From NCBI GenBank assembly GCA_024689005.1, contig JAILDU010000043.1:1-64000 (forward strand): a DNA stretch of 64,000 nucleotides, given 5' to 3'. Under the pieces are notes generated by a model that was not told the DNA's origin, made no database searches, and saw only the letters and a list, made by a program, of their open reading frames with translations. The stretch comes from Paludibacteraceae bacterium (lineage in GTDB: Bacteria; Bacteroidota; Bacteroidia; Bacteroidales; Paludibacteraceae). The number at the start of each line of letters is the position of its first letter. Positions within the stretch are counted from its first letter, which is position 1. This document shows positions 1-64,000 of the stretch, in pieces. The position numbers and the translations under genes are program-made.

Positions 1-2844
1 CTGATAGCATATCGTGATATTACTTTGGATATCGGAAAATATGATATTGCGTACGATTGGAAAGGAACAGGTAATGCTGGTCAGGGTTACCTTAAGGTTG
101 TTTATGCCAATCGCCCGACAAATAGTATTAAGTGTGTAGGAAATAGTGTGGTTCCTACATGGGTGAACTCTAAGATTTCGTCAGTCAAGTTGACGGGAAA
201 CCTCGATAGCCTAAATAACGGCGAATCTTGGCGGCATGTACAGGCTCGTATTAGTATCGAGAATCAGGGACATGCCAACAAAGAGACAACGCGTCTGTTC
301 TTTGTGTGGGTAAATACCAGTGCAAACAAGAATGATAGTCTTACCTCTATTGCTATTGACAATTTCCAACTGGGGAAGGCATCTGCTACCGACTACCCAA
401 CTAATCTTCATGTAACTACAACGCTCAATAATACAATGGTTACTTGGGAAGGCTCGGCTGATAGCTACGAGGTAATGTACCGTCCGAAGAATGCGAGCGA
501 TTTTTCTGTTGTTCCGGCAAATGGTAACACGGTGACGCTTACCGATGTGGATTATGGTGCATATGAGTTCTGGATATGTAGTGTCAATGGTGCAGACAAA
601 ACTGTTTACTCGGTTTTCCCTACGGTATACCTCTATGAGACAGATTGCTTTGACGCACTCAATATGTATAACGCTCGTTATCTGTATGGAGATTGGCCGG
701 GAGGAAATAAAGAAATCAAAGGCGAAGACAAGGTAGATTTTGGCCCCAAGGATATTCGCAGTCGCCACACCACCCACTTTGATAGAGATGAGGTCGATAC
801 AAGAACATTAAAGATGAGAGGACGTGATACTATAGAATATCTAAAAACCGTGCCCGATGGTGAGTTTGGCTCTGTGCGGTTGGGCAACTGGGCAACGGGT
901 AGCCAGTACGAATCTATTTCCTATGATTATACTGTGGAATCCAATTCTTCTGCGATAATGTTGCTTCATTATGCAATGGTGTTGGAGAACCCGGATCACA
1001 TAGCAGATGATCAGCCACGCTTCACATTGGATGTAACCACTCCGGATGGCAAATCAATAGACACCAAATGCGCTCAGGTGAATTTTCATGCACCGACTTC
1101 AACAGAACAACAGAATCCGGAGATAAAGGCATTATGGCATACTTCGGATCAAGGTTATAATTGGCAGGAATGGAAGACCATAGGAATCAATTTGGTAGAT
1201 TATATCGGAGAAACGTTGACAATCACCTTTACTTCGTATGATTGTGATCAAGGGGGTCACTTTGGCTACGCCTATTTTATGCTCAATTGTTCGCGCAATG
1301 ATGTGGATGGAATTCCTTGGGGTGAAGGTTCTTCCACACAGTCTTTTACTGTCCCCTCCGGATTTAATTACGCATGGTTCAATCGGGAAGATACCGCGTA
1401 TAAGGAAGTTATTGATAATACAGACACCAATGTTTATCCGTATATAGCAGGGGGTGGCCGCTATTTGTATGTACATGAGTCGGACACCAATACCTACCTA
1501 TGTCATGCTACATATCCTTCCAATCCGGATTGCGGATTTTGGTATGATGCCAGCGCCAAACCGCACAATCCGAAGGCAGAATTGGCATGGGAATGGACAC
1601 CGGAAAATTGTACGAACAGCTTTGTGCTTCGCAATCTTTGCCACGTTATGCTTACCAATCAGCTGACCGGCGAATTGGAGCATCGTTATGACAAGCAATT
1701 GGATGAATGCTATTTGATTTTAGAGGATGGCACCGAGCAGGCTATCGGCTATGATGAACAAGGACTATTTATACCGATGCCGGACGAGGGCGGAACGTTG
1801 CGTTACGGTATTCGCACCGGCATCTATATCAATGGTCAACTCCTTGCGGATACGGCATGGTATGATATTGAGGTTCCTGCCGTAGGTCCGTTGGAGACTC
1901 ATCTCTACGATACCATTTGCCGTGGTGAATCAATCACCTTCCCGATAGATTCCGGAACCGAGTATTCCGATAGCGGCACTTATACAGACTCGCTCAAGAG
2001 TGTGATTACCGGGTGCGATAGTACTGTGCTGATGCATCTCTTGGTTCATGAGCCTATCTATGCGGAGATATATGATACGATTTGTTTTGGTGGTAGTTAT
2101 GTGTTTAATGGACGCACACTCACTACTTCCACCCAACAAACAATGGTCCTGCATAATGCAAGTTTAGTGACCGGCTGCGATAGCATAGTGACCCTGAATC
2201 TTACGGTAGCACCTCGTCCTCGTCTGCAACTGGCCGACAAACATCTCTGTGGAGACCAACAGTTGGTAGTGCTGACGCAGCATAGTGATTACGCGGATAG
2301 CATCCGAGTTGTTGTGACCGGTGCTTTGGACACGGTTGCTTCCTTCAATCGTGAGCCGGATGCAGAAACGCGTATTCCAATCTCCAATCAAGAGGTCGGA
2401 GAACGCAAAGCGGTAGTCTATACGTACATGCCTTGGTGTGACCAACAATTTACGGATACGTTGACCTTTGACGTTAGTTTGTCCGCCAGTGTGGTAGAGG
2501 CACGTTTCAACAATGTGCTTGCCTTTCTCAATGCAGATTACAACGGAGGATTGGAGTTCAGTGCTTTCCAATGGTATGCCAACGGAGAACTGATTCCGGG
2601 CGCAACCGGTTCGTGGTATCATGAGACAACGATGGATCCCAACAAAGAGTTTATGGTGGATGTGACGATGGCGGATGGTTCGCACGTATGGACATGCCCG
2701 TTCTCTTTCGGAAGTCTGTCATGGACACAAGGAACGGAAGATGTACATACATCACCTATTTCACATAAGATTTTACGTGATGGCCGCTTGATTATTTTGA
2801 GTAACGGCCATGAGTATAATGCACAAGGACAATTATTACGATGA
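1..2844 (+). CDS. Large exported surface protein, 5'-truncated by window edge; conserved SRH/GYAYF block, GCDS repeats, RWNDVL/DYNGG-like Ig region, short T9SS-like C-terminal tail
   Basis: Frame is open from base 1 (LIAYRDITLDIGKYD...). Contains SRHTTHFDRDEVDTRT, TVPDGEFGSVRLGNW, HFGYAYFMLNC, two GCDS motifs; ends ILRDGRLIILSNGHEYNAQGQLLR. Confidence 0.85.
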   Translation: MIAYRDITLDIGKYDIAYDWKGTGNAGQGYLKVVYANRPTNSIKCVGNSVVPTWVNSKISSVKLTGNLDSLNNGESWRHVQARISIENQGHANKETTRLFFVWVNTSANKNDSLTSIAIDNFQLGKASATDYPTNLHVTTTLNNTMVTWEGSADSYEVMYRPKNASDFSVVPANGNTVTLTDVDYGAYEFWICSVNGADKTVYSVFPTVYLYETDCFDALNMYNARYLYGDWPGGNKEIKGEDKVDFGPKDIRSRHTTHFDRDEVDTRTLKMRGRDTIEYLKTVPDGEFGSVRLGNWATGSQYESISYDYTVESNSSAIMLLHYAMVLENPDHIADDQPRFTLDVTTPDGKSIDTKCAQVNFHAPTSTEQQNPEIKALWHTSDQGYNWQEWKTIGINLVDYIGETLTITFTSYDCDQGGHFGYAYFMLNCSRNDVDGIPWGEGSSTQSFTVPSGFNYAWFNREDTAYKEVIDNTDTNVYPYIAGGGRYLYVHESDTNTYLCHATYPSNPDCGFWYDASAKPHNPKAELAWEWTPENCTNSFVLRNLCHVMLTNQLTGELEHRYDKQLDECYLILEDGTEQAIGYDEQGLFIPMPDEGGTLRYGIRTGIYINGQLLADTAWYDIEVPAVGPLETHLYDTICRGESITFPIDSGTEYSDSGTYTDSLKSVITGCDSTVLMHLLVHEPIYAEIYDTICFGGSYVFNGRTLTTSTQQTMVLHNASLVTGCDSIVTLNLTVAPRPRLQLADKHLCGDQQLVVLTQHSDYADSIRVVVTGALDTVASFNREPDAETRIPISNQEVGERKAVVYTYMPWCDQQFTDTLTFDVSLSASVVEARFNNVLAFLNADYNGGLEFSAFQWYANGELIPGATGSWYHETTMDPNKEFMVDVTMADGSHVWTCPFSFGSLSWTQGTEDVHTSPISHKILRDGRLIILSNGHEYNAQGQLLR

Positions 2845-5800
2845 AACGGAAATTATTCATATTGTTATCTGTATGTGTGACGATTGCTGCCATGGCGCAA
2901 TTGCCACATAGTTATTCGTGTGATTTCGAGGATGCTGCGGAGAATGCACGATGGAATCTCAATACACCCAAGAATGAAAACTATACTTGGGTTAATACAT
3001 GGACAATAGGTAGTGGAGTCTCGTCATTGGGAGCGCAGTCGTTGTATATATCAGCCGATGGCGGTACCACTGCAGGATACAAACTATCCGATTCACGCAC
3101 AATGATAGCATGGCGTGAGTTGACATTGGAGGCAGGAACGTACGACTTGTCCTTTGACTGGATGTGTGGAGGTGATTCGACGCGCGCAGCACTTCTTGTT
3201 GCTTGGGTGCCGGAAGATAAGTTCGACGATATGTTTTGCCTATTGTCTTCCAAGTATCGTGACAAAGAATGGGTAGCAGAGAATTTGCTTAAATTTACCG
3301 ATGGAAGCGTGATGCTGAACGGAGGATCTGTGTGGACTCATGCATCGGTAGAGGGTGTTGTGTCCAACGGTCGACCACATCGTTTGGTATATTTGTTCGT
3401 TTATGATAAAACCGCACAATTGGTACAACCCGGTCCGTGTGTGGACAATATAGGCTTGGCGCGCAATAATTGTGGTAAACCGACGGATTTAACAGTGTCC
3501 ACTATGGGGCAAACCACACGATTCACATGGCAGTCTGCTGCCGAGTCGTTTAATCTTCGATACTATCGGATGGGTGAGAATGAAGCTACGGAGATTCGTG
3601 ATGTTAGAAGCAAATCATATTCAACGGTGCTTTCTCACGGAGTGTACAATGTCCAGATTCAAGTTGTTTGTCAAGGAGATACCAGCGTGTGGTATGATTT
3701 TCCGGTGGTCTTTATTTATGACGCACGTTGCGTTAGGTATCTTAATCTGACAGATGACAATTGTTTTTATTCCGAAGAGACCGCAGATAATTGGCAGATG
3801 AATGATACGTTACTGCGGGTTGGGCAAAAGAAAGACTATGGTTTCACCTCCATGTGGAGCCGCCATACGATCCATTATAATCCGGAAGAATATGATGCGC
3901 GTACCAACGGAAGTGTTGATTCTGAGGGTAATCCGGTGGCTCCGCTGAAGACTGTGCCGGATGGCGAACTGGCGTCAGTTCGTGTTGGCAGTTGGGAGAA
4001 AACTGCCCGTGTGGCACGAATCGTCTATGATTTTACGGTAGATGCCAAGGATGCAGGAGTGCTGATGCTCAAGTATGCGTTGGTGTTAGAATCGTCAGGT
4101 CACAAAGAAGAACAACGACCGCGTTTTACAATCAATATCGTAGATGCAGAAACGGGTGCAGAACTAAGCGAATGCACGACCGTAGACTTGTCTTCTAAAA
4201 CCAATGGAGACGGATGGAATCGTGTGCCGGATGGTACTGATACCGGAACACGTGATGTGTGTTGGCGTGATTGGACTACGCTTGGACTCAACCTGGCCGA
4301 TTATGACGGCAGGCATGTCAAGGTCGTACTGACCGCAATGGGATGTACAGCTGAGATACATTATGGTTATGCTTATTTCATACTGAATTGCATATCCGGC
4401 AATATAGAGGGAATCCAGTGTGGAAATACGCCGACTAACGAATTTATTGCGCCGGAAGGTTTTGATTATCGCTGGTACAAACTATCTGCACCAAGTGAGA
4501 CGCTGAGTCGCAATCGAATATATCCTGTAGATTATCGTGATACGGAAGATTACGCAGTGGACGTGATGTATAAATCCAACAAGAAGGATTGCAAATTTAC
4601 TCTCTACGCAAATGCCATACCGCGTTTCCCGATACCGGAGGCAACTTATACATTGGAACAACGTGATTGCGGTAATTATATTCGATTCCGCAACATGAGT
4701 CACATCCGTACGCGCAATTGGCTTACCGGTGAGACTATTGATACGAAGAAACGTCCTGATGCTATGGTCTGGGATTTTGGAGGTCTTATGCCCGATTCTC
4801 TGATGCGCGACTCTATTCCGTGGAATCCGGCGTTCCGCTTGCCGGATGAGGAGGCAGACTACCACTTCACATTACGCGCCATGGTGGGCCTGTGTGACAG
4901 TACGCAGGATTTCTATATCCATGTACCCCATGTCGGTAAGGATTCGGTGGTAGAGTCTGTGCAACGTTGTGTTGGTGACTTATATGAACACAACGGACGT
5001 TATTATTCCGGCGATACCGTTATAGTGGATGAATCCCACAACCTCGCCGGTTGCGATAGTACGCACGTGATTAACCTTCGTTTTGTAGATGCAATACGTG
5101 ATACGGTGAACGCAGTAATACCTGAGGGTGAGAATTATTTGTTTGGCGAGGAGCAACTGACGATAGGAGGAGAATATACCTCCACCTTTATGAGTGCATC
5201 CGGTTGCGATAGTATAGTGACGCTTTATCTGCGTGTAGTTGTTCCGCTAGAGGTAGAGCTGACGGGCTTGGAGAATCCGTGCCCCGAAGATGCTTCTTTC
5301 CTTATTTATACATGTGCGCGCAAGGGAGTATATAATTATTATGCACTTCGTTTCAGCGATGAGGCATTTGCAGAAGGATGGTTGCCGCAGTCGGATTCTA
5401 TCTACCGTCTATGTGATACTGTAGAAGTGTCATTGCCGGCGAATGTCAAGCCGGGATATTATCCGTTCACCATACGTTTTGATAGCAAGGAGAATGGTTC
5501 ATACGAACTGACAGGCGAGGTGATGGTGCACTACTCGGCTACGCTGATCCAGCAACGTTGGGACGACGTATTGGGTATCCTGAATGCAGATTACAACGGA
5601 GGCTATGATTTTGTCTCTTTCCAATGGTTGCACAACGGCAAGGAAATAGAGGGTGCCACCGGATCGTATTTATACAAAGCCGACAAACTGCAAGCCGGCG
5701 ATGAGTATGCCGTACTGCTGACAACGTCTGCCGGCGGTCGTGCTATTCCAACCTGTGCATATATAGTGCCCGCTACTCAACAATCTGCTCCCGCTGTATC

Positions 5801-5885
5801 AACGCAAAAACAATTGCAGAACGGCAGATTGTATATCATAGTGGAGGGCCGTACCTACAATGCCCAAGGCTATTGGGTAAAATAA
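2841..5885 (+). CDS. Large exported surface protein, tandem paralog of the preceding gene
   Basis: Signal peptide MKRKLFILLSVCVTIAAMAQ; same SRHTIHYNPEEYDART / TVPDGELASVRVGSW / HYGYAYFILNC block; GCDS repeats; tail LQNGRLYIIVEGRTYNAQGYWVK; 4-bp ATGA overlap with upstream stop. Confidence 0.88.
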   Translation: MKRKLFILLSVCVTIAAMAQLPHSYSCDFEDAAENARWNLNTPKNENYTWVNTWTIGSGVSSLGAQSLYISADGGTTAGYKLSDSRTMIAWRELTLEAGTYDLSFDWMCGGDSTRAALLVAWVPEDKFDDMFCLLSSKYRDKEWVAENLLKFTDGSVMLNGGSVWTHASVEGVVSNGRPHRLVYLFVYDKTAQLVQPGPCVDNIGLARNNCGKPTDLTVSTMGQTTRFTWQSAAESFNLRYYRMGENEATEIRDVRSKSYSTVLSHGVYNVQIQVVCQGDTSVWYDFPVVFIYDARCVRYLNLTDDNCFYSEETADNWQMNDTLLRVGQKKDYGFTSMWSRHTIHYNPEEYDARTNGSVDSEGNPVAPLKTVPDGELASVRVGSWEKTARVARIVYDFTVDAKDAGVLMLKYALVLESSGHKEEQRPRFTINIVDAETGAELSECTTVDLSSKTNGDGWNRVPDGTDTGTRDVCWRDWTTLGLNLADYDGRHVKVVLTAMGCTAEIHYGYAYFILNCISGNIEGIQCGNTPTNEFIAPEGFDYRWYKLSAPSETLSRNRIYPVDYRDTEDYAVDVMYKSNKKDCKFTLYANAIPRFPIPEATYTLEQRDCGNYIRFRNMSHIRTRNWLTGETIDTKKRPDAMVWDFGGLMPDSLMRDSIPWNPAFRLPDEEADYHFTLRAMVGLCDSTQDFYIHVPHVGKDSVVESVQRCVGDLYEHNGRYYSGDTVIVDESHNLAGCDSTHVINLRFVDAIRDTVNAVIPEGENYLFGEEQLTIGGEYTSTFMSASGCDSIVTLYLRVVVPLEVELTGLENPCPEDASFLIYTCARKGVYNYYALRFSDEAFAEGWLPQSDSIYRLCDTVEVSLPANVKPGYYPFTIRFDSKENGSYELTGEVMVHYSATLIQQRWDDVLGILNADYNGGYDFVSFQWLHNGKEIEGATGSYLYKADKLQAGDEYAVLLTTSAGGRAIPTCAYIVPATQQSAPAVSTQKQLQNGRLYIIVEGRTYNAQGYWVK

Positions 5886-5940
5886 TACGGAAAGAATATC
5901 AGAAAAAACATATTTATTAATCAGAAAAACAGAAACGCTT

Positions 5941-8900
5941 ATGAGACGAATTTTTACACGTAGTCTGTTTATGATGCTCATGATCCTGGGCGCAGCAACA
6001 GTCTGGGCACAAAAGTCTGTGCTTGACGAGAATTTCGCCAACGGCAAACCGGCTGATTGGACTACAGCCGGCAGTTACTGGAAATTCCAGAACGCTAACG
6101 CTTTGTTTGAGGCGTTGGTACAAGATGGTGTGGATACCTTGTTCGCACCTGTAGTCAGCCTGGATGAGTTGACCAACCATCCGTCAGTGGCTATCACCTA
6201 CAGCAACGTTGCCAATGCGGACAAGAAAAACACGCTGAAGGTGCTTTATCGTGAGTCAGAAGCAAACACTTGGTCTGAATTGCAGACTTTCGCTGATGCT
6301 ACGGACGGTCAGGTAGATTGGAAGGGTCAGTTGCCTGATGGCTTGAGCAATGTGCAGATAGCACTTGCCGGAGCTTATCTCGGTGGTGCAGAGACACGTG
6401 TTTATCGTCTCAGTATTGAGAATAAAACGGAGGCTGCAATTGCTCCAAGTGGCCTGCGATATGAAGACCTGACTACGAGTAGTATTACTCTTTGGTGGGA
6501 ACCATGTACCAGCAATATGTTCATACAATATAACATCAAGGTGAGCACTACGGCTTTGACCGATATGTCTGCTGAGGCTGATGTATTGGATCGAGTAGGT
6601 TGGCAATATACTGACGAATGGTATGAATTGGCGGGGCTGAATCCAAATACGCAATACTATGCATATGTACAATACGATTGCGGAGACGGCGATGTGTCGC
6701 CTTGGGCAGAGTTGGTGTTCTCTACACCATGTATCAGTATTAATGCACCATTTGCAGAGAATTTTGAGGGAGAACTATCTTCTTGTTTTACTATTATCAA
6801 AGAGGGAAGTGCAGCAAATGTATCTACCGAATATGCACATAATAGCACAAAGGCATTTAAATCCAATTCAGTAAAAGGAAAGAATAATTACCTCATATTA
6901 CCGGAGTTCAAAGGAGATCTTAAAAATTATCAAGTTGCCTTTATGGCAGCAGCGGTTGATGGGGGAAATACCTATGCTCGTTCTGTTACAATTGGTGTTT
7001 GTTCAGATGCTACAGCGGAAACTTTCACGTCTATAAAGACGCTGGATTTGCCGAGAGGACGCCAATGGGAAAGTATTGTTGTGTCTCTAAAGGGTTATGC
7101 CGGTTCAGGCAAGTATGTTGCCTTCAAACTCGGAAATGCCGATAAGGAGAATCGCATCTTTGTTGATGACATCAAGATTGAGAGAGCTTCAGAATGCCCG
7201 AAACCAATGTTTGCTGAAGTAATGGAAATTAATCCGAATTCTGCGAAATTGAAATGGGTAGAAACGGGTAATGCTACCGAGTGGAATCTCGTTGTGTCCC
7301 AAAGGCCTTTGACCGATCCGGAGGATATAGAACTGGATGCAGTTAAGGGTGAATTTGCAGGAGCAATATCCTCAAATCCATATGTCATCAGCAATCTGCA
7401 AGCAAACACAACGTATTATGCATATTTGCAGGCAGGTTGCGGATCAAGTGGTTGGACCAATGCAATTGAATTTAAAACAGCCAGGGCTGTGACTTATCCG
7501 TATCATGAGTCATTTGATCGTATGGATCCGGCAAGTTATACTAATGATATAAATGCCATTCCGCTTGGTTGGGTAGTGGATGACCGTTGTATAGAATTGG
7601 GGACGAATTACGACAAGCAGTACACGAGTGAAATATATCGTCCGTTTGTATCTACAAGCCAAAATCACGATGCTTCTAATTATGTCAATGCGTCCCTTTT
7701 GTTACGTGGAGCTTCCTCTAATGGGTATATGTCAATAGCCATGCTCCCGGCTATGCCAAAAGATGTAAACCAAATGATGGTTACATTTTGGGCGAAAGCA
7801 ACGAATGGTAATCATGAGTTGAGAATAGGAGTAGCGAATACGCAGACTAATGATTTGGTACCTGGGCAGCAATTGGGAGCAAATATCACAAATGTGGGCT
7901 CATTGATAATTAAGAAAGATGAGTGGGTAAGGTATAGAATGAGTCTGAAAGACTATATTGGTACTGGGCGTTATATAGTATTCTCAGTAGGAACGGTTAG
8001 TGGAACTCCGAGCATCTATATTGATGATATTGAGATAGATGATATCCCGGACTGTAGTCAAGTCACGCAATTGACGACTATTGCGTTAGGAACCAACTCT
8101 GTCAAAGCAACTTGGGTAGATGGTACCGGTGCGACCAGTTGGAAGGTTAAAGTGTCCTCTACTGAAATTAACCCGGAGGAGGCGGATGGTGATATAGCCA
8201 ACGCTACGGTTGACAGCAAAGAATATACTGCTACGGGGTTGTCTATGGGGAAAACATATTACATATATGTCAGCCCATCGTGTGAAGATATGTGGCAGAG
8301 TGCGACTGTTACTACTTTGGTAGGAATGAATGTGCCATATTATAATGATTTCACCGATGAAACCACCGGTTCCGGCAAAGGAGCACCTAAATTTTGGACT
8401 CTTGGTAATGCCGGAGGTACAACAAGTGCATCTTATATCCCATATGTTAATACAACCGCATGGACGGCAACAACAGGGCACACAATTCCTTCTGAGATAG
8501 TGAAAAATAGTTTGTATTTCTATGCGTATAAAAATAATAATGCCAATGCTTATATTCCATATGCTATTATGCCGGAACTGTTAAACGCAGATGTAAAGGA
8601 TTTGTCAATCAGTTTCTACGGATGGACAAGCTCTTCATTGACCAATAGCCATACATTGCGAATAGGCGTGCTGACCAACCCGACGGACATGGCAACATTA
8701 ACAGAAGTGACCTCTGTTACATTGGAAGAACAAAAAGTAGCCCAGAAATATATAGTGGACATGTCTTCTTATACCGGTAGCGGGAAATACATTGTTTTCT
8801 ATATCAATGAAGGGAATAAAGCAGGTTATTTCTATTTGGACAATCTGGAGGTTTCCTTAACAGGAGGTCCTGTGCGCGTTAGCGATGTAGCAGTATTAGA

Positions 8901-11900
8901 ATCGTCTATTACGCGTACCGGAGCAACTGCTACTTGGACAGAAAAAGGAACTGCAACCAAGTGGAATGTGCGTGTATTTGACTCCGAGCAAGAAGATCCA
9001 TCTGTAGGAACACCTGCTTTCTCTGCTATGGTTGAGAATATATCTAGCATTGATATCTCAGGACTCAGCTCTGGCACAACGTATTATGTGTATGTACAGA
9101 GTATTGTGGGTTCGCAAGGAAGTGCATGGAATGGTTCTTCATTCTTCACACTTTGCGATCCATTCCCTGTGCCGTTTGTGGAGGATTGGGAAAGTTACGG
9201 AAGCGGTGCTGGCAAACTGAGCGGATGCTATAAAGATACTGCTACAGTCAAGGTAGGAACTTATGCAGCCCCCAACGCAACGGAAAAGACTGGCAATGTA
9301 ATCCAACTGAATCCGTCATCTGCAGGTCAAGTGGCTATGTTGGTATTCCCGGAAATGAACCAACCGATAAATACCCTGCAATTGACCATGAAGGCCAGTC
9401 CTTTTTCCTCTTCGTATATCGGTGCAAGATCACACACAGATATAGGCGTATGGGATGGAACTAACTTTGAGAAAGTTGCTGAATATGAATTTAATCTAAG
9501 CGACCAAAAAGCATGGGATGAATGTTATGTGGATTTTAGTTCATATGTCGGCTCAGGCACACGAATAGCACTTCGTGCAGCATATGCAACAGCCAATAAT
9601 TCTATCAATATTTGTTTTGACAATATCCGTATAGAGCAAATTCCGTTGTGCAAGAAAATTACATCTGTGGAAATCTCAGATATAGATTCCACCAGTGCAG
9701 CGATTAGTTGGGCTAAGGCTGGAAATGAAGAAGCTTGGAATCTTAAAGTGAGCACCACTAAATTGGATAATCCTGGTGATGCAACGGCAGACATTTTTGA
9801 AGGCAAGCTCACGGAAATGTCCAAAGCATTGACAGGATTGGTTGGAAACACTACGTATTATGTATATGTCCAGGCCGTAGATGATGCTTTGGGGTGTGAA
9901 GGTGCATGGAGTAATCCAAAAGAGTTTACTACCAATTGCCAATTAAAGACAATACCGTATATTGAAGACTTTGAGAGTTATAATACCGGATCCGGAAATC
10001 TGCCTGGATGCTCGTTCATTTGTGGACAAGATGCTAATCACTCATATGTTAGTACGGGTGCTATTAGTCATACAAATAAGACTAAAATGCTCTATCTGCG
10101 TCAAGTTACCAAAGAGCATAATAACTACTTTGTATTCCCGGAGCTTGTCATAGATTCCGTCAAACATTTGCAAATGAGTATGCAGGTGTCCACGGGTGCT
10201 ACCGGCAGTACGTCCACATATTTCTATAAGGTTGGAGTTATGACGGACCCGAATGATCCCGGAACCTTTGTAGAAATGTTTACCGATTCTATAGTTGGAT
10301 CGCCTAATCCATATGATCGCGTATACAAGTTTGATAAGTATGCAGGTGATGAGAGCGGTTTACACTATGGTAAATACATAGCATTGCAAGCGGTAGAGTA
10401 TAGAAGCAGCACGGGTTCTTTGTTTGCAGGTAGTGTCTATATTGACAATGTGTCAATTGATTATATAGAGACTTGTCCTGCTCCGTATGATCTAGTAGCT
10501 GATTCGGTAGGTGTTTATGGTGTGAAGTACATTTGGAAGACAGAAGACAAAACTATTGCACATCGTATTCGTCTCTTTACTAAAGCAGATGCAGATCCGG
10601 ACAATGATGCCTACGTTGCAGAGCAGATTCTCAGTGATTCTGTCGCTATATTCGAAAGATTGAACTCTAACTCTGTATATTATGCATATGTACGCAAGGA
10701 ATGTTCAAGCAATGATTTGAGCAAGTGGTCTAGTTCTGCTTTATGCCATACTAATTGTGCCGAAGTACAATCAATGCCATATGTGGAGACATTTGAAGGA
10801 TGTACCGCTGGTGTTGTACCAAATTGTTGGACGAACATAGGTTCGTATAATGCAACAGTAACAACTACGGCTAAATTGGATGGAGCAAACGGATTGTCAA
10901 TAACATATTCCAAACCTGCATCTCAATCCGGCAAGCCTCATCAATGGGCGGTATTGGTGTCGCCAGCATTGGACGTAAATAGTTTGAAAGATGTATTGCT
11001 GTGTTTTGATGCAAAAGCAAGTACTACCGGAGGAGGAGGCTTACGCATAGATGCTGTATCTGACAACACAACGAATGCGGAAGTTATTCCAATTACCACC
11101 ATCGAAGATTTGTCTAATACATCATGGACAAAGGCATATATCAAGTTGGGTGATTATTACACATCTGCTCAACCATATAAGTACTTACGCTTTACGCCAA
11201 TCGACCCAAGTACATCAGGACGAACAATATATGTGGACAACATAGTATTGACCACGGATATGAGTACCGCGTTCCCGGTAGCATCTTTGCAAGCCCTGAA
11301 AGTTAACGAGCATGAGCTCACATTCTCGTTCGTAGAACAGACTCCGGGAATTGACGCATGGAAAGTAGCATATGTAGGTGCAGGTGAGAACCTTGCTGAT
11401 GCTACCATCATTGATGTAGATACAACAACAGTGACTTTGGCAAATCTGTCATTGGATACAAATTACGATATCTACGTTCGTTCGGAGTCCTCAGATTGGG
11501 TTGGCCCATTGACTATGAGAACCACTAAACAGGTGGCAACCATACCGTATGAGACCGGATTTGAGGATGATGCAGATAATGCATTGTGGAACATATACAA
11601 TGTGCAGACGGTTCAAGGTGCGTTCTGGCCAAACTATTTCATTTTTGGCGATGCTACAGAATGTGGTGCAACCGGAAACAAAGCATTATATGTAACATCT
11701 GATGGTCATTCTTATTCCTATAAATTGAGTTCATCAACTGTATGGGCCACACGTGATATCCATTTTGCAGAGGCCGGTACGTATCGTTTGAAATTCCGTG
11801 TGAAAGCACCCGGAAATGCGAAGGAAGACGAACATGATGAGATGTATATCCGTTTGTTCCCAGCAGGAGCAACATTCCGACTGGGAGCTAATGCTGATGT

Positions 11901-14436
11901 GCCAGTACTGTTGGACGGATCTACAATAGGAAGATCTGCCGTTACCAATATTGCTAAAAACAGTTTCTTGCTTGATAGCGCACTGCAGGATATCTTTGAA
12001 TACGAGAATAGGATGACAACGTTGGATATTGTAGAACCGGGCGTTTATACGATTGCAATGCTTTGGAAAAATGCAGGAACAGGAACGACAATCGCTCCTG
12101 CAGCCATAGACAGCGTAATCGTAGAGGAATACCTGTGTACGAAGCCTTCTAAGTTTGAATACTCGAGTCGTAGTGCCCACTCTGTAGGTATAAAGTGGTT
12201 CGCTGGTAAGTGTAAAGATTTTGAGTATGTAGTATCCCGTTATTCTAATTTAGGAAATCCTGCTCTTATAGAGGAAGAAGATAAGGTTGCATTTGGAACG
12301 CTTTCCGAAGGTCCGCAATTGAATCTTACCAATCTGAAAGCATGTACAAATTATAGTCTTTACGTACGTACGGTTTGTCCGGAGGGAACAACCGGTTGGG
12401 TAGAATATGATTTCCTCACTGCTTGTGAATTAGAAGATTTACCTTATACTGAGTCATTCAATGAGTTACCACCTTGCTGGACGTTCATTAATGCATCGTT
12501 AACCAGTGGCAATGCAGGATTGAGTAATTCGGATTATGAGGAATGGTCATATATACGTTTGAACCCCAATGGTATGGTGGTATTGCCGGAACTCAACAGC
12601 CCGCTCAACAAGGTAGGAATTGAGTTCGCAATCTTCAACATAGCTGCTAATTTAGGCGCAGTTACCCTCGGTGTAGTAGAAAACGAATGGGATGTTTCTT
12701 CATTCGAGCCAATTCAAATATATGGAACGAAGGAGACTCCGTATTCTACAGGGACTTATAACGACTGGCATTTGGAGATTTTCAATAAGATGCTCAATAT
12801 GTATCAAGGTAATGGTAGATTGTTAGCAATCAAGAATACGGGAGGAAGTGCTATTGGTATCAAGTATGTCAAATTGGCAGAGTTGGCAGAATGTATTCAA
12901 CCACAAGATGTGGAGATCACATATATTAATGCTAACGGAGCTACTATCAATTGGTTGGGCGGAACAGAAACGGCATGGGAAATCAAACTCAATGATTCTA
13001 TAATTGAGAATATATCTACTAACCCGTATGTTCTTACCGGTTTGACTCATGGTACAACCTATCAAGTCGCAGTTCGCGCTATTTGTGATGCAACTCATAC
13101 AAGTGAGTGGTCTTTACCTATATCATTCCAAACTGAGTGCGCTATAAATGCTCTGCCATTGTATGAAGACTTTGGTTCATTCCCGGATTGCAACAATCAG
13201 ACAAATAAGCCTGCGGCTCTACCTTGTTGGGAGAATCTTTACTCGCAAAACAAGATAGAGAAAATATTTGACGGAACTGCTACATTGTCTCGCCCTTCTA
13301 AAAATACGTCTTGGTCACGTCAGTGGGCTCCGAATGCTTATGGATGGGGTGGAGATGCACAGCAGTTATTCTTCTATGGAGGAAATAATGCAGAGAATAG
13401 ATATCGTTGGATGATAACACCTCAGTATGCGATTGAGGGGGATGCAACTCTCAGTTTTGACGTGCGTCAAATAGATAATCAAGGAATGAGTACTCAACCG
13501 GAAGGACGTTTCTTTGTAGCAATCTCTACAGACAATGGTGCTACATGGCAGAAAGCTAATGCGACTGAGATTACTGACATTGATTCAGTTTATACAACCA
13601 AGTCTGTATCTCTCGACAAGTATGCCGGACAAGCAATTCGCGTAGCCTTCTATATGGAAGATCTTGGTGGAAAGACTACCGCAGGTAGAGGAAGCGGTAT
13701 CTTCACGTTTATCGACAATGTGCGTATGAATTGTTCGGAGACGTATCCGATGGCAGACAATGCTTGCCAAGGCTATGACTATGAGGGCAACGGATTCGTT
13801 ATCGCCAAGGAAGATCTTCCTTTGGCCGGTAAGGATAGCACGTACTATCGTTTTGCTGCCAACACCGGCAGCGGATGCGATAGCGTAGTGGCTTTGACTA
13901 TTACCACCCACAAGGCGGCTACTGCTACGGTATATGAAACCATATGCGCAGGCGAAACCTTCGATTTCGGTCCGTACCACTTGACAGACCCGAACCCTGT
14001 AGGCACACCGTACTACATTACCGGTGAGACTCAATATGGTTGCGATTCTACTATCTATCTCTACCTGACTGTCAATCCATCGGATACAATAGCGATTGCT
14101 CCGATAGAGGTGGATGTCAACCAATTGCCATACCAGGTAGATGAGTTGTTTACCGTTCCGGCTGGTACTCCAATTGGTGATTTGGTAGAGATTGTCAAGG
14201 TTGATGCTTGTCATTTCAATCGCTACGCAGTGACGGTCAAGGATCTCGCTACCGGTTTGATCTATGTTAACAGTGATGTGGACCATGTAGATGTATATGA
14301 TATCCTTGGACGCAAGATACAGACTATAGTTCCGCAGGTAGGAGAACTGCAACTCCATCTGCCTACGGGAGTCTATATGCTTCGTACAACGATGACCGAT
14401 GGGCAAATTGCAACGCGCAAGATTTCCATTAAGTAA
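5941..14436 (+). CDS. Giant modular adhesin-like protein (2831 aa): about 10 choice-of-anchor/cleaved-adhesin-like modules alternating with FN3-like modules, type A T9SS C-terminal domain
   Basis: Signal peptide ...ILGAATVWAQ; recurring IPY.E.FE ... YIDDI.I ... C..P ... TTYYVYVQ; C-term VDVYDILGRKIQTIVPQVGELQLHLPTGVYMLRTTMTDGQIATRKISIK. Confidence 0.9.
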   Translation: MRRIFTRSLFMMLMILGAATVWAQKSVLDENFANGKPADWTTAGSYWKFQNANALFEALVQDGVDTLFAPVVSLDELTNHPSVAITYSNVANADKKNTLKVLYRESEANTWSELQTFADATDGQVDWKGQLPDGLSNVQIALAGAYLGGAETRVYRLSIENKTEAAIAPSGLRYEDLTTSSITLWWEPCTSNMFIQYNIKVSTTALTDMSAEADVLDRVGWQYTDEWYELAGLNPNTQYYAYVQYDCGDGDVSPWAELVFSTPCISINAPFAENFEGELSSCFTIIKEGSAANVSTEYAHNSTKAFKSNSVKGKNNYLILPEFKGDLKNYQVAFMAAAVDGGNTYARSVTIGVCSDATAETFTSIKTLDLPRGRQWESIVVSLKGYAGSGKYVAFKLGNADKENRIFVDDIKIERASECPKPMFAEVMEINPNSAKLKWVETGNATEWNLVVSQRPLTDPEDIELDAVKGEFAGAISSNPYVISNLQANTTYYAYLQAGCGSSGWTNAIEFKTARAVTYPYHESFDRMDPASYTNDINAIPLGWVVDDRCIELGTNYDKQYTSEIYRPFVSTSQNHDASNYVNASLLLRGASSNGYMSIAMLPAMPKDVNQMMVTFWAKATNGNHELRIGVANTQTNDLVPGQQLGANITNVGSLIIKKDEWVRYRMSLKDYIGTGRYIVFSVGTVSGTPSIYIDDIEIDDIPDCSQVTQLTTIALGTNSVKATWVDGTGATSWKVKVSSTEINPEEADGDIANATVDSKEYTATGLSMGKTYYIYVSPSCEDMWQSATVTTLVGMNVPYYNDFTDETTGSGKGAPKFWTLGNAGGTTSASYIPYVNTTAWTATTGHTIPSEIVKNSLYFYAYKNNNANAYIPYAIMPELLNADVKDLSISFYGWTSSSLTNSHTLRIGVLTNPTDMATLTEVTSVTLEEQKVAQKYIVDMSSYTGSGKYIVFYINEGNKAGYFYLDNLEVSLTGGPVRVSDVAVLESSITRTGATATWTEKGTATKWNVRVFDSEQEDPSVGTPAFSAMVENISSIDISGLSSGTTYYVYVQSIVGSQGSAWNGSSFFTLCDPFPVPFVEDWESYGSGAGKLSGCYKDTATVKVGTYAAPNATEKTGNVIQLNPSSAGQVAMLVFPEMNQPINTLQLTMKASPFSSSYIGARSHTDIGVWDGTNFEKVAEYEFNLSDQKAWDECYVDFSSYVGSGTRIALRAAYATANNSINICFDNIRIEQIPLCKKITSVEISDIDSTSAAISWAKAGNEEAWNLKVSTTKLDNPGDATADIFEGKLTEMSKALTGLVGNTTYYVYVQAVDDALGCEGAWSNPKEFTTNCQLKTIPYIEDFESYNTGSGNLPGCSFICGQDANHSYVSTGAISHTNKTKMLYLRQVTKEHNNYFVFPELVIDSVKHLQMSMQVSTGATGSTSTYFYKVGVMTDPNDPGTFVEMFTDSIVGSPNPYDRVYKFDKYAGDESGLHYGKYIALQAVEYRSSTGSLFAGSVYIDNVSIDYIETCPAPYDLVADSVGVYGVKYIWKTEDKTIAHRIRLFTKADADPDNDAYVAEQILSDSVAIFERLNSNSVYYAYVRKECSSNDLSKWSSSALCHTNCAEVQSMPYVETFEGCTAGVVPNCWTNIGSYNATVTTTAKLDGANGLSITYSKPASQSGKPHQWAVLVSPALDVNSLKDVLLCFDAKASTTGGGGLRIDAVSDNTTNAEVIPITTIEDLSNTSWTKAYIKLGDYYTSAQPYKYLRFTPIDPSTSGRTIYVDNIVLTTDMSTAFPVASLQALKVNEHELTFSFVEQTPGIDAWKVAYVGAGENLADATIIDVDTTTVTLANLSLDTNYDIYVRSESSDWVGPLTMRTTKQVATIPYETGFEDDADNALWNIYNVQTVQGAFWPNYFIFGDATECGATGNKALYVTSDGHSYSYKLSSSTVWATRDIHFAEAGTYRLKFRVKAPGNAKEDEHDEMYIRLFPAGATFRLGANADVPVLLDGSTIGRSAVTNIAKNSFLLDSALQDIFEYENRMTTLDIVEPGVYTIAMLWKNAGTGTTIAPAAIDSVIVEEYLCTKPSKFEYSSRSAHSVGIKWFAGKCKDFEYVVSRYSNLGNPALIEEEDKVAFGTLSEGPQLNLTNLKACTNYSLYVRTVCPEGTTGWVEYDFLTACELEDLPYTESFNELPPCWTFINASLTSGNAGLSNSDYEEWSYIRLNPNGMVVLPELNSPLNKVGIEFAIFNIAANLGAVTLGVVENEWDVSSFEPIQIYGTKETPYSTGTYNDWHLEIFNKMLNMYQGNGRLLAIKNTGGSAIGIKYVKLAELAECIQPQDVEITYINANGATINWLGGTETAWEIKLNDSIIENISTNPYVLTGLTHGTTYQVAVRAICDATHTSEWSLPISFQTECAINALPLYEDFGSFPDCNNQTNKPAALPCWENLYSQNKIEKIFDGTATLSRPSKNTSWSRQWAPNAYGWGGDAQQLFFYGGNNAENRYRWMITPQYAIEGDATLSFDVRQIDNQGMSTQPEGRFFVAISTDNGATWQKANATEITDIDSVYTTKSVSLDKYAGQAIRVAFYMEDLGGKTTAGRGSGIFTFIDNVRMNCSETYPMADNACQGYDYEGNGFVIAKEDLPLAGKDSTYYRFAANTGSGCDSVVALTITTHKAATATVYETICAGETFDFGPYHLTDPNPVGTPYYITGETQYGCDSTIYLYLTVNPSDTIAIAPIEVDVNQLPYQVDELFTVPAGTPIGDLVEIVKVDACHFNRYAVTVKDLATGLIYVNSDVDHVDVYDILGRKIQTIVPQVGELQLHLPTGVYMLRTTMTDGQIATRKISIK

Positions 14437-14446
14437 TCGCACTTCG

Positions 14447-14472
14447 GATAGCCCGATTGGGTTCGGGCTATC
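14447..14472 (+). terminator. Hairpin between giant adhesin and C10 protease genes
   Basis: gatagcccga-ttgggt-tcgggctatc, perfect 10-bp stem; no clear T-tract. Confidence 0.55.
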
Positions 14473-14504
14473 TGTCTATATTATTCAAACAAAAGAAAGC
14501 ACAT

Positions 14505-16883
14505 ATGAGGAGAGTTATTGTTATATTATTGGTTATGTCGGTGAATGCAGTACTATGGTCTGCCACGCGTTCGCCACAACAAGTTATGTCCATAGCCGGT
14601 AGTTTCATGCATGGCCGTGCTTCTGCCAACGGAAAACATAGCATTCCCTCAGCATCCAGTCCTCAAATAGTGTCCCAGAGCGCATCCTATTATGCTATTA
14701 ATATCGATGGTAGTTATGTGTTGGTTTCTGCGGATGACCGCTTGCCCGAGGTCTTGGGTTATAGCGATAGTGGAACTTTCGATACCGACAATATGTCGCC
14801 GGCAACGCGTTATTGGTTGGCATGCTATGATGAGGAACTGGCTTCAATCAATAATCAGCAATTGACAATGAGCAGTGCACGTCACGCGGTTCCGGCTATT
14901 GAGCCCTTGATGACAAGCAAGTGGAACCAATCTTCTCCATACAACGATCTCGCACCTATGTATAACGACAACGGAGGTCAATGTGTGACAGGATGTGTAG
15001 CGACAGCCATGGCCCAAGTGATGTATTTCTATCGCTATCCTCAAAAAGGCATTGGCAGTCACTCGTACCTGTGGATATGTACCGAACCGGCAGGAAAATC
15101 GGGCACCCTATCTGCCAATTTCGGCAATACAACTTACGATTGGGCGAATATGTTGGATTCATACCGATCGGGGTATACCGATGTGCAGTCCAATGCTGTG
15201 GCTACACTGATGTACCATTGCGGTGTGTCCATTGATATGGGGTATGGTCAATCCAGTGGCGCTTATACAGAGCAAGTGCCCGTAGCTCTAAAAAATTACT
15301 TTGGTTACGATGCCAATTATCAGCGTATTCGTAAGATTATGTACCCTGCCGATAGCCTCAATGCCATCATTGCGGCAGAGTTGTCTGCCGATAGACCCGT
15401 TATTGTTAGCGGACATAACGATGAGGGCGGTCACGCTTTTGTCTGCGACGGTTGCGATACGCGCGGCTATTTCCATATCAATTGGGGATGGGGAGGCAGC
15501 AACGATGGTTACTATCTGCTTACGGCTCTCAATCCGGGTCGTTCGCAAGGAATTGGAGGAACAACCAAAGGTTACAACAAAGGAACATCCTTTTTCGTAG
15601 GACTTCAACCGGCTCAAACCAACTCGCCTAAGGCAATCCCACAGATGGCAACCACGCGTTTCTCGGTGAGCAGCCAGTCCTTCAGTCGTGGCGCATCGTT
15701 TACTGTTTCCATCGCCCAACTTCAGAACTACGGTTTGACCGATTATTCCGGTAGTTATGGCGTGGCCCTCTACGATGAGGATGAGACAACACTGGTCCGA
15801 GTGCTCAAGCAGGTGGACAACTATTCGCTTAATGCCGGTTTCTATCGTACCTCATCAGCCGATATCACCACATCTATCCCGACTTCGACCTCTACCCTTC
15901 CGAATGGTACTTACCATCTTTGTGTGGTCTATAGGGACGCTAACTATGGTTGGATGCGTATGATGTGTACAGAAGATGATTATTACAAGACGGTAGAGCT
16001 CTCGGGCAATATGGTCACATTCTATGCCAACGATGCCGCGCCAGAACTAACACTGACTTTACCTTTGGTATTCCCAGAAGGGACAAATCCCGACTCTGTT
16101 CCCAAAACAGGAATACCCGTTTCTTTCTCAATCAGGAATACCGGTGGTACCTTCCGCGGAGATATATCTGCGCGTGTTTACAAAGGTTCTTTTGCTAAAG
16201 GTCAGTATGAGATAATGGATAGCGTTGTCATTCGCCGCAATCAAAGTCTCAGTTCTGCTTTGCAGCAGAAGTTTGATGCAGCTTTGGAATTAAATCAACA
16301 ATACAAGATGAAGTTGTGTTGGCGTGCAGGAGAAGGAGATAACTGGCATGATTTTGATGGTACATTGCCTTTCAAACTGTATGATCCCGATTACCACTTG
16401 TCGCTGACCGATACTATCCGCTTTGACCGCAACGATAGTGTACCACGTAGCAATGCTAATCTTAATTATTCGATTCGTAATACCGGTGCTCCCTTCGATG
16501 GCGAATTGCAGGTCTCGTTCTATCAGACCTATTTCTCTCGCGGCAAGAGTGAGATACGGGAAGTATATATCGGTACCAATGATACGTTAACTGGAGTGTT
16601 CTCCGGACCTCTGGAGCAGGAGGCAGGAATCTACGACGTAGTTCTCCGCTATCGAGACCAGGATGGCGATTGGCAGGATTTTATTGATATTAATGATAAC
16701 AATATAGGTGCTATCGTTGCGACGGTTTATGATGATACGGTGTCAACCGAAATTAATAATCGTCAACTATCAACTGTCAATAGTCAACTACTAATGCACC
16801 TCGGCGCGTATGACCTTTATGTAGTCATCACCCGCGAGGGGAATAAACAGAAACACAAGAAAGTATTTATACCCATTCAATGA
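14505..16883 (+). CDS. C10 family (streptopain/SpeB-like) cysteine protease with C-terminal Ig-like region
   Basis: Cys motif GGQCVTGCVATAMAQVMYFYRYP, His/Trp motif GGHAFVCDGCDTRGYFHINWGWGGSNDGYY; propeptide-like N-terminus. ORF track starts at 14457; ATG at 14505 gives signal peptide MRRVIVILLVMSVNAVLWSA. Confidence 0.88.
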   Translation: MRRVIVILLVMSVNAVLWSATRSPQQVMSIAGSFMHGRASANGKHSIPSASSPQIVSQSASYYAINIDGSYVLVSADDRLPEVLGYSDSGTFDTDNMSPATRYWLACYDEELASINNQQLTMSSARHAVPAIEPLMTSKWNQSSPYNDLAPMYNDNGGQCVTGCVATAMAQVMYFYRYPQKGIGSHSYLWICTEPAGKSGTLSANFGNTTYDWANMLDSYRSGYTDVQSNAVATLMYHCGVSIDMGYGQSSGAYTEQVPVALKNYFGYDANYQRIRKIMYPADSLNAIIAAELSADRPVIVSGHNDEGGHAFVCDGCDTRGYFHINWGWGGSNDGYYLLTALNPGRSQGIGGTTKGYNKGTSFFVGLQPAQTNSPKAIPQMATTRFSVSSQSFSRGASFTVSIAQLQNYGLTDYSGSYGVALYDEDETTLVRVLKQVDNYSLNAGFYRTSSADITTSIPTSTSTLPNGTYHLCVVYRDANYGWMRMMCTEDDYYKTVELSGNMVTFYANDAAPELTLTLPLVFPEGTNPDSVPKTGIPVSFSIRNTGGTFRGDISARVYKGSFAKGQYEIMDSVVIRRNQSLSSALQQKFDAALELNQQYKMKLCWRAGEGDNWHDFDGTLPFKLYDPDYHLSLTDTIRFDRNDSVPRSNANLNYSIRNTGAPFDGELQVSFYQTYFSRGKSEIREVYIGTNDTLTGVFSGPLEQEAGIYDVVLRYRDQDGDWQDFIDINDNNIGAIVATVYDDTVSTEINNRQLSTVNSQLLMHLGAYDLYVVITREGNKQKHKKVFIPIQ

Positions 16884-18481
16884 AACATTATAAAAAATAT
16901 TTATTAGTTGGTTTTTTATGTTTGTCAGCATCTTTACATGCTGATGTCAAGCGTGAAGGTATTCATTTTCTGACAACCGAGGCTTCTTTGGGCTATTCGG
17001 CTTTGCTTAATCAGTCAACGTTAGGAACTTCTTCCGGTTTGGCCGGAGCCAAACTGCAAGTAGGCTATGAGTTCAACTATCGTAAGTTGCTGGTCCATGC
17101 TGGTATCGAGTTTGCTTCTATCAATGACCGAGCGCGAGTACAACCCTTCGTGTTGGAAACACCATACACTATCGGTTTGTCTGCGGGGCAGCAGATGATC
17201 GAGCATTTTGAGTTCCAGTCGTTCTCCGAGACCCAGTATATAGGTCAAATCAATATTCCTCTGCAAGTCGGTGCCTGGTTTGATCGCCGATACTATTTCT
17301 TGGCAGGTGTCCGCTTGGGTTTGCCGGTACTCCATAGCGCATCTACTAAGGCGCAAGTACGAACCTACCTGACCGATCCCACTTTGATCGGTGGTCTCGG
17401 TGAGCACGAAGAGGTTCCTACACATGATGCATATACGTCCGACCTGCGTTATTCCCATGCTTGGGCAACATCTCCTATTAACGCACAAGTATCTGCCGAG
17501 GTTGGTACAGTACTCAACTCTTTTTTCGAGAAACCGCAGAAAGGTAGAAATTCATCTGCTGCGCGTGGCAAAAATGCGAAGAAACCTATCCTCTACCGGG
17601 TGGCTCTGTTCGCAGACTACGGTGTGATGTCCTGTTGCAATAATTCAGCTCCTGCTGTTGCGTTAGCTTCAGTCTCCCAACCGCGCGAGATTACTATCAA
17701 TGATTATTACCAAGCATCACAAACATCCGTCAATTCATTATTGGTGGGGGCTAAGTTTGCTGTGTTGTTTCAACTCAATATGCCTAAACCTGCCAAGCCT
17801 CTGCCTTCTTATTTTGATATCTATATCACCGATGCAGTGACAGCCAAATCCATACCTGCAAGCCTTAATATTCGCGATTTGGCTAAAAATAAATCTGTAG
17901 TCAAGGAGGCCAAGAACGGTCACGTGCGTCATCGTATTAAGGATGGTGAATACTCAATTACTGCATCCAACGAGCAATATATTGCACAATCGCTCAGTGC
18001 ATCTATGGCCGGAGAAGGTGTCATAGATACCATACGTTTTGCATTGCAACCTAAACCCAAACCGGTGGTCATAGATACCCCTATTGTTTCCATACCTATC
18101 AAGGTGGGTACCAAGGTCGTTTTGCATAATCTGTTCTTTGCAACCAACAGGACACAAATCTTACCTGAGTCCGAGGCTGCACTGGATGAGTTGTCCACGT
18201 TCATGAGCAGCAATGAGGGATTGGTTATTCGTATCACCGGCCACACGGATAATGTCGGTTCTGATCAAGCCAACCAAATTCTTTCAGAAGGTCGTGCCAA
18301 AGCAGTACGCGAGGAACTTATCAAACGCGGTATAGCTGCTGAGCGCATTGAGGCAGAAGGCAAAGGTGAGAGCGAACCGGTTGACACGAATGATACAGAA
18401 GAAGGCCGTGCGCGCAACCGTCGTGTAGAGTTCACTATCATCTCCACCGGCGGAGCGGATATTGAGCAAATCGCTGAATAA
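16880..18481 (+). CDS. Outer-membrane barrel protein with one carboxypeptidase-regulatory-like domain and C-terminal OmpA domain
   Basis: NLFFATNRTQILPESEAALDELSTFM...GHTDNVGSDQANQILSEGRAKAVREELIKRG...GKGESEPVDTNDTEEGRARNRRVEF (OmpA C-terminal peptidoglycan-binding motif). Confidence 0.88.
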   Translation: MKHYKKYLLVGFLCLSASLHADVKREGIHFLTTEASLGYSALLNQSTLGTSSGLAGAKLQVGYEFNYRKLLVHAGIEFASINDRARVQPFVLETPYTIGLSAGQQMIEHFEFQSFSETQYIGQINIPLQVGAWFDRRYYFLAGVRLGLPVLHSASTKAQVRTYLTDPTLIGGLGEHEEVPTHDAYTSDLRYSHAWATSPINAQVSAEVGTVLNSFFEKPQKGRNSSAARGKNAKKPILYRVALFADYGVMSCCNNSAPAVALASVSQPREITINDYYQASQTSVNSLLVGAKFAVLFQLNMPKPAKPLPSYFDIYITDAVTAKSIPASLNIRDLAKNKSVVKEAKNGHVRHRIKDGEYSITASNEQYIAQSLSASMAGEGVIDTIRFALQPKPKPVVIDTPIVSIPIKVGTKVVLHNLFFATNRTQILPESEAALDELSTFMSSNEGLVIRITGHTDNVGSDQANQILSEGRAKAVREELIKRGIAAERIEAEGKGESEPVDTNDTEEGRARNRRVEFTIISTGGADIEQIAE

Positions 18482-18497
18482 TTCTCTGTTTCCGTCC

Positions 18498-18544
18498 ATT
18501 TCAATCAGGTGCGCGGATTGACAGTCTGCGCACCTGATTGAAAT
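18498..18544 (+). terminator. Strong intergenic hairpin downstream of OmpA gene
   Basis: atttcaatcaggtgcgc / gcgcacctgattgaaat, 17-bp perfect arms extendable with G-U pairs. Confidence 0.75.
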
Positions 18545-18605
18545 AGTATATTTGCAATCTCTGCTTGACAAAATTAAAAAAAATCGTTCTTTCTCCGTCA
18601 AAATG

Positions 18606-18637
18606 TTGGACGCAGAGATATTTTGTGCTAACTTTGC
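18606..18637 (+). promoter_or_regulatory. Bacteroidetes-type promoter for the 3285-aa gene
   Basis: TTG (18606-18608), 20-bp spacer, TAACTTTGC. Confidence 0.75.
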
Positions 18638-18735
18638 GGCCTATTTTTGTGTTTAATGAACATTTTGTGCTCTTTTTGGCAAAAATATAGCATTTGTGAC
18701 AACTTGTAAGGTGTAATTCTTAGGTATTAGTTAGT

Positions 18736-21700
18736 ATGAGAAAAAAATTGTATAGCATGTTGGCGGCTATAGTAGCTGCGACAATGAGTCTCAGTGCCCA
18801 GACTGTAGTGATTGACGAAGGTTTTGAGAATGGAATCCAAGAAGATGTGTGGACCCAAGAGTTTGTCTCGGGTCATATGGCTTGGTCGGTAGAGAGTGTT
18901 GATGACAATCTTTCATATCCTGCTACTGTATTTCAGGGCACGCATCGTGCCTATCTTCGCAATACAACGGGGCAAACCCAAGGCTATGTTACCCGCCTGG
19001 TCAGCAAGGTGATGGATCTTAGCCCGGATGCAATATATCGCCCGGAGTTGATTTTCTCATATGCAAATCCGCGCTGGGGAGCGTATCGTGATACACTCCG
19101 TGTTCTTTATAGAACTTCACAAACAGATAAATGGCAACTTATCAACGAGTATTCTAGGGGTACTACTAATTGGGAAAGAGTAGTTCTCCCTTTGCCAAGT
19201 GTGAGTTCCACTTGCCAAATTGCTTTTGAGGCATCAGAGAGTTTAGGTCGAGGTATCGTGTTGGATAGTGTTTTGCTGCGTTCTGAGCCGTTGTGCACTG
19301 TCCCGTATGATCTCGGAGTTGTTAACAAAGGAGCCGGTCGTGTAGAAGTCTATTGGATGGCTAGTTGGGATGCTTATTTTTTTGAGTTGATTGTAAGCAA
19401 AGAAAAAATCAATCCCAATGAGGTAGAATCTGTTGATCCGTCTGTGATTGCTTATCACGGGCAGGTCGATGGATGGACTTTTTCTCACGATCTTACATTG
19501 ATTCCAGGCGAGACATACTACATGTACGTCCGCTCCTTGTGTGACCGAGAGATAAGCGCTTGGAGTAGTGAGACATCTGCGGATGGTCCGTTCCAATTCC
19601 GTGTCCAAACTACAGCGCAAGTTCCCTATAATTGCACATTTTCTATACCGAGTACAGCCGCTGACCAAGCGCACGAACCCGGTTGGAGTTGGGGAAATAA
19701 TTTGGGAACAATTGACCCATATGTAAATTCCAAGACAACCAACAAGGCAACACTTGCATGTTATTCTCCTGATTCTACATCTTGCCTTATATTTTCGGGT
19801 GCAGATGCTAATCCCGAAACAGCCATTCCATATGGATCGTATGCTTATGCCGCTACGCCGGCGATGGTTGATTCGTTGAATACAAATTTCTCACTCTCTC
19901 AGTGTCAGGTCCGTTTCTGGAGTACGGTATATACATATGCGGGGCGTCAGTATGGACGTAGTTTGATAGTGGGAGTCATGGACAATCCTGAGGATATCAC
20001 TACCTTCGTCCCTATTGACACAGTTTATGTGTTGAACTCCAAGACATTTGTTGAGAACGTTGTTGATCTCTCTTCCTATCGTGGCAAAGGAGAATATGTG
20101 GGATTTAAGAGCCATTCTGATAAGCCAAACCTTATCTATATTGATAATGTAACGGTAGAGTATCGTCCTGCTGTGAACAAGGTTACGAAGATTTCCGTTA
20201 ACCCGCGCGATACCTATGCCGATATTACTTGGAAGGGCAATGCTTCCTCATATAATGTGCTGGTTACCAATACGGAGGTAGATCCGGCAAATCCTGCATC
20301 TACTGCCGTTGTCGCTAGAGCTAATGTAACAACTAACAATTACCATTGTGAAGCACTTGAGCCGGATCATACATGGAAAAAACCATACTATGTTTATGTC
20401 CAGGCCGTAGGAGCGGAATGGTCTAATAGATGTCCGTTTATTACGATTGCATCCAAACGTACATTGCCGTACAAGTTTGATTTTGAGCAAACTCCCGGTA
20501 CAACAGGGATGAGTTTGTTTAGTAATAATTCCGTCTATCCTCAGACCACAACAACCAATTATTATAAGGGTAGAAAATGTTTGTATCTGAGTAAGGTTGC
20601 AGGCATGGATACTTGGGTCACATTGCCGATGGTTGATAATTTGGATAGTACACAAGTCAAATTTTATCTCAGCGGTTCTAACCAATATACACGTTCACAT
20701 GCTATTGTGGGTGTAATGACTAACCCAATGAATATCAATACATTTATCCCGGTAGCAGATTTCAAGTTGTCTGCTAGAGGTTATTCAATGTGCTACGCCA
20801 ATTTCAAAAATTATTCCGGACCGAATGGAGTCATTGCTATTGTTTGGGGAGACGTGGCTGGCATGTCGCAACCTACGATGAATTATATAGACGAATTGAG
20901 TGTGGAGTCATTGCTTGATTGTATCCCCCCTGAGCACGTACAATTAGATGTGCTTCCTGATTCGATGACTATCCGTTGGGACGCTAGTCGGGCAGATAAT
21001 TGGGATGTCGTGATATCTCGCAATGCCTTGAGTGCTGACCAGAAGGAACTAGAATTGGCAGAGTTGTCCGCACTAAACTCTGTGGTATATGCCAATACAC
21101 TGACATGGGACCAACCGACCCAGAATCCTACTTTTGGTTTCGGTGGACTTACTCCGCATACTAACTATTATTTCTACGTACGTACGGGTTGTTACGGTGA
21201 AACTACATGGTGGACCGAGTATCAATTCGAGACTCCATGTAGAGATGCTGCATTCCCATTTAGAGATGATTTTGATAGTTACGCTAATGGTGCTACAGAG
21301 ATTGGATGTTGGAAACTAAAGAACTATAAGGGCGTTGGCTATCCTAAAGTATTAAGCGTCAGTTCAAATAATCTGCTTAACTTGGTGTCTAGTGATTCCA
21401 AGGATCGTAGTCTTGCTGTCATGCCACCGGTCGATGGAGACCTTAGTGATATGATGCTTGTGTTCGAGACGCGTTCGAGAGAACTGCGAAGTACCAAGTC
21501 TGTAATTCATGTGGGCACAATAGGTAATGTTGATGACCCCGATTCGTTTGTTCCGTTTGCTACTATAAACAACTCTGTTGGCGAAATCAATACTGTGAGA
21601 CTATTCCTGTCGGACTATAATTTAGTTCACAATCAGATTGCATTCTCATCCGGTGTTAAAGACAGAGAGGTAACCAGTGACGTAGTAATTGATAACGTAG

Positions 21701-24700
21701 AGTTGCGTGATGCTAAGTGTACCGAGGCATATGACATGCGTCAGACTGCATCAACAGCTCATTCCGTTGATTTTGATTGGAGTGGTAATGCTGTTAATAA
21801 TCAGTGGAGAGTTATTGTGTTGAGGCTGCCTATGCGAAACGGAACCTACGACCCGCGTGAAGCAATTGTAGATGACTCGCTTGTTGTCGGCAATACGTTC
21901 CATGTCACAGGTCTGGATCCTATTTGTTTCTATTATGTTTATGTGCGTCCTGATTGTGCAGCCGGATATAGTGTGCTTGAGGTGCAAACGGGATGTGAAC
22001 TGCTCAACCCGAATAAACCTAATAAAGAAACTTTTGAGTCTTACCAAAGCAGTTCTGTTGGTAACTCTGAATATCAGGCTTCATGCTGGACGGCTGATAA
22101 AGCACATGCGTTTATATGCAGCAATAGACAATATGCCGCATCAGGAAGCAATGTATATAAGCTTTCCTCAACAAAGGAGATGATGCTTCCTTCATACATT
22201 GCTTCGCCGGCTATAGACTGTCGGTCTATGTCGGAACTGACTGTAAGTTTCTCATACTCTGGAGATTCTTATTCGTGGATGATAATAGGTGTAATGAGTG
22301 ACCCTTATGATCTGAGTTCTTTTGTTGCTTTAGATTCTATAGAGTGCCGGAATACCGTAGATACTCGAACAATATCCTTGAGCGAGTATGCAAGTCGTAT
22401 CCCTTCCGATGCACGTCATTTCGCATGGAGAACGTCGTATCGTACTACCGCTTCTCTTTATATTGATGATGTGTCTATTGTCAGACTGACGTGCCCCTCT
22501 ACCAACCCGAGATTCTCAAGGTTGACGCAGCATAGTGTGCGTGTCCACAGTGGCCTCTATGAAGATATATCATGGAAGTTGTTGGTAACCTCATTGCCAT
22601 TGAATATTGATTCCCTTAATAGCGAGACATATGCCTTGCCTCCATCATTTGTTACTACTGTTGATAGCCGTTCTACTGAAGTAACGGGATTAGAGGCAGG
22701 AACGCGCTATTATGTCTATACATCAACTGATTGCGGATCAGAAATATCGCTATGGAACTCAGTTTCGTTTGTTACACCATGCACTGCGCAAACTCCTGAT
22801 GCCTTAGGAACGATTACTTTCTCTGAAGATCAAGGATTCGTCCCAGGAACGAAAGGTAATATGCAATGCTGGAGAGTGGGAAGCTCTTCGTCTGCTACGC
22901 CGGAGTATATACCGCATATTGAGAAGTCGATTTCCATTATGCATAATGGTTACAACTATCTTAAGTTGCAAGATTATGTTCTTTCGTACTCTACTTTTAG
23001 CTATACGGGTGCGCATGCAGTTATGCCCGAACTGAGTGTTGATTCCATTCGTCACTATCAGGTTAATTTCTGGGCTCGTGGTGACAAATCCATTGTTAAC
23101 AATCGGATTATAGTGGGCGTAACCACTGATCCTGCGGATATGTCTACTTTTACTGCAGTAGATACGATTTCTTTGGATCAATCGGAATGGAGAACTTACC
23201 ATGTTCTGCTTGACTCATACCAAGGAGATTTCTTGGGTGTGCATGGTAAGTATATCACCTTCTATTCCAATTTCGGAATTAGCAATATAGCGTATATCTC
23301 CGAGGTTTCGGTTCATCGGATACCTACTTGTATTGAGCCGTCTTCTTTCTCGGTGGACAACGTGGGTGAGAATACTGCAACCGTAAGTTGGACCGGCAAT
23401 CAGAAGTCATATCGCTTATTAGTAGCAGATAGGGAATTATTAGAAGCAGAGAAACCGACCTATCATTATGTAGTTGATTCTCTGGTCTCCCATTCTAATC
23501 ATGTGTCGATTGGTGGATTGAAACTGGCAACTGACTACCATGTTTATGCGCAAGGTATCTGTCAGGATGGTGATAGCAGCGCAATATCTCTTCAGTTTGC
23601 CTCATTCCGTACAGAGTGTCCGCATACCATCGGCTACCCGTTGCCATATGTCGAAAAATTTGATACTTACGCAAATAACGAGCATAATCCGGGTTGTTGG
23701 CTATTCCTAAGCACCAACACAAGTGAGTATGAGTATCCTAAAATTGAGCAGGTAAATGGTACAAAAGTCTTAGAATTGTATTCTGCCAATAGTGCCAGTT
23801 CGCTGGCAATGATGCCGTTAGTTAGTGGAACAATGCAAAATCAAATATTGTCTTTTGATGCGCGTCCGACGGCCGGTGTTTCTTCTAGATTGTATCTTGG
23901 CACAATCGCTGATTCAGGAGATCCTCGTTCTTTCGTAGTATTCGACTCTTTGACTCTTCCTGTCTCTAATGATTTCAAACATTATGAGATTGAATTGGCT
24001 GACTATAATTTGCCCAACAGGCACATTGCTTTTACTTGCGGATTTGATATGAGCAAAAGCTCTTTCCTGTCCAATAATGCTTACTTAGACAATATCAAGT
24101 TGGATAAGATACCTACTTGTCTGGCTCCGGCAATTAATGTGGCTGAGACGTCATACAATTCGATTAAGTTAAATATTGCTCCTGCTAACGAGCATCATCT
24201 ATCGTGTGAGATAGTCTCAATCGTAGATTCTGTGTATGCTTCGATCAACGATATCTATTCCTATTTGGACACTGTACGTGGTACAGTTTTGACCGACAAT
24301 GCTAATCCAATCATATCGGGATTGCAACCGGCTACTCCTTACTATATATACGTGCGTGCGCTGTGCGAAGGAGGGGAAAGTTATAGTGCCTGGAGCAAAG
24401 AGCCGCTTATAGTATCAACGAAGTACTATTATCGCGATAGTTATTTCTTTGGATTCGAGAAGAGCGAGCCTTGGATTCGTAGTTCCTATTCGACGAGCGA
24501 TAATTATTACATCCATCCGGCGTTGGTAACTGGTCGTGATGCGTTCAATGTGACAGATTCGTATAATTATTACCCGTATAGCATTAGCAATAATGCCGGA
24601 CATCTCTATTCTTATACGAACGAAGGAGCATTGCTGATGCATTCATCACGCAATTACAATGGTGGTTACATCGTTTTCCCTGCTATTGAAGATGCACAAG

Positions 24701-27700
24701 ATCGTTCCTTTGAGTTCAAGGCACGTCCGGCATCAATCAATGCAGAAACACACATGCCGGAAACTTCTGCTAATGCAATTTTGGAGATAGGTCTGATAGA
24801 TAAAAATAAGGACTTTGATACCTACAAACTGCTTGCAACGATTAATCTAAGCAGGCTGGATGGCTCATCAGAGGCGACGCAGGAGAATGAGTATCTATTT
24901 GGTTCATATACATTGGATCTGAATGCGGCTATTGTTGCGTCCAAGCAGATAGTGTTCCATGCTCCAAAGCAGCCGCAAGGTATCTCCGATATCTATATTG
25001 ATGATGTGACATTAGGAACTTCAAAAGGTTATAGCCTTGTCTCGTTTACTCGCATCTTGGAAGGAAACGATAACGCAAAAATCGAGTGGGCGAATATCGG
25101 AGGGCCGTGGGACCTATTCGTGATGGATGCTCATAATGATACGATAGCTCGTTTCAATAATCTATCTTCTACTTCGCAGGTTGTCGAAGGACTCATTCCT
25201 CATTCGGAATATACTGCAGTACTGAAGGCTGCTAATGTCCCGTCCGAATCTGGCTATATCACATCGGCAACCCGCGTATTCCAAACTACATGCCCTACGC
25301 AGGAGGCGAATGATGATGGAGAGTTTGTTTGGAATTTCGATGATGCAAACGATTGGGTTACCGGTGACATACTTGAAGGAACTCCTTCTGACTCTCTCTA
25401 TCTGCAACCGGCATGTTTTGCGGTGGTAACAACTAACGCGGCTCCCGCTAATGGATATCAGTGGTTGATTCAGCGCAAAGGCTATAATTACTATTCTGCC
25501 GCAGTACCGAGTCAGTCCTATTCTAACTATGAAGTAGGTCTTGACAATAGTAATGCTGTGCGTATTTTCTCCGACAAGAAACATCTTGGCTCATATCTGG
25601 TATTGCCAGAGATGAAGTGTGATTTCGATACGATGATGATTGAATTCTATGGTCGTTGTTTCGCTAACTACGATGAATCAGCTTCTGTGTCTAACCGAGG
25701 AAAGATTGTTGATGTATCCTATTTGGGACCTCAGTATAGCCAATCACTTGTAGTGGGCACGTTGGCTAGTCCCAAAGATATAACCACATTAGAAGTGTTG
25801 GATACATTGTCCTATCGCTATACTGGTTTGAAGGAGGGAGACAACGTAAATGATGATCCGGCTGGCAAACATTACTGGGAAAAGATGCAATTGCCGCTGA
25901 CGGGTGCAAAAGGCAAATATATTGTGCTTTTCCAACCGGCAGAAGGTCTGTTCTTCGTGGACAATCTAAGTATTAAGCCGATTGGTAGCACATTGTTTGC
26001 TCCTACAGAGTTGCGAGTAGATGTTGCCGCTGCAACATCGGCTGAACTATCATGGCATGCACATCACCCTACTTTGTCTTCTGTTGTGGTTGTCCTTGAT
26101 GCTACGGGTAGCAATGAGATTATTCGCGACACAGTGGTTGGCAATACCTATTCAGTAACCGGACTTAGCGGAGGAACGTCTTATCAATGTTATGTATATC
26201 AGACCGATGGAATACATGACGGACAATCTTCTGCATCTCTATATTTTGCAACTGAATGCGTGGCGATTACGCCTGCTTACACTTGTGGCTTCGAACAGGA
26301 GAACGGATGGAGTTTGTTAAAAGATCAATTAGGACAAGTAGCAAAACAAACTCTATGTTGGACTTATGCTGATGCTGCAAATAATAACTGGAACGGTAGC
26401 TATGACGCAGCTAACGTGGAGAATGCTGGCGCGTATAGGTATAGTTATTCCGGTACATCTGCGGTATTCATGCATGGTGTGAAAGGAAGCAAGATCTCTT
26501 ACCAGCCGTATATCGCTATGCCTGCAATGGACATTGCGGCTTACGATACGTTGCAAGTCTCCTTCTGGATGCGACCGGCAAATGTGAGTGCTTCGACCGG
26601 TAAAGTTGTAGAGTCATTCACAGGTAGTAATTATGCCAAGTCGATTATCATTGGTACGATGACGGATCCAAGCGATGCTTCCACTTTTATGCCGATAGAT
26701 ACGGTTACCTACGACGGCCAATTGTCAACGGGCGATGTGGCTTCTGTTGAGAATAACTTCCTCTATCAGAAAATGAAGGTTGCATTAGTTGGGGCAACTG
26801 GTTCGTATGTGGCATTTATGACTTCGTTCCAAGAGAAAGAAAAATCTGCGTATAAAACGCACGACTGCATCTATTTGGATGACATCGCCTTTTCGCACAT
26901 AAGCGAATGTGCAGACCCGACCGATTTGACATTGGTTCAAGCCGGATCAACCTCTGCTACACTTCAATGGACAGGAAACGATCCGAATGCTGCATATCTG
27001 TTACAAGTCTCAACAGACCCGTCATTTGTTCAACCGAATGCGTTTGTGTTTAATGATATAGTGCGTACGAATCAGTATACAGTTACCGGTTTGCAGAGTC
27101 TTACCGGTTACGCATGGCGCGTACAGAGTATCTGTAGTGGAAACAGAGGAGAAAGCTGGTTCTCTCGTAAATCAACATTCACTACTATACGTAGCCCGTA
27201 TCACTTGGAGCAATTTGATGCTATTCCGTCTGATTGGCTATTCAGTAATGTCAGATGTGATTCTACTATAAATGGCGTAGCCATAGCCACTGGTGTAGAT
27301 TCCCATGACTTCAGTCGTGCAACGAATAATTTTGGTTTGCAAAGTCCGCACTATGTTGCTAAATGTCATACTAACTCTTCCAACTGGTTGATATCTCCGG
27401 CTTTCTATATTTCCGACAAGGACAGCGTACATTTGTCTCTTGACCTGGCCTTAACAGCATGTAATGCGGCCAATGTTCCTACAGCTTCGCCTGCTACAGA
27501 GGAAAACCTAAAGGATGACTATCAGTTCCTTATTATTGTTTCCGAAGATGGGGGGTCAACGTGGAATGTAAAGAATATCATAGCGACATGGAAAGGTAAG
27601 CAGTTACTTAATTTACCTGCTACCGGAACTAACCTTCGACTCAGCCTTGCTCGGTACGCAGGAAAGAGTGTTCGCTTTGGTTTCTACCGAGGAGCTAATT

Positions 27701-28593
27701 CGACGTCTACTACGGGAGTGGCTGTACATGTGGACAATTTCCGCTTGGCATATTTCAATAAAATTGCTGATCGTATATCTACTTGTATGTATGAGGATGT
27801 ACAGGTGGGAGATATATCACTCTCCGGTGATGAAATCAAGCCGGGTATCTATTCTTTCCCAACGACCTCTTTCGCAACGGACCAGGAAGCAAGAAATGGT
27901 GCATTTGATGTCGTCAATGCTACAGAAATAGAAGTGTTTGAAGAAGCCCGTACGATAATGTATGATACGATCTGTCAAGGAGAGACCTACACGGATGCTA
28001 ATTTCCAATGTATTAATCAATCTAAGCCATATGATAGAAGGTTAACTTCCATTCATGGATGTGATAGTATAGTAACGCTGAATTTATATGTAAAGCCGCG
28101 TTCGTATGCAGAGGAGGAAACAGCACTCATCTGTCGTGGAGAGATCTTCGAATGGCATGGCCATCAGTATGATCGTGCAGGCGTGTACCGTGATACTGCG
28201 GTGTCTGTCATCGGGTGCGATAGCATAGAGACATTAATTCTCTCGTATATGGGAGCAGAAGATACTATATTTGATGCTACGCAGATTTTTGACAATGAAC
28301 TTCCATTCACGTATACTAATGTTTCGCATCCGTACATCATTGGGCAGGCTCCTATCTTTTATCCGGTCGGAACGCCTTATGGTGAATACAAGGACACTGT
28401 AATGGTGCAAGGAACGACATGTACTGCTCCGTTGGTTCATACATTGACCATCATCAAGAGTGATGGTATAGAAGATGTCAACGCTGAGCGTAGCGGAGCT
28501 AGAAAGATTCTCTACCAAGACAATATGTACATCATCATTAACGATGAATGGTACAATGTCTCCGGTCAGATAGTATCCGACCCACGCAAATAG
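18736..28593 (+). CDS. Giant modular adhesin-like protein (3285 aa): about 11 choice-of-anchor-like/FN3-like modules, GCDS repeats, short T9SS-like tail
   Basis: Signal peptide ...ATMSLSAQ; repeated YIDNV/YIDDV + C.xP + YYVYV modules; GCDSIVTLNLYV; tail ARKILYQDNMYIIINDEWYNVSGQIVSDPRK. Confidence 0.9.
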   Translation: MRKKLYSMLAAIVAATMSLSAQTVVIDEGFENGIQEDVWTQEFVSGHMAWSVESVDDNLSYPATVFQGTHRAYLRNTTGQTQGYVTRLVSKVMDLSPDAIYRPELIFSYANPRWGAYRDTLRVLYRTSQTDKWQLINEYSRGTTNWERVVLPLPSVSSTCQIAFEASESLGRGIVLDSVLLRSEPLCTVPYDLGVVNKGAGRVEVYWMASWDAYFFELIVSKEKINPNEVESVDPSVIAYHGQVDGWTFSHDLTLIPGETYYMYVRSLCDREISAWSSETSADGPFQFRVQTTAQVPYNCTFSIPSTAADQAHEPGWSWGNNLGTIDPYVNSKTTNKATLACYSPDSTSCLIFSGADANPETAIPYGSYAYAATPAMVDSLNTNFSLSQCQVRFWSTVYTYAGRQYGRSLIVGVMDNPEDITTFVPIDTVYVLNSKTFVENVVDLSSYRGKGEYVGFKSHSDKPNLIYIDNVTVEYRPAVNKVTKISVNPRDTYADITWKGNASSYNVLVTNTEVDPANPASTAVVARANVTTNNYHCEALEPDHTWKKPYYVYVQAVGAEWSNRCPFITIASKRTLPYKFDFEQTPGTTGMSLFSNNSVYPQTTTTNYYKGRKCLYLSKVAGMDTWVTLPMVDNLDSTQVKFYLSGSNQYTRSHAIVGVMTNPMNINTFIPVADFKLSARGYSMCYANFKNYSGPNGVIAIVWGDVAGMSQPTMNYIDELSVESLLDCIPPEHVQLDVLPDSMTIRWDASRADNWDVVISRNALSADQKELELAELSALNSVVYANTLTWDQPTQNPTFGFGGLTPHTNYYFYVRTGCYGETTWWTEYQFETPCRDAAFPFRDDFDSYANGATEIGCWKLKNYKGVGYPKVLSVSSNNLLNLVSSDSKDRSLAVMPPVDGDLSDMMLVFETRSRELRSTKSVIHVGTIGNVDDPDSFVPFATINNSVGEINTVRLFLSDYNLVHNQIAFSSGVKDREVTSDVVIDNVELRDAKCTEAYDMRQTASTAHSVDFDWSGNAVNNQWRVIVLRLPMRNGTYDPREAIVDDSLVVGNTFHVTGLDPICFYYVYVRPDCAAGYSVLEVQTGCELLNPNKPNKETFESYQSSSVGNSEYQASCWTADKAHAFICSNRQYAASGSNVYKLSSTKEMMLPSYIASPAIDCRSMSELTVSFSYSGDSYSWMIIGVMSDPYDLSSFVALDSIECRNTVDTRTISLSEYASRIPSDARHFAWRTSYRTTASLYIDDVSIVRLTCPSTNPRFSRLTQHSVRVHSGLYEDISWKLLVTSLPLNIDSLNSETYALPPSFVTTVDSRSTEVTGLEAGTRYYVYTSTDCGSEISLWNSVSFVTPCTAQTPDALGTITFSEDQGFVPGTKGNMQCWRVGSSSSATPEYIPHIEKSISIMHNGYNYLKLQDYVLSYSTFSYTGAHAVMPELSVDSIRHYQVNFWARGDKSIVNNRIIVGVTTDPADMSTFTAVDTISLDQSEWRTYHVLLDSYQGDFLGVHGKYITFYSNFGISNIAYISEVSVHRIPTCIEPSSFSVDNVGENTATVSWTGNQKSYRLLVADRELLEAEKPTYHYVVDSLVSHSNHVSIGGLKLATDYHVYAQGICQDGDSSAISLQFASFRTECPHTIGYPLPYVEKFDTYANNEHNPGCWLFLSTNTSEYEYPKIEQVNGTKVLELYSANSASSLAMMPLVSGTMQNQILSFDARPTAGVSSRLYLGTIADSGDPRSFVVFDSLTLPVSNDFKHYEIELADYNLPNRHIAFTCGFDMSKSSFLSNNAYLDNIKLDKIPTCLAPAINVAETSYNSIKLNIAPANEHHLSCEIVSIVDSVYASINDIYSYLDTVRGTVLTDNANPIISGLQPATPYYIYVRALCEGGESYSAWSKEPLIVSTKYYYRDSYFFGFEKSEPWIRSSYSTSDNYYIHPALVTGRDAFNVTDSYNYYPYSISNNAGHLYSYTNEGALLMHSSRNYNGGYIVFPAIEDAQDRSFEFKARPASINAETHMPETSANAILEIGLIDKNKDFDTYKLLATINLSRLDGSSEATQENEYLFGSYTLDLNAAIVASKQIVFHAPKQPQGISDIYIDDVTLGTSKGYSLVSFTRILEGNDNAKIEWANIGGPWDLFVMDAHNDTIARFNNLSSTSQVVEGLIPHSEYTAVLKAANVPSESGYITSATRVFQTTCPTQEANDDGEFVWNFDDANDWVTGDILEGTPSDSLYLQPACFAVVTTNAAPANGYQWLIQRKGYNYYSAAVPSQSYSNYEVGLDNSNAVRIFSDKKHLGSYLVLPEMKCDFDTMMIEFYGRCFANYDESASVSNRGKIVDVSYLGPQYSQSLVVGTLASPKDITTLEVLDTLSYRYTGLKEGDNVNDDPAGKHYWEKMQLPLTGAKGKYIVLFQPAEGLFFVDNLSIKPIGSTLFAPTELRVDVAAATSAELSWHAHHPTLSSVVVVLDATGSNEIIRDTVVGNTYSVTGLSGGTSYQCYVYQTDGIHDGQSSASLYFATECVAITPAYTCGFEQENGWSLLKDQLGQVAKQTLCWTYADAANNNWNGSYDAANVENAGAYRYSYSGTSAVFMHGVKGSKISYQPYIAMPAMDIAAYDTLQVSFWMRPANVSASTGKVVESFTGSNYAKSIIIGTMTDPSDASTFMPIDTVTYDGQLSTGDVASVENNFLYQKMKVALVGATGSYVAFMTSFQEKEKSAYKTHDCIYLDDIAFSHISECADPTDLTLVQAGSTSATLQWTGNDPNAAYLLQVSTDPSFVQPNAFVFNDIVRTNQYTVTGLQSLTGYAWRVQSICSGNRGESWFSRKSTFTTIRSPYHLEQFDAIPSDWLFSNVRCDSTINGVAIATGVDSHDFSRATNNFGLQSPHYVAKCHTNSSNWLISPAFYISDKDSVHLSLDLALTACNAANVPTASPATEENLKDDYQFLIIVSEDGGSTWNVKNIIATWKGKQLLNLPATGTNLRLSLARYAGKSVRFGFYRGANSTSTTGVAVHVDNFRLAYFNKIADRISTCMYEDVQVGDISLSGDEIKPGIYSFPTTSFATDQEARNGAFDVVNATEIEVFEEARTIMYDTICQGETYTDANFQCINQSKPYDRRLTSIHGCDSIVTLNLYVKPRSYAEEETALICRGEIFEWHGHQYDRAGVYRDTAVSVIGCDSIETLILSYMGAEDTIFDATQIFDNELPFTYTNVSHPYIIGQAPIFYPVGTPYGEYKDTVMVQGTTCTAPLVHTLTIIKSDGIEDVNAERSGARKILYQDNMYIIINDEWYNVSGQIVSDPRK

Positions 28594-28603
28594 CATTAAT
28601 AAT

Positions 28604-28635
28604 CATCAAGGGCTACCTTCGGGTGGCCCTTGATG
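28604..28635 (+). terminator. Hairpin with C(UUCG)G tetraloop after 3285-aa gene
   Basis: catcaagggctacc-ttcg-ggtggcccttgatg, one G-U pair. Confidence 0.7.
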
Positions 28636-28740
28636 GTTATGTTCCCGAGATGGTCGCGGTGCTATAAGTATGCGGTACCATATTAGTACTGATGCGATAA
28701 AATTAGACAAAAACCGAGAAAACATTTTCTCGTACATTGT

Positions 28741-28803
28741 CCCTTTGTCCATCTCCTGTCCCACGCCCCCGTAACCTATAACCCATTCCCCGTAACCTCT
28801 CAC
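28741..28803. repeat. Degenerate 7-bp-period tandem repeat
   Basis: ccctttg tccatct cctgtcc cacgccc ccgtaac ctataac ccattcc ccgtaac ctctcac. Confidence 0.65.
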
Positions 28804-28863
28804 CTTCAATTGCAATCTCTGTTTGTCAAAATCAAAGAAATTTACTCTTTGTTGCGCAAAATG

Positions 28864-28895
28864 TTGCCAGAACATAAAAAAAATGCTAACTTTGC
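28864..28895 (+). promoter_or_regulatory. Bacteroidetes-type promoter for the 1620-aa gene
   Basis: TTG (28864-28866), 20-bp spacer, TAACTTTGC. Confidence 0.75.
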
Positions 28896-29031
28896 AGCCG
28901 TTTTTCGTTGTTTTAAAAGCAATTTGTGATTTTTTGTAGAAAAACACGATTTTTTTGTAAAGTCTGTTACTTGTTATGAAACTAATTAGTAGTTTGTTTA
29001 TTTTTATATTAATTCTTTAAAATCAAAGCTT

Positions 29032-32000
29032 ATGAGAACATTCACTCAAAAGTTATTATGTTCACTCGTGTTATTGCTTTGTTGCGTAAGTTTGCAGGTA
29101 AGGTCTGAAGAACTTATTGTGGCAGATGGCGCTGCAACCAATACCAATTTGCCGATAAACGGCACGTGGGTAGATGCGGCAGGTACACGCAGTCAGTGCC
29201 TATATCCTAGTGATTCCTTGACGGACTTAGAAGGCGCAACGATTACTAAAATGACGTTCTATATAGACCCGGAGGACGCCAGTGGATGGGCTAATGCCAT
29301 ATTCCAAGTCAGCCTGGCAGAAAGTACAGAATCCGGACTTACTAAAAGTGAGTTTTTGGAGAACTTGACGTCGGTCTATTCTGGAGGACTGAGTGTGTCC
29401 CAGCCGACAATAGAAGTGGTATTTTCTTCGCCATATCTTTACTCTGGCGGAAACCTCGTAGTTGATTTCCAGGTACAAACAGCAGGTACGTGGAAAACTG
29501 TTAATTTCTATGGCGTTGATGATATTGGTTTTGTTGCTGGTCACTATTTTTTTAGTAATAACCATGACCTTAAACAGTTTCTTCCCAAAGTCAAATTTGA
29601 TTATATTCCTGCTAGCGGACCTAAATGTGAAAGACCCTCCTCTCTTGATGTTATCGATCTGACTACATCAACTGCTTCACTCGTATGGGCTGGGGGTAGC
29701 GGAGAGTACAATGTTGAATATAAGGCTGCATCAGCCACTGACTGGACTTCTCTGCTTGCTAATTCGAGTGCTTTAACAACCTCCCTTAGCAACCTTGCTC
29801 CTGCTACTACATATCAGGCGCGTGTCCAGGCTGTCTGCGAAGAATCTACTAGCGGAAGAACATCCATCTCATTCACGACCCCATACGCTATCCCGTATGA
29901 GCAAAACTTCTTTGGAAATGCGATGCCTGCTGATTGGCTTACATACAAAGGTCTTCTTAGTGAAGTCCTTGCTGGTACAGCTTCATTATCCCGTGCATCT
30001 GACAATATCAAATGGAAATTCTCGTCTTCGGCTGCAGGAGAACTATCTCAACATGCATATTGCGAGATTATGGAAGATAATACTAAGGATTGGCTGGTAC
30101 TGCCTGCTGTTCAGATGGACTCAAATGTCCAACTGTCATTCTGGATGGCTTTGTCCAATAGTTCTGGTCTCCCGGTAACAGCAGGTTCTCAACCGGATGA
30201 CAAGTTTGCAGTATTGCTTTCTTCGGATAACGGAGCTACATGGACGATACTACGTCAGTGGGATAACAGTGGTGCGTCACAGTATTCTTACGATAACATT
30301 AGTCCTAACGGAGAAGAAATATCCATTGATCTTAGTGCGTACAGTAGTGGATTGATCAAGTTGGCGTTCTATGGTGAATCTACAGTGAGTGGAGGTGGTG
30401 CCCGTCTTCATATAGATAGTGTGCTTGTGGATAAGATCCCAACTTGCTTTAAGCCGACCGCTCTCGAAGCAAGTGCTATCTCGAAGAACTCTGTACAACT
30501 GAGTTGGGTAGCTAATAGTGGTGAGACGGCATGGAAGATCCAGTATAAGAAATCTTCCGAAACCGCATGGCAGACTATTGATGTTACAGAGAATCCATAT
30601 GTGCTTTCTGGGTTGGAAAGTTTGACCGATTACGATGTGCACGTTGCTGCTGTATGTGATGGCTCTGCTTCAGATGGAACAAGCAAGTATAGCCAGACCA
30701 TTCATTTCAAGACGGTAGCTGGTGTGCCTTATACTGAGCCGTTCAGTGCATCATCTATGCCTGTCGATTGGTCTACGTATAGAGGATTGTTAAGCGAAAT
30801 CATGAATAACGAAGCAACGCTTAATTTGGTGGCTACCTCTGCTACTTGGAAAGTAGCGTCCGGCAATGGTGTATTCGCAGGGGAGACGCATCTACTTCTT
30901 TTGAATTCAGGTGCAGACTCCAGAGCTTGGGCTGTTTCTCCGGAAATACAATTGGATGATAATGTTCAGCTCTCGTTTGACTTAGCCTTGACTGGCTCGA
31001 ACAATATCTTGCAGCCGGTTGTTCCTGGTGAGCAGGATGATGACAAGTTTGTAGTGCTCATCAGTACGGATAATGGAGCAAACTGGGGTAAACTCAAGGA
31101 GTGGAATAATACCGATTCAGAGAATTCGTACGATGCTATCAGTTGTACTTCAGAAGGTCAAGAGGAAGTATGCAATTTGTCGGCATATGCAGGTCAAAAA
31201 GTTAGAATCGCATTCTATGGCGAATCAACTGTTAAGGGAGGAGATAGTTATATCCATATCGGCAATTTGCATGTTGATTACATTCCGGCATGTGAGAAGC
31301 CTCTTGGCTTGATTCTATCCGACGTCACGAGTGCATCCGCTACGTTTGAGTGGAATGAAGCTCAGAGCGGTTCGGAACCATGGATCTTTGGTGTTGCTGC
31401 TAATCCTGCAGATGATTTCTCACCCGAAGCCGCTGATTTTACTGGTAGTACTTCGGATACGTGGGCAGAGATAGATACTTTGAGAGAAAATACGGATTAT
31501 ATCTTCTTCATCCGTAGAAATTGTGGTGGCGAAATAGCTACACGTCGCTTCCATACCTCTCAAGCCCCGGCTAATTTGCCATATGCAGATGACTTCGAGA
31601 GTGGTAATAAGTGGGCATTCAATTGTGGTGGAATGACCAACGCATGGGCATACGGTTCTGCTACCAACAATGGAGGTTCGCATGCATTGTATATTTCTAA
31701 TGATGGTGGTGCTACTAACGCCTATACATTAGGAAGTGATAACACAGTCGTTTATGCAACCAAGTTATTTGCATTCGAAGATGGCACTTATACTTTCCAA
31801 TACGATTGGAAAGCCAAAGGAGAAGGCTTATCAGATTATCTGCGCGTTGTCTTAGTCCCTGCTTCTGTAAATCTTTTTGCGGGTTCGACACTGCCATCAG
31901 GTCTGACAAATAGCGCAGTACCGGCTGGTTGGAAAGCATTGGACGGCGGCACTAAACTCAACTTGAGCAACAATGAGTGGAAGACTGTTAATTTGGAGGT

Positions 32001-33894
32001 AGAAGTTGCTGCAGGTGAATACAATGTGGTATTCGTATGGCGTAACGATGCTACTAGTGGTTCTCAAACTCCTGCTGCTATTGACAATTTCAGTATCACT
32101 CCGACCTTGTGCGCTAGACCTATAGCAGATAGCGTTGCTACGAATATATCAACTCATTCTATTTTGCTAAAGTGGAAACGTCAGGATAGCGATGCATGGT
32201 TGATCCAATACAAGAAGAGTGACGCGAATAGTTGGACTACACTTTCTGAGCCTATCCTTACGGATTCCTTCCGAGTAGAAGGTCTTGAGTCGGCTACTTC
32301 GTATGACTTCCGTATAGCTGCTTGGTGTGACGTGACAGATCCGGCTACTATCAGCGAATATAGCGCACCGTTTACTGCGCTCACCGCTTGTGAAGCCATT
32401 TCTTCTTTCCCGTATAGTGAGAATTTCGATGGTATTACTGTTACTCAAACTTCATCGCCGAGCAAGCGTGTATTGCCCCTATGTTGGAATTTTATTAATT
32501 CATCTATCAATAGTAGCAATAATGTTTACCCGACTATATTCAAATATTATGCCGGATATTATGCTTCGTCACCTAACTCGTTGCGTCTCCACTCTAATTA
32601 TAGCAGTACGACCAACAAGGATCCGCAAGACGAGTATGCTATACTCCCGGAGATGCTCGGCGTCAATGGATTGCAAATGACGTTCAAGGCACGTGCATAT
32701 TCTACAGCAAACGCATATTCCGCTAAGTTTACGGTAGGAGTGATGACAGATCCGTCCGATACGGCTACATTCGTGGAGCTTGCTACCTTTGAACCTACTA
32801 CTACTACCTTCCAGCCATTTGAGGTGAAGTTTAATAGTTATAATGGTACAGGCAGATACATAGCCTTCAAGTTGGAGGCTGCGGATGCAAACAAATCCAA
32901 CCATAGTGTGCTGATTGATGATATCGCAATTGACGAACTGCCATGCTATGAGGCTTCCGGTTTGGCTGTTTCTGACATCACATCCGCGGGTGCTACATTC
33001 TCTTGGAATAGCGAGGTTAACGGAGCTTGGAAATACGCAGTCGCATCAGCTTCTGATGCAGAGCCTGCAGAGGATGCGTTTATTGCTATCGATACCAATG
33101 CTGTTATTATTGATGCCTTGACAGACCTTAGCGACTATGTATTCTATTTGAGCCGTGTATGTAAGGATGGATTGAGTCAAAGTATCTCAGTCGCTTTCAG
33201 TACTACACAGCAGGTTGCAACTATTCCTTTCGCAGATGACTTTGAGGATGCCAATAGTTGGCTGTTTGTCAATGGTACATCTACCAATGCTTGGGCTTAT
33301 GGACAAGCAACCGCTAATGGTGGTTCGCACGCATTGTACATCTCTAATGATGGCGGAGTAAGCAACGCTTATACTGCTACTGAGGCGGCTATGGTATATG
33401 CTACCAAGTTGTTCTTCTTCGAGGAAGGCACCTATGCCTTCAGCTATGATTGGAAGGCTGAAGGACGAAATAACGAAGATGTTCCGGCAGACTACCTGCG
33501 CGTAGCGCTCGTTCCGGCAACGGCTACTTTCCCGGCAGGAATGAAACTTCCTTCTTTCAGTGGTACTAATCTGCCTAATGGTTGGATTGCTCTTGATGGA
33601 GGACACCAACTTAATCAAAGTGCAGAATGGCAAACCATCAGTATAGAAGATGTTGCTATCGAAGAAGGTACATACAAGATTCTTCTTGCATGGAGAAACG
33701 AATCGACAGATGGCGTAGCAAATACTCCGGCAGCAGTTGACAATTTCACTATCACAAAGAAATCTGTCGCTACCGGAATCAATAGCGCTGAGACTTCTGA
33801 CAAACCGCTTAAGTTCATCCGCAATCGTCAGGTCTACATCCTTGTCAATGGTGTTGTCTATGATACGATGGGACGCAAAGTGGTTGTGAAGTAA
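29032..33894 (+). CDS. Large modular adhesin-like protein (1620 aa): choice-of-anchor-like and FN3-like modules with internal module duplications, short T9SS-like tail
   Basis: IPYEQNF..MPADWLTYKGLLSE, VPYTEPF..MPVDWSTYRGLLSE; NLPYADDFES and TIPFADDFED repeats; tail KPLKFIRNRQVYILVNGVVYDTMGRKVVVK. Confidence 0.88.
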   Translation: MRTFTQKLLCSLVLLLCCVSLQVRSEELIVADGAATNTNLPINGTWVDAAGTRSQCLYPSDSLTDLEGATITKMTFYIDPEDASGWANAIFQVSLAESTESGLTKSEFLENLTSVYSGGLSVSQPTIEVVFSSPYLYSGGNLVVDFQVQTAGTWKTVNFYGVDDIGFVAGHYFFSNNHDLKQFLPKVKFDYIPASGPKCERPSSLDVIDLTTSTASLVWAGGSGEYNVEYKAASATDWTSLLANSSALTTSLSNLAPATTYQARVQAVCEESTSGRTSISFTTPYAIPYEQNFFGNAMPADWLTYKGLLSEVLAGTASLSRASDNIKWKFSSSAAGELSQHAYCEIMEDNTKDWLVLPAVQMDSNVQLSFWMALSNSSGLPVTAGSQPDDKFAVLLSSDNGATWTILRQWDNSGASQYSYDNISPNGEEISIDLSAYSSGLIKLAFYGESTVSGGGARLHIDSVLVDKIPTCFKPTALEASAISKNSVQLSWVANSGETAWKIQYKKSSETAWQTIDVTENPYVLSGLESLTDYDVHVAAVCDGSASDGTSKYSQTIHFKTVAGVPYTEPFSASSMPVDWSTYRGLLSEIMNNEATLNLVATSATWKVASGNGVFAGETHLLLLNSGADSRAWAVSPEIQLDDNVQLSFDLALTGSNNILQPVVPGEQDDDKFVVLISTDNGANWGKLKEWNNTDSENSYDAISCTSEGQEEVCNLSAYAGQKVRIAFYGESTVKGGDSYIHIGNLHVDYIPACEKPLGLILSDVTSASATFEWNEAQSGSEPWIFGVAANPADDFSPEAADFTGSTSDTWAEIDTLRENTDYIFFIRRNCGGEIATRRFHTSQAPANLPYADDFESGNKWAFNCGGMTNAWAYGSATNNGGSHALYISNDGGATNAYTLGSDNTVVYATKLFAFEDGTYTFQYDWKAKGEGLSDYLRVVLVPASVNLFAGSTLPSGLTNSAVPAGWKALDGGTKLNLSNNEWKTVNLEVEVAAGEYNVVFVWRNDATSGSQTPAAIDNFSITPTLCARPIADSVATNISTHSILLKWKRQDSDAWLIQYKKSDANSWTTLSEPILTDSFRVEGLESATSYDFRIAAWCDVTDPATISEYSAPFTALTACEAISSFPYSENFDGITVTQTSSPSKRVLPLCWNFINSSINSSNNVYPTIFKYYAGYYASSPNSLRLHSNYSSTTNKDPQDEYAILPEMLGVNGLQMTFKARAYSTANAYSAKFTVGVMTDPSDTATFVELATFEPTTTTFQPFEVKFNSYNGTGRYIAFKLEAADANKSNHSVLIDDIAIDELPCYEASGLAVSDITSAGATFSWNSEVNGAWKYAVASASDAEPAEDAFIAIDTNAVIIDALTDLSDYVFYLSRVCKDGLSQSISVAFSTTQQVATIPFADDFEDANSWLFVNGTSTNAWAYGQATANGGSHALYISNDGGVSNAYTATEAAMVYATKLFFFEEGTYAFSYDWKAEGRNNEDVPADYLRVALVPATATFPAGMKLPSFSGTNLPNGWIALDGGHQLNQSAEWQTISIEDVAIEEGTYKILLAWRNESTDGVANTPAAVDNFTITKKSVATGINSAETSDKPLKFIRNRQVYILVNGVVYDTMGRKVVVK

Positions 33895-33934
33895 GCATCA
33901 CTTATCGACATACGGCTTACCGCCGATTATACTC

Positions 33935-33961
33935 CAAAGGGCTGCCTCGTGCAGCCCTTTG
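33935..33961 (+). terminator. Hairpin after 1620-aa gene
   Basis: caaagggctgc-ctcgt-gcagccctttg, perfect 11-bp stem. Confidence 0.7.
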
Positions 33962-33971
33962 AGCATTTTCC

Positions 33972-34003
33972 TTCATTCGTTCATTCGTTCTTTCGTTCCA
34001 ATC
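33972..34003. repeat. 8-bp-period tandem repeat
   Basis: ttcattcg ttcattcg ttctttcg ttccaatc. Confidence 0.65.
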
Positions 34004-34103
34004 CTAACCCGACATCCTATGTTCTTTTTCTTTCCTGAAAGTTATTTTTTGTAATGATTATTAAACAAAAACAATGAGAAAGTGCTAAAAATATGTCAAT
34101 TAT

Positions 34104-34134
34104 TTGCACATCTCAAAAAAAAGCAGTACTTTTG
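34104..34134 (+). promoter_or_regulatory. Bacteroidetes-type promoter upstream of barrel/OmpA genes
   Basis: TTG (34104-34106), 20-bp spacer, TACTTTTG. Confidence 0.7.
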
Positions 34135-34167
34135 CCGCTCAAATCGCTTTATAATTGCAATTAGTCT

Positions 34168-35124
34168 GTGAGAAGGTACGTTCTATTAATATGCATTATT
34201 GGGCTTAGTGTATCTGTCAGTGCCCATACCAGTCTCTCTCCGGAGACCCATCATTTTGTGTCCCTTCATGGAGATCTGGGCTTTTCTATGCTCCTTCATT
34301 CGATCGACAATCAGAGTCCTGCAAAAGGACTGAATCCGAATATCGGTGTCGATTATCGTCTCTTTCACAACAATTTCTTACTCTCCGTAGGTGTGGAGGG
34401 TATGTATGGATTGTATGCCAACTCTCTGGAAGGAATAGAGGAAGTCATTCCGATGATGGATACCGAGGGTGACCTCTTCAATATGCATGTGTCTGTAAGC
34501 GCAGCGCGCGATCATGCGCACATGATTAACGCTAATGTACCATTATTGATAGGAGGTGAGTGGGGATGCTTCTATTTCCTTGTTGGACCCAAACTCTCTC
34601 TCAATCTCTATGGTGTCACTTCTTCCTCTGCGCAAGTTACTACGTATGGCGAATACGACCGTTATTACGACGATTTCTACGATATGCTCAACCACCAGTT
34701 TGAGACCAATCGCCCTATGACCAGTGGTACGCTTCCGCTCAAGTGGAATATGAACGTTATCGCTCATCTCGAGGTCGGAGGACGTCTCGATGACTTCCCT
34801 AAGAGTTCGGGTTATTACGCTAATCGAAACAAGGTGCGCGTTTATCTTGCCGGATATGTGGATTTCGGTGTCCTCAATCTGAAAACTGCCGGCAATGGAG
34901 AACCATTGTTCCAATATCGCGAAACCGATCAGGGCTTGCAATTCTATATCCAACCGCTATTGGTAAGCAATCGTTCGGATAATGCCGTGATTCGCAATCT
35001 CAGTCTGGGCGCCAAACTGACAGTCGCATTCCCGATGGCTGAGCATGGCAAGTCCTACAAGTACGACTCGCGTCGTGTCAAACTCAATTATCGTAAACGT
35101 GGCGGAACCCAAGCGCTGTATTAA
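34168..35124 (+). CDS. Outer-membrane beta-barrel protein (GTG start), related to the barrel part of the two OmpA proteins here
   Basis: Signal peptide (M)RRYVLLICIIGLSVSVSA; GDLGFSMLLHS...NIGVDYRLFHNNFLLSVGVEG resembles GYSALLNQ...QVGYEFNYRKLLVHAGIEF. Confidence 0.7.
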   Translation: MRRYVLLICIIGLSVSVSAHTSLSPETHHFVSLHGDLGFSMLLHSIDNQSPAKGLNPNIGVDYRLFHNNFLLSVGVEGMYGLYANSLEGIEEVIPMMDTEGDLFNMHVSVSAARDHAHMINANVPLLIGGEWGCFYFLVGPKLSLNLYGVTSSSAQVTTYGEYDRYYDDFYDMLNHQFETNRPMTSGTLPLKWNMNVIAHLEVGGRLDDFPKSSGYYANRNKVRVYLAGYVDFGVLNLKTAGNGEPLFQYRETDQGLQFYIQPLLVSNRSDNAVIRNLSLGAKLTVAFPMAEHGKSYKYDSRRVKLNYRKRGGTQALY

Positions 35125-35130
35125 TGTTTA

Positions 35131-35172
35131 CACACTACACATTACGCATCAAACATTAAACATTAAACACTG
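35131..35172. repeat. 7-bp-period tandem repeat ending directly at the next start codon
   Basis: cacacta cacatta cgcatca aacatta aacatta aacactg then atg. Confidence 0.7.
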
Positions 35173-37383
35173 ATGAAACGATTATTCCATATATTGCTTA
35201 TTTCTTTGGCTTTTGCCTTTGTTGCACCGGCTTTGTCCGTAGTTGATAGCCGCATCGCAGCAGTCTATGCTGTGGATGCTAAGGCTAAAGCTAAAGCACA
35301 ACGTGAGAAAGAGAAGGCTAAGGCAGCTAAAGAACGCGAGAAGGCTAAAGCGGCTGCTCAAAAACAAAGAGAGAAAGCAGCCGCCCAGAAGAAGAAAGAA
35401 CAGGCTAAGTCTGCTGCTCAGAAGCAAAAGGCTAAGGCTAAAGCACAGCAAGCTAAAGCAGCCGCTAAACCGGCTCCTAAACCTGCTGCTTCTAAGCCCG
35501 CGCCCAAGGCCATTGCTGCCATGACTCCGGAGGAGGAGAAGACGCAGTATATGGAGCAGAAAGCCACTGTGGATAAAGCCAACGCAAGAGCCGAGGCATA
35601 CAATAATCGTGATATCACCCACCGCCTTGGCTTTTGGGGGCAAGTAGGCTATAGCAACCTCTTTACTTCCGGCATCGCTTTCGAGGCAGCTACTCCTAAC
35701 CCTGTCGGTTTCGAGAACAAAGACAAAGGCTTCGTTGGTGGTGGCCTTGGTCTTGGCTATCAGATGCGCTATCGGCAGATGATCCTCACTACGGGTCTCG
35801 AATTCAATACGTACAATTCCGTCATGGCGTTCTCTAATCAGCCGGATGGTACTATGCTTCTCCAATACGGAATGAGCCCGTATGCATCTACTATGACTTA
35901 TCACTATGCGTTCGATTCGATGCAAGACAAATTGATTGGTGGCTTTGCTCAAATACCTGTCTTGTGCGGTATGGAGTTGAGTAATTCCCCGCTCTTCTGG
36001 CAGGTTGGTCTGAAAATCGGTATGGGAGTGATGGGCCAATCGACCATTAGTGGCAATATGACTACTTCCATCGAAGACAAAGAGTTGATCGAAGGTCTGC
36101 AAAATATGTACAACCATTTGTTGGTTTCTGATCAGGCTGTTCAACGCCCCGCTACATCGGTTAAGTTCGGCCTCAATCTGGCTGCCAGTGCTGAGATTGG
36201 CGTTAATCTCGATCAGTGGATCAATGCTTCGCCTCGCCTGCGTGCATCGCTTTTTGCGGATTATGGTATCCTCAATTCGCTTAGCTACAAGGCTGCTGAC
36301 GGCGCGCAAGATATACCTATGCAGATGACGGTGGCTGCTAATCCGTTGGATTATCCTACCAATTCTACACTCGCTACCACCTCTGCGGCTAATGCCCAAG
36401 TCCATCCGTTCTTGGTAGGTGCCAAACTCTCCGTATGGTTCGATCTGCCGCGCAAGCAGAAACCTGTTATGGATTATCCGGCTATGCCGGCTTCGCGTTT
36501 GGGAGTTTATTTGTATGATCAGGAGAATGAGTCGGCTTTGGGTGGCGTGTCTGTCGAAATCATCGATGTTGCTACTGGCAAGTCTTTGCAGAAGAATACC
36601 AACCGCCAAGGTCTGCTCCAGAATCGTTTTGCTCCGGGTCAGTATCGTGTCTTGGCTACCAAGAACGGCTATCTGCCGTCTGATACGATTCTTCAGACTG
36701 TCGAGGAGTTCTCGTTCGACACGCTGCGCTTGCCTATGCATCGTATTGTCGCACCTGTGGTTCATACGTTGTGCCTCAATATCTTTGATGCAGATACTCG
36801 CGCGCCTATCGAGGCTGCTGTGCGCATCGTTTCTATAACCGATCCTGCTGTCGGCTATACGGCTCAGTCTTCGGATGACGGCTTCATCGAGACCCCGCTT
36901 ACTGCAGGAGATTATATCGCCCACCTGAGCGGAACAGGCTATCTGTCCAAGGATGATACGCTCCACTTCGTGCTGGATACTCTGGATTTGTTTATGCAGC
37001 ATATCCAGGAGGGTGTCAAGGTGAAGATTGAGAACCTCTTCTTTGCAACCAACAAGACTTATATCCTCCCGCAGTCCGAGCAGGCTATGTCAGATCTCGC
37101 TACTTTCCTCTTGGAGAATCCGACTGTCTCTATCCATATCGTAGGCCACACCGATGCTGTCGGTTCGGATGAGGCCAACCAGATCCTGTCTGAGGGACGT
37201 GCTAATGCCGTACGCGATGACCTTATCAAGCGTGGCGTGGCTGCAGAGCGTCTCAGCGCTGAGGGTAAGGGCGAGCAGGAGCCGGTGGCTGACAACGATA
37301 CCGAAGAAGGACGCCAACTCAACCGTCGTGTAGAGTTCGTCATCACCGGAACGGATGGTAAAGATATTGAGCAAGTTTATTAA
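35173..37383 (+). CDS. Outer-membrane barrel protein with Lys/Ala-rich N-terminal segment, two carboxypeptidase-regulatory-like domains and C-terminal OmpA domain
   Basis: KAKAKAQREKEKAKAAKEREK...PAPKPAASKPAPK; GLGYQMRYRQMILTTGLEF barrel; NLFFATNKTYILPQSEQAMSDLATFL...GHTDAVGSDEANQILSEGRANAVRDDLIKRG. Confidence 0.88.
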   Translation: MKRLFHILLISLAFAFVAPALSVVDSRIAAVYAVDAKAKAKAQREKEKAKAAKEREKAKAAAQKQREKAAAQKKKEQAKSAAQKQKAKAKAQQAKAAAKPAPKPAASKPAPKAIAAMTPEEEKTQYMEQKATVDKANARAEAYNNRDITHRLGFWGQVGYSNLFTSGIAFEAATPNPVGFENKDKGFVGGGLGLGYQMRYRQMILTTGLEFNTYNSVMAFSNQPDGTMLLQYGMSPYASTMTYHYAFDSMQDKLIGGFAQIPVLCGMELSNSPLFWQVGLKIGMGVMGQSTISGNMTTSIEDKELIEGLQNMYNHLLVSDQAVQRPATSVKFGLNLAASAEIGVNLDQWINASPRLRASLFADYGILNSLSYKAADGAQDIPMQMTVAANPLDYPTNSTLATTSAANAQVHPFLVGAKLSVWFDLPRKQKPVMDYPAMPASRLGVYLYDQENESALGGVSVEIIDVATGKSLQKNTNRQGLLQNRFAPGQYRVLATKNGYLPSDTILQTVEEFSFDTLRLPMHRIVAPVVHTLCLNIFDADTRAPIEAAVRIVSITDPAVGYTAQSSDDGFIETPLTAGDYIAHLSGTGYLSKDDTLHFVLDTLDLFMQHIQEGVKVKIENLFFATNKTYILPQSEQAMSDLATFLLENPTVSIHIVGHTDAVGSDEANQILSEGRANAVRDDLIKRGVAAERLSAEGKGEQEPVADNDTEEGRQLNRRVEFVITGTDGKDIEQVY

Positions 37384-37417
37384 TAGTGTACCCTTACACA
37401 AGATACATCACACACAA

Positions 37418-40400
37418 ATGCGTAAGTTCTTCTTATATATCAGTTTGATGGTTTCTGCGCTCATTTCCGCGCAGACCCTTCCTTACGAATGTAGTTTTGA
37501 GGAATCCGAAGATTTGTCTAACTGGCATTTTAATGCTGGCTCTGCCTCTAATAAAGACAAGTGGATAGTAGGTACTGCTACGCACAGTACGGGCAAGCGC
37601 TCTCTGTATATATCTTCCGATGGTGTCAGTCCTATATATGGAGCCAAACCGAATGTGTCGGTTTCTTATCTGAGCTTTGATTTTCCTACAGATCCTAACC
37701 CCCAAAACTATGATGTTAGTTTCGATTGGGTGGGAATGGGCGATGTGGACAAGTCGCATCTCCGTGTTATAATTTGCCCCGAATCTGCTCTTTCATCAGG
37801 AACGTTAAGTCTGGACAATATTGCATCCGACAACTCTGGAGTAATAAGTAGTGATAATATCGAACCGAAATGTATGGATTTGGGATCTCACGGAAGGAAA
37901 GCTTGTGGTAGTGCTACATGGATAAATGTATCAATCCCGGTAACGGTAAGATCCAACTCTCCTACTTATGCTATAGTTTTTATATGGGAGAATAATAATA
38001 CCGACACCACTGTGCGCCATTCTTCTATAGCTATTGACAATGTGCAGATCGCTTCGAACAAATTAAGAAAACCGACAAACTTGGAAGTTATACCGGCCTG
38101 CGACTCAACACTGGCCCTTACCTGGGAGGCCGCAAGTTTACCACAAGGAGCAAGATTTGAGGTGGGATACCGTCTCGTCGGTTTGTCTAATTGGATAACA
38201 TTTGAGCCGGACCAAAGCGACGGACTCCAAAAAATAGGAACGTACAAATACTCTTATACGATTAGTGATGTTTTGGAAGGAGCATATGATGTGCGTGTGC
38301 GTGTTGAGAATGGTAACCTAACTACTAATTATACGTATAGTAATTCAGTGTTCCTTTATTGCCCGGAGAATCATTGTGTCAATTATGCGCGTCTTGATGC
38401 TTCTAATGTTAAATGTGCATATGGCCATCATCCGGACTACGAGCACAACCATAGCCATCGTGTTAATGAAGAGGAAGGAATAGTTGATTTCGGACCGGCC
38501 GCAATGGAGAGTCGTCATACCGTTCATGTGGACCCAACCGAGACCGACCCGCGTACAGGTGGCGAATTGTACACAGTCCCCAAGGGAGCTTTAGCCTCTG
38601 TTCGCTTGGGTAACTGGGGTACAGGAGCCGAAGCAGAATCTATCACGTACGAAATAGATGTGGATTCTGCCAGTTACTTGCTCGTTCAGTATGCGGTTGT
38701 GCTTCAGGAACCTGGACATCCTGGAGAACCGGAGTTCAAACTCGAAGTGTTGGATGAGAATGGTCAACTCATAAACCATAGTATGTGTGGTCAGGCTGAT
38801 TTTACCTATACGCAAGCGTATAATGATCCTCACTGGAAAACCTTTACTCATGAAGGCAGTAGTATTGTATGGAAGAATTGGACTACCATAGGAGTCGATT
38901 TGTCTGATTATTATAAGAATAGTATCCAAGTCCGCTTCACTACTATGGATTGTACCGAAACTGCTCACTATGGCTATGCGTATTTTACAGTAGATTGTGC
39001 TAGTGCGACTATCAAGACCAATAACTGCGGTAAAGATCCGTATCTTTCATGCTACGCGCCGAAGGGATTCAAATACGAGTGGACCGACGAGCAAGATTCG
39101 GTTGTCGGACGCGAGCGCGAACTGGAGGTGCCGGCTACTCCACAGAGTTATACCTGCAAGCTGACCTTCCTTGAGAATGATACATGTTATTTCACTATTA
39201 GCACTTACTATGCTCCGCGTTTCCCAGTTCCGGACTATAAAGTTGATACAGTATTTGAGGATTGTACAAGCCTACTTAAATTTACTAATAAGTCGCATGT
39301 GATGTACATGATTGACGGTGTACCTGAGCATAAAGATAGCGAACTGTGTGAAGCTTGTCATTGGCAGTTTCGTAGTATTACAAAAAATACTGTCATTAAG
39401 GAAGACGATAGTAAGAACCCCACATGTCCATGCCCTTTGCAGGGAGACTCCATTGAGATAACCTTGACGGCTTATGTGGGAGCAGATAACCATTGTGATA
39501 GTGTTCGCGTGGATACTATCGTTGTGCCGAATATACTGACTCCGGACTCCATCCGTCGTGTGGATACGTGTTCTATTAATCTTCCCGTTTCATTTGATGG
39601 CAAATTATACTACGAAGATACAATCGCTGTGCATCCTCACAAGAACATCTTCGGTTGCGACTCCTTACTTTGGCTCTATTTGAACGTGTATCCTGATGCT
39701 CCGGATCGTTATATTCACGACTCTATATGTTCTGACTCTGTCGCTACAATTGCAGGGTTTACCTTCAACGAACCTATTGTCAATCATAGGATCAATCTTG
39801 AGACCGTTCATGGGTGCGACAGTATAATATTTTATACACTGACAGTCAATGAGCGTTTGCAGGCAACGGTTGACCGGATGCCTTATGCATGTGCCGACGA
39901 CGAGCAACTCTATGTCTCTTTCGATATCGCAGCCGGAGTATATGACAGTCTCGAGATTAGGTTCAATACACCCGAACTGCGTGACACAATGATATATGAC
40001 CCGAGTGTGGTATCGGTCTCAATCCCTTACCCGTCGGATATTGCGCCGGGGCATTATCAGGCCACTATACGTTTCCATCAGTTCTGTTGTGGTATCTACG
40101 AGGAAACACGCGATTTCGATATCCGCTTTCGCAGTTCCATCGTGGAGCAGAAGTGGAACGATGTGCTCACGTTGTTGAGTCCGAAAGCCAATGGTGGCTT
40201 CGAGTTTACTGCCTTTCAGTGGTACAAAGATGACGCGCCGCTTTTGGGAGAGACCAAGTCTTATCTCTACCAACCCCTGGATATGGACGCTACCTACTAT
40301 GTAGAGCTTACCCAGCCGGACGGCTCTGTGGTTGCTACTTGTCCGATTCAGCCTGTTTATCATGAGCAGCAGACGGCGTTCCCGACTATCGTATCGGCTG

Positions 40401-40594
40401 GCCAGCATCTGCCGATGTATATGGAGCATTCCGCTACCATTTGGTACTATACCATCTCTGGTCAACTCTATACCACCTTCTCCCTTCCGCAGGGTTATAC
40501 CTCGCTTTCGATACCGGGTCAAAGTGGATCATATATCGTTAAATCCGTCAATTCAGAGGGGGAAACCCAGGCTCAAGTCATGATTGTTCAATAA
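37418..40594 (+). CDS. Large exported surface protein of the SRH/GYAYF type, T9SS-like C-terminal domain
   Basis: ATG at 37418 gives signal peptide MRKFFLYISLMVSALISAQ (ORF track starts upstream at 37355); SRHTVHVDPTETDPRTGG, ASVRLGNW, HYGYAYFTVDC; GCDS repeats; C-term IWYYTISGQLYTTFSLPQGYTSLSIPGQSGSYIVKSVNSEGETQAQVMIVQ. Confidence 0.87.
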   Translation: MRKFFLYISLMVSALISAQTLPYECSFEESEDLSNWHFNAGSASNKDKWIVGTATHSTGKRSLYISSDGVSPIYGAKPNVSVSYLSFDFPTDPNPQNYDVSFDWVGMGDVDKSHLRVIICPESALSSGTLSLDNIASDNSGVISSDNIEPKCMDLGSHGRKACGSATWINVSIPVTVRSNSPTYAIVFIWENNNTDTTVRHSSIAIDNVQIASNKLRKPTNLEVIPACDSTLALTWEAASLPQGARFEVGYRLVGLSNWITFEPDQSDGLQKIGTYKYSYTISDVLEGAYDVRVRVENGNLTTNYTYSNSVFLYCPENHCVNYARLDASNVKCAYGHHPDYEHNHSHRVNEEEGIVDFGPAAMESRHTVHVDPTETDPRTGGELYTVPKGALASVRLGNWGTGAEAESITYEIDVDSASYLLVQYAVVLQEPGHPGEPEFKLEVLDENGQLINHSMCGQADFTYTQAYNDPHWKTFTHEGSSIVWKNWTTIGVDLSDYYKNSIQVRFTTMDCTETAHYGYAYFTVDCASATIKTNNCGKDPYLSCYAPKGFKYEWTDEQDSVVGRERELEVPATPQSYTCKLTFLENDTCYFTISTYYAPRFPVPDYKVDTVFEDCTSLLKFTNKSHVMYMIDGVPEHKDSELCEACHWQFRSITKNTVIKEDDSKNPTCPCPLQGDSIEITLTAYVGADNHCDSVRVDTIVVPNILTPDSIRRVDTCSINLPVSFDGKLYYEDTIAVHPHKNIFGCDSLLWLYLNVYPDAPDRYIHDSICSDSVATIAGFTFNEPIVNHRINLETVHGCDSIIFYTLTVNERLQATVDRMPYACADDEQLYVSFDIAAGVYDSLEIRFNTPELRDTMIYDPSVVSVSIPYPSDIAPGHYQATIRFHQFCCGIYEETRDFDIRFRSSIVEQKWNDVLTLLSPKANGGFEFTAFQWYKDDAPLLGETKSYLYQPLDMDATYYVELTQPDGSVVATCPIQPVYHEQQTAFPTIVSAGQHLPMYMEHSATIWYYTISGQLYTTFSLPQGYTSLSIPGQSGSYIVKSVNSEGETQAQVMIVQ

Positions 40595-40613
40595 TTAATA
40601 GTTTGTTTGGTTT

Positions 40614-43600
40614 ATGAAGAATCGCTTATATTTGTTTATCCTATTAGTCATGGTGAGCTTCTCGCTCCCCGCAAAAGCTGTCAAACAGTACACGTGTGAT
40701 TTCGAATCTCCTGAAGATCGTGCTCGTTGGACATTGAATCCTGTAGACGAGAATATGACCTTGCCCAATAAATGGTATTTCGGAAATTTGGGAAATAACG
40801 ACAGAGACGGGCAGTATGGACTCTACATATCTAACGACGGAGGAGAATCCGCCCGTTACACCAACAAGGGGTGTTGGGTCTTTGCTTATGACACGGTGTC
40901 TCTCGATCATCTTACCGCCGATTCGGCCTATTATACCATTACCTTCGACTATGTCGCTATGGGTAATGTCGCAAGTAATTTCGACGGACTATACTTGTTG
41001 TGGATCCCTATGACGGACAATAATGGCGATTCTATTGATATACAATCTGCTATTCTGCAGCACGAAGAGAAACTAGTAAAATACGATGACTATGTCCGAT
41101 TGCTTCAACCGACCTCCGGCAGTACGTATCTCAACGGAACTTCCACTTGGCGTCAGTGTGCCCACCGATTACCCGGTAAATCTTGCGACGGCAAACCGCA
41201 TTATCTGGCTTTTGTATGGGCTAATGGCAGAACGATCATGCAGCAACCTGGAGCTAAGTTAGACAATATATCTATCACCAACAATATCATTTGTAAAGCG
41301 CCCGACTCCTTGTATGTATCCACGAGCGGAACAACTGCTAATGTATCCTGGGTTGGAGAGGCGCAGAGTTACGAACTCTCTGTCTATTCCTATGAGACAC
41401 AAACGTGGCTCGGACCGATGATCGTTGAGGGAACACAAACAACGGTTTCCGGTATTCCTGTCGGCCAGGCGGACTTTATTGTTCGCTCGGTGTGTGAGGA
41501 TAATATCTATAGCCTAAAGACTATCCTCTCTAAACTCATGTACTATCCGGACCAATTATGTGTGGATTACCTCAACTTAGATAATGCCATCTGCTATGTT
41601 AATAGTGAACCACCTGCCAGTACATTAGATTTTGATGCTTTCCGGATAGTACGGCCTGTTGATAATGGACCATCTGATAGATTCAGCCGCCATGTGGTCC
41701 ATTTCGATCGAGAGGAAACTGATCCCCGCACGGGAGGTATGGCTAAGACTATTCCGGATGGAGAACTGGCTTCTGTGCGGTTAGGCAACTGGGAGGTTGG
41801 TAATGAGGCAGAACGTATCGATTTTTCTTTTGAAGTTGATGCGATTGAGCATCCGATACTCTTGCTCAAGTATTTGCCTATCTTGGAGGCCCCTGACCAT
41901 GTGCGTAATCACAACCCACGATTCAAACTTGAACTCTTTCATAACGGGAAATCAATAGGAGAATGTGGCATGGCCAATTTTAGTGCAGATGATGTGCTCA
42001 ACAAAGAGAAAACAGCACTTTCTGATAGTGCTAAGGCGCAAGGCTGGCATTTGACGCCGGCATCCGTGGCATTCTCTGGCCCTGGTCAACAAGACCGAGC
42101 TGATGTGGTGTGGAAAGAGTGGACTACTGTCGGTATAGATCTTAGCGCCTATGACGGAGAAACCATTAAGGCGCGTCTGACTACTCATGATTGCCAAGAA
42201 ACAGGACATAGCGGTTATGCATATTTCACGTTAGGATGTTCTGACGCCAATTTCAAAGGCATGATGTGTGGCGCAGTCAATCCGGAATTTGAGGCTCCCG
42301 AGGGATTCTCTTATCGTTGGATGTATGCGTCAAGCGAACAATATCGAGACGATGCTGATGGTGGTTCCGTTCCCGAGCAATATGTGTTAGGACGTGATCG
42401 GCATTTCGTGGCCGGGAACAAGGATGATAGTGTATATGTAGTGGATTGTATGTTCTCTATGGATACTACATGCTATTTCTCGCTCTATACTACTACGCTG
42501 GCTACTGCTCCTATTCCCGTGATGAATGAGCCTAAGATCCAGCCTGATTGTCGTGAGGACAAGTATATCGTTTCTTTCGATGCTTCTCCTTCGTGGGTGA
42601 GAGAGATTGATCATGTTAAGAACGATACAATCCCCAGTCGCCTCTATCATATTGAGCACTACGAGTGGTTTGTCGAGGGTATTGCTGGTGGCTGGTCCGA
42701 CCGGGTGACTCCTTCTTTCACGTTCCCTCCTACAGGAGGCGACTACAAGGTGAGTCTGCGTGTCTCTGGAGGAAACTGTGATTCCACGCTCTATTATAAT
42801 CTTCATTTGGATACGTTGGGCTTAGTCCGAGATACAACGGTAATAACCCTCTGTGATGATGTGCGCAAGAACGGCTATGTATGGGGCGAAAAGTCAGATA
42901 CTATATACCATTCATATGGCTTGGATTCAGTCAATATTCATAATGAGATTAATGGTTGCGATAGTGTGCGTTACCTCGTCCTTAGAGAACCGCATCGTCT
43001 ACTCATAGATACGTTCGTAGTACCGGAATCGCTGCCTTTCAACTATCGTGGGCGCACTTATAATGCTAACGCTGTAGATACGATTCCCATCTCCGATTCC
43101 AATTGTGATACTACTTGGGTCCTCAATTTCGAGGTTTACGAGTCATTGCAAGCCTCTATGCAAGATAGTATCTTTGTGTGCGCCGGAGAGCCGTTTGCAT
43201 CGCTCGGTTATGAAGTGACGAGAGGACGTAGCCTGCGCTATTCATATGCGTTTACCGACGCCTCGCTCACGTCCATCGATCCTATATCTGATGAGCAAAA
43301 ACAAGGACATTATGAGGTGAATATTCCTCTGTCTGCAACGCTGACGCCGAATATCTATTCAGGAACGCTTTTGTTAGAGGACCTGAAGCCGAGTTGCAAT
43401 GTGACTCTGCCTTTCAAGCTGATAGTGCAATACGCGTCCTCGGTTATAACCCAACGTTGGAACGATGTGCTCGCTATCCGCAATAGTGATTATAACGGCG
43501 GCTTTGAGTTCGATTCCGTTCAGTGGTACCTGGGCAATACACCTATCTTGGGTGCTACGGGATTCAATTATTATGCCGGCGATGGTATCCATCTGAACTT

Positions 43601-43898
43601 TGGCGAATCATATAGCGCACTGCTTACGCGACGGGATGGTGTCAAACTCTTTACATGTCCGTTCATACCGCAACCGGTGGCAGCTGATATCAACGATCTG
43701 CCTACTTTGGTGTCGCCTTCTGCTCCTATGCATATCCCGGGCAAGGGTACTGCCTATTGGTATGATATTCTCGGACGCCAATATCATGCGCAGCCATACA
43801 ACGATTCGGATATAGCATCACCTGCAGCCAAGGGCTATTATCTCCTCGTCTTGCAGACACCCGCTGAACGTTCGATTCATCCTATTATGGTTAGATGA
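40614..43898 (+). CDS. Large exported surface protein of the SRH/GYAYF type, tandem paralog, T9SS-like C-terminal domain
   Basis: Signal peptide MKNRLYLFILLVMVSFSLPAKA; SRHVVHFDREETDPRTGG, TIPDGELASVRLGNW, HSGYAYFTLGC; C-term AYWYDILGRQYHAQPYNDSDIASPAAKGYYLLVLQTPAERSIHPIMVR. Confidence 0.87.
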   Translation: MKNRLYLFILLVMVSFSLPAKAVKQYTCDFESPEDRARWTLNPVDENMTLPNKWYFGNLGNNDRDGQYGLYISNDGGESARYTNKGCWVFAYDTVSLDHLTADSAYYTITFDYVAMGNVASNFDGLYLLWIPMTDNNGDSIDIQSAILQHEEKLVKYDDYVRLLQPTSGSTYLNGTSTWRQCAHRLPGKSCDGKPHYLAFVWANGRTIMQQPGAKLDNISITNNIICKAPDSLYVSTSGTTANVSWVGEAQSYELSVYSYETQTWLGPMIVEGTQTTVSGIPVGQADFIVRSVCEDNIYSLKTILSKLMYYPDQLCVDYLNLDNAICYVNSEPPASTLDFDAFRIVRPVDNGPSDRFSRHVVHFDREETDPRTGGMAKTIPDGELASVRLGNWEVGNEAERIDFSFEVDAIEHPILLLKYLPILEAPDHVRNHNPRFKLELFHNGKSIGECGMANFSADDVLNKEKTALSDSAKAQGWHLTPASVAFSGPGQQDRADVVWKEWTTVGIDLSAYDGETIKARLTTHDCQETGHSGYAYFTLGCSDANFKGMMCGAVNPEFEAPEGFSYRWMYASSEQYRDDADGGSVPEQYVLGRDRHFVAGNKDDSVYVVDCMFSMDTTCYFSLYTTTLATAPIPVMNEPKIQPDCREDKYIVSFDASPSWVREIDHVKNDTIPSRLYHIEHYEWFVEGIAGGWSDRVTPSFTFPPTGGDYKVSLRVSGGNCDSTLYYNLHLDTLGLVRDTTVITLCDDVRKNGYVWGEKSDTIYHSYGLDSVNIHNEINGCDSVRYLVLREPHRLLIDTFVVPESLPFNYRGRTYNANAVDTIPISDSNCDTTWVLNFEVYESLQASMQDSIFVCAGEPFASLGYEVTRGRSLRYSYAFTDASLTSIDPISDEQKQGHYEVNIPLSATLTPNIYSGTLLLEDLKPSCNVTLPFKLIVQYASSVITQRWNDVLAIRNSDYNGGFEFDSVQWYLGNTPILGATGFNYYAGDGIHLNFGESYSALLTRRDGVKLFTCPFIPQPVAADINDLPTLVSPSAPMHIPGKGTAYWYDILGRQYHAQPYNDSDIASPAAKGYYLLVLQTPAERSIHPIMVR

Positions 43899-43920
43899 TA
43901 GATTCTCCCTTTTTCCATAG

Positions 43921-43951
43921 CAGCCCGTCATATCTCGTGACGGGCTGTTTT
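43921..43951. terminator. Hairpin terminator between convergent genes
   Basis: cagcccgtca-tatctcg-tgacgggctg-tttt. Confidence 0.8.
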
Positions 43952-44317
43952 GTATATCGTGACAAAGACATAGTTGTAGAAGTGATAACCGCTTTCTCCG
44001 GGTTTCAAACTGCGTTTGTATTCCGCATACCTGATCTCCCATTCTTTGCGCAACTCAGGGTCACGTTCTATATCGTGGGCAGTCCGTTGTGCTGCCTTGA
44101 TCATCTCTCGGTTCCGCGTCGCGGCATCCGACCATTTGCCTTCGTGGAAATGGTAGTAGTACAGCTCGTGCCATCTGCTGCCGTCCTTGTCATAACTCTT
44201 TTCGCCATAGTCATGACGACGAACCACAAGACGTCTGCGGTTCTTTTGTCCTTCTTTTGCGTTGTCTATCGCGCCCCACATGGACGCTATTCCATCTGAA
44301 AATGTTACTTTTGCCAT
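43928..44317 (-). CDS. Small conserved protein of mobile-element/prophage-associated type (129 aa), function unknown
   Basis: MAKVTFSDGIASMWGAIDNAKEGQKNRRRLVVRRHDYGEKSYDKDG...; resembles small proteins often near integrated elements in Bacteroidales (recalled, not searched). Confidence 0.6.
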   Translation of the reverse strand: MAKVTFSDGIASMWGAIDNAKEGQKNRRRLVVRRHDYGEKSYDKDGSRWHELYYYHFHEGKWSDAATRNREMIKAAQRTAHDIERDPELRKEWEIRYAEYKRSLKPGESGYHFYNYVFVTIYKTARHEI

Positions 44318-44340
44318 TTTTTTCTAAATTAATATTTTTA

Positions 44341-44382
44341 CACAATACCCATTACACACTACACACTACCCATTACCCATTC
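44341..44382. repeat. 7-bp-period tandem repeat
   Basis: cacaata cccatta cacacta cacacta cccatta cccattc. Confidence 0.7.
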
Positions 44383-44494
44383 CCTTTTCAATTAACGGTC
44401 GATCTCGAGACAATCCTAGACAATACAGCGGGTAATTAGCGGGTCTTAAGCCACTCTCGCGCTACTTTTGCCCCTTCGACTTTATTTGTGTTGT

Positions 44495-44591
44495 CGCTCT
44501 GTCGCTCTTGTCGCTATCCTGTAACAGTTTCTAATTCAGCAACTTATATGCTTCTGGTGTGCAGAACAAGAGCGACAAGAGCGACACAGCG
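44495..44591. repeat. 21-bp imperfect inverted repeat abutting the DUF3987-like stop codon
   Basis: cgctctgtcgctcttgtcgct (44495-44515) vs agcgacaagagcgacacagcg (44571-44591), one mismatch. Confidence 0.75.
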
Positions 44592-45830
44592 TCATCCTAT
44601 TTTCTTATATTCTCCGAAATTTGTCTTTTGAACAAGCCCTTTTTCCATCCATATCATATTCCATCTTTCCGCGGTTCGCTTGGATATGCCTTGGCGTTGT
44701 GCTTCTTCTGCTAAGTCTCTGTGGCTGTACTTTGTATTCAATTGTTCGAATAGGATCTTTTTGGGGTCCAGCGGTTTGATCTCTGGCACCAAGTCCTGCT
44801 TGTCTCCTTCGATCATTCTGAATGTGGCGGCCATGTGGAGCAATAGTTTGTTGCCAATTAGTTCTGCTGTTTGATAATCTTCGTCTCTGCATATCCATGC
44901 CTCGTTGCCTTTCCCCCTCATCGCCGATAGAATCATAGCGATGCGGATTATATGTACTGCCATGCGGAGAACTACAGAGTGAAAATTTTCGCCCAACAGA
45001 TGGATGAGTGTGTTGTATTCGGTCTCCAGATGCGAACCCAATCGCTCTTTTTGCTCATCGCTTAGACTCCATTCTTGTTCCCCGTTCTGTGTCAAATGCT
45101 CATAGATATTTAGCAACTCAAGACCAACCTGCTTGGCAACGGCAGACTTGTTGCCCGTCGTGGTTACATAGTGTTTGTTGAATGGATTTTGCTCGCGAAT
45201 AACTAATGTCAGTAGTCGGGAAAAATAACCGTTCTCAATCGAAGGAACCAATGTGCGATACTGATTAAATGTGCCTGTCAGTAGCATAGATAATCGTGGC
45301 GAACCGATTTCCGAAGCTCCCGTGCAGCGGTTTCGGCTGATAGGCTCATGTTCCGCTGCCTTACGCAACGCTGTGTTGTAGTTCGCGGCGCCTGATTTCC
45401 AGATGTCCGTGATGACCGAACCTTCCGATTCATGCATATATCCGCAACCGTTGCGCTCCATCAGCGCTTTGTACCATGCTGCTAATGTGCTGTCGCCCGA
45501 GATGAGCAATGGATACCGCTCGTCTATCACGCGTACCATCTCCAACACTTGGTTGGCTATGCCTTTTCCGCTCGCTGAGGCTGCGAGAATGAAGCATTGC
45601 AGATTGCTGTAATAGCGTTTGCCGGTTGGACCGTATCGGAAATAGAGATTAGGTACGCACGCGCTTGCGGCCGTGAGTGTCGCCAACAGCAGAATGTCTT
45701 GCTCCTCGGGCGTTGATGCTAATGTCAGCATTAGTCGTAGTGGCTCCGGCAGGCTTTGTGTGTCTAGATGTTCGACGATACGGAGGTTGCCCTGCTCTTC
45801 CGAGCAGAGAATGTTTGGTTGTAGATTCAT
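44592..45830 (-). CDS. DUF3987-like protein (primase/helicase-associated mobile-element family) with C-terminal HTH-like segment
   Basis: CFILAASASGKGIANQVLEMV (Walker A-like), SEIGSPRLSMLLTGTFNQYRTLVPSIENGYFSRLL; C-term YSHRDLAEEAQRQGISKRTAERWNMIWMEKGLV. Confidence 0.65.
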   Translation of the reverse strand: MNLQPNILCSEEQGNLRIVEHLDTQSLPEPLRLMLTLASTPEEQDILLLATLTAASACVPNLYFRYGPTGKRYYSNLQCFILAASASGKGIANQVLEMVRVIDERYPLLISGDSTLAAWYKALMERNGCGYMHESEGSVITDIWKSGAANYNTALRKAAEHEPISRNRCTGASEIGSPRLSMLLTGTFNQYRTLVPSIENGYFSRLLTLVIREQNPFNKHYVTTTGNKSAVAKQVGLELLNIYEHLTQNGEQEWSLSDEQKERLGSHLETEYNTLIHLLGENFHSVVLRMAVHIIRIAMILSAMRGKGNEAWICRDEDYQTAELIGNKLLLHMAATFRMIEGDKQDLVPEIKPLDPKKILFEQLNTKYSHRDLAEEAQRQGISKRTAERWNMIWMEKGLVQKTNFGEYKKIG

Positions 45831-46037
45831 ACAGTAAAAATTGTTTTTAGAGGTTAAACATTTTTTCGCTTACGCGTATACGCGTTGTAATATAATCGAT
45901 AGTATACTTTTGTGTATGCTTAATATGCAAATTTTTAGCAAAAAATTATATTATCTATGTTTCTGCACTCACCAATAGACAAGATTAGGCAAGATTTGTT
46001 TTGCCAACCAATCGTGCCCGTCTGGTGATAAGAACTA

Positions 46038-46065
46038 TCAACTGTCAATTATCAATTATCAATTA
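46038..46065. repeat. 7-bp-period tandem repeat
   Basis: tcaactg tcaatta tcaatta tcaatta. Confidence 0.75.
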
Positions 46066-46166
46066 CCATCCCCCCATAATAACGCGCGCGACGCGCCCGC
46101 GCGTTCAATATTACAGACCTTACAATAGCTATCATACCGAAAAATGCAAGTAATTTGCGTTTTCTC

Positions 46167-46197
46167 TTGCATATGTGCGAAAAATGTAGTAATTTTG
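46167..46197 (+). promoter_or_regulatory. Bacteroidetes-type promoter
   Basis: TTG (46167-46169), 20-bp spacer, TAATTTTG. Confidence 0.7.
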
Positions 46198-46219
46198 CAC
46201 GCCCAAATTGTATAAATAT

Positions 46220-46771
46220 ATGATTTATAAACTTACATTTTCGTGTGAGGAAGGCGATCCGAACTTCCGCCGCGTGTTTGAAGCTGACGCAGATGCTACG
46301 TTTTTGGACCTGCACAATGCTATACTAAAATCAGTTGATTATCCTGACGACCAAATGACCTCTTTTTATCTCTGCAACGATGAGTGGGAGAAGGGTCAGG
46401 AGATTACGTTGGTAGAAATGGACTCTAACTTCGAGTACGACAATATGGTCATGAACGAGACTAAGTTGAGTGACTTGCTCGAGGAACAGGGCCAGCGCCT
46501 CATCTATGTGTTCGATCCTATGTTCGAACGCTATTTCTTTGGTAGTCTCAAGGAAATCAAGGCCGGCTCAATGAATGGGGTAGAGTGCGTGGAGAGCAAG
46601 GGCAAGGCACCTAAACAACTTAAGTCTGACGACCCGCTATCCAATATCGGTTCTACCAAAGGAGGAGACAACCTCGATTTCGATGATGAGTTCCGTGACG
46701 AGTTGGACCTCGGTGACATTGATATGGAGGGATTCCAGGACTTGAGCTTTGACGACGGTAGTATGTTTTGA
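46220..46771 (+). CDS. pRiA4b ORF-3-like / IS1096 TnpR-like family protein with acidic C-terminus
   Basis: MIYKLTFSCEEGDPNFRRVFEADADATFLDLHNAILKSVDYPDDQMTSFYLCNDEWEKGQEI; ATG at 46220 preferred to TTG at 46208. Confidence 0.7.
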   Translation: MIYKLTFSCEEGDPNFRRVFEADADATFLDLHNAILKSVDYPDDQMTSFYLCNDEWEKGQEITLVEMDSNFEYDNMVMNETKLSDLLEEQGQRLIYVFDPMFERYFFGSLKEIKAGSMNGVECVESKGKAPKQLKSDDPLSNIGSTKGGDNLDFDDEFRDELDLGDIDMEGFQDLSFDDGSMF

Positions 46772-46830
46772 TGGCTTGTTGCGTAGCTGTTAATAACATG
46801 CCTCTGAATTAAATTAATGAGCAATCGCGA

Positions 46831-47763
46831 ATGGCTAATCCTAAGACCCTGCTTCTCATACTTGGTCCCACAGCTGTGGGAAAAACAGAGTTAGCTCTGC
46901 GTGTTGCCGAGCACTTGCGATGTCCTATCGTCAATTGTGATAGCCGTCAGATCTACCGAGAGATACCTATCGGCACTGCTGCGCCAACTCCTGCAGAGCA
47001 AGCGCGTGTACACCATTATTTTGTTGGCACGCATGCCTTGGACCAAGATCATAATGCCGGGAAGTACGAACAGGGCGTCTTGTCTCTTCTGTCTACTATC
47101 TTCGCAGCACACGATGTGGCCATCTTGACAGGCGGTTCAATGCTCTATGCTGACGCGGTATGCCACGGCTTGGATGATTTACCGGCTGTGCCGCCCGAGG
47201 TGCGCGAATCGGTTAATAGAGGATTCGAGCAGGGCGGATTGGTTTGGTTGCAGTCAGAGGTGCAACGTTTGGATCCTGCATATTGGCAGATAGTTGATAG
47301 GCAAAATCCGGCGCGGTTGAGGCATTGTGTCGAACTGAGCATGGTACTCGGCAAACCATATTCGTCGCTACGTACCAATAGTGTAAAAGAGCGGCCATTC
47401 CGTATCGTCAAGGTTGGATTGGACCGCCCTCGCGCAGAATTGTACGCGCGGGTGGACGAGCGCGTGAGACAAATGATGGATGCCGGTTTCTTGGAGGAAG
47501 CCAAAAGCGTTTATCCGCACCGCCGACTGAATAGCCTGCAGACCGTGGGGTACAAAGAGTTGTTTGCTTATCTTGATGGAGAATATGATCTCAATAGAGC
47601 AATCGAATTGATACAACAAAACACACGTCATTATGCCAAAAGACAACTTACTTGGCTTAGACGTGATAAAGACATCCATTGGTTGGATGCACGAGAAGAA
47701 TATGAGAAAAATATTGATATTATTGACTCTCTGTTGCGCGCTGATTGCATGCAAGAGAAATGA
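46831..47763 (+). CDS. miaA: tRNA dimethylallyltransferase
   Basis: LLILGPTAVGKTELALRVAEHL, NCDSRQIYREIPIGTAAPT, TGGSMLYADAVCHGLDDLP, LQTVGYKELFAYLDGE. Confidence 0.95.
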   Translation: MANPKTLLLILGPTAVGKTELALRVAEHLRCPIVNCDSRQIYREIPIGTAAPTPAEQARVHHYFVGTHALDQDHNAGKYEQGVLSLLSTIFAAHDVAILTGGSMLYADAVCHGLDDLPAVPPEVRESVNRGFEQGGLVWLQSEVQRLDPAYWQIVDRQNPARLRHCVELSMVLGKPYSSLRTNSVKERPFRIVKVGLDRPRAELYARVDERVRQMMDAGFLEEAKSVYPHRRLNSLQTVGYKELFAYLDGEYDLNRAIELIQQNTRHYAKRQLTWLRRDKDIHWLDAREEYEKNIDIIDSLLRADCMQEK

Positions 47764-48736
47764 AGTTGAGTTTGTTTATAGTCCGGAGGCTCCGCGTGCG
47801 GGACAACCGGTTACTTTTAGCAATCAGTCCACTTCCGGAGAAGAGTGGGCATGGTCTTTTGGTGATGGCGTGACCTCAACGCTCAAGTCACCCACTCATA
47901 CCTACAAAAAACCTGGTAAGTACCTCGTTACTCTCCAGGTGGATAAGAAAAATGCATGGAAGGTGGCTAAGGAAATCACTATCTACGACACGGTGCCCTC
48001 TTTCACCTGCGCTGATACTATCTTCTATATCTACCAAGACTATACTTTTACGGCGTGTATCTATAATCCGTACAAATATGAAGTGCAGTATGCATGGTCG
48101 TTCCCTGCCAATACCCCTTATGTAGTCATGGCAGATGAGAATGCATCTCTTTCGGGCTCAGGTATCACGTTGTGTTTTACCCAACCGATGGAGGCTGCAC
48201 CTGTTTGTTTGGATATTACTCTTAATGGCGAGACTACTCATATCCAAAAGTCATTCGTTGTTCTGGATAGACCGACCCATTCTCTTTTGATGCGAACGGA
48301 GGTTGCTGATTATCGTCAACGTATCTTCGGAAAACGTGCTGAGCAGGCAAAAACCGATGCAACAGCTACGGCCCTTCTGAATGCAGAACAAGATACATTG
48401 CAGACGTATAACGGCAGGGAGTTTTCACTCACTCAGCTGGTAACTTTCTTTGATGGCATACAGGGCTTCCATATCGCTAATCGTAAACTCTATTACCGCG
48501 CTGATGGATTGTGGGTAGCTAATATTGATGGCAGCAATCGAGTGCAGATTGATACGGCTCAATGCTCTGCCATGACATTGGATATGACTGATAATCGTAT
48601 CTATTGGGCTACAAGCCAAGGTGTTTGGTATATGCCTCAAGTCGGATCGGACAACAACAAATTTGTTACTATTCCCCAGCAACTCAATGCCATATCCGGT
48701 GTTAACGTTCTTGCTGCTGACAGCGAACTTAGATGA
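47702..48736 (+). CDS. PKD-domain lipoprotein
   Basis: Lipobox MRKILILLTLCCALIAC; PVTFSNQSTSGEEWAWSFGDGVTSTLKSPTHTYKKPGKYLVTLQV. ORF track starts at 47633; ATG at 47702 fits the signal peptide. Confidence 0.8.
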   Translation: MRKILILLTLCCALIACKRNEVEFVYSPEAPRAGQPVTFSNQSTSGEEWAWSFGDGVTSTLKSPTHTYKKPGKYLVTLQVDKKNAWKVAKEITIYDTVPSFTCADTIFYIYQDYTFTACIYNPYKYEVQYAWSFPANTPYVVMADENASLSGSGITLCFTQPMEAAPVCLDITLNGETTHIQKSFVVLDRPTHSLLMRTEVADYRQRIFGKRAEQAKTDATATALLNAEQDTLQTYNGREFSLTQLVTFFDGIQGFHIANRKLYYRADGLWVANIDGSNRVQIDTAQCSAMTLDMTDNRIYWATSQGVWYMPQVGSDNNKFVTIPQQLNAISGVNVLAADSELR

Positions 48737-48775
48737 ACCCCTTTGATTTTCATTTGTCATTGATAATTACTTTTG

Positions 48776-50308
48776 ATGAAACAGCCTGATTATATTTTCG
48801 AAACCAGTTGGGAAGTATGCAATCGTGTAGGAGGTATCTATGCGGTGCTCAGCACGCGTGCTGCCAGTATGCAACTGGAGCATCCGGACAAGGTGGTTTT
48901 CTTCGGTCCCGATTTTGGAGAACATAGCAATATATGGTTCCGCGAGGACAAAACTATCCTCCGCGAATGGCAAAAATCACTTGCTAAATCTTCTATTTCG
49001 GATATTCCCGTTCGTGTCGGACGGTGGGATATACCTGGCCAGCCTATTGCAGTTCTGCTCAAAGCGGACGCTGAGTTTGCGCGCAAGAACGAAATCTATG
49101 CGTGGGCATGGGAGAAATACGCGGTACAGAGTCATGCTGCTTATGGAGACTACGATGAGTCATGTATGTTTGGCTATGCCGCAGGCCGTGTCATGGAGAG
49201 CCTTTACCGCTATCTCCTCTCTGCTAACGAGGGTTTGACATTCTGCGCACATGCCAATGAGTGGCAAACGGTATTCTCTATCTTCTATCTCCGTGACTAT
49301 TGTCCGCAAATAGCAACTCTCTTCACTACTCACGCTACAGGCATAGGTCGTTCCATTGCTGGTAATGGCAAACCTCTCTACGATTATTTCGAGGGCTATC
49401 ATGGCGATCAGATGGCACAGGAACTCAATATGGTCAGCAAGCATTCTGTCGAGAAGCAGGCTGCGCATTATGCCGATTGCTTTACTACGGTCAGTGATAT
49501 TACCGCTCGCGAGTGCAAACAATTGCTGGATAAGGAGCCGGACATCGTCACACCTAATGGCTTTGAACTCGATTTTGTACCGCGAGGAAAAGCTTTTGCT
49601 ACTAAGCGTGCAGCCGCACGCGAGGCATTGCATCGGGTTGCAAGTAAGTTGCTTGATAGAGAGATACCGGACAATGCGCTCATGATCTGTATAGCCGGAC
49701 GCTTGGAAATGAAAAACAAAGGTATAGATGTCTTTGCCGAGGCTTTGGACGTCTTAGCCCAAAAAATCTATCGGAGCCGGAACGAAGAGCGAGAAGTTAT
49801 CGCATTCGTAATGATTCCTTATTTGGATAGAGCACCGGCACGCAAGTACAAAGTGAATGCTGTGTTCGTTCCGTACTATCTGGATGGGCGTGATCCGCTT
49901 TTTGGCATGACTTATTACGACCTGCTCATCGGTATGGATGCTTCGGTTTTCCCGAGTTATTACGAACCATGGGGATACACGCCGTTGGAGTCATGCGCTT
50001 TCCATGTACCTACTATAACGACTTCACTGGCTGGCTACGGCGAGTGGTGTCAACGCCACTTCGAAGCAACCGATATCAAACAAGGCGTAGTCACTATCAA
50101 TCGAACGGACTCTAATTTCCACGTAGTGGCAGAGGCTATTGCTGACAACTTGCTAACGTACATGCATTTGCCGGAGAAGGAGGTAGAAAAAGCTCGTTCT
50201 AACGCTGCATCCATTGCCCAAAAAGCACAGTGGAAATACTTCTTTAAGTATTACCGCAAGGCTTACGAAATAGCATTAAACAAATCCATTAAACGCAACA
50301 AGAAATGA
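48776..50308 (+). CDS. Glycogen/starch synthase-like glycosyltransferase
   Basis: MKQPDYIFETSWEVCNRVGGIYAVLSTRA; FTTVSDITARECKQLL; FPSYYEPWGYTPLESCAFHVPTITTSLAGYG. Confidence 0.82.
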   Translation: MKQPDYIFETSWEVCNRVGGIYAVLSTRAASMQLEHPDKVVFFGPDFGEHSNIWFREDKTILREWQKSLAKSSISDIPVRVGRWDIPGQPIAVLLKADAEFARKNEIYAWAWEKYAVQSHAAYGDYDESCMFGYAAGRVMESLYRYLLSANEGLTFCAHANEWQTVFSIFYLRDYCPQIATLFTTHATGIGRSIAGNGKPLYDYFEGYHGDQMAQELNMVSKHSVEKQAAHYADCFTTVSDITARECKQLLDKEPDIVTPNGFELDFVPRGKAFATKRAAAREALHRVASKLLDREIPDNALMICIAGRLEMKNKGIDVFAEALDVLAQKIYRSRNEEREVIAFVMIPYLDRAPARKYKVNAVFVPYYLDGRDPLFGMTYYDLLIGMDASVFPSYYEPWGYTPLESCAFHVPTITTSLAGYGEWCQRHFEATDIKQGVVTINRTDSNFHVVAEAIADNLLTYMHLPEKEVEKARSNAASIAQKAQWKYFFKYYRKAYEIALNKSIKRNKK

Positions 50309-52014
50309 GAAAATATCTTTTCGCAGCTGCGCTGCTTCTTTCAACATTCAACATTCAACATTCAACAGTCATTGCCTGCACCAATTTTCTGGTTGGTAAG
50401 GACGCTTCGGTAGATGGCAGTACTATCATATCATACGCAGCCGATTCATACGCGTTGTATGGCACCTTGCGTTTTTCACCTGCCACCGATTGGCCCGCCG
50501 GCGCTATGCGCGAGGTTAAAGATTGGGATACCGGACGCCCGCAAGGATTTATTCCGCAAGTAAGCCATACATACAAGGTGGTTGGCAATATGAATGAACA
50601 CCAAGTCACTATCGGCGAAACTACTTGGGGAGGACGCGAAGAACTGTGGGATACGATAGGTGTAGACTACGGTAGCCTCATCTATATCGCCTTGGAACGT
50701 AGTCGCACTGCACGCGAAGCGATTGAGTGTATGATTTCTTTGGTCAATGAGTTTGGGTATGCCAGCGAGGGAGAGTCTTTCTCTATTGGCGATCCCAATG
50801 AAGTCTGGATAATGGATTTGATTGGCAAAGGAAAAGGACAGAAAGGAGCTCTGTGGGCTGCTGTCCGTATTCCGGATAACGCAATCAGTGGTCATGCCAA
50901 CCAGGCACGTATTACTACTATCCCGGTTGGAAAAACTAAACTGACCAAAGAGCAAAAACGCTTGGAGAAGAAACTGAATTGCGTCTGCAATGGAGATTGG
51001 ATGTATGCTCGGGATTTGATTTCTTTTGCTCGCGAGAAAGGCTATTTCACTGGTAAGGATGCAGAGTTCAGTTACCAAGAGGCATATGCGCCGTTCGACT
51101 TCTCGGGCTTATTCGTTTGCGAGGCACGTGTATGGTCGTTCTTTCGCCATTTTAGAAGCGACATGGACCGCTATTATGATTATGCCGCCGGAGTCACTTT
51201 CTGCGAGACAAATGGAAAAAATGCAGGAGAACATATGCCGTTGTGGATCGTGCCTGAGCACAAAGTGAGTGTGCAGGATATCAAAGAGTGTATGCGTGAC
51301 GAATACAAAGGAACCCCGTTGGATATTACGCAGGGCACAGATGCCGGTCCATGGAATAGTAAATTGCGCTATGGCGGACTCGGCTTCAAACTGACAGACC
51401 CGGTAGATACAGCGAAAACGACGCAATATTGGTATGAGCGCCCGACTGCAACGCAGCAAACGGCATGGTCCTTTGTGGCACAAATGCGAACAGACAAACG
51501 TGGTATCTTTTGGTTTGGTGTAGATGATGCCGCATGCAGTTGCTATGTGCCAATGTATTGCTGTATCAATACTGTCCCCGAGTGCTTCGCTGAGAACAAT
51601 GGAGATCTTTATACCTATAGCCCGACGAGCGCGTGGTGGACCTTCAATGTTGTAGCCAATTGGGCATATACCAAGTACAGCCGCATGTATCCGCATATTC
51701 GCGAGCAGCAAATGGCCTGGGATGATAAGTTCAACACCCAGGTAGCAGGCATAGATGCACAGGTAGCTGAAATGAATGATGAAGAAGCGTGTGCCTTCCT
51801 GACCAAATATAGTTGCTCACAGGCCGAGAATGTCGTGGCTGATTGGCAGCGTCTGGGTATTTATCTTATGACTAAGTTCTTGGATGGACAAGAACGCAAG
51901 GAGGAGAACGGACATTTCAAACACAATTCGTATGGCAATAGTTGCAGTCCGGATCGTTTGTCTTTGCCGGAGACTTTCTTGCGAAAAGTTGCATCAGAAG
52001 TAACACATGAGTAA
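50305..52014 (+). CDS. C69 family dipeptidase
   Basis: CTNFLVGKDASVDGSTIISYAADS after signal/propeptide; GEPNEVWI-like motif (SFSIGDPNEVWIMDLIGKGK); 4-bp overlap with upstream gene. Confidence 0.85.
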   Translation: MRKYLFAAALLLSTFNIQHSTVIACTNFLVGKDASVDGSTIISYAADSYALYGTLRFSPATDWPAGAMREVKDWDTGRPQGFIPQVSHTYKVVGNMNEHQVTIGETTWGGREELWDTIGVDYGSLIYIALERSRTAREAIECMISLVNEFGYASEGESFSIGDPNEVWIMDLIGKGKGQKGALWAAVRIPDNAISGHANQARITTIPVGKTKLTKEQKRLEKKLNCVCNGDWMYARDLISFAREKGYFTGKDAEFSYQEAYAPFDFSGLFVCEARVWSFFRHFRSDMDRYYDYAAGVTFCETNGKNAGEHMPLWIVPEHKVSVQDIKECMRDEYKGTPLDITQGTDAGPWNSKLRYGGLGFKLTDPVDTAKTTQYWYERPTATQQTAWSFVAQMRTDKRGIFWFGVDDAACSCYVPMYCCINTVPECFAENNGDLYTYSPTSAWWTFNVVANWAYTKYSRMYPHIREQQMAWDDKFNTQVAGIDAQVAEMNDEEACAFLTKYSCSQAENVVADWQRLGIYLMTKFLDGQERKEENGHFKHNSYGNSCSPDRLSLPETFLRKVASEVTHE

Positions 52015-52029
52015 TATTAAGCACAAATC

Positions 52030-52887
52030 ATGAAAAGAGTATTTGCTATCATAGGAGTATGCTGTTTGGCACATTTCTTGTTGAGCGGTTGTCAGCTATT
52101 GGAGCGTAAGCAGCAAGCAGGAGCGATTGTCGAATTGGATGGCCATTATTTGTATGAGACCACGTTAGACTCATTGACTCTGGGCTTGACGGGCGAGGAT
52201 AGTGCACAAGTGGCACAGCAATTTATCAGCCAGTGGGCAAAAGACGTGCTGATGTACGAAGCAATCAAGGATAATTTGACTCCCGAGAAGAATCGAGAGT
52301 TGGAAAACTTGGTTGCTGCCTATCGCCGAGCCCTCTATGTACATGCCTATGAGGAATATTTGGTGACAGCCCGTATGCCTAAGGGAGTGGCTGATAGTAC
52401 CATCGAGCAGATGTACGCTCGTATGCCCGAACATTTCCGCCTTTCTGAGAGTATCGTCAAGGGTATGCTAATCGTGTTGCCTAACGCTGCTCCTAAAATG
52501 AATGAACTGAGAGAAGGCATGAGCAAACTGAACATGGATAATATAGAAAAGTATGCCTATCAATATGCTTCAGGTTATGAGTTGTTTGTCGATCGTTGGG
52601 TGACTTCTACCGACTTGCTCCTCCAGATGCCTTTTGGACGAGATGACTTGGACGCAAGACTGCGTGAACAGAAGCAGCAGATAGAAATTAGTGACTCGAC
52701 AAAAACATATATACTGCAAGTTACTGACAAACATCTGCGTGGCGAACAAATGCCTCTGGATTACGCACGACCGGAAATCGAAAAAATGGTGTTGAGAGGA
52801 CGGCAGACTGATTTCCTTCAAAAGGAACGTGAGCGGTTGTACCACGAGGCTGTGCAAGAACAACGTATTAAATTTAATCAACAATAA
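52030..52887 (+). CDS. Lipoprotein resembling SurA/PpiC-family N-terminal chaperone region
   Basis: Lipobox CLAHFLLSGC; helical SurA-like region; directly precedes SurA-like gene. Confidence 0.6.
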   Translation: MKRVFAIIGVCCLAHFLLSGCQLLERKQQAGAIVELDGHYLYETTLDSLTLGLTGEDSAQVAQQFISQWAKDVLMYEAIKDNLTPEKNRELENLVAAYRRALYVHAYEEYLVTARMPKGVADSTIEQMYARMPEHFRLSESIVKGMLIVLPNAAPKMNELREGMSKLNMDNIEKYAYQYASGYELFVDRWVTSTDLLLQMPFGRDDLDARLREQKQQIEISDSTKTYILQVTDKHLRGEQMPLDYARPEIEKMVLRGRQTDFLQKERERLYHEAVQEQRIKFNQQ

Positions 52888-52894
52888 TATCGTA

Positions 52895-54244
52895 GTGAAA
52901 AAGATTTTATTAATAGCAACTCTGTCCTTTAGCCTTTGGACTAACGCGCAAACCAATGGTATTATCGACGAGGTAGTATGGATTGTCGGTGATGAAGCCA
53001 TCTTGCGTAGTGAAATAGAGGAAGAGCGCATGCGCGCGCAATATGAAGGAGTGCCTATTCAAGGTGATCCTTATTGTGTCATCCCGGAGCAATTAGCTGT
53101 GCAAAAATTGTTTTTGCACCAGGCGGAATTGGATTCTATAGAAGCCAATGAATCCAGCGTGAGCCACCAAGTGGATATGCGACTCAATTATTATATCAAC
53201 CAGATTGGGTCCAAAGAGAAAATGGAAGAGTATTTCCGTAAAACCAGCAGTGAGATACGCGAGGAGATGATGACTACTGTGCGCAATCAAATGATTATTC
53301 AACAGATGCAGGCCAAACTGACGCAGCATATCAAGCCCACACCGGCAGAAATACGCCGTTTCTACAATTCGCTGCCTGCCGATTCTATTCCTATGATGCC
53401 CGCACAAGTAGAAGTGCAAATCCTTAGTTTTGAACCTGCTGTACCTATCGAGGAAACTGAACGAATCAAGCAGCGTTTGCGCGAGTTTACCGAGCGTGTA
53501 CAATCTGGTAGCGCTGACTTCAGTATGTTGGCCCGTCTCTACTCCGAGGATACCGAGAGTGCCAAACGAGGCGGAGAGTTGGGATTTGTAGGAAAAGGAC
53601 AATTGGTCAGCGAATTTGCCGATGTAGCCTTCAATCTGAATGATCCTAAGAAGGTCAGCCGTATCGTGCAGACAGAATATGGTTATCATATTATCCAGCT
53701 TATAGAGAAAAAAGGAGAGCGCATCAATTGCCGTCACATCCTCCTCAGACCGCGTGTCAGTGCATCGGATAAGGTCAAGGCTATTGAGCGTTTGGACAGC
53801 ATTGCCAAGCAGATCAAGACCGGCAATCTCTTGTTCGAACAGGCGGTAATTCAGTATTCACAAGACAAGAATACTGCCATGAGCGCCGGATTAATGATCA
53901 ATCAGAATACGGGTAGCAGTAGTTTCGAATATCAGGACCTGGCTCCCGAAATCGCCAAACAAATATACACAATGCAAGAAGGCGATATCTCGCAGCCATT
54001 TGTGATGATGGATCAACAGAAGAACCGCGAGGTATGTGCCATCGTGCGCCTTAAGAAGAGAACGGACATCCATCGTGCTAATCTCTCTGATGACTTCCAG
54101 ACTATCAAGTCTATGCTTGAGCAACAGCAGAGCCGTGAGTTTATTCATGATTGGATTATCAAGAAACAAAAAAGCACCTTCGTACAGATCGATCCGGAGT
54201 GGCAAGGATGTGATTTTCAATACCCAAATTGGATACACGAATAG
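52895..54244 (+). CDS. SurA-like peptidyl-prolyl isomerase with PpiC domains (GTG start)
   Basis: NGIIDEVVWIVGDEAILRSEIEEERM; SADFSMLARLYSEDTESAKRGGELGFVGKGQLVSEFADVAFNL; second domain INCRHILLRPRVS. Confidence 0.88.
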   Translation: MKKILLIATLSFSLWTNAQTNGIIDEVVWIVGDEAILRSEIEEERMRAQYEGVPIQGDPYCVIPEQLAVQKLFLHQAELDSIEANESSVSHQVDMRLNYYINQIGSKEKMEEYFRKTSSEIREEMMTTVRNQMIIQQMQAKLTQHIKPTPAEIRRFYNSLPADSIPMMPAQVEVQILSFEPAVPIEETERIKQRLREFTERVQSGSADFSMLARLYSEDTESAKRGGELGFVGKGQLVSEFADVAFNLNDPKKVSRIVQTEYGYHIIQLIEKKGERINCRHILLRPRVSASDKVKAIERLDSIAKQIKTGNLLFEQAVIQYSQDKNTAMSAGLMINQNTGSSSFEYQDLAPEIAKQIYTMQEGDISQPFVMMDQQKNREVCAIVRLKKRTDIHRANLSDDFQTIKSMLEQQQSREFIHDWIIKKQKSTFVQIDPEWQGCDFQYPNWIHE

Positions 54245-55831
54245 TTGAGAACTTATAAGCACATAGTATTTCTGCTTGCTGTTCTGTTGGCAATTCTCAA
54301 TCGTCAATTGTCAACGGCTCAGACCATGGTCTATCTGGAGCGGGCCGAAACTCTGGACTTTGACCAGGAGCGCATTGCCGACGCACAAATCCTGCGCGGC
54401 GATGTCGTCTTTCGTCATGAGGAGGCTTTGATGTATTGCGATAGCGCATATTTCTACGAGCAGACCAACTCATTGGATGCCTTCGGGCATGTACGCTTCG
54501 AGCAGGGCGATACACTACGAGGATTCGGAGAAGCGCTCTTCTATGACGGCAATACCAAGATTGCCCATCTGCGCCATAATGTCAAGTTAATACATGGTCT
54601 CGAGAAAGGACCGCGAGGCAGTAAGGGCAATCCAACTATCTTGACAACGGATAGTTTGACTTATGATCGCAACGAGAACTTGGCATACTACTATACGGGA
54701 GGTACTATTGCTGATACACTCAATACATTGACCTCCGTGCGTGGTCAGTACGCACCGAATACCAAGCAGGCGGTCTTCAGCGAGCAAGTGCGATTAGATA
54801 ACCCAAAGTTTATCTTGACCAGCGATACACTCATCTACAATACTGAGACTAAAGTTACTGATATAGTTAGTCCGACGACCATTGTTTATGAAAAAGAAAC
54901 CACTATTCGCACTTCCCGAGGTTGGTACAATACCGACAACGAGCAATCTATGTTATTGGACCGATCAGTTGTGGAACATGCCGATGGCAAGATGATGACA
55001 GGCGACACTATCTATTATGACAAAGCGATTGGCTACGGGCGCGTCTTGGGCAAAATGGAGATGAGAGACTCTGTCCAGCAAGCCACTCTTTACGGCAACA
55101 AAGGCGAGATGTGGGAGACGGACAGCCGAGGTTATGCTACTGATAGTGCTTTGATGGTCGATTGGTCCGACGAGGAACATTATGCCTATATTCACGCAGA
55201 TACACTCTTTACAGAGGAAATGCATTATACCGACAGCGCCAAGACTGATAGCACATATCGCCGCGTACGTGCCCATTACGGCGTGCGTGTATTTAGAGAT
55301 GACATGCAGATGAAGTGTGACTCTATGATCTATTTGGGCAGCGATTCTACTATTCACCTGTTCACCGACCCCATCTGTTGGAGTGACAATCAGCAAATAT
55401 CCGCAGATAGTATTACTGTCTTCATCGTAAACGAGAAGGTTGATCACGCAATCGGTACAGGCAATGCGTTAACGGTTATGGAGGATTCTGCCGGAGTGTA
55501 CAACCAGATGAGTGGCAAAGAGATTACGGCTACTATGCATGACGGAGAAGTTGAGCTGATAGACATCAGCGGAAATGCACTCACCATCTACTATCCTAAG
55601 GAGGAAAATGGTGACTTGGTCGGCATGAATACCACCGAAAGCAGTTTTATCCGAGTCTATGTCAACAATCGTGAAGTAGAACGTATCCGATTCACCAAAG
55701 AGACAACCGGAGTCCTCTATCCTATGGACCAGATACCGGCCGGCGGTGATCGATTAGCGTCTTTCTTTTGGGCAAGCAAAGTTAGACCAACCGACCCGAT
55801 GGATGTGTTCCGAAAAGTTGACGATTTTTAA
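54245..55831 (+). CDS. OstA/LptA-like protein (TTG start)
   Basis: VYLERAETLDFDQERIADAQILRGDVVFRHEEALMYCDSAYFYEQTNSLDAFGHVRFEQGDTLRG. Confidence 0.82.
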   Translation: MRTYKHIVFLLAVLLAILNRQLSTAQTMVYLERAETLDFDQERIADAQILRGDVVFRHEEALMYCDSAYFYEQTNSLDAFGHVRFEQGDTLRGFGEALFYDGNTKIAHLRHNVKLIHGLEKGPRGSKGNPTILTTDSLTYDRNENLAYYYTGGTIADTLNTLTSVRGQYAPNTKQAVFSEQVRLDNPKFILTSDTLIYNTETKVTDIVSPTTIVYEKETTIRTSRGWYNTDNEQSMLLDRSVVEHADGKMMTGDTIYYDKAIGYGRVLGKMEMRDSVQQATLYGNKGEMWETDSRGYATDSALMVDWSDEEHYAYIHADTLFTEEMHYTDSAKTDSTYRRVRAHYGVRVFRDDMQMKCDSMIYLGSDSTIHLFTDPICWSDNQQISADSITVFIVNEKVDHAIGTGNALTVMEDSAGVYNQMSGKEITATMHDGEVELIDISGNALTIYYPKEENGDLVGMNTTESSFIRVYVNNREVERIRFTKETTGVLYPMDQIPAGGDRLASFFWASKVRPTDPMDVFRKVDDF

Positions 55832-55840
55832 GATTATGTC

Positions 55841-55906
55841 ACTATCGAACGCATATCGAAGTCATCTCGAACTCACATCGAGGTTAAATCGAGGTTTCTT
55901 CGCAAC
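55841..55906. repeat. 11-bp-period tandem repeat
   Basis: actatcgaacg catatcgaagt catctcgaact cacatcgaggt taaatcgaggt (ttcttcgcaac). Confidence 0.7.
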
Positions 55907-55950
55907 AAATATACATATAAAACATGCGATTTTTTAAGATTTCAATATAT

Positions 55951-56664
55951 ATGAGAAAATTATTTGTATCAGTTATCTTAGTGTTTTTCGCTATTAATGC
56001 AATGGCTATAGACCTGCCCAAGCAAGGATTCGGTATGCAAATCGGTTTTGCCGCTCCAACGCTGAGGCTCAACGACAAGAGTCTTAACCCAAAGGACTCG
56101 TTGATTAACGTTACCAAACTCAATGGATTGAAACTTGGTATTGTTTATGATGCTAGTTATATAGCCGGTTTCGGTAGCACATTAGGTATCAACTATACAT
56201 TCGCTGCAAATACGACTCCGTGGGTTCAAAAGTATCAAATGAAGACTCAACCAGAGACTCATACCAGAACATTTTATCATGAAGTTGAAGTGTTTGTAGA
56301 TTGGCAGTATAAGTTTGAACTTGCCAAAGAAACATATTTAATGCTTTACACTGGACCAAGCATACAATATGGTATAGCTTTCAATGTGTATAAAGATGAA
56401 CGTGCTTGGGGAACGATTACTCCTTTGCCAGAGGAAACCAAATTGCGTTACCATGCAGAAGGCGACGAACAATTGAAAAACCTCAATGTAACATGGGGTG
56501 TTGGAGCAGGATTCCAATACCAGCGTTTCTTCTTACGTGGAGGCTACGATTTCGGTATCCTCAATCCTTATAAAAATACTAAGTTCGAAGGTTCCGACCG
56601 CTACACGCGCGGGCGTCTGGACCAATGGTCTATCAAGGTTGGTATGTACTTCTTGTATAAATGA
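55951..56664 (+). CDS. Outer-membrane beta-barrel protein
   Basis: Signal peptide MRKLFVSVILVFFAINAMA; GLKLGIVYDASYIAGFGSTLGINYTF...GAGFQYQRFFLRGGYDFGILN; terminal aromatic strand IKVGMYFLYK. Confidence 0.7.
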   Translation: MRKLFVSVILVFFAINAMAIDLPKQGFGMQIGFAAPTLRLNDKSLNPKDSLINVTKLNGLKLGIVYDASYIAGFGSTLGINYTFAANTTPWVQKYQMKTQPETHTRTFYHEVEVFVDWQYKFELAKETYLMLYTGPSIQYGIAFNVYKDERAWGTITPLPEETKLRYHAEGDEQLKNLNVTWGVGAGFQYQRFFLRGGYDFGILNPYKNTKFEGSDRYTRGRLDQWSIKVGMYFLYK

Positions 56665-58688
56665 TTCCACGCGAGACTGTTGATAGAATCTTTGCCGCTG
56701 CCAAGATAGAAGAGGTCGTGAGCGATTATGTGACACTGCGCAAACGCGGTGCCAACCTCATCGGCTTATGTCCTTTTCACAATGAGAAAACAGGATCGTT
56801 TACGGTTAGCCCGTCTAAGGGTATTTACAAGTGCTTCGGATGTGGAGCCAGCGGACACGCTGTACGTTTCATTATGGAGATAGAGCAGTGTTCTTTTGCC
56901 GATGCTGTGCGCCAATTGGGAAAGAAATATCATATCGAGGTAGAGGAACGACAACTCACTGCAGAAGAACAGCAACGTCAGGACGACCGAGAGTCAATGT
57001 TCGTCCTCAATGATTATTGCAATCAATGGTTTCAGCAACAGTTATGGGATTCCGACGAAGGACAAGCTGTCGGCCTCAGTTATTTTCGTGAACGCGGCCT
57101 ACGAGACGATATTATCCGCAAGTTCCAGCTCGGATATTCGCCCGAAAAAGGTAGCCCGCTGGCTAAAGCTCTCTTGAAACAAGGATTCAAAGAAGAGTAT
57201 ATACTCAATAATGTAGATACTAAAATAGGCTGCGGAGTGTGTGGCAAAAGTGAACAGGACGGACATCTCTACGACCGTTTTCGTGATCGTGTTATATTCC
57301 CGATTTTTACGGTTAGCGGCAAACCTGTTGCTTTTGCAGGACGTATCCTCAAGAAAAAAGACAATGTCGGTAAGTATGTCAACTCGCCCGATTCCATCAT
57401 CTATTCCAAAACCAACGAGTTGTACGGCATCTTCCAGGCCAAACAGTCTATCGCACGTTTAGATATGTGCTATCTCGTTGAGGGACAGATGGATGTGATT
57501 TCCATGCATCAATCGGGAATCACCAATGTGGTTGCCAGCGGTGGAACAGCGCTGACCAAACCGCAGATTCGGCTCATCAAACGATTCACATCCAATATCA
57601 CCGTTCTCTACGACGGCGATGCCGCAGGTATCCACGCAGCGCTACGAGGCATTGATATGTTCCTCGAAGAGGGATTCAATGTCAAAGTTCTGCTCCTACC
57701 TGACGGAGAAGATCCCGATAGTTTCGCACAGACGCACGATGCTGCTTTCTTTATCGACTATATAGAACAGAACAAAACTGACTTTATCAAATTCAAGCTC
57801 GACTTATTGAGCCAAGCGGCAGGAAATGATCCGCAGAAACGCAACGATTTGGTTAAAGACGTTGCCATGTCCATTTCTGTCATCCCGGATATCATCACTC
57901 GTAGAAATTATATACGCGAGTGTGCTATGCAGCTACATGTTGATGAACAAAGTCTAATTCTTGGAACTGATAAACTGCGTAGAAACAAACTCGAGGAAGA
58001 GAAAAAGCGCAAAGAAGAGGAAGCCCGACACCATGATAATGAATCTCCGATATCAGAAAACATAGCCGATACCGGCACGGAAGATGTTTTTGATAATATA
58101 CAATTCTTAGATCAGGTTGTTTCCAATAAGTTAGAAAAAAACTATTACAACCTCATTCAATTGGTAGTCCGCTATGGAGATCGCCAGATAGAAGTAGATG
58201 GAGATGTATATACTATTGGCGACGTCATTATTTATACGCTTGAGGGCGATGAAATAAAAGCTCCGCAACCCGTCTATCAGAAGATTATTGACGAATTCAA
58301 ACTGCATAGCAAGGAACCGGATTTTTGTGCAGAGTCGTTCTTCAAGTTTCATCCCGACCCTGACATCAGTGCTATGGCAATTGATATGATTGCCGATAAG
58401 TATCAACTAAGCACTATTTATGCTCGTCAGAGTATCTCAGAGAATGTGCAACGCCAAGTCAATGTCGGAGATGAGAGCCGTTTGGGAGAACTGGTAACCC
58501 AGTTGCTCTATGAAATCAAACTCACCGTTATCAATCTTCAAATAGAAGAGTTGGATGCCGGACTCAAAGAGGCGCAGGCAGCTGGAGATATGGAACGCCA
58601 ATTGCAACTCCTGGCGCATCAGCCGGAATTGATTAATGCACGCAATCAGATTTGTAAAATATTAGGAAACCGAGTAATCAATATATAA
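56661..58688 (+). CDS. dnaG: DNA primase
   Basis: Zinc finger NLIGLCPFHNEKTGSFTVSPSKGIYKCFGCGASGHAVRF; TOPRIM EGQMDVISMHQSGITNVVASGGTALT...LYDGDAAG. Confidence 0.95.
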   Translation: MIPRETVDRIFAAAKIEEVVSDYVTLRKRGANLIGLCPFHNEKTGSFTVSPSKGIYKCFGCGASGHAVRFIMEIEQCSFADAVRQLGKKYHIEVEERQLTAEEQQRQDDRESMFVLNDYCNQWFQQQLWDSDEGQAVGLSYFRERGLRDDIIRKFQLGYSPEKGSPLAKALLKQGFKEEYILNNVDTKIGCGVCGKSEQDGHLYDRFRDRVIFPIFTVSGKPVAFAGRILKKKDNVGKYVNSPDSIIYSKTNELYGIFQAKQSIARLDMCYLVEGQMDVISMHQSGITNVVASGGTALTKPQIRLIKRFTSNITVLYDGDAAGIHAALRGIDMFLEEGFNVKVLLLPDGEDPDSFAQTHDAAFFIDYIEQNKTDFIKFKLDLLSQAAGNDPQKRNDLVKDVAMSISVIPDIITRRNYIRECAMQLHVDEQSLILGTDKLRRNKLEEEKKRKEEEARHHDNESPISENIADTGTEDVFDNIQFLDQVVSNKLEKNYYNLIQLVVRYGDRQIEVDGDVYTIGDVIIYTLEGDEIKAPQPVYQKIIDEFKLHSKEPDFCAESFFKFHPDPDISAMAIDMIADKYQLSTIYARQSISENVQRQVNVGDESRLGELVTQLLYEIKLTVINLQIEELDAGLKEAQAAGDMERQLQLLAHQPELINARNQICKILGNRVINI

Positions 58689-59455
58689 TGTTGTTTTCCG
58701 AAATAGCATATGGTCCTATTCATAGTCGACGCTTGGGCACAAGTCTTGGTGTTGAATTGATGCCACTTGACCATAAACTTTGCACATTCAATTGTGTCTA
58801 TTGTGAATGCGGATGGAATCAACCCGTTTCTCATCCGAAGTTGCCGACGCGGGAGCAAGTACGTGGGGCATTGGAAGCGAAACTGCAAGCCTTGCTAAAC
58901 GAAGGAGTCTCCTTGGATGTAATTACTTTCTCTGGAAACGGGGAACCTACTTTGCATCCTGATTTCTTGGATATCATTCGTGATACAATCGCTTTGCGTA
59001 ATCGCTTCTTCCCGTTGGCCAAAGTGAGTGTGTTGAGCAATAGCACGCAACTCTGTCGCCCGGATGTCGTTGAAGCACTGAAGTTGTGCGACAATCGTAT
59101 CCTCAAACTCGATGCCGCCACCGACGAAATGATGCGACGTATTGATTTGCCTGTTAATGACCAAATATCGGTCTCTACTATAGTTCGTTGGTTGGCACAG
59201 TTTGATGGCAACTTTACGCTGCAGACATGCTTTCTGCGAGGAGAACATAATGGACTACTCATAGACAATACTGCTGCTGACCAGCTCAATGCTTGGTACG
59301 AGGCAGTTGATATTCTCCATCCTAAACAAATCATGATTTATGTCATCGATCGCAAGACTCCGGAGGAACATTTGCAGAAGATTCCTCGCGATGAAATGGA
59401 GCAAATTGCAGAGCCGCTTCGTCACAAAGGGTACGATGTTATTGTTTCAGCTTAA
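58688..59455 (+). CDS. Radical SAM protein
   Basis: CTFNCVYCECG (CxxxCxxC), VITFSGNGEPTLHPDF. Confidence 0.88.
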   Translation: MLFSEIAYGPIHSRRLGTSLGVELMPLDHKLCTFNCVYCECGWNQPVSHPKLPTREQVRGALEAKLQALLNEGVSLDVITFSGNGEPTLHPDFLDIIRDTIALRNRFFPLAKVSVLSNSTQLCRPDVVEALKLCDNRILKLDAATDEMMRRIDLPVNDQISVSTIVRWLAQFDGNFTLQTCFLRGEHNGLLIDNTAADQLNAWYEAVDILHPKQIMIYVIDRKTPEEHLQKIPRDEMEQIAEPLRHKGYDVIVSA

Positions 59456-59469
59456 TTCCGCTTTGAATA

Positions 59470-60462
59470 ATGAAAATCCTTGTAGCACCGCTCAATTGGG
59501 GACTTGGTCATGCTTCCCGTTGTATTCCTCTTATCCGTCAGTGGGTTGCAGAAGGCAATGAAGTTGTGTTGGGAGGAGATGGTGATAGCCTACTGTTGTT
59601 GCGCAAGCAGTTTCCGGCATTACGATATGTGCAATTGGCTTCTCTGAATTTACGTTACAGTGCAAGTAGTAGCCAAGTATGGTCTATGCTCGTAGCAATT
59701 CCAAAGCTGATATTCTGGTCGGTTAAAGATCACTTGCTGCTTCGGGCCATCTTGAGCGAAGAGAATTTCGATATGGTTGTTTCGGATAACCGTTTTGGGT
59801 TGTATATTACTCGTCCCAATGCATCTGGCCAACCGGAATGTAAATGTATTTACATCACTCACCAACTTCTCATTCCTTTGCCAGAAACATGGGAGTGGGC
59901 ACAACCGATTACTGCACGTCTCCATGCACGCATATATGCGCGCTTTGATGAATTGTGGGTGCCGGACTATGAGCCCTTGGAAGTGAGCCTGGCAGGAAAA
60001 CTGAGCCATTCGCAGTGCGATAATCATCAGTTGTTACCTATTCGCTATCTTGGTCCTCTTAGTCGTTTCAATGCATTACCAAATCAAGACTCACCATTGA
60101 CCTCCCGATATGATGTGGTCGCTGTTTTAAGCGGATTGGAACCGCAGCGCTCTATGTTGGAGAAAAAGTTGATTGAACGCTATCTGGGAAAGAGTGAGTC
60201 TCTTCTTATTGTTCAGGGATTGATCGGTCGTCCAAATATACGTATCACACGTGGCAATATTACTCAAGTGCCGTATATGCGAGACGAAGAGTTGATTCCT
60301 CTTTTGCTGCAAGCTACTCGTATAATTGCTCGTTCTGGCTATTCTACAATCATGGATCTCCATGCTTTGAACTTATTAAGCAAAGCAGAATTGATTCCCA
60401 CTCCGGGACAGCCTGAACAAGAATATTTAGCTCATTGGATGTCTTCTAAATTGTCACAATAG
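59470..60462 (+). CDS. Glycosyltransferase-like protein
   Basis: MKILVAPLNWGLGHASRCIPLIRQWVAEGNEVVLGG; late motif IIARSGYSTIMDL. Confidence 0.78.
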   Translation: MKILVAPLNWGLGHASRCIPLIRQWVAEGNEVVLGGDGDSLLLLRKQFPALRYVQLASLNLRYSASSSQVWSMLVAIPKLIFWSVKDHLLLRAILSEENFDMVVSDNRFGLYITRPNASGQPECKCIYITHQLLIPLPETWEWAQPITARLHARIYARFDELWVPDYEPLEVSLAGKLSHSQCDNHQLLPIRYLGPLSRFNALPNQDSPLTSRYDVVAVLSGLEPQRSMLEKKLIERYLGKSESLLIVQGLIGRPNIRITRGNITQVPYMRDEELIPLLLQATRIIARSGYSTIMDLHALNLLSKAELIPTPGQPEQEYLAHWMSSKLSQ

Positions 60463-62864
60463 TGAAACGAATCATAGGCATATTATCTTTTTCAATTATC
60501 GTAGTTGCTCTGATGGCGCAACGCGCATCCACTTATACCGTTAGTGGATACGTATCAGATGCCGAATCCGGCGAACGACTCATAGGAGCCGCTGTGTTTG
60601 ACACGATTACTCACCAAGGAGCTGTTACTAATACAGCCGGATTCTATACGCTGACTTTACCTGCTCATCAGTCTTGTGCCTTGGTGGCAACATATGTTGG
60701 TTATTCTCCCAGTCATGTGTTTTCCGCTGACTCAGCGCAGACCCATAGTTTTGCTTTGACGAGTACTACACATCTTCAGGAAGTCACAGTTACCGGCCAT
60801 GTTTCTATCTCTGCACCGGATAATGTTCAGATGTCGGCAATAGACGTGCCGGTAAATCAGATTCTTGCTATCCCGGCTATCGGTGGAGAAGTGGATGTGC
60901 TCAAAGCTATTCAGTTATTGCCGGGAGTCCAATCTTCCGGGGAAGGTAGCGCGGGTATTTATGTCCGCGGTGGTGGTCCCGACGAGAATCTTATAATGCT
61001 TGACGGAGCGCCTTTATATAACATCAACCATGCCATGGGCATGTTCTCTGTCTTCAATGCTGATGCTATCAAGAATGTAACGCTCTACAAAGGTAATTTC
61101 CCTGCACGTTTCGGATCTCGCCTCAGTTCCGTTATTGATGTGCAGCAGAAGGAGGGTAATAATAGCTATTGGCATGGCGGTGTGTCAGTCGGGTTGATTG
61201 CTTCTAAAATAAATGTAGAGGGCCCTATTTTCTCCAAATCGCAGTTAGATAGCCTTCGCCAGGGTTATTCCCCGCGTGCCAAGACTACTTTCAACCTCTC
61301 TGCCCGTCGCACTTATTTTGACCTTTTTACGGCTCCGCTTATTGCTGCTGTGACGGCCTCCGCAGACATGGCGCTTTGGGCCGGATACTATTTCTACGAT
61401 GTCAACGCAAAACTGAGCCATACCTTTTCTGAGAAGGATCGCCTAAGAATCGGATTCTACAATGGTATGGACGTACAATATACCAATACGAAACAGGAGG
61501 ATGAGGATGCATCCGGCTTCTATAGTTTTGATATGCGTTATACATGGGGAAATACTCTGGCCACTATAGATTGGCAACATCGTATCAACCACCAGTTGTT
61601 TCTCAATACGCAAGTCTATTATAGTGGCTATTATTGTCGCCTTAAGCAACAGATGGAGATAGAGAGCCGCGACGCGGGTATCTACACGGGATTCAATCAG
61701 GGTATGGGTTACAATAGTATGATCAACGATGTTTCGGCTTCTACACACTTGGAGTTCACGCCCAACCAGCGTCACCAGCTTACAGCCGGCATACAATATA
61801 TTTACCATCATTTCCGTCCTTCTGTCCAGAATAACTATATCTTAGCCGTCGGCGACACGTCCAATGCACTTGCTAATGTGGATACAGTCTATGGCGGGCA
61901 AGTGTTACATGGTCACGAAATGGCTGCCTATGTTGAGGATACATGGACTCCGTGTCCTTGGTTTCGTCTTAACTATGGCGCACGATTCAGTCTCTATTCT
62001 ATCAGCGGCCAAGTCTATCCTTCTGCAGAACCACGTATAGGTATGCGCTTCCTCTTGCATAGAGACGTAGCGCTCAAGATGAGTTATTCCTATATGTCAC
62101 AATACGTTCATCTGCTTAGCAATAGTCGTGTCTCTTTCCCAAGTGATCTTTGGGTTCCCGTTACGCGCGAAGTGCCACCCATGCGCTCCATGCAAGTGGC
62201 TTCGGGTCTCAGTTATGATGTGCTCGGCCAGGTCGAGTTGAGCGTAGAAGGATACTATAAACGTAGTCTCAATCTCTTGGAGTACAAAGAAGGAGCCAAT
62301 TTTATGACTAATTCCCAAGGATGGCAAACGCAGGTCGAAATCGGAAACGGATGGAGTTATGGCGTAGAATTCCTTGCCCAACGCAAGGTGGGACCTGTTA
62401 CAGGTTGGATCGGTTATACATGGAGTCGCTCTATGCGTCAGTTTGATAATATCAACGAAGGAAAGCCCTTTCATGCCAAGTATGATCGTGAACACGATTT
62501 GAGTATTACGCTTATGTACCAAATCACACCGAGAATTGACATAGCAGGCACATTTGTCTATGGTACGGGCAATCGAGGTACACTTGCTACGCAGATTTAC
62601 TATGACAATTATGGAGAAGTGGAGTATTATAAAGAACGCAATAGTTATCAGTTCCCGGATTACCATAGACTCGATTTGGCAATCAATTTCCATTTCCCGC
62701 ACAAGAAATGGTCACATGCCGAGCACATGCTCAATGTGAGTTGTTACAACGTCTATTGTCACATGAACCCTGTCATGATTGAATCAAATATATATTCAGG
62801 CTCGCTCTATCAAATTAGTATTTTCCCAATTTTGCCGAGCATAAGTTATATTTTCAAATTCTAA
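60462..62864 (+). CDS. TonB-dependent receptor with carboxypeptidase-regulatory-like N-terminal domain (GTG start)
   Basis: YTVSGYVSDAESGERLIGAAVFD; plug VLKAIQLLPGVQSSGEGSAGIYVRGGGPDENLIMLDGAPLYNINHAMGMFSVFNADAIKNVTLYKGNFPARFGSRLSSVIDV. Confidence 0.9.
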   Translation: MKRIIGILSFSIIVVALMAQRASTYTVSGYVSDAESGERLIGAAVFDTITHQGAVTNTAGFYTLTLPAHQSCALVATYVGYSPSHVFSADSAQTHSFALTSTTHLQEVTVTGHVSISAPDNVQMSAIDVPVNQILAIPAIGGEVDVLKAIQLLPGVQSSGEGSAGIYVRGGGPDENLIMLDGAPLYNINHAMGMFSVFNADAIKNVTLYKGNFPARFGSRLSSVIDVQQKEGNNSYWHGGVSVGLIASKINVEGPIFSKSQLDSLRQGYSPRAKTTFNLSARRTYFDLFTAPLIAAVTASADMALWAGYYFYDVNAKLSHTFSEKDRLRIGFYNGMDVQYTNTKQEDEDASGFYSFDMRYTWGNTLATIDWQHRINHQLFLNTQVYYSGYYCRLKQQMEIESRDAGIYTGFNQGMGYNSMINDVSASTHLEFTPNQRHQLTAGIQYIYHHFRPSVQNNYILAVGDTSNALANVDTVYGGQVLHGHEMAAYVEDTWTPCPWFRLNYGARFSLYSISGQVYPSAEPRIGMRFLLHRDVALKMSYSYMSQYVHLLSNSRVSFPSDLWVPVTREVPPMRSMQVASGLSYDVLGQVELSVEGYYKRSLNLLEYKEGANFMTNSQGWQTQVEIGNGWSYGVEFLAQRKVGPVTGWIGYTWSRSMRQFDNINEGKPFHAKYDREHDLSITLMYQITPRIDIAGTFVYGTGNRGTLATQIYYDNYGEVEYYKERNSYQFPDYHRLDLAINFHFPHKKWSHAEHMLNVSCYNVYCHMNPVMIESNIYSGSLYQISIFPILPSISYIFKF

Positions 62865-62868
62865 CGCG

Positions 62869-63873
62869 ATGAAACGTATATCTTGTATAATCATAGTATT
62901 ACTGTCGTTTGCGTCTTGTGGCGATATGTTTATGCGCGAAATAGAGTACAATGGAGCAACAGAACCGGAGATGCTTGCGCTTTCTGCAGACTTGGCAGTT
63001 GGAGGTATGCCTCAGTTTAAGGTGGGACATTCTCATTTTATAGGCAATGGAAATGCAGACCTTAGTAGTATGCGATCTGTCATGGTTGATGCCTCTATGC
63101 GCGTTAATGGCGGACCATGGCTGCCAATGACACATAGCGACTCATTGGACGCCTATGTACAAGAAGACATTCTGCTTCAGCCACATGATACAGTCGAAAT
63201 ACGGGCTTCCAATCCTGATTATCCCATGGCTGTAGCACACCAAGTTATGCCCGGACAACTATCTGCGCGGATTGTCTCATACCAAGTATTACCTAATTAT
63301 TGGGTCGAACTGACACTTGAGTTTGATGTATATCGGGGCAATCCGGATGACATGATTGCCGTCATACTAACCGAAGGTGCCCTGTATGTCCAATCATCTT
63401 ACGGAAATGCATATGCGCCATTGACGAATATCTATTCCACAGACCCCGTCTTTGCCGAAGCGCAAAACCCCCAAGTATCTGGATATTATGGCGCGGAAAC
63501 TAATACATATCTGTTCTTCCCGTCTTCGGCGTTACAGAACAAACGGCAGATCCGCTTTATTATTGACCGCCAATGGAACGAAGATGATCGCAGCCATGCC
63601 ATTAATGTCCAATTAGACAGATTGAGTATATATGCCTTTGCTACCACATATAGTATCTACCGCTTTGACCGTTCCTCTCTGCTTGCACAACATCAATTCT
63701 CTATCTATGCTCCCAGCGGAATGCCGGAGTCTGACAAATCAATCGTAGATCAAGTGATGGATGCTATCAAAGAGTCCTTGGGGGAGCAAGAACCGATACA
63801 CGTTTATTCGAACATAGAAGGCGGAGTGGGGCACATCGGAGGCTGTAGTAGTACCCTTTTGCAGGTTAAATGA
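62869..63873 (+). CDS. DUF4249-like lipoprotein
   Basis: Lipobox IIIVLLSFASC; immediately follows the TonB receptor; typical DUF4249 layout. Confidence 0.75.
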   Translation: MKRISCIIIVLLSFASCGDMFMREIEYNGATEPEMLALSADLAVGGMPQFKVGHSHFIGNGNADLSSMRSVMVDASMRVNGGPWLPMTHSDSLDAYVQEDILLQPHDTVEIRASNPDYPMAVAHQVMPGQLSARIVSYQVLPNYWVELTLEFDVYRGNPDDMIAVILTEGALYVQSSYGNAYAPLTNIYSTDPVFAEAQNPQVSGYYGAETNTYLFFPSSALQNKRQIRFIIDRQWNEDDRSHAINVQLDRLSIYAFATTYSIYRFDRSSLLAQHQFSIYAPSGMPESDKSIVDQVMDAIKESLGEQEPIHVYSNIEGGVGHIGGCSSTLLQVK

Positions 63874-63914
63874 TCCATAAAAGTGCAGAAAATTGCAAAA
63901 AAATGCAGAAATAT

Positions 63915-63945
63915 TTGGTCATGTCAAAAAAAAGTACTACCTTTG
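63915..63945 (+). promoter_or_regulatory. Bacteroidetes-type promoter firing out of the window
   Basis: TTG (63915-63917), 20-bp spacer, TACCTTTG; A-tract-rich upstream sequence. Confidence 0.7.
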
Positions 63946-64000
63946 CACCCGCTTTTGACGTCAGGATGAGTGGAAATAAGTCCTAAGTCAGTAAATACCA

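Follow-up and report, generated by a model that had tools for sequence, protein, structure and literature searches.

Cargo proteins of the type IX secretion system (T9SS) that carry type B sorting signals are adhesins, either known or predicted, and have PorP-like proteins as their anchors (PMC12618676, PMC9143113). In F. johnsoniae 9 of 12 type B adhesins are encoded next to PorP/SprF (PMC12618676), and anchoring of type B cargo by PorP has been described (PMC9143113). On phage-encoded T9SS cargo we found one report, of cryophage genes with type A sorting domains (PMC7468147). Here we analyze a window of 64,000 nucleotides (C3:1-64000) from a Paludibacteraceae bacterium, which encodes four large proteins sharing a conserved block. 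That the block is a real domain, absent from the libraries we searched and associated with surface proteins of the T9SS, we hold with high confidence; that it forms the ligand-binding head of a paired surface adhesin is our favored reading of its role, to which we assign a probability of roughly 0.6.

Results

The block in the four window proteins

The block had been described in an earlier note on this DNA as a segment recurring in four products, and it lies where that note had placed it in all four. The genes form two tandem pairs (g1-g2 and pC-pD), laid out as follows, with the block measured from the first to the last conserved Cys:

1..2844, forward strand: g1 gene, encoding MAM-like, FN3, block, Ig, PKD-like, two GCDS repeats, two further β-domains and a C-terminal tail
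646..1290, forward strand: block in g1 (Cys216 to Cys430)
1318..1580 (ends approximate), forward strand: Ig-like domain of g1, containing the APxGFxYxW motif (1354-1377)
2841..5885, forward strand: g2 gene, tandem partner of g1
3729..4391, forward strand: block in g2 (Cys297 to Cys517)
37355..40594, forward strand: pC gene, with a weak T9SS type A tail
38375..38998, forward strand: block in pC (Cys341 to Cys548)
40614..43898, forward strand: pD gene, tandem partner of pC
41559..42239, forward strand: block in pD (Cys316 to Cys542)

The g1 gene is cut by the contig start, so that the N-terminus of its product is missing. Alignment of the four blocks gives about 50 invariant columns over about 260 residues (pairwise identity 33-40%), and a profile built from them scores 390-438 bits against the genome of origin, far above chance. 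The four proteins are also homologous over their full length (27-30% identity), and the block is therefore the best-conserved part of a paralogous family, not a module shared by unrelated proteins. Elsewhere in the same genome (G000) C47:11913-12305 and C71:1-540 carry, respectively, the N-terminal and the C-terminal half of another block, which may be one gene broken up in assembly.

The proteins follow a common order of signal peptide, MAM-like jelly roll, FN3, block, Ig-like domain, PKD-like domain, two small repeats ending in GCDS, two β-domains and tail, where the domain names were assigned from sequence and strand pattern. An AlphaFold2 model of the full-length chain has a mean pLDDT of 89.7, with the block at about 90. 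The consensus motifs previously listed for the block fall within it except for the last, APxGFxYxW, which belongs to the Ig-like domain that follows: in a model of the isolated block confidence is low beyond about residue 226, and an alignment of the Ig region by itself aligns with the end of the block profile (hhalign 98%). The Ig-like domain always follows the block, and because APxGFxYxW is as strictly conserved as the block itself, the two domains travel together.

Catalogue searches and predicted fold

The suggestion that the domain might be undescribed is borne out by the searches. None of 105 members has a credible match among 24,736 Pfam and 18,950 NCBIfam models, the best stray E-values being 0.003-0.1 for one or two members each, and the significant match over the whole block to an annotated family that would have spoken against a new domain was sought in these two libraries and not found. 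The block profile finds no match among PDB sequences, two blocks searched against PHROGs give none, and neither the motif nor a named domain was found in the literature.

Modeled alone with its 105 relatives (pLDDT 87), the block has at least a dozen strands and no long helices, and is predicted to be a single all-β jelly-roll domain of about 210-225 residues. Foldseek matches are mainly CBM61, CBM16, CBM27, CBM11, legume lectins and MAM domains, together with CBM-bearing glycoside hydrolases, at E-values of 2e-5 to 9e-4. Since the TM-scores normalized to the query reach only 0.24-0.33, these model-based neighbors support a β-sandwich and little more. Searches with the full-length model return mainly generic multi-domain β-proteins, led by the neck of the Aureispira grappling-hook protein, while comparison of the block with viral models returns tail fibers and CBM-like domains (TM about 0.3); neither adds to its identity.

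The block could instead be a divergent MAM or choice-of-anchor J domain for which no separate family is needed. Strand order and terminal cysteines are similar by eye, the structures 5l73, 8yt7 and 8a28 are among the Foldseek matches (E 2e-4 to 9e-4, TM below 0.4), and one member matches InhA-like_MAM at E=0.03. However, MAM (PF00629) is matched by 0 of 105 members at E<=0.1, and choice-of-anchor J (NF038128) likewise by none of the 105, whereas other proteins of the window match the latter at 1e-30 to 1e-47; nor does the block resemble, in profile comparison, the MAM-like domain that these proteins also contain. We therefore consider this reading quite unlikely. Profile comparison equally finds no similarity between the block and the adjacent FN3 and anchor-J-like modules, in agreement with the distinction drawn in the earlier note. 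The idea that the block arose as a copy of the adjacent MAM-like domain is unsupported by the same kind of comparison.

Conserved residues

Counted over 134 non-redundant bacterial and phage copies, 22 positions are more than 93% conserved (g1 numbering: C216, R255, H256, D266, S291, R293, G295, Y324, A325, V327, H333, P339, C357, W391, G403, C415, H420, G422, Y423, A424, Y425 and C430). Within these an almost fixed core consists of four Cys (C216, C357, C415, C430), three His (H256, H333, H420), D266, R293, W391 and two Tyr (Y423, Y425). The block is probably held by two disulfides, for which C216-C430 and C357-C415 would be our guess at the pairing, going by position. It is also the most conserved domain of its proteins (45% all-against-all versus 19-39% for the others); judged from sequence, such strong conservation would suit a site that binds a conserved ligand or partner, and argues for this rather than for a variable host target.

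The near-invariance of three His, one Asp, one Arg and two Tyr over 134 diverse copies would also be expected if the block were enzymatic, as in a hydrolase or lyase built on a β-sandwich scaffold, with the fixed His, Asp, Arg and Tyr as catalytic residues. Against this, the block has no similarity to any enzyme family in Pfam, NCBIfam or PDB sequences, and although several Foldseek matches are whole glycoside hydrolases, most others are free-standing binding modules and lectins, which suggests that the enzymes are matched through their accessory β-sandwich parts. A catalytic role thus appears very unlikely, and a binding site remains our preferred explanation of the fixed residues.

Distribution and link to type IX secretion

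Across 84,980 species genomes a scan recovered 407 related loci, and the best 80 of the 407 are almost all from Paludibacteraceae and other uncultured Bacteroidales, many of them from rumen or gut. The block is present in 33 of 61 genomes of the window genome's family and in 22 of 396 genomes of a phylum sample, all 22 in the same class. In the distant relatives L008-L017 the four Cys and the three His are retained. Where the retrieved DNA extends to the gene end, most of these relatives terminate in a CHU_C type B sorting domain.

The genome of origin encodes SprA (2630 bits) and PorP (200 bits) and has nine Por_Secre_tail matches. A hydrophobic helix at the N-terminus of P0002 (residues 2-18), with similar segments in relatives, was taken by eye as a Sec signal peptide. 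At the other end, the TIGR04183 (T9SS type A) tail is recognized in 43 of 72 full-length relatives; in the window pC alone scores, below the cut-off (TIGR04183, E=0.0047), and the other three proteins are without a scoring T9SS signal. The last 40 residues of many members, P0001 and P0002 included, form a tail of the type NGRLYIIVxGRxYNAQGxxVK, lacking a recognizable T9SS domain; this tail may represent a truncated sorting signal or a variant of one. In 6 of 11 distant relatives with type B tails a PorP/SprF gene directly follows the block gene on the same strand, and SprA is present in all 21 distant block-bearing genomes. Its presence in 59 of 61 genomes of the window's family is weak evidence that does not discriminate, because SprA is nearly universal there.

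Tandem pairs and clades

A tree of 105 blocks resolves clades X (34), Y (40) and Z (15) besides others, the clades having been named after the tree was seen and Y having moderate support (80). Of the tandem pairs, 26 have both members in the tree, and each of these consists of a Y block and an X or Z block (12 YX, 5 XY and 9 ZY); they come from related genomes that are not independent of each other. Some lineages show the reverse order with unchanged composition; the pair members are therefore old paralogues that have stayed together, which suggests that they act jointly.

This strict pairing of Y with X or Z speaks for the reading of the block as a structural or assembly domain that docks the pair partners to each other, or to a barrel, rather than a ligand-binding head, as do a conservation unusually strong for an adhesin tip and the constant coupling of the block to the following Ig-like domain. 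Yet distant relatives occur singly, with CHU_C tails, and in phages the block sits on a short separate protein (see below), so that we regard a docking function as rather unlikely and retain the ligand-binding head as the preferred role.

Barrel neighbors and other genes of the window

Among 128 block genes, 80 have a block neighbor and 40 a barrel or barrel-OmpA neighbor, while a good part of the remaining ones stand at the ends of contigs or of fetched stretches. The window contains three such barrel genes:

16880..18481, forward strand: second barrel-OmpA protein of the same cluster
34168..35124, forward strand: 318-residue outer-membrane β-barrel-like protein, whose homologues adjoin block genes in related genomes
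35173..37383, forward strand: barrel, carboxypeptidase-regulatory-like and OmpA protein, directly upstream of pC, with a C-terminal part matching PorE

By hhalign (100%) the two barrel families are relatives of one another, and compared with PorP the window barrels give a probability below 1%. As the one match to TIGR03519 across the genome of origin also lies elsewhere, the possibility that the window barrels are diverged PorP/SprF is unsupported. The barrel-OmpA protein may be a dedicated anchor.

Three very large proteins (1,620-3,285 residues) are encoded at 5941-14436, 18736-28593 and 29032-33894. Profiles identify repeated choice-of-anchor J and FN3 modules in the first and third, and the second seems alike from its sequence. 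A C10 (streptopain-type) cysteine peptidase with a Spi inhibitor-like propeptide is encoded at 14457-16883, within the surface-protein cluster, by a gene overlapping the barrel-OmpA gene by 4 bases. Downstream of pD lies a DUF3987 gene (44592-45830, reverse strand), a 93% identical copy of which stands beside barrel and g1 genes in L033, where g1 is only 67% identical to that of the window; the DUF3987 gene may be mobile.

Copies in large phages

Annotated phage and plasmid records searched for the window block contain none. A scan of IMG/VR gave 35 contigs with the domain, including near-duplicates and amounting by eye to about 8 independent cases. Three of the 35, possibly host DNA, encode proteins of 886-888 residues whose CHU_C-like tail is complete. 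On the remaining contigs the block proteins have 379-468 residues and a signal peptide, and end after the last PKD or Ig domain. Terminase was found in 8 of 28 records checked, and two phages examined further (322 and 128 kb) also encode portal, prohead protease and major head protein; the block-bearing contigs with these genes are therefore real phages.

A separate secreted CHU_C-domain protein is encoded within 2 kb in 19 of the 35 contigs, and a separate PKD_6 protein in 15. Within one genome the block and PKD_6 proteins share a tail type (ISHN/ISHD, IYTN/IYTD or SDQN/SDN). Adjacent secreted trios of block, PKD_6 and CHU_C proteins are seen in large phages (L169, L187:9834-11680, L189:8576-10852 and L190:8039-10593), and the trio looks like a split T9SS cargo. 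It is not universal, since a phage with the VSVFTN tail shows no CHU_C or PKD_6 gene by profile within a 16 kb region. The phage CHU_C protein also has matches in two genomes of uncultured phages, each about 640 kb in size (LR745206.1:27427-27963 and LR756502.1:519094-519387), and T9SS-type signals may thus occur in very large phages too.

Discussion

We propose that the window proteins would be exported by the T9SS to the cell surface, where the block, situated behind the signal peptide, the N-terminal MAM-like domain and FN3, would bind a ligand, putatively a glycan or a protein, through a binding or metal site formed by the almost fixed three His, Asp, Arg, Trp and two Tyr. Partners in a pair would work jointly, and the neighboring barrel-OmpA protein would hold them in the outer membrane, by analogy with the anchoring of type B cargo by PorP/SprF-PorE. 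Strict pairing and recurrent barrel-OmpA neighbors suggest that rumen and gut Paludibacteraceae have a two-part surface structure with an anchoring protein of its own, different from PorP/SprF. A domain of many Bacteroidota surface proteins and of some large phages had no model in the libraries searched, and the block profile would annotate hundreds of proteins whose block part now has no name.

For the phages we offer a tentative and somewhat doubtful extension, namely that large Bacteroidota phages have taken over the head of this modular surface adhesin in split form and display it via the host T9SS. The block would be on one secreted protein, the PKD-like domain on a second and the T9SS type B signal on a third, and the shared short tails could let the block and PKD-like proteins assemble non-covalently, in a donor-strand-like fashion, onto the protein exported by the host T9SS. 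An adhesin made by the phage would in this way reach the surface of infected cells through their own secretion system, and the split version makes such viral display of adhesins on infected cells testable.

The closest described systems each share a part of this arrangement. Like the T9SS type B adhesins (SprB-SprF and PG1035-PorP-PorE), the distant block proteins end in CHU_C tails and are encoded next to PorP/SprF, whereas the window family has mostly type A tails and adjoins barrel or barrel-OmpA proteins lacking detectable similarity to PorP. Positions 430-599 of PorE (NF052230) match the carboxypeptidase-regulatory-like and OmpA region of the 35173-37383 protein, but the latter has a barrel-like N-terminus where PorE has TPR and β-propeller domains (PMC9143113). 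While CBM61, CBM16, CBM27 and CBM11 are among the best Foldseek neighbors of the block, query TM-scores are below 0.35, identity is about 8-14% and a sequence match is absent, so that the block would be CBM-like only by its fold model. MAM (PF00629) and choice-of-anchor J (NF038128) domains, both present in neighboring proteins of the block gene cluster, are likewise extracellular β-sandwiches of multi-domain surface proteins and of a similar fold class, but the block has its own set of invariant residues. Finally, the cryophage with T9SS cargo (PMC7468147) resembles the block phages in encoding proteins with T9SS sorting domains, of type A in that case, whereas in the block phages one secreted protein has the block and another the type B CHU_C domain.
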